Shown: positions 1 to 37,745 of the stretch, in pieces | Layout of the letters: every line of letters starts with the position of its first letter | How positions within the stretch are numbered: position 1 is the first letter of the stretch | Assembly (NCBI GenBank): GCA_945860405.1 | Contig: CAMARC010000006.1 | Span: forward strand, 1 to 37,745 | Length of the DNA: 37,745 nucleotides | Direction: 5' to 3' | Origin: Candidatus Kuenenia stuttgartensis | GTDB lineage: Bacteria; Planctomycetota; Planctomycetia; Pirellulales; UBA1268 | Program-made: the position numbers and the translations under genes | Notes under the pieces: model-generated | Seen by the model: the letters and a program-made list of their open reading frames with translations, nothing else | Databases searched by the model: none | Told to the model about the DNA's origin: nothing

Positions 1-305
1 GCGACGCCGACGCGATCGTGCTGGAGGAGCTCGACCGTGCCGGGCTGATGCGGAAGGTTTCGCAGGCGTTTGCCGTCCTCCTTCCGGTGCAAAGCGTCGG
101 GGTGATGGGGGACGCGCGGACCTACGACGAGGTCCTCGCCGTCCGGTCAGTCGAAACGGAGGACTTCATGACCGCCGATTGGTCGCACCTGCCTTACGAC
201 GTCCTGGCGCGGATCTCAACGCGGGTCATCAACGAGGTTCGCGGCATCAATCGCGTCGTCTACGACATCTCGTCGAAGCCGCCGGCCACGATCGAGTGGG
301 AGTGA
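1..305 (+). CDS. guaA: GMP synthase (glutamine-hydrolysing), C-terminal part, 5' truncated by window edge
   Basis: Open frame from window start; C-terminus [27 protein letters not shown] is the characteristic GuaA C-terminal dimerisation motif. Confidence 0.95.
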
Positions 306-320
306 GGGCCGACGGCCCTC
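304..320. terminator. Perfect inverted repeat GAGGGCC-GAC-GGCCCTC between convergent guaA and SulP stop codons; candidate bidirectional terminator
   Basis: 7-bp perfect stem, 3-nt loop, filling the gap between guaA stop (303-305) and SulP stop (321-323). No U-tract. Confidence 0.5.
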
Positions 321-2012
321 TCAGACGGCACGCTTCCGAGTGGCGAGAGGGTGGCGCGAGAGTGGCCGATGCCCTTCCAGCCCGATGACACGGATCCACA
401 GCCCGGCACGCTCGAAGTCGTCCTCCAACTCGTTGAGCTTCTCGAGCACGCTGTGATCGACCAGCCTGGTTCCCTCGAGATTGACGATGATGTTGTTGCC
501 GTCGAGAAGCCCGAGCTTCTCGATCTGGCCACGGAACGGGATCCAGTTGCTGAACACGGCCGATCCGACTGCATCGATCTGGATCGTCGTGTCGTCGATG
601 ACGCGAATCTCGAGGAACGGCTTGAACATCGTTCTCAGCGGGAGGCCATGGATGGCGTGAATGACGAACTTCGTCGCCACCCCGATGGCCACGCCGAGGA
701 GGAGATCGGTCGCCAGAACGCCGATGATCGTGCCGAGGAAGATCACCATCTGCTCGCGTCCGATCCGCCAGATGCTGATGAACTCGGCTGGCGACGCCAG
801 TCTGAATCCGGTGTAGACGAGCATGGCGGCCAGGGCGGCGAAGGGGATGGCGCGGACCAGCCAGGGCACCAGCGCCACGAACGCCAACAGGAAGATTCCG
901 TGCCAGAAATCGGCAAACCGTGTCCGTGCCCCGTTGTCGATGTTCGCCTTGCTGCGGACGATCTCGGAGATCATCGGAAGCCCGCCGATCGACGCGGCCA
1001 CCACGTTGGCAGCCCCGACGGCCACGAGGTCACGGTCAAGGGTCGTCTTCCGCTTCCAGGGATCGACCATGTCGATCGCCTTGGCGCTGAGGATCGACTC
1101 GAGGTTACCCACGAGGGCGAACATAACGAGCCATTTCAACGATGTCCCCAGGTGAGCAGCGTCGGTGAAGGCTGACACATCCGGGAATGTCACCGCCGTG
1201 CTGAGCCGCGCCGGGACGTTGAGGAGGAACTGCGGCCCGAGCGGGTACTCATGCTCGCCGAACACGTAGGAATGCTCCTGGCTCAACCCGAGCCCGAGGG
1301 CCATCGGCACCGCCACGATCAAGACGATCAATTGGGCCGGCACCCGCTTCAGCCAACACTCCGGAAGACGGTTCCTGACCCAGGGCATCGCCACCAGGAT
1401 CGCCAAACTCGTGAACCCGACCAGGGCGATCGCCGGATTGAGACCGAGGAACGTCTCTGGCAATTCGCGGAGGATTTCGAACGGCTCGGCAGCAGCCTTC
1501 TCCCCGAGCATCACGGGAAACTGCTTGAGAATGATGATCACACCGATCGCGGCCAGCATCCCGTGAACGACCGCGGTGGGGAAAAACTCGCCGACAACGC
1601 CGGTACGGAGCAAGCCGAAGATCACTTGCACGATCCCGGCCGCGCAGCCCACCGCGAGCGTCAATCGATAGGCCTCGAGGTCCTTCGCCGGGTCTTGGCC
1701 CCCTGTGAACCCGAAAGCCTGCATCGCCCCCAGGACGATAACGATCAAGCCCGCTGCGGGCCCTTTGATAGTGAGTTCGGAATTGCTGATGAAGGGCGTC
1801 AGGCACGCCCCGACGATGGCGGTGAAGACACCGGCGACCGGCGGAAAACCCGAGGCGACTGAAATCCCCAGGCACAGCGGCAACGCGATGAGGAAAACCA
1901 GAAACCCGGCCGTCATGTCCTCGCGGATCCACCGACGAAACCCGTCGGCGTCCCCGCGAGGCGCGGCGGCGGGGTCACTCGGAGTCGCACCAACAATAGG
2001 GAGCTCAGGCAC
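321..2012 (-). CDS. SulP family anion transporter with C-terminal STAS domain
   Basis: Multi-TM protein with FLIALPLCLGISVASGFPPVAGVFTAIVG...GPAAGLIVIV typical of SulP; C-terminal STAS-like segment (NNIIVNLEGTRLVDHSVLEKL). ORF is open to 2108; GTG at 2012 is the likely start. Confidence 0.88.
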   Translation of the reverse strand: MPELPIVGATPSDPAAAPRGDADGFRRWIREDMTAGFLVFLIALPLCLGISVASGFPPVAGVFTAIVGACLTPFISNSELTIKGPAAGLIVIVLGAMQAFGFTGGQDPAKDLEAYRLTLAVGCAAGIVQVIFGLLRTGVVGEFFPTAVVHGMLAAIGVIIILKQFPVMLGEKAAAEPFEILRELPETFLGLNPAIALVGFTSLAILVAMPWVRNRLPECWLKRVPAQLIVLIVAVPMALGLGLSQEHSYVFGEHEYPLGPQFLLNVPARLSTAVTFPDVSAFTDAAHLGTSLKWLVMFALVGNLESILSAKAIDMVDPWKRKTTLDRDLVAVGAANVVAASIGGLPMISEIVRSKANIDNGARTRFADFWHGIFLLAFVALVPWLVRAIPFAALAAMLVYTGFRLASPAEFISIWRIGREQMVIFLGTIIGVLATDLLLGVAIGVATKFVIHAIHGLPLRTMFKPFLEIRVIDDTTIQIDAVGSAVFSNWIPFRGQIEKLGLLDGNNIIVNLEGTRLVDHSVLEKLNELEDDFERAGLWIRVIGLEGHRPLSRHPLATRKRAV

Positions 2013-2131
2013 GGTCTCATCCCCGCAGGCGAATGGAGGAAAATAGGTCGGTTCACCCCGTCTCGGGTGCAATCCGCAGGGACATCCGCCGGGCCGTGGG
2101 GCCACCACGCCTACAACTCTGCAAGCCGCGG

Positions 2132-2155
2132 GCTTCAGGGTCTGCTTCAGGGTCT
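2132..2155. repeat. Perfect tandem 12-bp direct repeat GCTTCAGGGTCT x2 upstream of the response regulator
   Basis: Read directly: GCTTCAGGGTCTGCTTCAGGGTCT, about 80-100 nt upstream of the ATG at 2233. Confidence 0.85.
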
Positions 2156-2232
2156 ACAGACTGCTGGAGCATCCACCGGCACCTGTGATTGTGGTATTCT
2201 AGTTGAGATTCAGAGGCCTCGGAAGAAACACC

Positions 2233-2904
2233 ATGCATGTCGCTATCGTCGAGGACGACCCTGTCATCGCCAAGGCCGTGGCCACGGCGGTGCGGGAGGC
2301 CGGCCATGAGTGCACGTGGGTCCCCGACGGTGAGACGGCAGTCCGGCAAAACACGCTCCTCTCCAACGATGTCGTCATCCTCGATGTCATGCTCCCCAAG
2401 ATGAGCGGTCTCGAGGTGCTCAGTGCAGCCCGCGATGCCGGCGTGAAAACACCGGTGATCCTCCTCACGGCTCTCGGCACCGTCACCGACAAGCTTTCCG
2501 GCTTCCGCTCAGGTGCCGACGACTACCTCGTCAAGCCGTTCGCGATCGACGAGCTCCTTGCCCGGATCCAGGCGATCCACCGCCGCACGTCCAACAAACC
2601 GACGATGGAGATCGAGGCTGGTCCCCTCCAACTGAGCCTGTCGACAAAACGGCTTTCGCTCGATGGACGGACGATTGATCTGACGCCGACGGAGTTCAGC
2701 ATTCTCGAACTGCTGATGCGTTTCAACGGGCAGGTCGTGACCAGAAAGATGCTCTGCGAGCATGTCTGGGCTTTCGACTGGGACGGCCCGACGAACGTCA
2801 TCGAGGTGCACATCAACAGGCTCCGCGGCAAGCTCGACAAAGGGCGCGCGGATTCTTACATCCAAACCATCCGCGGACGAGGCTATGCCCTGGCCATCGA
2901 TTGA
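2233..2904 (+). CDS. OmpR/PhoB family response regulator
   Basis: MHVAIVEDDPVIAKAV..VVILDVMLPKMSGLEVL..LLTALG..GADDYLVKPFAIDELLARI receiver plus winged-helix DNA-binding domain ending VIEVHINRLRGKLDKG..IQTIRGRGYAL. Confidence 0.95.
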   Translation: MHVAIVEDDPVIAKAVATAVREAGHECTWVPDGETAVRQNTLLSNDVVILDVMLPKMSGLEVLSAARDAGVKTPVILLTALGTVTDKLSGFRSGADDYLVKPFAIDELLARIQAIHRRTSNKPTMEIEAGPLQLSLSTKRLSLDGRTIDLTPTEFSILELLMRFNGQVVTRKMLCEHVWAFDWDGPTNVIEVHINRLRGKLDKGRADSYIQTIRGRGYALAID

Positions 2905-4360
2905 CGTGCCTTTCTTCCGGTGCATTCCCTGGGGATCGCTCCGCGTCCGCCTCACGCTCCTCAACTCGGCGGCCGTTCTCCTGGCGATGCTGATCCTCCT
3001 CTTCGCCGTGCGCATCGGGGTGCGGACTGCCTTGTTCAAGGAGACGGAGCAGACGCTTCTCGGCGAGGTCCGCGAGGTGGCAATGTCTCTCGAGGAGTAC
3101 TACCCGAAATCCGGCAGCTTTGTTGCCAGTCGCGATCTGCTGGTCGCAGAGCTCCGCCGCAAGGCCGAGAGCCATCGTGACCGCTCCTGGTTTCTCCAGC
3201 TCCTCGAAAAAAACCAGCACGGCACGAACACGGTCTGGGCCAGTGACAATTGCCCCGAGGAGATCCTCACCGAGCCAATCGACGAGGCCGTGACGGAGAA
3301 GGTCAAGCGGGCGGCCAAGCACCGGTGGGCCAGGACATTCATCGACACGATCGACCGGCAGAGGCTTTATGTCCGCATCGGCATGCCCGACGCGGTCATC
3401 GAGAAGGATGTCGACAACCTGACCTGGTTTCTTCTCCCCATCGGCATCGGATTCACCCTCCTCACGCCGCTGGCGGGATACTGGCTGGCCCTGAGGGCCA
3501 CCCAGCCGATCGCCGGCATCCTCAAGACCGCCGTCAAGCTCAAGCCCACCAAGCTCGGCGACCGCCTCCTGACCCGGGGCACAAACGACGAGCTCGACCA
3601 GCTTTCGGCCACGATCAACCGTCTCCTCGATCAGGTGGCGCGGCACGTGGACCGGCAGCAGCAATTCGTCGCCGACGCCGCTCATGAGTTGCGCGGCCCT
3701 CTGGCGGCGATGCAGAACACGCTCGAGGTTGCCACCGCCAACAATCGGAGCCTCGATTCCTATCAGGGAACCATCGAAGAGGCGCTCGGCGAGACCCGCC
3801 ATCTCACCAAACTCACGAACGATCTCCTCCTCCTGGCCGAGGTCGGCAACAGCCTTGGCTCGGTATTCAACGAGGCCTGCGACCTAGGGGATGTGGCGCG
3901 GCAGACGGCCGCGATGTTCGGGGGAACGGCCGAGGAGCGATCGATCGAGTTGACGATCCAAACCAGCGGAGAAGCGATCGTCCGCGGCGACGAGCGGCAG
4001 CTCCGGCAGGTGATCAGCAACCTCGTCGACAATGCCCTCCGCTTCACCCCAGACGGCGGGCGCATCGACCTCTCCGTCGAGTCGAATCAGGCGGCCCACG
4101 AAGCGATCGTGACCGTGGCCGACAGCGGCCGTGGCGTCGAGCCGGAGCATCTCGAGCGGGTGTTCGATCGATTCTTCCAGGCGGATGCAGCCCGCGATCG
4201 CAGCGACATCAAGCGGGGCGGCGGCCTGGGGTTGTCGATCTGCCGTTCGATCATCGAACGCCACGGCGGGCGAATCAGCCTCGACAGCCCAGGCGTCGGC
4301 CGGGGCGCGACCGTGAGGGTCATCGTGCCACTCCGGCTGGTGCGCCGAAAGCCCCTGTAA
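2885..4360 (+). CDS. Sensor histidine kinase with TM segments, HAMP-like linker and HATPase domain
   Basis: Overlaps the RR end; H-box FVADAAHELRGPLAAMQNTLEVA; N-box LRQVISNLVDNALRFTPDGG; DSGRGVEPEHLERVFDRFFQ; GGGLGLSICRSIIERHGG. Confidence 0.95.
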   Translation: MPWPSIDVPFFRCIPWGSLRVRLTLLNSAAVLLAMLILLFAVRIGVRTALFKETEQTLLGEVREVAMSLEEYYPKSGSFVASRDLLVAELRRKAESHRDRSWFLQLLEKNQHGTNTVWASDNCPEEILTEPIDEAVTEKVKRAAKHRWARTFIDTIDRQRLYVRIGMPDAVIEKDVDNLTWFLLPIGIGFTLLTPLAGYWLALRATQPIAGILKTAVKLKPTKLGDRLLTRGTNDELDQLSATINRLLDQVARHVDRQQQFVADAAHELRGPLAAMQNTLEVATANNRSLDSYQGTIEEALGETRHLTKLTNDLLLLAEVGNSLGSVFNEACDLGDVARQTAAMFGGTAEERSIELTIQTSGEAIVRGDERQLRQVISNLVDNALRFTPDGGRIDLSVESNQAAHEAIVTVADSGRGVEPEHLERVFDRFFQADAARDRSDIKRGGGLGLSICRSIIERHGGRISLDSPGVGRGATVRVIVPLRLVRRKPL

Positions 4361-4500
4361 CGTCGTTGCTTCCCACCGCGACGGATTGCCACGGCCGGTC
4401 CACCACGGCCTTTCTCCCGACGCCAGGCACTCAGGCACGATCGTGGCACAGCGTGCCCGACGGCCTTCGACCACGCGGCGCATCCGTGCCCAGGGACTCT

Positions 4501-4523
4501 GGGGAGGCGGGGCAGGGGGGGGG
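4501..4523 (+). other. G-rich putative G-quadruplex motif GGGGAGGCGGGGCAGGGGGGGGG
   Basis: G-tracts read directly; intergenic, about 100 nt upstream of the porin ATG. Confidence 0.5.
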
Positions 4524-4560
4524 ATTTCTCCAGTCTCCCCAATCCGTCATCGCTTCACCA

Positions 4561-4591
4561 ATCGTCAAGGTCGCCCACCGACTCTGACGAT
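4561..4591. repeat. Inverted repeat ATCGTCA-N17-TGACGAT in porin leader
   Basis: Perfect 7-bp arms at 4561-4567 and 4585-4591, just upstream of the ATG at 4623. Confidence 0.6.
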
Positions 4592-4622
4592 CAAGCAGAC
4601 ATTGCACCCGGAGATTCCCGCC

Positions 4623-6389
4623 ATGGTCCACGGCCCTCCCAAATACCGGCCGCCCCCAAGCGGGTGGGTTTGCGGTCTGGGAACGGCCGCCTTGGCACTT
4701 CTTGCGCCCCTCGTGACGGGCGTGGGGCTCCTGGCGGCTGCCGAGCCCTATCTGGTGATCGCCGAGACCGACGACGCGCCGGCCCTCACGCTTCCGAGCG
4801 TCACCGCCGGCTTCGATTCGTTTGACGACGTGAGCGAGGCCTTCGAGGACGACCGGAAGAAAGTGGCCGCCCTCGAAAAGCGACTCGCGGAGCTCGAAAA
4901 GAACGGGGCCGCGAAGGTCGAATCGATCCCCGCTCCCGACCCCAAGCCGGCCGGCAAGGATGCGAGCGCAGAGGACGCCAAGAAAGATGACAAGAAGGAC
5001 GAAAAGAAGCCGGAGGAGCCCTACGAGGTCGGCAGTGACCTGGGGATGACGGCGAAGTGGAATTACGGTCTCCAGGCGGAAAGCGCTCACCAGGACTTCC
5101 GCGTCAAAGTGGGCGGCCGGATCCAGATGGACCAGGTGGCGTTTACGGAGGGCCCCGGCCCAGCCCAACCCCAAAATCAAGGCGGCCTGGCACCACTGCT
5201 CCGAGACGCGATCGACTTCCGTCGCGCCCGGCTCCGCGTCGACGGCCGGATGTACGAACTCTACGACTTCGTCGGTGAATACGACTTCTCGAACCAATTG
5301 AACGCCAACGCCTCGACCTTCCCCACGGAGTCGTCGCTGGGCAACTACGCCGCGATCACCGAAAACTGGATCCAGATCCGCGAGGTCCCGGGCGTCGGCA
5401 TCATCCGTGGTGGCAATCAGAAGGATCCGTTCGGCTTCGAGCACCTGACGAGCAGTCGCTGGCTCAACTTCATGGAACGGTCCTATGCCCAGGACCTCTA
5501 CGAGGGCCCGTTCAACAACGGCTTCGTTCCCGGCGTCCGGCTCCTCAACACCACCGATGACCAGCGGGCGACATGGTCGGTGGGAGCGTTCAAGAACACC
5601 GCCAACCCGTTCGGCTTCATCGACAACTCCTCCGGCAATGCCGCGGTCGGCCGGCTCACCTGGCTGCCGTATTACGAGGACGAGGGGAAGAAGCTCCTCC
5701 ACCTCGGCGTCGCCGGCCGGGCGATGCAGACCAACAACGGCCAGGTCCGCTACCGCACCCGAGGCAACCTCCGCGACGGCCCCCCCGGCCCGCTCAACGC
5801 GATCTATCTCGACTCCGGATTGCTCGGGGGAGACTGGATCAACCAGATGGGCCTCGAACTGGTGGGGAACAACGGCCCCTGGTCGTTCCAGTCGGAGTAC
5901 TTCGGCAACTGGCTTTACAACACCACGTCGGCGACCGGAGCCTTCGATCCCACATCGCCCAATTACGGCACGGCCGGACTCCAGCCAAACGGCGCCCCCT
6001 GCGGAACCTACTTCACGAACTCGGGCTATGCCGAGGTGCTCTATTTCGTCACCGGTGAATCAAGGTCCTACGACCGACTTGAGGCCCGCTTCGACCGCCC
6101 GATCCCGCGGAACAACTTCTACGTCGTCCGGGATTCCACCGGCCGCCTCCGGGCCAGCGAGGGTGCTGTCCAGGTGGCGATGCGGTACCAGTACGTCTGC
6201 CTCTCCGATCATGAGATCAACGGTGGCACGCTCAACGCGCTTACCGCCGGCGTGAACTGGATGTTCAATCCCAACGCGCGTCTCTACTTCAACTACGACT
6301 TCGCCTACCGCGACTTCACCAACAACTTCAACAACAACGCCAGCGGTTGGATCACCGGCTTCGGCACCCGTCTGGCCTTCGACTTCTGA
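4623..6389 (+). CDS. Porin, OprO/OprP (phosphate-selective) family-like, with charged N-terminal coiled-coil
   Basis: Signal-like N-terminus, KKVAALEKRLAELEKN coiled coil, FRVKVGGRIQMDQVAFTEG, IDFRRARLRVDGRMYELYDFVGEYDFSN, GNQKDPFGFEHLTSSRWLNFMERS, C-terminal aromatic TRLAFDF. Confidence 0.88.
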   Translation: MVHGPPKYRPPPSGWVCGLGTAALALLAPLVTGVGLLAAAEPYLVIAETDDAPALTLPSVTAGFDSFDDVSEAFEDDRKKVAALEKRLAELEKNGAAKVESIPAPDPKPAGKDASAEDAKKDDKKDEKKPEEPYEVGSDLGMTAKWNYGLQAESAHQDFRVKVGGRIQMDQVAFTEGPGPAQPQNQGGLAPLLRDAIDFRRARLRVDGRMYELYDFVGEYDFSNQLNANASTFPTESSLGNYAAITENWIQIREVPGVGIIRGGNQKDPFGFEHLTSSRWLNFMERSYAQDLYEGPFNNGFVPGVRLLNTTDDQRATWSVGAFKNTANPFGFIDNSSGNAAVGRLTWLPYYEDEGKKLLHLGVAGRAMQTNNGQVRYRTRGNLRDGPPGPLNAIYLDSGLLGGDWINQMGLELVGNNGPWSFQSEYFGNWLYNTTSATGAFDPTSPNYGTAGLQPNGAPCGTYFTNSGYAEVLYFVTGESRSYDRLEARFDRPIPRNNFYVVRDSTGRLRASEGAVQVAMRYQYVCLSDHEINGGTLNALTAGVNWMFNPNARLYFNYDFAYRDFTNNFNNNASGWITGFGTRLAFDF

Positions 6390-6432
6390 CCACACCTCAG
6401 GCCGACCACCTGAAGCGACGGAGTGTCTCGAC

Positions 6433-7047
6433 ATGCATCTCTACGCTGCTCCCCTGTCGCTTGCGATCCTCGTGGCGACCGCTGCTGTCGCGACTGCAGC
6501 CCCGCCAGACGCCGCTGGGCTGACCACACCGCCGCGCCTGGTCCAGGCCAACAGCAGCCAGCTCCTCCCACCGGAGGACGTTCCGGCCCGGCCGCCCAGC
6601 GGCCAGAAGACCCCTCCCGTCCGCAATCCGGCTGCTCCATCCCAAAGCGCGGAGCAGGGGGGAGATCAAGCAGCGGCCAAGGGCAAGGGCTGTGGAAAGC
6701 CCGGCTGCACCTCATGCATCCCCCAGGTGGCCACCTGCAAGGCGAAGTGGGAAGACAAAAAGTCGAAGAAGGCGATCTTCACTCAGAAGTGCGACTTCGA
6801 GTGCAGCAGGCCGTGGGAGCCCTACCATCAGGGCAACTGCTGCGAGGAGAAGACCACTCCCTGTGGCGACATGCACACGAAGAAGAAGCTTTTCAAGACG
6901 GAGGAGGAAGTGGTGGAGCGGGTGCTCAAGTACGAGGTGGTGATGAGGCCAGCCGCCCCGTGCTGCGAGCCGGAGCCAACCTGCCGCTGCCTCGGCTGTC
7001 GCTGTCTCGGCTCGGCGTTTGAGCGGTTGTTCTCCTGGTGTCATTGA
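6433..7047 (+). CDS. Small secreted cysteine-rich hypothetical protein
   Basis: Signal peptide-like MHLYAAPLSLAILVATAAVATAAPP; Cys-rich C-terminal half (CGKPGCTSCIPQVATC..CDFECSRPWEPYHQGNCCEEKTTPCG..CCEPEPTCRCLGCRCLG). Confidence 0.75.
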   Translation: MHLYAAPLSLAILVATAAVATAAPPDAAGLTTPPRLVQANSSQLLPPEDVPARPPSGQKTPPVRNPAAPSQSAEQGGDQAAAKGKGCGKPGCTSCIPQVATCKAKWEDKKSKKAIFTQKCDFECSRPWEPYHQGNCCEEKTTPCGDMHTKKKLFKTEEEVVERVLKYEVVMRPAAPCCEPEPTCRCLGCRCLGSAFERLFSWCH

Positions 7048-7332
7048 GCACAGAGCTGGCCGGCCCATCCCTCATCTCCCCTCATCTTTCCCAATCAGCC
7101 GATCCCGGAGTGTCATCGCGTCAGGCATTCCCGCAGCATCCTGCCTGACGCTCACTTCTGAACCGGTCGCTCCCCTGATTTCCTCGACTCTGACGATTCC
7201 TCCTGGGATACCACCCATGAGGATTGTCGCGACGTGGAAGACCCTGCCGGGGACGCCAGAGATCAGCCCTTCCGCCCCCCTCGGGGGTCCGGACCGCGCC
7301 CTGGATCGATCCGCTCCAGGCTGACCTCCGCC

Positions 7333-8892
7333 GTGGCAGCCTTCCGTCTCGGCGCCTTCGCTCTCGCCGCCGCTGCCTCGGCCACCGCCGACGAAAGAGC
7401 CGTGAGCGGTGGCCGACGACCATTTGGAATCCCTGGCGTGGCCGAGGGGATGGCTGAGTCCATTCCGCCACCGGCCAACGAAGAACCCGCGCCAATCACG
7501 TCGACGACGCCGATCTGGGAGGGGAGTCGGGACGAGGGCGCCCCGGTGCGATTCGGGGATGACCCGCTCCGCGGGGACGAACAGGCGACGGCCGGCGTCC
7601 GCATCGGCGGCCTCGTCCAACTCGATAACACCGCCTATGCAGCGAGCGCAGGCCCGATGCAGCCGATCGATCGAGCCGGGCTCGCCCCGCCGCTCTCCGA
7701 CGCCGTGAACTTCCGTCGGGCCCGTCTCCGGGTCGATGGACAGCGGGGGGATCAATTCGATTGGGCCGCCGAATACGACTTCGTCAACCAGATCAACGCC
7801 AACAACCAGATCGATCCGCTCTGGCCCAGCCAGGGTCCATACCCCGCGGTCACCGACCTGTGGTTGCGGATGAGTGACGTGCCCGTTCTTGGCGCTCTGC
7901 GGGCCGGCAATCAGAAGGATCCGTTCGGCTACGAACATCTCTCGAGCTGCCGATACCTCGACTTCATGGAGCGGTCGTTCTGCCAGGATGCCTTCGTCGG
8001 CCCCTTCAATGACGGCTTCGTCCCCGGGATCTCGGCGCGCAACGGCACTGCCGACGGGCTCGTCGGCTGGGAAGCCGGCGGTTTCGTGAACACCGCTGCC
8101 CCCTTCGGCTTCTCCGACTTCGCCGGGGGGAGCATGACCGTCGGCCGGGTCGTCTGGGTGCCGACCTACGAGGACGATGGACACAGGCTCCTTCACATCG
8201 GCCTGGCCGGAAGAACGATGCAGCCCCGCAACGGCCTCGTCCGCTTCCGCAGCCGTGGCGGCCTGTGGAACGGTCCACCGGGCCCCGACAACGCCATCTA
8301 TGCCGATTCCGGGGTGCTCGCCGGCTCGTGGCAGAACATGCTCGGCACCGAATTGGTCGCCAACGCCGGCCCCTGGTCGATGCAGGCCGAGTATTTCGGC
8401 TCGTGGCTCTACGACGCTGCCACGACCGACATCGGCCCACTGTCGACCGCGGGCTGGCAACCACCCCCAGGCACGCCGGTGGGCACCGTCTTCTATCAAG
8501 GGGGCTATCTGGAGACGACCTACTTCCTCACCGGCGAGAGCCGCACCTATTCCCTCGTCGAGCACCGCTTCGACCGCCCGCAACCGCGTCGCCTGCTCGC
8601 GCTCTCGCCGCACAGACCCCGCGGGTTCGGGGCCTGGCAGGCAGCCGCCCGCTACAATTACCTCTGCCTCAATGACGGGCAGGTCAACGGTGGCCTTCTC
8701 AACGGCATGACGCTCGGCCTCAATTGGCTCCTCACGCCGAACGCCCGCCTCGTGTTCAATTACGACCTCACGCACCGGGACTACAAAAGCACGCCGTGGG
8801 CCAACGGGCCGTCTGGTCCAGTGCCAGTCCCGTCGTACGACGGCAGCGGAACGATCCACGGATTCGGCAGCCGGCTGGCCTTCGATTTCTGA
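7333..8892 (+). CDS. Second OprO/P-like porin paralog
   Basis: Shares VNFRRARLRVDGQ, AAEYDFVNQINANNQ, GNQKDPFGYEHLSSCRYLDFMERSF, GPFNDGFVPGI and GSRLAFDF with the 4623-6389 product. ORF open to 7234; GTG at 7333 precedes a signal-like sequence. Confidence 0.85.
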   Translation: MAAFRLGAFALAAAASATADERAVSGGRRPFGIPGVAEGMAESIPPPANEEPAPITSTTPIWEGSRDEGAPVRFGDDPLRGDEQATAGVRIGGLVQLDNTAYAASAGPMQPIDRAGLAPPLSDAVNFRRARLRVDGQRGDQFDWAAEYDFVNQINANNQIDPLWPSQGPYPAVTDLWLRMSDVPVLGALRAGNQKDPFGYEHLSSCRYLDFMERSFCQDAFVGPFNDGFVPGISARNGTADGLVGWEAGGFVNTAAPFGFSDFAGGSMTVGRVVWVPTYEDDGHRLLHIGLAGRTMQPRNGLVRFRSRGGLWNGPPGPDNAIYADSGVLAGSWQNMLGTELVANAGPWSMQAEYFGSWLYDAATTDIGPLSTAGWQPPPGTPVGTVFYQGGYLETTYFLTGESRTYSLVEHRFDRPQPRRLLALSPHRPRGFGAWQAAARYNYLCLNDGQVNGGLLNGMTLGLNWLLTPNARLVFNYDLTHRDYKSTPWANGPSGPVPVPSYDGSGTIHGFGSRLAFDF

Positions 8893-8913
8893 TTCGCGTC
8901 CCGGACAGGTGTC

Positions 8914-9660
8914 ATGACTCGACTTCCCCCCCAACGCTGCGCTGCCGGCTTCATCTTTGCCCTCGAGACCGAGGCCGATCCATTCGCCGCACGCGTCTGC
9001 GACGCGACGATCCTCCGCGGCCCGCTGCTTTCGTTCCACGAGGGAACGATCGCCGGGCGACGGGTGGCCTGGGTCGTCTCGGGAGCCGGGATCGCCGCTG
9101 CCGGCCGGGCCGCCACGGTGCTCCTCGAAGGGCACGCCCCCGGGCTCCTGGTCAGCGCCGGATTCGCAGGGGGCCTCGACCCGGCGCTCGCCCGGGGGGC
9201 TTTGGTGCTCGCCACCGGCGCGGTGCGCGCAGGGGCCCCACGACTTCCTCTGGCTCAGTTCGCCTCCCTGCTTCCGGCAGCCTCCACCGACGTGGACATC
9301 GTCACCGTCGACTCGATCGTGGCCACGACCGCGGCGAAGCGCGACCTCCATGCCGCCACTGGCGCAAGCATCGTCGACATGGAGACCTACGCCGTGGCGG
9401 CGGCCGCTACCGCGGCAAGGATCCCCTGTGCCTCGGTGCGAATCGTGTCGGACGGGGCCGGGGATGAACTTCCCGCCGACCTAGCCCGGCTCGTGACTCC
9501 CCAGTCGGCGTTTCGTCGCGCCGGAGCCGCCCTGGCCGCGATCGGCCGGAAGCCCGCCGCCGCGGGGACGATGTGGCGGCTGTGGGAAAACGCCGTCGTC
9601 GACGGTCGCGCCCTCGCCGCGGCGCTCGAACGCCTCGTCGCTGCCCTCCCGGAAGCATGA
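8914..9660 (+). CDS. hpnG: Hopanoid-associated phosphorylase / nucleosidase-like protein (HpnG-like)
   Basis: Nucleoside phosphorylase-like fold motifs (VSGAGIAAAGRAA, LLVSAGFAGGLDPAL, IVDMETYAVAAAA, VRIVSDGAGDELP) adjacent to the hpnE-D-C cluster. Confidence 0.78.
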   Translation: MTRLPPQRCAAGFIFALETEADPFAARVCDATILRGPLLSFHEGTIAGRRVAWVVSGAGIAAAGRAATVLLEGHAPGLLVSAGFAGGLDPALARGALVLATGAVRAGAPRLPLAQFASLLPAASTDVDIVTVDSIVATTAAKRDLHAATGASIVDMETYAVAAAATAARIPCASVRIVSDGAGDELPADLARLVTPQSAFRRAGAALAAIGRKPAAAGTMWRLWENAVVDGRALAAALERLVAALPEA

Positions 9661-9701
9661 TCGAAGGTGCCTTGGCCCGGTCGTGACCGATGCCGCCCGG
9701 A

Positions 9702-11105
9702 TCAGGCGCCGAACAGCAGTCGGGCAAGCAGGCCGCGGGGCAGATCGGGGGAAAGCCCGCGGTCCTGGCGGCGCAGTCCCTCAGGCGCCACCACCGGTAG
9801 CAGCGTCGCCGCCGCGATTCGACCGCTCCGCACGGCCCCTTCCATCGTCGATGGCCACCCCGTGGCGGTCCAATCCCCCGCCAGCGTCAGATTCCTGATC
9901 CGCGTGGCAGCCCCAGGGCGGACAGCATCGACGCCGGGGCGCACCGAGAGAACGGCGGTCGGATCGGTCACCACCCGACTGCCGAGGAGCGTTGCGGTCC
10001 GCGCTGCGGGAAAAACCTCGCGGAGCTCGTCGACGACCGTGGCCACGAGCCGATCGCGATCACCACCGAGCAGGCCGCGCGAAGCGCTGATCACCACCTG
10101 GCAGTAGCCGGCGCCGGGCGCGCCTTCAGCGGCCTCGGACCGAAACACCCACTGCGACACGCGCCCCACGAGCACGGCATGGGGCAGATCGATGACTTGC
10201 CGGTCGAACCACAGATGGACGGCCGTGATCGGCGACGCCGCGAGTCGTTCCTCGGCCTGTGGAATCAACTCCGGTACGAGTCGCGCCGCGGCCCGCCAAG
10301 GGACGGCGACGATGACACCATCACAGGCCACCACCCCTCCCGGGATACCGACACCACGAACTTCGTCTTCGTCGCGCTCGATGCCCTGGACGGGCGTGCC
10401 TGTTTCGATCCGCACGCCGGTCTCCCGCAACCAGTCGAGCAATCGCTCGCCAAAGAGGACGCCGAGCGGCTCTACCGGCACGTGGAGATCGGCGGCTTTG
10501 GGGTGGGCGAGAAATCCGTCGACGGCCACCTTGCGCGCCGCCGAAACGCTGACGAGATCAATCGACTCGCCGAGGGCACTTTCCAGCACCGGCTGCCAGA
10601 AGAGCCGCACGACCCGCTCCGGCTGGCCGATCCGCTCGAGCCAGGCCGCCGCGGTGTCGTCGAGCGCCGGCCCGCGTGTCCGGGCGAGGCGGAGCATCCC
10701 GAGGCCGAGCCGGGCACGCTCCCACCACGAGAAGTGCCGCATCCCGAAGAGGAGCGGAGCGAGGTGGAGCGGCGCCGGCAGGCTCGACCATGGAGTGCAT
10801 GCCGAGCGCTCCCCTGTAGGCGAGATGAACCACAGCGTCCGGTCGTGCCGCAGGCTCCCCGCGAACCCCGCTCGACCGGCGAGATCGAGGAAGTTGGTGC
10901 AGCACCCCATCGCCACATGCTGGCAGGCATCGACGAGCCCACCACCGACGGGATCATCGAACGAGGCGGCGCGTCCCCCGACCCGCCGCCGCGCTTCGAG
11001 CACCGTCACCCGACAGCCTCCGTCGACGAGCGCCGCGGCAGCAGCGAGGCCGGCCAGCCCGGCACCGACGACAACGACATGGGGCGCGGTGGGTGCGTTC
11101 ACCAT
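9702..11105 (-). CDS. hpnE: Squalene-associated FAD-dependent desaturase HpnE
   Basis: VVVVGAGLAGLAAAAALVDGGCRVTVLEARRRVGGRAASF Rossmann motif, C-terminal LTLAGDWTATGWPSTMEGAVRSGRIAA; overlaps hpnD. Confidence 0.93.
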   Translation of the reverse strand: MVNAPTAPHVVVVGAGLAGLAAAAALVDGGCRVTVLEARRRVGGRAASFDDPVGGGLVDACQHVAMGCCTNFLDLAGRAGFAGSLRHDRTLWFISPTGERSACTPWSSLPAPLHLAPLLFGMRHFSWWERARLGLGMLRLARTRGPALDDTAAAWLERIGQPERVVRLFWQPVLESALGESIDLVSVSAARKVAVDGFLAHPKAADLHVPVEPLGVLFGERLLDWLRETGVRIETGTPVQGIERDEDEVRGVGIPGGVVACDGVIVAVPWRAAARLVPELIPQAEERLAASPITAVHLWFDRQVIDLPHAVLVGRVSQWVFRSEAAEGAPGAGYCQVVISASRGLLGGDRDRLVATVVDELREVFPAARTATLLGSRVVTDPTAVLSVRPGVDAVRPGAATRIRNLTLAGDWTATGWPSTMEGAVRSGRIAAATLLPVVAPEGLRRQDRGLSPDLPRGLLARLLFGA

Positions 11106-11986
11106 GGTTCACCAATTCCCCGGGGGCCGGTGGCTACCGCCATCAAGGCCGCCCCGGCAAGGAGCGGCTTCGGAGGGCTCACGCGCTTGAAAAAAATCCC
11201 GGCTCCGCTGCGTCGCACGGCGTGGAAGATGGTTCGATAGGCCCCATACATCGCCCGGAAGACGATCCGTCCATCGGTCGAGAGCAGTCCGTCGAGGGCC
11301 CGAGCCCGCCGGTAGTAGCCACCGGCCCTGGCGACCTCGATCGCCGCAAGTCGACGGAGGGCATCGGCCGCCTCCGGGCGACGGAGGTCGGCTCTACTGC
11401 ATCCGGCAGCGGCGAGGTCCGCGGCAGGAAGATAGAGCCTGCCACGGTCGAGATCCTCCGGGATGTCGCGGAGGATATTGGTCAGCTGGAAAGCCAATCC
11501 ACAGGCGTGCCCCGCGGGGATCGCCTCCGACGAACGGAATCCCCAGATGTGGATGGCCGCGAGGCCGACGGCGCTGGCGACGCGGCCGCAGTAGAGTTCG
11601 AGCGCACCGACATCGGAGATGTCGAGAGGGTGGAGATCCATTCGCACGCCGTCGAGCACGGCCCGGAGGTAGTCGGGGGGGATGCCGTATCGGCGCACGG
11701 TGTCGACCAGCGCCCGAATCACCGGGTCGGCCGAACCGGCGCCCCGCAGAGCCCCTTCGAGGTCGGCGGCAAACGCGTCGAGGGCCACTTCCGCGGACCG
11801 GGGATCGACCTTTTCCCCCTCGGCTCCGTCGACGATGTCATCCGCCCGACGGCAGAAGGCATAGAGCGCCGTGGTACCGCGGCGTTTCTCCGCTGGGAGG
11901 AGACGGATCGGCAGGGCGAAGCTCGAACCGCTCCTCCGGAGAAGCGCGGCACAGGCCTCGTGATCGGCGGCAAGCCCGCTGCTCAT
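11099..11986 (-). CDS. hpnD: Presqualene diphosphate synthase HpnD
   Basis: Trans-isoprenyl synthase motifs SGSSFALPIRLLPAEKRRGTTALYAFCRRADDIVD and AFQLTNILRDIPEDLDRGRLYLP. Confidence 0.94.
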   Translation of the reverse strand: MSSGLAADHEACAALLRRSGSSFALPIRLLPAEKRRGTTALYAFCRRADDIVDGAEGEKVDPRSAEVALDAFAADLEGALRGAGSADPVIRALVDTVRRYGIPPDYLRAVLDGVRMDLHPLDISDVGALELYCGRVASAVGLAAIHIWGFRSSEAIPAGHACGLAFQLTNILRDIPEDLDRGRLYLPAADLAAAGCSRADLRRPEAADALRRLAAIEVARAGGYYRRARALDGLLSTDGRIVFRAMYGAYRTIFHAVRRSGAGIFFKRVSPPKPLLAGAALMAVATGPRGIGEPW

Positions 11987-12981
11987 CGCCCCCCCCGAAA
12001 CCGATCCGCGACCGTTCCCCAGGCAACGGCAAGCGCCGCCCGGGCCGCGAGGCGGGATTTCTGCAAGCGCCCCAGCGACGGACGGGCCCGGAGGGTGTCG
12101 AAGCCGATCGCTTGAATAGCATCGGCCACGGCACGTCCACCGGCGAGAAACATCCCGATCGCGGCCCGCAGGCTCCGCGGTGCGCGACGGGCAAGAGGGG
12201 CGCCTGCATCGAAAAGACCGCGAGCCCAGTCAACCTCGTCACGAATCAAAGCCTTGAAGGCGGGGGTGCCGGTCGGTTCGTCGAGCGTCGACTCCGCGAC
12301 CCCATGCCGACGGAGATCCTCGGCCGGCAGGTAAACCCGGCCGGCGCGCCGGTCCCGCCGGACATCCTGCCAGAAGTTCACCAACTGCAGCCCCGTGCAG
12401 ATTCGATCCGACATCGCCACCAACTCTGGATCGCGACACTCCTCGAGCCCGAGGACGATGCGGCCCACCGGATCGGCGGATCGCCGACAGTAGGCGACGA
12501 GGTCGTCCCGCGTGCCATAGCGCACCGTGGCCCCGCGGGCGTCGAAGCGCTGATCCTCGTCGAAGGCATCGAGGAGGTGGGCAAAAGGCTCGATCCCCAG
12601 GCCGGTGCGCCGGACGGTATCGGCCAGCGCCACGAACACCGGATGGTCGGGCCGGCCGGCGAAGCAGGCCTCCAGTCGGCGCCGCCATGCGCCGAGCGCT
12701 TCCTCCGCTGCAGCAGGGGAGGGAGCCTCGTCGGCGAGATCGTCACTCCACCGGGCGTAGGCGTAGACGTTGGCGAGGTCCTGACGGAGACGGGAGGGAA
12801 CGATCCGGCTAGCGACGGTGAAGTTCTCGTAGTGGCTCTCCGCGACCTGGCGACACCAGCTCTCGGCGGCGGCCAGATCGAGGCTGACCGGCACCTCGTG
12901 GAGGATCCACGGGGTGGCATCCCGGCAGTCGGGATCGGTGCCCGGAGTGCCGTCCGTCGGCTGGATGGTGGGGCGAACCAT
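11983..12981 (-). CDS. hpnC: Hydroxysqualene-forming / squalene synthase HpnC
   Basis: SHYENFTVASRIVPSRLRQDLANVYAYARWSDDLADE and LQLVNFWQDVRRDRRAGRVYLPAEDL; 4-bp overlap with hpnD; ATG at 12981. Confidence 0.93.
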   Translation of the reverse strand: MVRPTIQPTDGTPGTDPDCRDATPWILHEVPVSLDLAAAESWCRQVAESHYENFTVASRIVPSRLRQDLANVYAYARWSDDLADEAPSPAAAEEALGAWRRRLEACFAGRPDHPVFVALADTVRRTGLGIEPFAHLLDAFDEDQRFDARGATVRYGTRDDLVAYCRRSADPVGRIVLGLEECRDPELVAMSDRICTGLQLVNFWQDVRRDRRAGRVYLPAEDLRRHGVAESTLDEPTGTPAFKALIRDEVDWARGLFDAGAPLARRAPRSLRAAIGMFLAGGRAVADAIQAIGFDTLRARPSLGRLQKSRLAARAALAVAWGTVADRFRGGR

Positions 12982-12994
12982 GGCGTGGACGGCT

Positions 12995-13049
12995 CTTTCC
13001 GGGGTGGACAGCGTGAACAAAAGCCATGGATGCCTTTGTCGCCGGAAAG
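12995..13049. promoter_or_regulatory. Inverted half-sites CTTTCCGG ... CCGGAAAG in the hpnC/ispH divergent intergenic region
   Basis: Perfect 8-bp arms at 12995-13002 and 13042-13049 in the 133-bp divergent gap. Confidence 0.45.
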
Positions 13050-13114
13050 CTAGGATATCCGGTTCGCCTCCTGCCTGCCCCCCCGCTCCCGTCAATTCCA
13101 GCCTGGAACGCACG

Positions 13115-14065
13115 ATGAAGATCCTCCTTGCCGGCCCCCGCGGTTTCTGTGCCGGTGTCAACATGGCGATCGAGACGCTGGAGACGGCGATCCGCATTCA
13201 CGGCACCCCGATCTACGTCTATCACGAGATCGTCCACAACAAGCATGTTGTCGATCGGTTCGTGCGCGAGGGGGCGGTGTTCGTCGATCGGGTGGAGGAA
13301 GTGCCTGAGGGTGCGGTGCTGCTGTTCTCGGCACACGGCGTCGCTCCGGAGGTCCGGCGGGTTGCGGCCGAGCGCCGGCTTCTGGCGATCGATGCCACCT
13401 GTCCCCTCGTGACGAAGGTTCATCTCGAAGCGATCAAGTACGCCAAGAGCGGTCACCGCATCGTGCTCATCGGTCACGAGGGGCACGACGAGGTGATCGG
13501 GACCATGGGGCAGGCGCCGGAGGCGTTCACGCTCGTCGATTCCCCGGAGGAGGTCGACGGCCTCACCTTCGGCCCGGACGATCGTCTCGCCTATCTGACC
13601 CAGACGACGCTCTCCGTCGACGACGCTTCCCGGATCATCACCCGCTTGAAAGCCAGGTTCCCCCAGATCGTCGGCCCGCCGAAGGATGACATCTGCTACG
13701 CCACTCAAAACCGCCAGGAGGCCGTCCGCACCCTCGCCGATGACGCCGATGTCGTGATCGTGCTGGGAAGTCAAAACAGTTCAAACAGCCAGCGGCTCGC
13801 CGAGCTCGCCCGCGAACGGGGCATTCCTTCCCATCTCATCGATGGTGCCAACGAGATCGACGCCGGCTGGTTCCGTGGCGACGAAACGGTGGTCATCACC
13901 GCGGGGGCGAGCGCCCCGGAGAGCGTTGTCCAGGATTGCGTCCGCTGGCTCCAGGAGCGCTACCAGGCGACCGTGGAAGAGCGATCGATCCGCGAGGAGG
14001 ATGTCTATTTCCCTCTCCCGAAGGAACTCCGCTCAGGGACGGCCTCACGGCCCCAGAACTCCTGA
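13115..14065 (+). CDS. ispH: 4-hydroxy-3-methylbut-2-enyl diphosphate reductase
   Basis: MKILLAGPRGFCAGVNMAIETLE, VYHEIVHNKHVVDRF, VLLFSAHGVAP, DATCPLVTKVH, YLTQTTLSVDD, DICYATQNRQEAV, GSQNSSNSQRL, ITAGASAPESVV. Confidence 0.98.
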   Translation: MKILLAGPRGFCAGVNMAIETLETAIRIHGTPIYVYHEIVHNKHVVDRFVREGAVFVDRVEEVPEGAVLLFSAHGVAPEVRRVAAERRLLAIDATCPLVTKVHLEAIKYAKSGHRIVLIGHEGHDEVIGTMGQAPEAFTLVDSPEEVDGLTFGPDDRLAYLTQTTLSVDDASRIITRLKARFPQIVGPPKDDICYATQNRQEAVRTLADDADVVIVLGSQNSSNSQRLAELARERGIPSHLIDGANEIDAGWFRGDETVVITAGASAPESVVQDCVRWLQERYQATVEERSIREEDVYFPLPKELRSGTASRPQNS

Positions 14066-14093
14066 TCCGACGCCTCGAACGGCCATCAGGGCT

Positions 14094-15767
14094 TCAGTGC
14101 TGGAGCTTCTTGTAGCGGAAGCGGTGGGGCTCGTCGGCAGCCATCCCTTGACGCTCGCGGCGGTTGACTTCGTACGCCTCGAAGTTTCCCTCGCAGACGT
14201 GGACGTAGCCGTCTCCCTCGAAGGCGATGATGTGGGTGGCCAGGCGATCGAGGAACCACCGGTCGTGGGTGATGACCACCACCGATCCGGCGAAGCTCGT
14301 GATCCCTTCTTCCAAGGAACGGAGCGTGTCGACGTCGAGATCGTTGGTCGGTTCGTCGAGCAGGAGGAGGTTGGACCCAGCGCGGAGGAGTTTCGCGAGA
14401 TGGACGCGGTTGCGTTCACCACCCGACAGCGTCCCGACCTTCTTCTGCTGGTCTGGCCCCTGGAAGTTGAACTTGGCGACGTAGCTGCGGGCATTCACGG
14501 TCCGCTTGCCGAGTTCGATCGTGTCGTGGCCGCCGGAGATCTCCTCGAACACCGTCTTGGCAGGATCGAGGGCATCGCGACTCTGGTCGACATAGCCGAT
14601 ATCGACGGTGGGCCCGACACGGAGCGTGCCTGAATCGGGCTTCTCCTGGCCGACGAGCATCCGGAAGAGCGTCGTCTTGCCGGCGCCATTGGGGCCGATG
14701 ATGCCGACGATCCCGCCGGGGGGGAGGCGGAAGGAGAGGTTTTCAAACAGGACCTTGTCGCCGAAGGCCTTGGAGAGCCCCTCCCCCTCGATGACGAGAT
14801 CGCCGAGCGAACGGCTGGCCGGGATGAAGATTTCCACCTCGGAATCGCGGGTGGCGGCCTGCTCGGCGGCCAGTTTTTCGTAGGAAGCGACCCGGGCCTT
14901 GCTCTTGGCCTGCCGCGCCTTCGGCGACATCCGGATCCACTCGATCTCCTTGTCGAGCGTCTTCTGGCGGGCGCTGGCCTGCTTCTCCTCGAGTTCGAGA
15001 CGGGCCTTCTTTTGGAAGAGCCACGACGAGTAGTTCCCCTCGAAGGGGATTCCCCGCCCGTGATCGACCTCGAGGATCCACTTCGCGACGTTGTCGAGGA
15101 AGTAACGGTCGTGGGTCACAGCGACGACCGTGCCGGGATACTCGGCGAGGTGCTTTTCGAGCCAGTCGACGCTCTCGGCGTCGAGATGGTTCGTCGGTTC
15201 GTCGAGGAGGAGCATGTCGGGGCGCTCGAGGAGGAGTTTGCACAGCGCCACGCGCCGCCGCTCGCCGCCGGAGAGGTTGGTCACCTCCCAGTCACCAGGA
15301 GGGAGGTTCATCGCGTCCATCGCGATCTCCACCTGCCGATCCAGATCCCAGGCCCCGCGGGCCTCGATCTGGTCTTGGACCGCCGCCTGCTCCGCCAGCA
15401 GCTTTTCCATCTCCTCCGGCTCCATCGGCTCACCGAGCCGGGCGTTGATCGCCTCGAAACGGGCCAGGATCGCCCGCGTCGGCGCGACCGCCTCCATGAC
15501 GTTCTCGAACACGGTCTTCGTCGTGTCGAGCTTCGGCTCCTGCTCGAGGTAGCCGGCGGTGTAGCCATCGGCGAGGCGGGTCTCCCCCTCATATTCCTTG
15601 TCGATGCCCGCCATGATCTTCATGAGCGTGCTCTTCCCGGCGCCGTTGCGGCCGAGGAGTCCGATCTTCGCCCCCGGATAGAAGGCGAGGTTGACGTTCT
15701 TGAGGAGTTCCCGCTGTCCGAACTTCTTGGTCAGGTCGGTGATCTGATAGATGAAGGCGGCGCCCAT
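14094..15767 (-). CDS. ettA: ABC-F protein, energy-dependent translational throttle EttA
   Basis: Two ABC cassettes ([26 protein letters not shown]), two LSGGE signatures, ABC-F linker; N-terminus [34 protein letters not shown] is EttA-like. ATG at 15767. Confidence 0.95.
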
Positions 15768-16012
15768 CGGGAAGTCTTCTGTACGGAGGGGTGGGATCGC
15801 GGCCGGGCCGCGGGCAGGAGGGATCGCCCATGATACCACCCCTGGCCGGAATCGTGGACGGCGCCACCCGCGCATCCCCCCGGCCGCCGGAGCCGCTGAT
15901 GATCGTGGTGGCGGGGGGCTGATGGACTGCGGCATCCCCATCCACTACGATTCCCGCGGCGGCATCGATCCGAGGTCGCCGCCCCCAGAAACGGCGAGGA
16001 GAATCCGAATCC

Positions 16013-16882
16013 ATGGCTGGCTACGCGAATCCCGAAGTCCTTGTGAGCACCGAGTGGGTGGCCGAGCACGGCCACGATCCGAAGGTGCGGATCGTCGAAT
16101 CGAACGAGGACCGGGCGCTTTACACCCAGGGGCACGTGGCCGGCGCTGTCGAGATCGACTGGCAGGTCGACCTCCAGGATCAGGTCAGGCGTGACTACGT
16201 CGACCGGGCCGGGTTCGAGAAGCTCTGCCGCGACAACGGGATTTCCAACGACACGACCGTCGTGTTCTACGGCGACAAGAACAACTGGTGGGCCTGCTAC
16301 GCGTTCTGGGTGTTCAAGCTCTACGGCCATCCCGATTGCCGGATCATGAACGGCGGCCGGAAGAAGTGGCAACTCGAGGGACGGGCTTGGTCGACCGACC
16401 GTCCTGATGTGAAGCCCGGACACTACACGGCCCCCGAGCAGGATGGCTCGGTGCGTGCCCTCCGCGACGAAGTTCTCAAGCATCAGAAGGGGGGAAGGCC
16501 CCTCGTCGACGTCCGCTCGCCCGAGGAGTATTGCGGCGATCGGCTCCACATGCCCGACTATCCCAACGAGGGGGCGCTCCGTGGCGGCCACATCCCCGGC
16601 GCCGTCAACATCCCCTGGCCGCTGTCGGTCAACGACGATGGCACATTCAAGTCGGCCAAGGATCTCGAGAAGCTCTACGTGAAGGGGGCGGGGCTAAAGC
16701 GTCGCTCCCCCACGATCGCCTATTGCCGGATCGGCGAGCGGTCGAGCCTGACGTGGTTTGTCCTCACCTTCCTCCTCGGATTCGCGAAGGTGAAGAACTA
16801 CGACGGATCGTGGATGGAATGGGGCAACTGCGTCGGGGTGCCGGTCGTCAAGGGAACCACCCCCGATGGCTCGCCGGCGTGA
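16013..16882 (+). CDS. Thiosulfate sulfurtransferase (tandem rhodanese)
   Basis: [36 protein letters not shown]; active-site loop [15 protein letters not shown]. Confidence 0.94.
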
Positions 16883-16976
16883 CTGGTGGCACGCACGAAT
16901 GCTGTGCCGCCGCTGGGGCGCCACCGTCTGTTTTTTTCGATTGATCGAACCGAATCCGTTTTCCTGAACCGCCTTC

Positions 16977-17426
16977 ATGAGCACCGTCGCCCACCGGATC
17001 GATTCGATTGTCGAGGACTTCGCCGACCTCGAAGGGCGGGAGAAACTCGAACTCCTCCTCGAGTTTGCCGCCCGGCTTCCCGCGCTTCCTCCCCACATCG
17101 CGTCGCAGCGTGCCAGCGGTGACCACCGCGTCCACGAGTGTCAGACGCCGGTCTATCTCTGGCCGGAGCTGACTGCCGACGGCGCGAAGCTCCACGCCGA
17201 GGTCGCGGCCGAGGCTCCGACGGTGATGGGATTCGTCGCCATCCTCGCCGAGGCCGTCGATGGCCGTCCTGTCGACGAGGTGCTGATGATCCGCGACGAT
17301 CTCCTCGAGCGGATGGGATTGGCCCAAGTGCTCGGGATTCTCCGCACCCGCGGCCTGCGGGCGATTCTTGGCCATATCAAGCGTGGGCTGCTTGCCGCCT
17401 CCACCCCCCTGAAGGATTCCCCATGA
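16977..17426 (+). CDS. sufE: SufE family Fe-S/sulfur acceptor protein
   Basis: DFADLEGREKLELLLEFAARLPALP...VHECQTPVYLWPEL (acceptor Cys) and MGLAQVLGILRTRGLRAILGHIK. Confidence 0.92.
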   Translation: MSTVAHRIDSIVEDFADLEGREKLELLLEFAARLPALPPHIASQRASGDHRVHECQTPVYLWPELTADGAKLHAEVAAEAPTVMGFVAILAEAVDGRPVDEVLMIRDDLLERMGLAQVLGILRTRGLRAILGHIKRGLLAASTPLKDSP

Positions 17427-18433
17427 CCCGCGGTGTCGTCGCCGGTATCGATCTCGGGGGAACGGCCATCAACTACACCTTCCTCGATTCGGCTGGGCGA
17501 TTCCTCATCGAAGGTCTCTGCGAGCATCCCGCCCGGAGCGTCGAAGGGCCTGATGTCTGCCTCGCGCAGATCGTTGACGGGCTTGCCATCGCCGCCGGCC
17601 GAGCGGGACTGGACCTGTCCGACGTGGCAGCGATCGGCCTGGATACCCCCGGCCCGGCCAGCGCTGACGGCGTGCTCAGCCGCCGGGGCTCGACGAACTT
17701 CGCCCACGCCGCCTGGGCCGGCTTCGACATCCGCTCAGGCGTCTCCACCCGGATAGGCCTTCCGGTCACCTACCTCAACGACGGCAACGCAGCAGCGCTG
17801 TGGGGCCATGTCGCCCTCTTCGGTGACGACTCCGAAGCCACGAGCGTCGCGGCGATCGTGGGGACCGGGCTCGGCGGCGGCGTGATCCATGGTGGTAGGG
17901 TCGTGGCAGGGAGACGCGGATTCGGTGGCGAGCTCGGCCATGTCCTCATCCCCTGGACGTTGATCCCCGGGATCGAGGGGATCGATCCGGCCTGCAATTG
18001 CGGAAGGACGGGAGATCTCGAATCGCTCTGTTCGCTGACGGCGATCCGCCGCACGATTCTTCCCTGGTTCCTCGCCAAGAACCCAGGGCACGAACTCGCC
18101 CGACTGGCTGATCCCGCCGAGGCCGCCAAGCGGGTCCGTGGGCTGGCGGAGCGCGGCGACGAGCTTTGCCGGGAGGTGTTCCGCGTGCAGGCCCGGGCCC
18201 TCGGCCTGTTCTTCGACGAGATGGTCAACGTGTTCGATCCCGACGCCCTGATCGTGGGGGGAGGAGCCGTCGAGACCAGCGCCGCCTTCCGCGATTGGTT
18301 TGTTGACGAGATCCGCCGGGGCATGCCGACCCAACGCGAGGAACAGGCCGGGATCCCGATCCATGTCATCCGTGACGGTGACACGGCCGGCGCCCGGGGC
18401 GCGGCGATTGAAGCGGCGCGGACGCTGGCCTGA
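17423..18433 (+). CDS. ROK family sugar kinase / glucokinase-like protein
   Basis: AGIDLGGTAINYTFLD, IGLDTPGPAS, LNDGNAAALWGH, IVGTGLGGGVIHGGRVV, GELGHVLIP, CNCGRTGDLESLCS; 4-bp ATGA overlap with sufE. Confidence 0.93.
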   Translation: MTRGVVAGIDLGGTAINYTFLDSAGRFLIEGLCEHPARSVEGPDVCLAQIVDGLAIAAGRAGLDLSDVAAIGLDTPGPASADGVLSRRGSTNFAHAAWAGFDIRSGVSTRIGLPVTYLNDGNAAALWGHVALFGDDSEATSVAAIVGTGLGGGVIHGGRVVAGRRGFGGELGHVLIPWTLIPGIEGIDPACNCGRTGDLESLCSLTAIRRTILPWFLAKNPGHELARLADPAEAAKRVRGLAERGDELCREVFRVQARALGLFFDEMVNVFDPDALIVGGGAVETSAAFRDWFVDEIRRGMPTQREEQAGIPIHVIRDGDTAGARGAAIEAARTLA

Positions 18434-18449
18434 TCCGTCCCCCTCTTGC

Positions 18450-18485
18450 CCGCTACGCCACCCGATCCCGCTACGCCACCCGATC
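18450..18485. repeat. Perfect tandem 18-bp duplication CCGCTACGCCACCCGATC x2 spanning the hpnH stop codon
   Basis: Read directly at 18450-18467 and 18468-18485. Confidence 0.92.
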
Positions 18486-19625
18486 ACAGGCCGGCTCGGC
18501 CGCGATCGCCACCGGCGACTGGCCAAGCACAGGAAGGGCATGGAGGCCGTTGGGCTGGACCCGGAGCGGGGCAGCAGGCGCTGCCGCGGGAAGCGGCGGC
18601 AGGGGCCGCTTCGGCGCCCCGAAAAGCGTCAGCCTGGCGGTGGCAAGAAGGCCCGCAAGCGAGCCGAACGTCGCCTCGACAGCGGCCGGTTCATATCCGC
18701 AGTGGACCATGCAATCGCCACATTTCGGATTGCCACTAGCCCGGCCGTAGTTAGCCCAACTCGTCTCCTCCATCAAGCCGCGGAAGCTCGTCGCATAGCC
18801 TTCGTCGAGGAGATAACAGGGCTTTTGCCAGCCGAAGAGGTTGTACGTCGGCGTCCCCCAGGGGCGGCATTCGAGATCCCAGTTCCCTTTGAGAAACTCG
18901 AGGAACACCGGCGACTGGTTGAACTTCCACCGCCGCGGAGCATTTTCGAGGATGCGGGCGAAGAGCGACTGGCTCCGCTGCCGCGCGAGGAAGTGCTCTT
19001 GGTCGGGAGCCTTCTCGTAGGAGTAGCCCGGGGAGATCATCATGCCCTCCACCCCGAGCGCCATCACCTCGTCGAAGAACCGCCGATAGCGGGCCGGATC
19101 TGCGTCGGTGAACAGGGTCGAGTTCGTCGTCACCCGGAATCCGGCCTTCCGCGCGGCCCGGATCGCGGCCACTGCCACGTCGTACACGCCGTCGCGGCAG
19201 ACGGCGTGATCGTGCTCCTCCTTCGGTCCATCGAGATGGACGGAGAAAGCCAGGTAAGGCGATGGCGTGAAGTGGGGGAGCATCTCCTCCAGCTTGAGGG
19301 CATTGGTGCACAGGTAGAGGTATTTCTTCCTGGCCACGATCCCGGCGACGATCTGTTCGATCTGCGGATGGAGGAGCGGCTCTCCTCCCGGGATCGACAC
19401 CATCGGCGCCCCACACTCATCGACCGCCTGGAAGCACTGCTCCGGCGTGAGGTGCGAGCGGAGAATCTCCGTCGGATGCTGGATCTTCCCACACCCACCG
19501 CAGGCGAGGTTACAGCGGAAGAGGGGCTCGAGCATGAGCACGAGCGGATAGCGATGATTGCCCCGCCACCGTTCGCGGAGAACATGCCGCACGACCGCGA
19601 TCATCTGCCCGACAGGAACGCTCAT
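18471..19625 (-). CDS. hpnH: Radical SAM adenosylhopene transferase HpnH
   Basis: PLVLMLEPLFRCNLACGGCGKIQHP (CX3CX2C), ECGAPMVSIPGGEPLLHPQI, YLYLCTNALKLE, SVHLDGPKEEHDHAVCRDGVYD, CGDCMVHCGYEPAAVEA. Confidence 0.96.
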   Translation of the reverse strand: MSVPVGQMIAVVRHVLRERWRGNHRYPLVLMLEPLFRCNLACGGCGKIQHPTEILRSHLTPEQCFQAVDECGAPMVSIPGGEPLLHPQIEQIVAGIVARKKYLYLCTNALKLEEMLPHFTPSPYLAFSVHLDGPKEEHDHAVCRDGVYDVAVAAIRAARKAGFRVTTNSTLFTDADPARYRRFFDEVMALGVEGMMISPGYSYEKAPDQEHFLARQRSQSLFARILENAPRRWKFNQSPVFLEFLKGNWDLECRPWGTPTYNLFGWQKPCYLLDEGYATSFRGLMEETSWANYGRASGNPKCGDCMVHCGYEPAAVEATFGSLAGLLATARLTLFGAPKRPLPPLPAAAPAAPLRVQPNGLHALPVLGQSPVAIAAEPACDRVA

Positions 19626-21790
19626 GCAACCTTCTCCCGAACCTGGCCCGCACGGCGGGCAGAGTGGATGCTCTCACTGGTGGGGGCCTCATCGGCATCG
19701 CCCATTCCCCGGGCGATCGACCACCGCCCCAGGGCCATGAGGGGGAAATAAACGCGGTACCAGTGGTAGCGGAGATAGAAGACCTTCGGGAAGCCGGTCC
19801 CGGTGAAGTTCTCTTCCTTCCAATCCCCGTCGGGCGTCTGGTGGTCGAGGAGCCACGTGACGCCGCGGCGGGCCTCCGGCGAACCGGCGTGCCCGGACGC
19901 GAGCAATCCGGCCAACGCCCACGCGGTCTGCGACGGGGTCGGCTCGCCACGACCGGCCAGGCTCGGGTCGGCGTAGCTGTCAGCCGACTCGCCCCACCCA
20001 CCGCAGGGCTGCTGGTGCGAGAGGAGCCACTCGGCCGCGGCACTGACGACAGGGTCGTCAGCGGACACGCCGACGGCCCGCAAGCCCTCGATCGCTTGCC
20101 ACGCGCCGTAGACGTAGTTGACCCCCCAACGCCCGTACCACGATCCGTCGGCTTCCTGCGAGCGCCGCAGGTAGGCCACCGCCCGGTCGACCGCCGGATG
20201 CCCGAGGCGATAGCCGATCCTTCCGAACGCCTCCAACACCCGACCGGCAAGGTCGGGGGAACTCGGATCGATCATCGCGTTGTGGTCGGCGAAGGGAACC
20301 TTGCAGAGGAGTTCGCAGTTGTTGTCCTTGTCAAACGCCCCCCAGCCGCCGTCAGAGTTTTGCAGGGCCTCGAGCCAGGGCCGGGCCCGATCGACCGCGG
20401 CATCCACCAGCGACCGCCGCCGCTGTGACGCCGCTCCCCCGGATCGCTCCCCCTCGCGCCACGTTGCCAGCGCGATGAGGACCATCGCCGTGTCGTCGAC
20501 GTCGGGGTAGAAGCGATTGGCATACTCAAAGCACCAGCCCGACGGGGCAACCGGGACGGTTCGCCGCGACCAATCTCCGTCGGTGCGGATCTCCTGCGAG
20601 AGCAGCCAGTCGACCGCATCGTCGAGAGCCTGATCGGAGTCGCCGGAATCAGCGTGATCGCGCCGGGCCAGACGGTCGACGGCAAGGGCCCGAAGGGTCA
20701 GGGCGGTGTCCCAGACGGGGGATCGGCAGGGCTCGATCCGCGTCGTTCCGTCCGCTTCGTGCTCGATGAGTCCTTCGAGTTGCCGCCAGCACTCGCGGAC
20801 CTCGGGGGCGTCTTCCGGGCACCCATAAGCCCGGAGGGCGACGATGCTCCAGAGGATCGGCGGGAAGATCGCTCCGAGCCCGTCACTCCCATCAAAGCGT
20901 TCGAGCATCCAACGGCGGCATTCGGCGACGGCGCGGCTGCGGAGAGGACGGAACCCGACCGCATCGCATCCCTTCAGGATCCGATCGACTCCGCGGAAGA
21001 ACCGGGCCCACCCGTCATCGCCGCCGAGGCGCCGCGCGTGAGGCGCCCGGGGTGAATCGGCAAACAATTCATCGATCCGCTGCTCGGGCGGGAGATGCCT
21101 GACAGGCTTGAAATCCCAGATCAAGGAGAGCGGAACGATCATCGTCCGCGACCAGGCCGAAACCCGGTGAAGATTGACGGGGAACCAGTCCGGGAGGAGG
21201 ACAATCTCCGGAGGCACCGCCGGGCAGTCGCCATACGACATCTGCCCGAGGAGCGCGAGGTAAAAGCGGGTGAAGCTGTTGACGGCCCACGGCCCCCCCG
21301 CCGCGGCGATCGCACGTCGCGCCCGCGTCATCGGCTCGGAATCGGGGGATTCACCGAAGATCTTCAGGGCAAAATAGGCTTTCACGCTGGCACTGACATC
21401 GACAGGGCCACCGCGGTAGATGGCCCAGCCCCCGTGGGGAAGTTGCTCGCGGAGGATCCGTCGCACCGCTCCGGCAACGTGCTCCCCTTCCAGGCGACCG
21501 TGCCAAGCAAGGATGAGGAGGTATTCGCTTTCGAGGATCGTGTCCCCTTCGAGCGGCCCTCGCCAGTGCCCATCGTCGGCCTGCCGCTGCCTGAGCCAGT
21601 CGGCGGTCGCGCTGCACGCCGGAAGGACCTCCGCCTCGGGAAACCGGCGCCGGGGTTGGCCCACGGGCGCAGGCCCTGCCGATTCGGAGGGACGACGGGA
21701 AATCATCTCCGCCTCGGCGTGGGCAGCCGACATCGGTTGGGAAAACCCTGTCTCGAACGCTGATCCTCTGTAGCTCATGGGGGCATCCAT
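19622..21790 (-). CDS. shc: Squalene-hopene cyclase
   Basis: DVDDTAMVLIAL catalytic DxDDTA; multiple QW-type repeats (LQNSDGGWGAFD, LRRSQEADGSWYGRWGVNYVYG, LLSHQQPCGGWGES, LLDHQTPDGDWKEENFTGTGFP). Start uncertain: ATG at 21790 or 21778. Confidence 0.97.
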   Translation of the reverse strand: MDAPMSYRGSAFETGFSQPMSAAHAEAEMISRRPSESAGPAPVGQPRRRFPEAEVLPACSATADWLRQRQADDGHWRGPLEGDTILESEYLLILAWHGRLEGEHVAGAVRRILREQLPHGGWAIYRGGPVDVSASVKAYFALKIFGESPDSEPMTRARRAIAAAGGPWAVNSFTRFYLALLGQMSYGDCPAVPPEIVLLPDWFPVNLHRVSAWSRTMIVPLSLIWDFKPVRHLPPEQRIDELFADSPRAPHARRLGGDDGWARFFRGVDRILKGCDAVGFRPLRSRAVAECRRWMLERFDGSDGLGAIFPPILWSIVALRAYGCPEDAPEVRECWRQLEGLIEHEADGTTRIEPCRSPVWDTALTLRALAVDRLARRDHADSGDSDQALDDAVDWLLSQEIRTDGDWSRRTVPVAPSGWCFEYANRFYPDVDDTAMVLIALATWREGERSGGAASQRRRSLVDAAVDRARPWLEALQNSDGGWGAFDKDNNCELLCKVPFADHNAMIDPSSPDLAGRVLEAFGRIGYRLGHPAVDRAVAYLRRSQEADGSWYGRWGVNYVYGAWQAIEGLRAVGVSADDPVVSAAAEWLLSHQQPCGGWGESADSYADPSLAGRGEPTPSQTAWALAGLLASGHAGSPEARRGVTWLLDHQTPDGDWKEENFTGTGFPKVFYLRYHWYRVYFPLMALGRWSIARGMGDADEAPTSESIHSARRAGQVREKVA

Positions 21791-21877
21791 GCTCCGAGCA
21801 GGGCTGTTCGACCGGCGGCGGTCCAAGAGCCAGGGCCCGCCGATCCACGGAGGGCGATCCTTCGCCGCGAACAAGAC

Positions 21878-21896
21878 TCTCCGCTGACAGCGGAGA
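21878..21896. repeat. Perfect hairpin TCTCCGCT-GAC-AGCGGAGA upstream of shc
   Basis: 8-bp stem, 3-nt loop in the HK-shc intergenic region. Confidence 0.75.
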
Positions 21897-22028
21897 ATAG
21901 GGAAACTCGGGAAGTCCCACAAGGTCCGCCGCGCTCCTTCGACGACGCTTGTGGGGCCGTTTTCTCCGCTTCCCGCCCCCGATCGAGCCGGGGATCACGC
22001 CGGGGGCTCTGCGGCAACTTTACTGGCA

Positions 22029-23624
22029 TCAACCTGGACGTTTGGGGGGCATAGGAAAGGCAGGCTGTTCTTTCCGAGGCGGGCGATCGTCGGAAACCAT
22101 TTTGGAAACAACGACCGGCGCAGCCCCCTGGCTCTCTGCCAGAGGCAGCCTGATCAACACGCGGGTGCCCCGGCCGGCGCGGCTCTCGATCTCGATGGTG
22201 CCACCATTGGCCTCGAGAAAACGCCACGCTTTGGAAAGCCCGAGCCCCGCACCACGCCCCGCTTCACGACCGCTGAAGAACGGATCGAAGACCCGGCGCA
22301 GCGTGGTCGATTCGATCCCAGGACCATCGTCAGAAACGATCAGATCGCAGTCTCCCAGGGTCCGGCCGGCCGCGACCGAGACGGTCACCCGGCCGCCTTC
22401 CCCGACGGCTTCGAGGGCATTGCTGACGACGGCACGGATCGCCTCCTCGACCTGCGAACGGTCGACCGCCACCGCCACCGGGGCCGGAGCCGGGCCGTAG
22501 TCGAGGCGAGCACATCGCTGCCCCGCCAAGGGAGCAAGGCGATCGATGACGGTGCTAACCATCTCGTGGATGTCCGTCGCCACGCGATGCGGACGGGGCG
22601 GCCTTGCGAACAACATCAACCCGCCGATCAGATCGCGGGCCCGGAAGGCCTGATCGACGATCGTCGAGAGCCGTCGACGTCGTTCCGGGTCGCGTTCGTC
22701 GAGGAGCAGCGTCTGGGCCCGGGTGGCGATGTTCGCCAAGGGGTTATTGATTTCATGCCCGGCTCCATAGGCGAGTTCGCGCATCGCCTCGAGGCGGGCC
22801 TCGCCGAGGGCATCCTGAAAGGCCAAGGCGAGGTGGACATGGTGGGCCGCGAGGCGAACCGTGCCGAGGAGTTCCCCCCCCTCCACCGAAAGCGTGGGGG
22901 GCTCCGGAATCCGCGACGCCGGGAGATCACCGGCCCGCAGTCGATCGGCCCAGACCTCTCCCTGGGCCGCCGGATCGGCTTCCGCCGGCCCCTGCGCAAT
23001 CCAGGCCAGCCAGGCCGATTCGTCGACATTGATTGCATCGCCGGGAAGAGGGCCCGACACCAAATCCCGGGCGAAGCTCACCAGCGGCACACTGCCCGGC
23101 CGACTGGCCCCAGGGCGGATTCGGGCCCACAACGCCCCGTCCGCCCCTGTGGGATTTCCGTCGCGGGCCTCCTCGGGCCCATCGGATGGGAGCAGACGGC
23201 CCCACAACCAGACCAGCGCCTCCGCCCCCGTCCCCGAAAGAGCGGCCACGGCCGGAGCGATTCCCCTTGCCGCTTCGCCGGCCACGGTGACAAGCCCCGG
23301 GATAGAAGCATTCGGGGCCGAGCCCGGTTCGCCCCGCCGTCGCCGCAGAGGGGCCCCTCCCAAGAGCTCGGCAACGCTCGCCTCAGCGGACGAAAGCCAC
23401 GGCCAGGTCGGCGACCGAGGCGCAAGCGAAGAAACTGCCTGCCCCCGAGATTCCGGCGCGAGGTCTGCCAGTGATCCCACGCCGGAGGCCGAGACGCCCG
23501 ATGCGGCCGCGAGCGCGGCCCGCGCCAGGCCCGGACAGGCCTGGCGCGGAACCGGCAACGCAAGAGTCGTCGAACGCCCCGGACGCACGATCAACCGCAC
23601 GCCGGACGAACGACCCTGCGACAC
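22029..23624 (-). CDS. Soluble (no obvious TM) sensor histidine kinase
   Basis: H-box MRELAYGAGHEINNPLANIATRAQTLL; VEEAIRAVVSNALEAVGEGGRVTVSV; VSDDGPGIESTTLRRVFDPFFSGREAGRGAGLGLSKAWRFLEANGG. Confidence 0.93.
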   Translation of the reverse strand: MSQGRSSGVRLIVRPGRSTTLALPVPRQACPGLARAALAAASGVSASGVGSLADLAPESRGQAVSSLAPRSPTWPWLSSAEASVAELLGGAPLRRRRGEPGSAPNASIPGLVTVAGEAARGIAPAVAALSGTGAEALVWLWGRLLPSDGPEEARDGNPTGADGALWARIRPGASRPGSVPLVSFARDLVSGPLPGDAINVDESAWLAWIAQGPAEADPAAQGEVWADRLRAGDLPASRIPEPPTLSVEGGELLGTVRLAAHHVHLALAFQDALGEARLEAMRELAYGAGHEINNPLANIATRAQTLLLDERDPERRRRLSTIVDQAFRARDLIGGLMLFARPPRPHRVATDIHEMVSTVIDRLAPLAGQRCARLDYGPAPAPVAVAVDRSQVEEAIRAVVSNALEAVGEGGRVTVSVAAGRTLGDCDLIVSDDGPGIESTTLRRVFDPFFSGREAGRGAGLGLSKAWRFLEANGGTIEIESRAGRGTRVLIRLPLAESQGAAPVVVSKMVSDDRPPRKEQPAFPMPPKRPG

Positions 23625-23686
23625 TGATGCCCCTCACCACCGCTGGCTCAGCCCCGGGAACCGAAGCCGACACCGGGGGTTCGTGA

Positions 23687-24274
23687 TCAGGAACCGGTAG
23701 CCACCGACTCGATGTCGAGCAGCGTGCAGATGCGATCGACAAGCACCTCGGCCTCGAACGGCTTCTGGAGGAATTCATTCGCCCCGGACGCCTTCAATTC
23801 CTCGATCTTGTCGGCTTCACACATGCCCGAGATGCAGATGATCCGCACCTCGTCCATGGTGGAGTCGCTCCGAACGCGTTGGCAAACTTCCTTGCCATTG
23901 ATGTCCGGGAGCATCACATCGAGCACGATCAGATCGGGACGGTAGTCCTTGACCATCATGCCGGCATCGAAGCCATTGTTGACGCTCCGCGTCTCGAAGC
24001 GGCCGTCCCGCTCGAGGACATCGGTGATCAACTCGACGAGATCCTGATCGTCGTCGACGACGAGAATCTTGCGACGGCCACTTTCGAGGGCGTCGGTCGG
24101 AATCCCGTTGTCCCGCATGAACAGGAACAACTGATCGCGGGGAATCCGCCGGAACCGGCTACCCGGCACCCGGAAACCCTTGAGCTGACCCGAGTCGAAA
24201 CAACGGATGATCGTCTGCTGGCTGACCTTACAGATCTTGGCAGCTTCACCGGTCGTGTAGACAGTCTTTTGCAT
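23687..24274 (-). CDS. HTH-REC response regulator: N-terminal excisionase/MerR-like helix-turn-helix fused to C-terminal receiver
   Basis: MQKTVYTTGEAAKICKVSQQTIIRCFDSGQLKGFRVPGSRFRRIPRDQLFLFMRDNGIP followed by ILVVDDDQDLVELI..DLIVLDVMLPDINGKEVC..ICISGM..GANEFLQKPFEAEVLV. Confidence 0.95.
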   Translation of the reverse strand: MQKTVYTTGEAAKICKVSQQTIIRCFDSGQLKGFRVPGSRFRRIPRDQLFLFMRDNGIPTDALESGRRKILVVDDDQDLVELITDVLERDGRFETRSVNNGFDAGMMVKDYRPDLIVLDVMLPDINGKEVCQRVRSDSTMDEVRIICISGMCEADKIEELKASGANEFLQKPFEAEVLVDRICTLLDIESVATGS

Positions 24275-24383
24275 GTGCTTGACCACCCTCTCCCTAGCCG
24301 TGGTGCAGCTAGTCGAAACGGCTTCCCGGGAAACGCCTCTTCCACAAAGGCCACCCCGGTCGCCTAGGCCTCCTTGTTGCCTG

Positions 24384-24409
24384 ATCAACGCGTTGCCACA
24401 TCAACGCGT
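24384..24409. repeat. 10-bp direct repeats ATCAACGCGT (24384-24393 and 24400-24409) upstream of the HTH-REC gene
   Basis: Read directly; 16-bp centre-to-centre spacing. Confidence 0.8.
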
Positions 24410-24509
24410 GTCGAACCCCGCCTGTGACCGGTACCGTTGCCGGAAACCGGTCGTAGAATCACCCGTTCCGGTCGACTGGGCCCTTCGGGCGCTCCCGGTC
24501 TGACGTTCC

Positions 24510-24535
24510 GGGGCAGGGGGGGGAAGATCGGGGGG
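24510..24535 (+). other. G-rich putative G-quadruplex motif GGGGCAGGGGGGGGAAGATCGGGGGG
   Basis: G-tracts read directly; intergenic, upstream of the HTH-REC gene. Confidence 0.5.
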
Positions 24536-24819
24536 AAATCCATTTCCCGCGACATCCTCCCTGCTTACCGTCCTTACCTGTGGCCAACTCTAACGCCATC
24601 TTGCGCATTGAGTCAATATCGATGCAGTCAGCGCAAACACTGTTCGCGCAACACCTTGGGCAAACAGCCTGAATCCGTTCGGCACTTTTCCAGCCCCCGG
24701 TTGCGCCCTCAATTGCCACCTTCCCCCCACATCGCCCGCCGCCGTGGAATGACGAGGGTCCCACGGCTGCCAAGTCGCCTCCCCGAGCGACAACTCGACT
24801 GCGGCAACTCTCGGGGGGC

Positions 24820-25473
24820 TCAGCCTGCCGCCTGGGGAACGACCACTTCGAGCAGCTCTACGGCTGGGTGGCCTCCGAGCGAGATTTCGGCGACGCGACC
24901 GTACGTCGGCGCCGACGGGACACCGGGAACGGGCAATCCCCCAAACAGGGACGCCAACCGAGGGCCCGGGCGGACTTCAAGCAGACTCACATCGTGGACC
25001 TCACGGAGGAGCCCGGCATTGATGAGCACCCGACCGAGGGGAATCCTGCCAGCCCGGATCGCCGCCGCCGTCGCCTCATCGACGTGGGCCAAATTGATGC
25101 GGACGATGCCGTATTGCACGAGAGCCCCTTGGGGCGACAGGAGAAGAATCTCCCTCGCATACCAGGGATTGTGGCCGTCGGTGGCCCCCAGGTCGCGGGC
25201 TCTGGCGACGACCCGGAGCCCGAGCGGGGCTCCGTAATGGGCCTCCATCGCCACCGTCATGTGGCGGGTGTGATCGAGGAGGGTCCGGGCGGGCTCGGGC
25301 ACCTCTCCGCGATCGACGCTCCGAAACGTTGCGAAACTCGGCCCTGGATCGGCAAACAGGCGAACCAGCTCGAGGGCCCGCGCCACGGCCCCCTCGCCCC
25401 CAGGCTCCCGCGACGGGGCTGAAAGAAGAACCCCCGGCAAGGCGGCCGGGGGGGCGCTGGGTTGGTCGGACAC
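24820..25473 (-). CDS. Chorismate pyruvate-lyase (UbiC/DUF98)-like protein
   Basis: RTLLDHTRHMTVAMEAHYGAPLGLRV resembles the UbiC/DUF98 LLxHxxxMTxTxExxxG motif; YAREILLLSPQGALVQYGIVRINLAHVDEATAAAIRAGRIPLGRVLINAGLL resembles the family's G.I.I.L..........I..G..PLG.IL segment. GTG start at 25473. Confidence 0.62.
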   Translation of the reverse strand: MSDQPSAPPAALPGVLLSAPSREPGGEGAVARALELVRLFADPGPSFATFRSVDRGEVPEPARTLLDHTRHMTVAMEAHYGAPLGLRVVARARDLGATDGHNPWYAREILLLSPQGALVQYGIVRINLAHVDEATAAAIRAGRIPLGRVLINAGLLREVHDVSLLEVRPGPRLASLFGGLPVPGVPSAPTYGRVAEISLGGHPAVELLEVVVPQAAG

Positions 25474-25607
25474 GTTGGCCTCCACCGGGCCGGGGCTTTG
25501 CGTTCGATCCCCGCACGGACGGTGGACCCGGCAACCTCCCGGCCACCGCTGTGGCAAGATTACGTCGCCGGATCGGACCGACGCAACCATCCCCCCCCGC
25601 GAACGAC

Positions 25608-27497
25608 TTAGCCGACGAGTTGGGCTGCTGCCCCCTCGGGAACGGCCAGATCGAGAAGAAACTCGAACACCTCGCGGAGCCGGGGCTGCCGGCATGTGGC
25701 CGCGGCGGCGAGGGCGCCGGCCCGTTCTGCATCGACGATATTCGCCGCCCGGGCGAAGACGTCGGCCGATCCGTAGAGCCGCCGGGCTGCGGCGATCACC
25801 TCGGCAGAGGAGGGGCCGCCCGGAAGCCTCGCCTCGTCGGCCAGACGGGAGAGTCGTTGCAGCTCCGCGGCGGGAACGCGTTCCCGTGCCAAGGCCCACA
25901 TCACCGTCGGTCGACCGCCGAGGAGGTCGCCGGCGGCGTGCCGGGCGTTCTCCGGATCGCCATGCCAATCCTTGAGATCGTTGAGCACTTGGAAGCCGAC
26001 GCCAACGTGCCGAGCGTAACGATCGATCGCCCCGGCCGCCGTCGGGAGGACGCCGGCCAGACGAACGCCGATCGACAGGGCCACCTCGAAGGCCGGCGAC
26101 GTCTTCAGGCCGTAGATGGCCAGTGCCTCAGGAACCGTGAGCGGCGTGTCGCGTGTGTCGCGCCACCACAATTCGGCCCCTTGCCCACGCGCCAGTCGCA
26201 CATGGGCCTCGGAAAGCATCGCCACTAGGTCGGCTCGGCATCCCGCATCGACCTCCGGCAGGGTGGCCATGATCCGGTAGCCGAAGCCGAGGAGATGGTC
26301 GCCGGTGTTGATGGCCACCGGAATCCCCACCTCTTCGTGGAGCGATTTCCTGCCATACCGCATCGCGTCAGCATCTTCGATGTCGTCGTGGATCAGCGAG
26401 GCTTTGTGGAACACCTCGACTGCCACCGCGGCGGCCCGGACGGCGGTCCGGTCGGCGCCGCCTCTTCCTGCGGAAACCTCATCCTTGGCCGTCAGGGCCT
26501 CAAACGATGCCAGAGTGATGAACGGGCGGAGGAACTTGCCGCCGCGGCCGAGGTAATCGGCGGCAAACCGTGCCGTGGAGACGAGCGGCTCAGGCCGCCC
26601 CTCCATCCAGTCGAGGGCGTCGGGCACCCCGGCCGTCGAGGCGATGCCACGGAGCGAGGCCGGCAGAAACAACTCGGCGGCTTCGCGGAGCAAAGGGAGA
26701 TGATCAGCAACTGGCGCCGTTTGCCCGCCAGCGACACCGAGCAGCCCCAAGACCCACTCGGCATCGAGCGCCGACCGCGACGCAGCCGAAGCGCACGCGG
26801 CACTGCCGCCGGCCGGTGTGTCGAGCGCTGTCACGCCCTGGGGATCGAAGGGGACGGCGGCGATCGGCAGGGCGAAGGCCGGCACGATGGCAAAAGCCTT
26901 CTCGAGATGCTCGAGCCGGGCGACGCCAAGGATACCGTCGTACTGTCCGGTGAGCAGGCCCCCGACACCGGCGACGGCCCGCGGCGTGGTCTCGACCACC
27001 CAGCCCTGCTCGCGGGCGGCTCCCCAGAGGGTGCCGATCACGCACCCTGGACCGCACAAATGCGGGGGGCGGGAGGCATCGGATTCTTGGGCGGGACGAA
27101 CCGCCATCGGGCAGTCGGGGAGCAGAAGGAGACGGCGGCCGCTGGAGCCGGCCGAGAGTTTGTCGCGCCAGTGCTCGGAAACGATCGTGACCATCGTCCA
27201 GCCGACATGGCTGGCCCCCGCTCCGCCGCGCTGGCAGAGGATCTCGGCCTGCGACCGGAGACCGGCCGCCGAACGGGCGCCGGCGGGCATCCCTCCCGAT
27301 CGCCACGAAGCGACCAGGTCGGCGGCCATCGCCCGAAGCCGGTCTCGGAGGGGCTTTTCGGCCGGGCAGGCAAGCCCCGCACCGCGACCGACCGCCGGTC
27401 GTGGCCCCTTGGCCGAGGGGTAGGCGATCGTTTCAGGCCGGTCAGCCGACAGGCCGGGAAGGTCGAGCGAGGGGGGATTGAGCACGGAAACAGCCAC
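25608..27497 (-). CDS. DUF116-like N-terminal domain fused to polyprenyl (trans-isoprenyl) diphosphate synthase
   Basis: N-terminus LLLLPDCPMAVRP...PHLCGPGCVIGTLWGAAREQGWVVETTPRAVAGVGGLLTGQYDGILGVARLEHLEKAF (DUF116-like); C-terminus GGKFLRPFITLASFEAL, HKASLIHDDIEDAD (DDxxD) and VGFQVLNDLKDWHGD. Confidence 0.85.
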   Translation of the reverse strand: MAVSVLNPPSLDLPGLSADRPETIAYPSAKGPRPAVGRGAGLACPAEKPLRDRLRAMAADLVASWRSGGMPAGARSAAGLRSQAEILCQRGGAGASHVGWTMVTIVSEHWRDKLSAGSSGRRLLLLPDCPMAVRPAQESDASRPPHLCGPGCVIGTLWGAAREQGWVVETTPRAVAGVGGLLTGQYDGILGVARLEHLEKAFAIVPAFALPIAAVPFDPQGVTALDTPAGGSAACASAASRSALDAEWVLGLLGVAGGQTAPVADHLPLLREAAELFLPASLRGIASTAGVPDALDWMEGRPEPLVSTARFAADYLGRGGKFLRPFITLASFEALTAKDEVSAGRGGADRTAVRAAAVAVEVFHKASLIHDDIEDADAMRYGRKSLHEEVGIPVAINTGDHLLGFGYRIMATLPEVDAGCRADLVAMLSEAHVRLARGQGAELWWRDTRDTPLTVPEALAIYGLKTSPAFEVALSIGVRLAGVLPTAAGAIDRYARHVGVGFQVLNDLKDWHGDPENARHAAGDLLGGRPTVMWALARERVPAAELQRLSRLADEARLPGGPSSAEVIAAARRLYGSADVFARAANIVDAERAGALAAAATCRQPRLREVFEFLLDLAVPEGAAAQLVG

Positions 27498-27645
27498 CTT
27501 TCCCTAGAAAGACTGGGGAACGCGACACCAGACCGTGCCAACGGTCCCTCGTGCCAGCCGGCTCCCTGCCCAGTAAACCGGACGGCTCCGCCGGCGCTAA
27601 CCCCGTTTTCCAGTGCCCCCGGGGACGGCGGAGAGATCCTTTTTG

Positions 27646-27669
27646 GCCGGTGAGCCCGCGCTCACCGGC
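27646..27669. terminator. Perfect 10-bp hairpin GCCGGTGAGC-CCGC-GCTCACCGGC immediately after the HemN-like stop codon
   Basis: 10-bp stem, 4-nt loop; one nucleotide from the stop codon (27671-27673). No U-tract on the minus strand. Confidence 0.6.
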
Positions 27670-27670
27670 A

Positions 27671-28984
27671 TCAGGAGGGAGCGTCAAAGAAGCGGGGGAG
27701 GAGGGCATCGACCATGAGGAGGCCCCGACGGGTGAGGACGGGGGCGGGACGGATCCGCTCCAGGCAGCCCTCCGCCTCGAGGCTTTGCCACTGCGGCGCG
27801 AACGCCTCGAGCGGATCGACGCCAAACTTCGCGCGGAGGCGTTCCACGTCGAGTCTGCCTTTTTTGAGGCCGAGGATCGTCTCGCGGATGAGAAGCTCAC
27901 GGGCCGAGGGCACGAGCCCGCGGGCGATCGGCAACCGCCCCCCTTCGATAGCGCCGAGGTAGTCGTCCCAGTGGGGGGCATTTTGGTAGTGGCAGCCAGA
28001 GAGATGGCCGAAGCTCGCCACGCCGAGCGCGAGGAGATCACTCCCCTCCCAGAGCATGTCGCGGTAGCGGAAATGGACCCGGGCAGGATCGCGGACGAGC
28101 GTGTAGCCGCTCGACACCGTGTACCCTGCCGCCACGAAGCGGTCGAACGCCCTCCCGACCCACTCCCGCTTGGTGCGCCAGTCGGCGACTGGCGTCGGAG
28201 CCCCGGTCTCGCGGGCGTCGTGGACGAAGGTCGTGTTGACGGGGAGCTCGAGCTGGTAGATCGTCAGACTGTCGGGCTCGAGGGCCAGCGTCCGGTCGAT
28301 CGTCCGATCCCAGCTCTCCGACGTCTCGCCGACCATCCCCGAGATCAGATCGATATTCGTATTCGGGAACCCGGCAGCTTTGATCCAATCCCAGCAGCGG
28401 AGGATCTCGGCGGAGAGATGGGCCCGGCCGTTGGCCTCGAGGATGGAATCCTCGAAGTTCTCCACGCCGAGCGAAAGCCTCGTCACGCCCAGCTCGCGGA
28501 GCGCCTTCACCTTCGGTTCCGAAAGCGTTCCTGGCTCGCACTCGAAGGTCACCTCCTCGGCATCATTCCAGCCGAAGCTGCGGTGGAGTCCGGCGACGAG
28601 CCGCTCGAGCTGCTTCACCGACAGAAACGACGGCGTGCCGCCACCGAAATAGACATAGCGGAGCGTGCGGCCGGCGACGGCTGGCTGGGCGGCGACGAGC
28701 TCCGCCTCGCGTGCGAGTCCCTGCGAGTAGCGTTCGACGTCGCTGGCTGAGGTGTCGGTGTAGACGCGGAAGTAGCAGAACTTGCACCGTTTCCGACAGA
28801 ACGGGACATGGAGATAGAGCCCCAGCGCCGCGTCCGTGGGGGCCGCGGCGAAGGCTTCGAGGACCGCCGGAACCGCCGCCGTCGCCCAGGAGGAGAAGGG
28901 GGGGTAGTTGGAGATGAAGTAGCTACCCGGTTCGGTCGATTCGATCTTCGATTCGGCCTTGGTCTCGATCTTCGTTTCGCTCAT
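27671..28984 (-). CDS. HemN/HemW-like radical SAM protein (coproporphyrinogen III oxidase family)
   Basis: LYLHVPFCRKRCKFCYFRVYTD (CX3CX2C), VYFGGGTPSFLSVKQLERLV, VTFECEPGTLSEPKVKALRELGVTRLSLGVENFED, NTNIDLISGMVGET. Confidence 0.9.
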   Translation of the reverse strand: MSETKIETKAESKIESTEPGSYFISNYPPFSSWATAAVPAVLEAFAAAPTDAALGLYLHVPFCRKRCKFCYFRVYTDTSASDVERYSQGLAREAELVAAQPAVAGRTLRYVYFGGGTPSFLSVKQLERLVAGLHRSFGWNDAEEVTFECEPGTLSEPKVKALRELGVTRLSLGVENFEDSILEANGRAHLSAEILRCWDWIKAAGFPNTNIDLISGMVGETSESWDRTIDRTLALEPDSLTIYQLELPVNTTFVHDARETGAPTPVADWRTKREWVGRAFDRFVAAGYTVSSGYTLVRDPARVHFRYRDMLWEGSDLLALGVASFGHLSGCHYQNAPHWDDYLGAIEGGRLPIARGLVPSARELLIRETILGLKKGRLDVERLRAKFGVDPLEAFAPQWQSLEAEGCLERIRPAPVLTRRGLLMVDALLPRFFDAPS

Positions 28985-29011
28985 GGATCGGTAGCCGTGG
29001 GGAAAAAAGCG

Positions 29012-30028
29012 TCAGGAGAGGCCGCGGGCGGCGAGGAGATCGTCGAAATCGCGAAGGTGGTAGGGAATCTTGACGCCGTCGAGAACGCGGCACAGGCCCC
29101 GCATCGCGATCCCCATGCCGTCAGGCCCACTCGTGCCACCAAACTGCCCGCCGCCACGGACATGGGGCTCGAGATCGAGAAACACGCCGGGGATGCCGCG
29201 GCGATCGAGGCGTTTGGTGAGGGCAGGGAGGAACGTCTTGAGATCGGCAAGGATTCGCTCGTGCCCCCCGACGCCCAGGTCGGCGGGGACGAAGTTCAAC
29301 AGCCCCCGCTCTTCGACATGCCGGCCCCGAACGCTGCCGGCCACCTTGCGATAATCCTTGATGTGCACCCAACCGAGGCCCGGCTTCATCGCTTCCCACT
29401 GCCGGAAGATCTCGGTGGGGGAGAATCCCTGAACGACGAGATTGGCGGCATCGAAGACGAGGACGAGGCCGGGATGATTGACCCGGCGATGGATCTCGGC
29501 GAGGAGGTGGCCGTCACGGCCGACGAGATTCGCCTCGACCTCGAGGCCGAAGGTGAGATCGGAGCGGTGGCAGGCCTCGGCGATCCGGCCGATGCGGTCG
29601 ACGGCCTCCTCCAGATACTCCTCGGGGCGGGCTCCCTTGGGGGGATAGAACGAGAACCCACGGATGAGCTTCGTCTCGAAGGCATGGGCCAGTTCACAGG
29701 CCCGGGCGACGTCCTTGGCGAGATACGTCTTGAAAGGCACGTAGGCGGTCTTCGTGCCGTCATCGACGTCGTCGAGCTTGACCTTCCCGATCGGGGAGGC
29801 AATCGAGGCGACGTTGAGCCCGTAGCGATCCTCGAGGTGCCGGATCTTCTGGATCTCCGTCACCGTCAGCTTCATGACGTTCTTCACCCCCTTGCCGACA
29901 TCGATGAACCGGAGCGAGTAATACTCGAGCCCTATGGCCGAGAGCGCCGTGAATTGCTCCACGGCGGTGAGGTCGAAAGCCGACTCATCGGCGAGCGCCG
30001 AGAGGAGGACGGGGCAGGCTTGGGCCAT
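29012..30028 (-). CDS. Sugar phosphate isomerase/epimerase-like TIM-barrel protein
   Basis: AP-endonuclease-2-like fold motifs: GLEVEANLVGRDGHLLAEIHRRVNHPGLVLVFDAANLV, GWVHIKDYRK, GVFLDLEPHVRGGGQFGGTSGPDG. ATG at 30028. Confidence 0.82.
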   Translation of the reverse strand: MAQACPVLLSALADESAFDLTAVEQFTALSAIGLEYYSLRFIDVGKGVKNVMKLTVTEIQKIRHLEDRYGLNVASIASPIGKVKLDDVDDGTKTAYVPFKTYLAKDVARACELAHAFETKLIRGFSFYPPKGARPEEYLEEAVDRIGRIAEACHRSDLTFGLEVEANLVGRDGHLLAEIHRRVNHPGLVLVFDAANLVVQGFSPTEIFRQWEAMKPGLGWVHIKDYRKVAGSVRGRHVEERGLLNFVPADLGVGGHERILADLKTFLPALTKRLDRRGIPGVFLDLEPHVRGGGQFGGTSGPDGMGIAMRGLCRVLDGVKIPYHLRDFDDLLAARGLS

Positions 30029-30121
30029 GGATGGGATTTCCCGGGGGGTGGTGCCGCGGTCCTGGGAGCCTGGCGCCGGTGGATCGGCCGGGAGCCGCAA
30101 CACTGACCGGCCGGGCGGTGC

Positions 30122-30514
30122 TCAGACAGAAGGGGGGAGATCGGCCCCGGAGGGATGCGAGACGACGATCCGCGACGAGATCCCGCCGCGGGGCGTGAAG
30201 TGGGCCACGAGGGTCATCCGCCGTGGGGCAACCACCGCGACGAGATCGTCGAGGATGCAGTTGGTGACGTTCTCGTAGAAGATCCCTTCGTTGCGGAACG
30301 CCTGGAGATACACTTTCAGGCTCTTGAGCTCCACGCACACCTTGTCGGGGATGTAGCGGAAGGTGAGCGTGCCGAAGTCTGGCTGCCCCGTCTTGGGGCA
30401 GACTGACGTGAACTCCGGGCAGATGATCTCGATGAGGTAGTCGCGCCCCGGGAAGCGGTTCTCGAAGACCTCGAGTTGGGCGCGGGAAGGCGAGGCGTGG
30501 ATGGGTGTTGTCAT
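30122..30514 (-). CDS. queF: NADPH-dependent 7-cyano-7-deazaguanine reductase QueF
   Basis: [78 protein letters not shown]. Confidence 0.97.
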
Positions 30515-30529
30515 AGGAGAGAGTGTGCC

Positions 30530-31267
30530 ATGAACGCGCCGCTTCCGAAAGCGGTCCCCCCGTCCCCGCCGGAAGGTTCCCGGGGAAAGATGGTCGTTCT
30601 CCTCTCGGGAGGCCTCGATTCGGCGACGGTGGCGGCCTGGGCCCGGGCCCGGGGCTATGAGGTGATCGGGCTGTCGATCGACTACGGCCAGCGTCACCGC
30701 TGCGAACTCGACGCCGCCAAGGCCCTCGCCTCCCACCTCGGCCTCGCTGACCATGTCGTGCTCCGGGTCGATCTGGCGGCGTTTGGCGGCAGCGCCCTGA
30801 CCGATGCCGCGATCCCCGTCCCCCGCGACCGCCCCGACGCGGCCCTCGCCGCCGAGATCCCCACGACCTACGTCCCGGCCCGCAACACCGTCTTTCTCTC
30901 CCTCGCCCTGGCCCTCGCCGAGGCCCGGGGGGCGACGGCAATCGGCGTCGGCGTCAACGCCATCGATTACAGCGGCTATCCCGACTGCCGGCCCGAGTTC
31001 CTCGACGCCTTCCGGCACCTCGCGGCGCTCGCCACAAAGGCGGGGGTCGAGGGGCATGCCCCCGAGATCGTGGCGCCGCTGGTCGACCTTACGAAGGCCG
31101 AGATCGTTGCCCTCGGTGTCGAGCTCGGCCTCGATCAGGGGCTGACGACGAGCTGCTACGACCCAGACGCTTCAGGCCGCCCCTGTGGCCACTGCGATTC
31201 CTGCCGGCTCCGCGCCGCCGGCTTCGCGGCCGTGGGCATCAACGATCCGCGCGCGGCGGGGAGCTGA
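30530..31267 (+). CDS. queC: 7-cyano-7-deazaguanine synthase QueC
   Basis: [82 protein letters not shown] zinc site. Confidence 0.97.
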
Positions 31268-31275
31268 CCGAAGCC

Positions 31276-31995
31276 GTGCGGATCGCCGAGCTCTACGCTT
31301 CGCTGCAGGGAGAAGGGCTGCTCGCCGGCACGCCGAGCACCTTCGTGCGGACCAGCGGCTGCAATCTCCGCTGCCACTGGTGCGACACCCCGTTCACCTC
31401 CTGGAAGCCGGTGGGGGAGGAGTGGTCGATCGACCGAGTCTGCACGGCCGTCGAAGCCCTCGGCGTGCCGCATGTCGTGCTCACCGGCGGCGAGCCGCTC
31501 CTCCCTGCCGACGCCGCCGATCTCTGCGCGGCGCTTCGGGAGGGGGGCCGCCACCTGACGATCGAGACGGCCGGCACGATCCTGCCGCCAGCGGCCGTCG
31601 CCGAGACGCTCGCCGATCTCCTCTCGATCAGCCCCAAGCTCGCCTCCTCCGCCCCTCCGCCCGACACCCCTGCCGGCTGGCACGCCCGCCACGCCGCGGC
31701 CCGGCGCCGCGACGACATCCTCGTGGCCATGCTCCGCGCGCCGCGCTGGCAACTGAAGTTTGTCGTCGGGTCGCGGGCCGATCTCGACGAGGTGCTCGTC
31801 TGGCTCGACGATCTCGAAGCGGCCCTCGGCCCGGGGAAGCTGCCGCGGGGAAGGGTGTTTGTGATGCCTGAGGGAACCTCCCCGACAGCCCTCCAAGCAA
31901 CAACCGCCTGGCTCGCCGCGGCCTGTGCGGCCGAAGGGCTCCGCCTCGCTCCCCGCCACCACATCGCTTGGTATGGCAACCGCCGCGGCACGTGA
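31276..31995 (+). CDS. queE: 7-carboxy-7-deazaguanine synthase QueE (radical SAM)
   Basis: RIAELYASLQGEGLLAGTPSTFVRTSGCNLRCHWCDTPFTSW; VVLTGGEPLL; GTG start 8 bp after queC. Confidence 0.96.
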   Translation: MRIAELYASLQGEGLLAGTPSTFVRTSGCNLRCHWCDTPFTSWKPVGEEWSIDRVCTAVEALGVPHVVLTGGEPLLPADAADLCAALREGGRHLTIETAGTILPPAAVAETLADLLSISPKLASSAPPPDTPAGWHARHAAARRRDDILVAMLRAPRWQLKFVVGSRADLDEVLVWLDDLEAALGPGKLPRGRVFVMPEGTSPTALQATTAWLAAACAAEGLRLAPRHHIAWYGNRRGT

Positions 31996-32095
31996 CGGCG
32001 GAGGGTCGAGACCTCAATGTGGTTGGCCTGCCAGGGAAAAGGTGCCAGCCACAAAACTTGGGCCAGCGTTGCGAAAGGCGCCGAATCGGCCACCT

Positions 32096-32713
32096 TCAGC
32101 GACTGGCGCCTGGTTCGCGTTCCTCAGTGCCGGCGGGCGACCACGGCAGGAGCGACGTGAGACTCGTCGCTTCGGTCGCCATCGCATCCCATTGCAGCAG
32201 ACCGGTGGGGGGAATTACCTCGCGGTCGAGGTATCCCGCGGACGTCGGGCGACGGAAGCGGTGCGTGGTGCGGGTGGCGACATCGATCACCCACACCTCC
32301 GCGATCCCGTGCCGGGCGTAGAGGGGCACTTTCACTCCCAGGTCGTAAGCCAGGCTCGTTTCAGCGACCTCGACCACCAACAACACATCGCCCGGACCGG
32401 GATGAGCTGCGGCATAGCAGTCGACGCGCGGCGCCAGAATCGCGATGTCGGGCTGGGGCTCGCTCGCGTCATCGAGGAAGACGGGATTCTGCACCGAAAG
32501 AATCGCCCGGTCTCCCACGCTCCCTGCCATCCATCGAGCCAGTGCTCGCACGATCGCCGCGTGAAGACTGCCGATCGGCGACATGTCGAGGACCTCCCCA
32601 CTCACAAGCTCCACCCGGTCGTCGGGCCCGAGAATGCCCGACTCGACCATCCGGTGGTAATGGTCCACGGTCAAACGGTGCCGCGTGAGCAGTTCGCCAG
32701 GCATCGTGACCAT
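32096..32713 (-). CDS. Uma2 family (DUF820) putative endonuclease
   Basis: LTVDHYHRMVESGILGPDDRVELVSGEVLDMSPIGSLHAAIV..EPQPDIAILAPR..PGDVLLVVEVAETSLAYDLGVKVPLYARHGIAEVWVID. Confidence 0.93.
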   Translation of the reverse strand: MVTMPGELLTRHRLTVDHYHRMVESGILGPDDRVELVSGEVLDMSPIGSLHAAIVRALARWMAGSVGDRAILSVQNPVFLDDASEPQPDIAILAPRVDCYAAAHPGPGDVLLVVEVAETSLAYDLGVKVPLYARHGIAEVWVIDVATRTTHRFRRPTSAGYLDREVIPPTGLLQWDAMATEATSLTSLLPWSPAGTEEREPGASR

Positions 32714-32886
32714 GGTGCTCTCTCCGTCAGATCGGGCCGTGGTGACAAGCCCGCCGCCGCTTATTGCTTCAAGCATACTCGCCGCGGTTTTCCGCGCCAC
32801 CTTCAGAGAGAATCGCCGGCCAGCAAAATCGGACCGGTGGGGGAGGGATGTCAGGGTGGGGCCCCCCACACCGGCAACCGAGGAAA

Positions 32887-34458
32887 TCAGGCCACGACCT
32901 TGGCCCGGCGACGCCGCTGTTCGAGGATCGCGAGCACCCCGGCGACGAGCGCGAGGGCGCTTGAGCCCGTGGCGGGGTCGATCTCGGGCACGGCGGCCAG
33001 CGCAATCGTGAGCCGACCGGTCAGCTCACTGAACGTCAGTTGCTGCCCGCCGGCAATGCTCGTCCAGATGCCACCGGCACCGGAAAACGTCCGCCCGGCA
33101 TAAACCCCAGAGCCAGAGGAGACAACCGACGAGAAATGCCCCACGGGGGAGCCTGCGAAGGCGAACAGGTCGAACGACGTCCCGTTCGCGAAGGACGAGC
33201 CGATGCCGAACTCCAGATTGAGCGTGCCGCCGTAGGTGAGGCCGCCGGAGGTGGTGATCTGCACCTGATCGTAGTCGTTGCCGGCGACGCCGGCCGCTGA
33301 TCCCGAGCCGACGATCTCCATGAACGTCGTGCTCCCCGCCTGGAGGTCAAGCGCCGCAGCAGCAAGCGCCCCGGGGCTGTTGCCGAGGGAGAGCACCCCG
33401 CCAGACTGCACGGTGACGAGGCTCCCGAACGGGCCCGTGCCGCCGAGCGTGCCGCCGTTGCCGACGGTGACCGCCGAATTGGCGAGGCTCCCGTTGACAA
33501 CGAGTTTCCCCGCCGAAACTGTCGTCGCGCCGGAGTAAGTGTTGGGGCCGGAGAGGAGGAGCGTGCCGGCGCCGCTCTTGGAAAGCGTCGCGGCGCCGGT
33601 GATTTGGTTTCCAGCCGTCGACACAAAGGCGTAGTTCCCGCCGGTCGCCGAGACCACCACGGCACGGGGAGCGATCGCCCCGGAGAGGATCACCACACCG
33701 CCGGAGGCGTTGTTGAACGTGGCCTGGGAACCATCGGAGAATGCCTCGCTGGGGCCAGAGCCGGTTGTCCAGTTTGCGGTCGATGTGTTCCAGGTGCCGA
33801 TGGTCGTATTCCACGTCACGTCGGGAAGGACGACGGCCTGGTAAACGGCACTGGAGTAGTTCGGGTAACTACTGTCCGTGAAGTAAGCGCCCTGGCTGCT
33901 GAACTGCGACCGATAGTAGCCCGGATCGGTGCTGCCGATCGCGGGGGTGTTGCTCGCCGTCGCGATGGGGATCCCCAGCCTGTAGCCCGTCACGCCCGGA
34001 GCCCAATTGGGGATTTGCTGGGTGACGAGCACGTCGGGGGTGTCGAGGACGATGTTCGCCGACCCTAGATCCGCCGTGTAGGTCTTTGAGGTCCCCGTCC
34101 CGAGGCCGGTGATCGTCGCGTTGAAACTGCCGATCAGCGAATTGTCAGACTGGCGGTAGAAACTGATCTTCTGGCTGGCACTCGTCAGATCGTATGAGGC
34201 GTTCGGGCCATTGAACGCCGCCCACGTGAAACTCGTGAGCTTGCCGGTCGCGGTGAGACGCAACGAATCGCCGAAGATCGCGCTCTTGTCGGCTGACGTG
34301 ATCCCGAGGAAGCCGTAACCTTCGGCACCAGAGGTGTAGAAATTGGTGCTGTCGTAGACCACCTTCGTGGCGGCATCAACCGGACCGGCGTGGAGGATCG
34401 CGAGAACCGCGGCACACACCCCGGGCCAGATCCTGACGCACCAATTCCGAACGGCCAC
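32887..34458 (-). CDS. Secreted protein with autotransporter-associated beta-strand repeat and C-terminal PEP-CTERM-like sorting signal
   Basis: GAGTLLLSGPNTYSGATTVSAGKLVVNGSLANSAVTVGNGGTLGGTG repeat; C-terminus VPEIDPATGSSALALVAGVLAILEQRRRRAKVVA (motif, hydrophobic helix, Arg cluster). GTG start at 34458 likely. Confidence 0.83.
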   Translation of the reverse strand: MAVRNWCVRIWPGVCAAVLAILHAGPVDAATKVVYDSTNFYTSGAEGYGFLGITSADKSAIFGDSLRLTATGKLTSFTWAAFNGPNASYDLTSASQKISFYRQSDNSLIGSFNATITGLGTGTSKTYTADLGSANIVLDTPDVLVTQQIPNWAPGVTGYRLGIPIATASNTPAIGSTDPGYYRSQFSSQGAYFTDSSYPNYSSAVYQAVVLPDVTWNTTIGTWNTSTANWTTGSGPSEAFSDGSQATFNNASGGVVILSGAIAPRAVVVSATGGNYAFVSTAGNQITGAATLSKSGAGTLLLSGPNTYSGATTVSAGKLVVNGSLANSAVTVGNGGTLGGTGPFGSLVTVQSGGVLSLGNSPGALAAAALDLQAGSTTFMEIVGSGSAAGVAGNDYDQVQITTSGGLTYGGTLNLEFGIGSSFANGTSFDLFAFAGSPVGHFSSVVSSGSGVYAGRTFSGAGGIWTSIAGGQQLTFSELTGRLTIALAAVPEIDPATGSSALALVAGVLAILEQRRRRAKVVA

Positions 34459-34652
34459 GTTTGAATCTCCATGACACAGGGTCGATGAAAGAAGGCGGCC
34501 ACGAACGCGGGCGTGCTTCTTCCGTCCTGTGGACGGCATCGACGATGTCCTCCCGACAGCGAGGACGAAATCACCGTACCGCCTGGATCAGGAGTTTCAA
34601 GGCAGGCCAGTTTGCCCCGTAGGCAGGCAACGGGGAGGCGCCGACCCCGTGA

Positions 34653-35744
34653 TCACGTCGCCGCCGGGGCGCCCGGGCCGTGGGGCTTGCCTGGGGCATG
34701 GCCGCGGGGGCCGAAGGCGAGGACGGTGGCGGCGCCAGCCGCCACGACCATGAGCCCGGCGAGGAAGATCGGCCGGACCGTTTCCGGAGCGGTTTCTGCC
34801 AGGGCCAGCGTCGTGAAGGTGTTGATCACCGGAGCGCACCCGAAGACCACCGGCATGACGGTGAACGGCTTGCCGCCATTGGCGAAGGCGAGGATCGTGC
34901 CGAGGGCACCGAGGGCGCCGAGCGAGCCTGCCCCGAGGCTCCAGAGCAGGCCGGTGGTGTCCCACGTCCCCTTGTCGCCCGTTGGCCCGAGGAGCCCCAG
35001 CGGCACGAGCACGGCGATCAGGAAGTAGGAGACGCCGATGCAGATCAGCGGCCGCAGCCGGCTCCCTCCCATCGCTGTCTGCCCCTTGTGGAGGACCGGG
35101 CCGTAGGCGCCCCAGCTGAGCATCGCCATCGCCGCGGCGAGGAGGACGCCCAAAAACTTCTCGGCCCGCTGCTCGACTTTCGGCACGAGCCCCTGGGGAG
35201 CGGCCGGCTTCTCAGCCGGAGTGTCGGCAACGGCCGCGTCGGCAGCGGTTGCGGCGGCGACAGCCTTCGGCGCGGAGTGGGGGGCGACCGGCTTGAAGAT
35301 GAGGACGGTGGCGGCGCCGGTGATGACGAGGATCAAGCCAGCGAGGAACGGCGCCTTGAGCTGGTTGAACGACTTTGTCAGCGTCGCGTTGAGGAGCGTG
35401 TTGACGACCGGGGCGCCGCCGAAGACGAGCGGCATGACGTAGATCGGCTGCCCGCCGAAGACGCGGACGGCGAGGATCACGCCGAGGGCCCCGAGGGCCC
35501 CGGCCGCGCCGGCGAGGAGGCTCCAGAGCACGCCCGTCTTCGTCCACGAGCCCTTCTCGCCCGATTTCCCGAGAATCGCCAGCGGGACGACGATCGCGAT
35601 CCCGAAGTAGGCCATGCCGACACACATGAAGGCCCGGAGGGCCGAGCCGAGCTGGCCGCTGCCGATGTGAAGCACCGGTCCGTAGACACCCCAACAGAAG
35701 GCGGTCAGGGCGATCGCGGCCAGCATGCTCACAAACTGCAGCAT
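34653..35744 (-). CDS. Integral membrane protein with internal tandem duplication (DMT-like, function unknown)
   Basis: Two homologous halves: FCWGVYGPVLHIGSGQLG..SLLAGAAGALGALGVILA..VMPLVFGGAPVVNTL and LSWGAYGPVLHKGQTAMG..SLGAGSLGALGALGTILA..VMPVVFGCAPVINTF. ATG at 35744. Confidence 0.8.
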   Translation of the reverse strand: MLQFVSMLAAIALTAFCWGVYGPVLHIGSGQLGSALRAFMCVGMAYFGIAIVVPLAILGKSGEKGSWTKTGVLWSLLAGAAGALGALGVILAVRVFGGQPIYVMPLVFGGAPVVNTLLNATLTKSFNQLKAPFLAGLILVITGAATVLIFKPVAPHSAPKAVAAATAADAAVADTPAEKPAAPQGLVPKVEQRAEKFLGVLLAAAMAMLSWGAYGPVLHKGQTAMGGSRLRPLICIGVSYFLIAVLVPLGLLGPTGDKGTWDTTGLLWSLGAGSLGALGALGTILAFANGGKPFTVMPVVFGCAPVINTFTTLALAETAPETVRPIFLAGLMVVAAGAATVLAFGPRGHAPGKPHGPGAPAAT

Positions 35745-35816
35745 CGGTAGACTCCGGACGGGCAAGAGGGACACTGAAGGGAACGGGCCACGGCTGGTGC
35801 CGCAACCATGGCGACG

Positions 35817-36908
35817 TCAGGCGACTCGATGGCCGGCGTCGGCTGCCCCGATCGATCGGCCTGCGTGCCGGTCGAGGAGCGAGAGCATCATACCCCCCAC
35901 CGCGTCGACGGTGAGGAGCTGCATGCAATCGTGGTGGACGAGCGGACAAACGCGTTTCCCGCAGGGGGAACAGGCGAGATCGAGACGCACTTCCTCGAGA
36001 TTGGGGTGGTCTGACCATCCCAGCCGCACGTCCATCGGGCCAAGGATCGCGACCGTCGGGACGTTGAACGCGGCGGCGAAGTGGCGGGGGCCGCTGTCGG
36101 TGGAGACAACCACGTCGGCGCGGCGGATGAGGGCCTTGGCGAGGCCGAAGGGGAGCGCCGGCTCATCGGCGAGGCTCGCCACCGATGGATGGGCCGCCCC
36201 GGCGACGATTCTCCGCGCCTCGTCGCGATCCCCTGGGCCGCAGTGAACGACGACGCGAGCCTCGGGATGCTTGTCGAGCAGCAGGCGGGCGAGGGCCGCA
36301 AACTTCTCCGCTCCCCAGCTCTTGGAAGGGCCAAAGGCGCCGTTGTCATTGAAGACGGCCAGTGGCCCAGAGGGACGGCCGGGAAAGAGCCGGGCGAGGA
36401 CGGCGCTTGCCAGTTGCTCGTCGGCGGGGCTCGTTGCCAATTCCGGCTTGAGCGAGCCTGCCGGCACGCCGATCCGTTCGGCGATCGCCATCGCGGAGCG
36501 GGTCGGCGATTGGATGTCGATCCGGCCGGCGCGGCGCGGCGGCAGGAGGACGTCGGTGAGGAGGAGGCGGCGCCAGTGACCGGCAAATCCGACGCGCCTC
36601 CGGGCCCCGGCCGCCCAGGCCAGGGCCGCTGTTGAGAGGGAGTTTGGCACCACGAGCGCCGTGTCGAAGCGGCGGGCACGGAGGGCCTGCACGACGCCCG
36701 GAAACCGGACCGCCGGGCTCCGTCCGCGGCGGTCGTAGGGGACGATGTCGTCGAGCCAGCCGGTGCCGTCAAGAATCTCGGCGAAGTGCGGCTTCACGAC
36801 CCCCGTGATCCGGGCCGCCGTGCCGACATGACCGCGGAGGGCGCGGAGCATCGGGGTCGTCATGACCAGATCGCCGACCCAGCGGGGGAGGATCACGAGG
36901 ATGTTCAT
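35817..36908 (-). CDS. waaF: Heptosyltransferase II-like glycosyltransferase family 9
   Basis: MNILVILPRWVGDLVMTTPMLRALR; WGAEKFAALARLLLDKHPEARVVVHCGPGDRDEA; VVSTDSGPRHFAAAFNVPTVAILGPMD; SPCGKRVCPLVHHDCM. Confidence 0.9.
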   Translation of the reverse strand: MNILVILPRWVGDLVMTTPMLRALRGHVGTAARITGVVKPHFAEILDGTGWLDDIVPYDRRGRSPAVRFPGVVQALRARRFDTALVVPNSLSTAALAWAAGARRRVGFAGHWRRLLLTDVLLPPRRAGRIDIQSPTRSAMAIAERIGVPAGSLKPELATSPADEQLASAVLARLFPGRPSGPLAVFNDNGAFGPSKSWGAEKFAALARLLLDKHPEARVVVHCGPGDRDEARRIVAGAAHPSVASLADEPALPFGLAKALIRRADVVVSTDSGPRHFAAAFNVPTVAILGPMDVRLGWSDHPNLEEVRLDLACSPCGKRVCPLVHHDCMQLLTVDAVGGMMLSLLDRHAGRSIGAADAGHRVA

Positions 36909-36976
36909 GGCCGGTACCCTACCCGGCGGCAGCGCACCGGTTCAAAGCCAATTCAGTGGCTGGTTGAGGCGGCCCG

Positions 36977-37745
36977 TCAGCCACGGGCCGCGAGGGCGTC
37001 GCGGGGTTTAAGCCGGGCCACCGAACGGGTGGCAAAAAGGCCCGCCAGGAGCGCCACGAGGAGCGTCAGGCCGCAGGTGAGGGCGATCCAGGCCAGAGGG
37101 ACAGCGGCTCGGCCTCCGGCGATGTGGGCAGGGAGGGTGACGGCCCCGGCGAGGGCCCCGGCAGCCAACCCGAGGCCGACCATGAAGCAGGTCTCGAGGA
37201 GGACGATCGCCCGCAGGCGGGCGGGGGGGAAGCCGATCGCGCCGAGGAGGCCGAAGGTGCCGATCCGCTCGAGCACCCCCTGGATCTGCGCCGCGGCGAC
37301 GCCGGCGGTGCCGAGGAGCAGGCCGAGCGTACCGAGCGCCTGGAAGGCTGCCAGGAAGGTGTTTTGGACCGCCGACAGGCTCCGCAGCCGATCGAGCGTC
37401 GGCTGGATGGTGACTCCGGCATCGACCCACGCGGCGCTCGCCGCCCGATCGACGGCCGCCGGCGGCTCTTCGCCGGCATCGATGAGCGCCATCGCAGCCC
37501 CCGAACGGCTCGGGAAGACCGCTTGGAAGTCGGATTCGGCCACGATCACCCAGCCCTGGAGGATCCCCGGCTCGAGGAGGCCGACGATCTCGAACTCCAC
37601 CAGCGTCCCTTCGTCGTCGGGAAGCGTGAAGCGGGCGCCGACGCCGCCGAGCTTGAGCGCCCAACGGGCCGTAGCGTCGTCGAGGATGGCGGGAATCGGT
37701 CCGTCCCCGCTCCGGCCGAGGAGTTGCCAGGGATTGGCGGCGGAG
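36977..37745 (-). CDS. ABC transporter permease (FtsX/MacB-like), C-terminal part, N-terminus beyond window
   Basis: Frame open to window end (..NPWQLLGRSGDGPIPAILDDATARWALKLGGVGARFTL..); TM region LGTLGLLLGTAGVAAAQIQGVLERIGTFGLLGAIGFPPARLRAIVLLE typical of FtsX-like permeases. Confidence 0.8.
   Translation of the reverse strand, partial: SAANPWQLLGRSGDGPIPAILDDATARWALKLGGVGARFTLPDDEGTLVEFEIVGLLEPGILQGWVIVAESDFQAVFPSRSGAAMALIDAGEEPPAAVDRAASAAWVDAGVTIQPTLDRLRSLSAVQNTFLAAFQALGTLGLLLGTAGVAAAQIQGVLERIGTFGLLGAIGFPPARLRAIVLLETCFMVGLGLAAGALAGAVTLPAHIAGGRAAVPLAWIALTCGLTLLVALLAGLFATRSVARLKPRDALAARG

Follow-up and report, generated by a model that had tools for sequence, protein, structure and literature searches.

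DUF116 is a cysteine-rich domain to which no function has been assigned in the literature that we found. According to the passages on this domain in Makarova et al. 2015 (PMC5898192), its stand-alone form (arCOG02078/COG1852) has a CxxCxxC core and a proposed flavodoxin-like fold, and a role in electron transfer has been suggested from archaeal gene context. The same source mentions a DUF116-polyprenyl synthetase fusion, Psta_0175 of Pirellula staleyi, and therefore the fusion as such is already known. The gene analyzed here lies in a window of 37,745 nucleotides (the whole stretch of DNA under study) and shares with Psta_0175 the two-domain fusion and the bacterial group, but it has kept only four core cysteines out of seven, its genome encodes an intact copy as well, and its gene context is different. 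The passage on Psta_0175 makes no mention of eroded copies, of a link to radical SAM and cyclase genes, or of a pattern among synthase classes. Stand-alone DUF116 proteins lack a synthase, unlike the window protein, and the archaeal ones carry N-terminal membrane helices (PMC5898192); the stand-alone planctomycete homologues aligned in this study have seven core cysteines compared to four in the window copy. The synthase half resembles PF00348 proteins of the octaprenyl/heptaprenyl/solanesyl type in its fold, in a first aspartate-rich motif (FARM) of the DDxxD form without insertion, and in a small residue at position -5, but differs from them by NDLKD instead of DDxxD in the second motif (SARM), RYG instead of RRG, and the N-terminal DUF116 half. 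The fusion in the window is thus real and already known, here in a variant with fewer cysteines that is new, and its eroded relatives point DUF116 at a specific uncharacterized pathway. New in this study are the clade of four-cysteine copies, the co-occurrence of the intact domain with a radical SAM gene, and the distribution of synthase classes.

Our best explanation, to which we give an even chance, is that the window copy combines a long-chain prenyl synthase with a remodeled four-cysteine DUF116 domain, the remnant of a module from another pathway. It would be one protein with two parts of separate histories. The C-terminal half is predicted to be an active trans-polyprenyl diphosphate synthase with a product longer than farnesyl diphosphate (FPP), most likely a menaquinone side chain in the C30 range. 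The N-terminal half would descend from a seven-cysteine DUF116 domain, which in its intact form probably functions as a metal or redox module, Fe-S or other, for a radical SAM enzyme, in a pathway that would also include a class II terpene-cyclase-like protein. The window's own genome appears to encode this pathway together with an intact fusion on contig C8. The DUF116 half of the window copy would have been remodeled to four invariant cysteines and would no longer serve the radical SAM pathway, and the synthase half would have been kept as a general long-chain prenyl synthase.

Frame, domains and predicted structure of the window gene

A sequence-only reading had proposed that a DUF116-like half and a polyprenyl synthase are joined in one gene, and this was borne out by an uninterrupted frame of 629 codons with a GTG start and no internal stop (Table 1) and by orthologues of the same layout. 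All motifs that it had listed (DDIED, NDLKD, MRYGRKSLH, PDC and LCGPGC) were recovered. A join of two genes by frameshift, which it had raised as a counter-explanation, or an assembly artefact was rejected, because a 96%-identical protein (L053) is encoded in another genome of the genus and genes of the same type as the window copy occur in one conserved gene order in approximately 28 genomes of the family.

The synthase half matched PF00348 over residues 313–550 (E = 1.8e-40; 139 bits versus a cut-off of 27), and the N-terminal half matched PF01976 (DUF116) over residues 86–207 with E = 0.062 and 13.2 bits, below the gathering score of 25. Because of this score, the N-terminal half belongs to DUF116 by descent only, and taken alone the match would have failed as a DUF116 call. 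The call is rescued by fused orthologues with frames of approximately 600 amino acids, which match PF01976 with E = 1e-30 to 1e-41 and can be aligned with the window protein over their full length. The degenerate character ascribed to this half also held, as three of the seven core cysteines are lost, four are kept, and CxxCxxC has become CGPxC. In an AF2 model (mean pLDDT 84.5), the N-terminal half forms a Rossmann-like beta-alpha core and the C-terminal half the usual helical fold. Foldseek matched the protein to GGPP and polyprenyl synthases with E-values down to 6e-13; the matches listed were synthases only, with nothing for the DUF116 half.

The synthase domain has the features of long-chain prenyl synthases, namely Ala at -5 of a FARM without insertion. 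Position -8 is Phe, and none of the curated NCBIfam cut-offs was reached. The NDLKD motif had been noted as a departure from the usual form, as had MRYGRKSLH. Both are present but usual in the subfamily: NDLKD, common to nearly all order-type orthologues (defined below), occurs in 28 of 29 copies of the window type, and most order-type copies show NDLxD. NDLxD and xRYGxxTxH appear from these alignments to be the normal motifs of the fusion synthase subfamily and no defect, and the idea that NDLKD marks a loss of activity was rejected on the grounds that the motif is a family trait.

Table 1 Features of the window around the fusion gene (window coordinates)
Feature	Position	Strand	Remarks
HpnG-like, HpnE/HpnD/HpnC, EttA, HpnH and squalene-hopene cyclase genes	8914..21922	(+) and (-)	hopanoid cluster: HpnG-like (+); HpnE/HpnD/HpnC (-); EttA between; HpnH and squalene-hopene cyclase (-)
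HpnH adenosyl-hopene transferase	18471..19625	(-)	over cut-off
Squalene-hopene cyclase	19622..21922	(-)	over cut-off
Histidine kinase	22029..23624	(-)	conserved in the cluster of the window-type copies
HTH_17 + receiver-domain regulator	23687..24388	(-)	conserved downstream of window-type copies
Weakly chorismate-lyase-like protein (Rv2949c/UbiC type)	24820..25590	(-)	directly downstream of the fusion; start codon uncertain; kept in window-type and order-type loci
DUF116-polyprenyl synthase fusion, W type (629 aa)	25608..27497	(-)	supported by frame, Pfam and orthologues
Trans-polyprenyl synthase domain, ~residues 306-629	25608..26582	(-)	FARM DDIED, SARM NDLKD
DUF116-derived core, ~residues 119-255	26733..27143	(-)	four invariant cysteines: C129, C148, C152, C235
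HemN-like radical SAM protein	27671..28984	(-)	directly upstream; conserved by window-type copies and in some order-type loci
Xylose-isomerase-like TIM barrel	29012..30103	(-)	conserved upstream of window-type copies
QueF-type, QueC and QueE genes	30122..31995	(-) and (+)	QueF-type (-), QueC and QueE (+); diverging from the fusion cluster

Spread of the fusion and loss of cysteines

The taxonomic distribution of the fused architecture, which had been suggested as a check, revealed orthologues across Pirellulales and the fusion across Planctomycetia. When 99 genomes from the window's order were searched with the DUF116 profile, 71 gave matches, nearly all in frames of approximately 600 amino acids and in two score classes (~1e-35 and ~1e-3 to 1e-8). 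Named relatives are Planctomycetota (Blastopirellula, Rhodopirellula, Rubripirellula, Gemmata, Isosphaera and many MAGs), and a wider sample of the phylum contained both fused and stand-alone DUF116 forms. The stand-alone proteins of other families (L090–L118) are approximately 155 amino acids long and have seven core cysteines.

Three fusion types were distinguished by the core cysteines of stand-alone DUF116 (positions 116, 123, 134, 137, 140, 182 and 210 in the numbering of homologue L070). Order-type (O) fusions have all seven plus one more. The C type, a paralogue, has the full seven and occurs in the window's family and two other families of the order, and the window's genome encodes one on contig C8. 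The W type, to which the window copy belongs, was found in the window's family only (29 sequences); cysteines 116, 137, 140 and 210 are kept in all 29 copies, and 123, 134 and 182 are lost. W and C each formed one clade in the tree, the rooting of which is unsure owing to long branches.

With dN/dS of 0.20–0.26, near the 0.08–0.23 of the synthase, the W-type DUF116 core appears to be constrained and under purifying selection. These values of approximately 0.2 and the four invariant cysteines led us to reject a plain pseudodomain. A model of two clusters of four cysteines was unsupported, as two other copies (L034, L077) lost different cysteine sets. Additional eroded copies were also found: all core cysteines are gone from the eroded fusions L205 and L214, the whole domain is deleted and the synthase kept in L206, L209 and L210, and the core is deleted within the C-type copies L208/L217, L212 and L213. 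Synthases without the domain occur in genomes G076, G090 and G092 and as the C-type copies of G002, G008 and G021; the copy of G044 was excluded from the deletions because it stops at a contig end. Erosion and deletion amount to five changes on the synthase-domain tree. Such copies are a natural experiment that separates DUF116 from its fused enzyme.

Co-occurrence of the intact domain with radical SAM and cyclase-like genes

Across the 99 genomes, the intact DUF116 fusion and a NirJ/HpnH-like radical SAM gene agreed in 93 (40 with both, 3 with DUF116 only, 3 with the radical SAM gene only and 53 with neither), and the intact fusion and the cyclase-like gene in 88 (40, 3, 8 and 48, respectively). 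None of the 28 genomes with only degenerate copies had the radical SAM gene, and two had the cyclase-like gene. The loci of the three radical SAM genomes without intact DUF116 are incomplete or at a contig end. Two near-complete genomes, G063 and G084, have intact DUF116 without the radical SAM gene. Plain Fisher values ignore kinship; of the independent pairs, only three are on branches with good support, and although these almost always all point in the predicted direction, they are too few for significance. We take the evidence as good, but not phylogenetically proven, that intact DUF116 works with a radical SAM/class II cyclase pathway and is dispensable for the synthase.

The sequence-only reading had also seen the fusion as a functional lead for DUF116. 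Such a lead exists, but it points away from prenyl-chain elongation, as synthases are retained despite erosion or deletion of DUF116, and the distribution of the intact domain matches another pathway: domain loss follows the absence of the radical SAM gene and not of the synthase, which directs the lead to the radical SAM/cyclase pathway. This bears on the idea that DUF116 senses redox state or metals and, in every copy, controls its fused synthase in cis. The invariance of the four cysteines in 29 W copies, selection on the W core like that on the synthase, and the fusion of the domain in all order-type copies that have DUF116 would suit a sensor, but we consider it unlikely given the domain-free synthases listed above, the way in which domain loss follows the absence of the radical SAM gene, and the stand-alone DUF116 proteins in the phylum.

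Gene neighborhoods

Most O copies are flanked on one side by a squalene-hopene-cyclase-like gene with a DxDDT motif and on the other by a small, weakly chorismate-lyase-like gene (PF01947, E = 0.005). Recurrent neighbors are genes for a HemN-like radical SAM protein, a GcvH-like protein that includes the lipoyl-lysine region, a ferredoxin-type protein (2[4Fe-4S]), and another radical SAM protein nearest to NirJ/HpnH-type models. C copies have most of these neighbors plus a CobW-like GTPase, a toroid prenyltransferase-like protein and a NifS-like enzyme. On contig C8 of the window's genome, the seven-cysteine fusion is clustered with radical SAM, ferredoxin, CobW-like, toroid and DxDDT cyclase-like genes (L054, 5535–14053). 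W loci have retained the HemN-like and chorismate-lyase-like genes, the DxDDT cyclase-like gene is absent from them, and downstream come the regulator, the histidine kinase and squalene-hopene cyclase, with HpnH as well in some loci. QueC and QueE also lie near some order-type fusions (L065). In three further loci (L218, L219, L220), the cyclase-like and chorismate-lyase-like genes are neighbors without an intervening fusion gene, and the genome lacks the NirJ/HpnH-like radical SAM gene.

These partners may outline an undescribed isoprenoid pathway of Planctomycetia, which we propose tentatively and with somewhat less than even confidence, in which DUF116 would be the dedicated metal/redox partner of the radical SAM step. 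Its putative members are the prenyl synthase with intact DUF116, the DxDDT class II cyclase-like protein, the HpnH/NirJ-like radical SAM protein, a two-cluster ferredoxin, the GcvH-like carrier and often the chorismate-lyase-like protein. On loss or relocation of the pathway, the synthase would be kept for quinone synthesis, and DUF116 would be reduced to four cysteines or deleted. DUF116 would in this way obtain a named set of partners (radical SAM protein, ferredoxin, GcvH-like carrier and class II cyclase-like protein) and, if the proposal is true, a phylum with unusual membranes would have a new class of cyclized lipid.

Alternatively, the fusion synthase could make GGPP or GFPP for the cyclase-like protein, and W would be a leftover without a new housekeeping role. 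The DxDDT gene directly adjoins the fusion gene in order-type loci, and Phe at -8, which might cap the product at approximately C20–C25 and leaves the exact chain length open, would agree with such a product. This explanation is improbable, however, in view of W loci without the cyclase-like neighbor, the absence of that gene from 26 of the 28 degenerate-only genomes, and the purifying selection that nonetheless acts on W in 29 copies.

Prenyl synthase classes and candidate product

In the preferred explanation, W is a long-chain synthase; against this speaks its location, which is inside a cluster of hopanoid genes and away from menaquinone genes. W as an FPP synthase feeding squalene and hopanoid synthesis would accord with the HpnC, HpnD, HpnE, squalene-hopene cyclase, HpnH and HpnG-like genes of the same window and with the squalene-hopene cyclase gene that follows W in many loci of the family. 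We disfavored this role, now quite improbable, after an IspA-type FPP synthase over the curated cut-off was found on contig C73 of the same genome (NF045485, 289 versus 275 bits). By comparison, W scores 84 bits against this model, lacks an FPPS-type FARM and has a small residue at -5, and genome G014 holds an IspA-type synthase by motif, with W as its only other synthase. Ala at -5 of the FARM fits a longer product, as established by mutagenesis of FPP synthases.

Long-chain synthases of the octaprenyl/heptaprenyl-like class (L202, L203) occurred in 23 of the 99 genomes, but in none of the 60 genomes of the window's family. In other families of the order, all 12 scored genomes without the order-type fusion had this class (Fisher p = 4e-4, from a hand-entered table); G085 and G098 were left out of the scoring, since the fusion site falls at a contig end. 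Ten order-type genomes carry both the fusion and a long-chain synthase, and hence the two products need not be equal. Five genomes of the window's family hold just an FPP synthase and W, two of the W-only genomes being near-complete (G014, G031); in the five, no trans-synthase other than W was seen that could build the menaquinone chain. Futalosine-pathway menaquinone genes were present in 58 of 59 genomes, all 13 genomes scored for UbiA prenyltransferases encoded them, and the quinone of Gemmata strains is MK-6 (PMC10817699). A third prenyl synthase class was observed in some genomes of the family (L199, L200, L201, L225), with a first motif of the LHAGSLVxDDFED type and a second of the NDxDE kind; it could also make a long chain, which weakens the argument for W in the genomes that have it. 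If W does supply the quinone, the menaquinone-chain synthase would have been replaced in one family.

In G064 and G073, genomes of other families, the octaprenyl-like synthase has a neighboring regulator that is 37% identical to the regulator beside W. This fits the replacement of the long-chain synthase by W, but the regulator could be a paralogue. The HTH_17 and receiver-domain regulators beside octaprenyl-like synthases lie at 6726–7445 in locus L227 and at 11039–11767 in locus L228.
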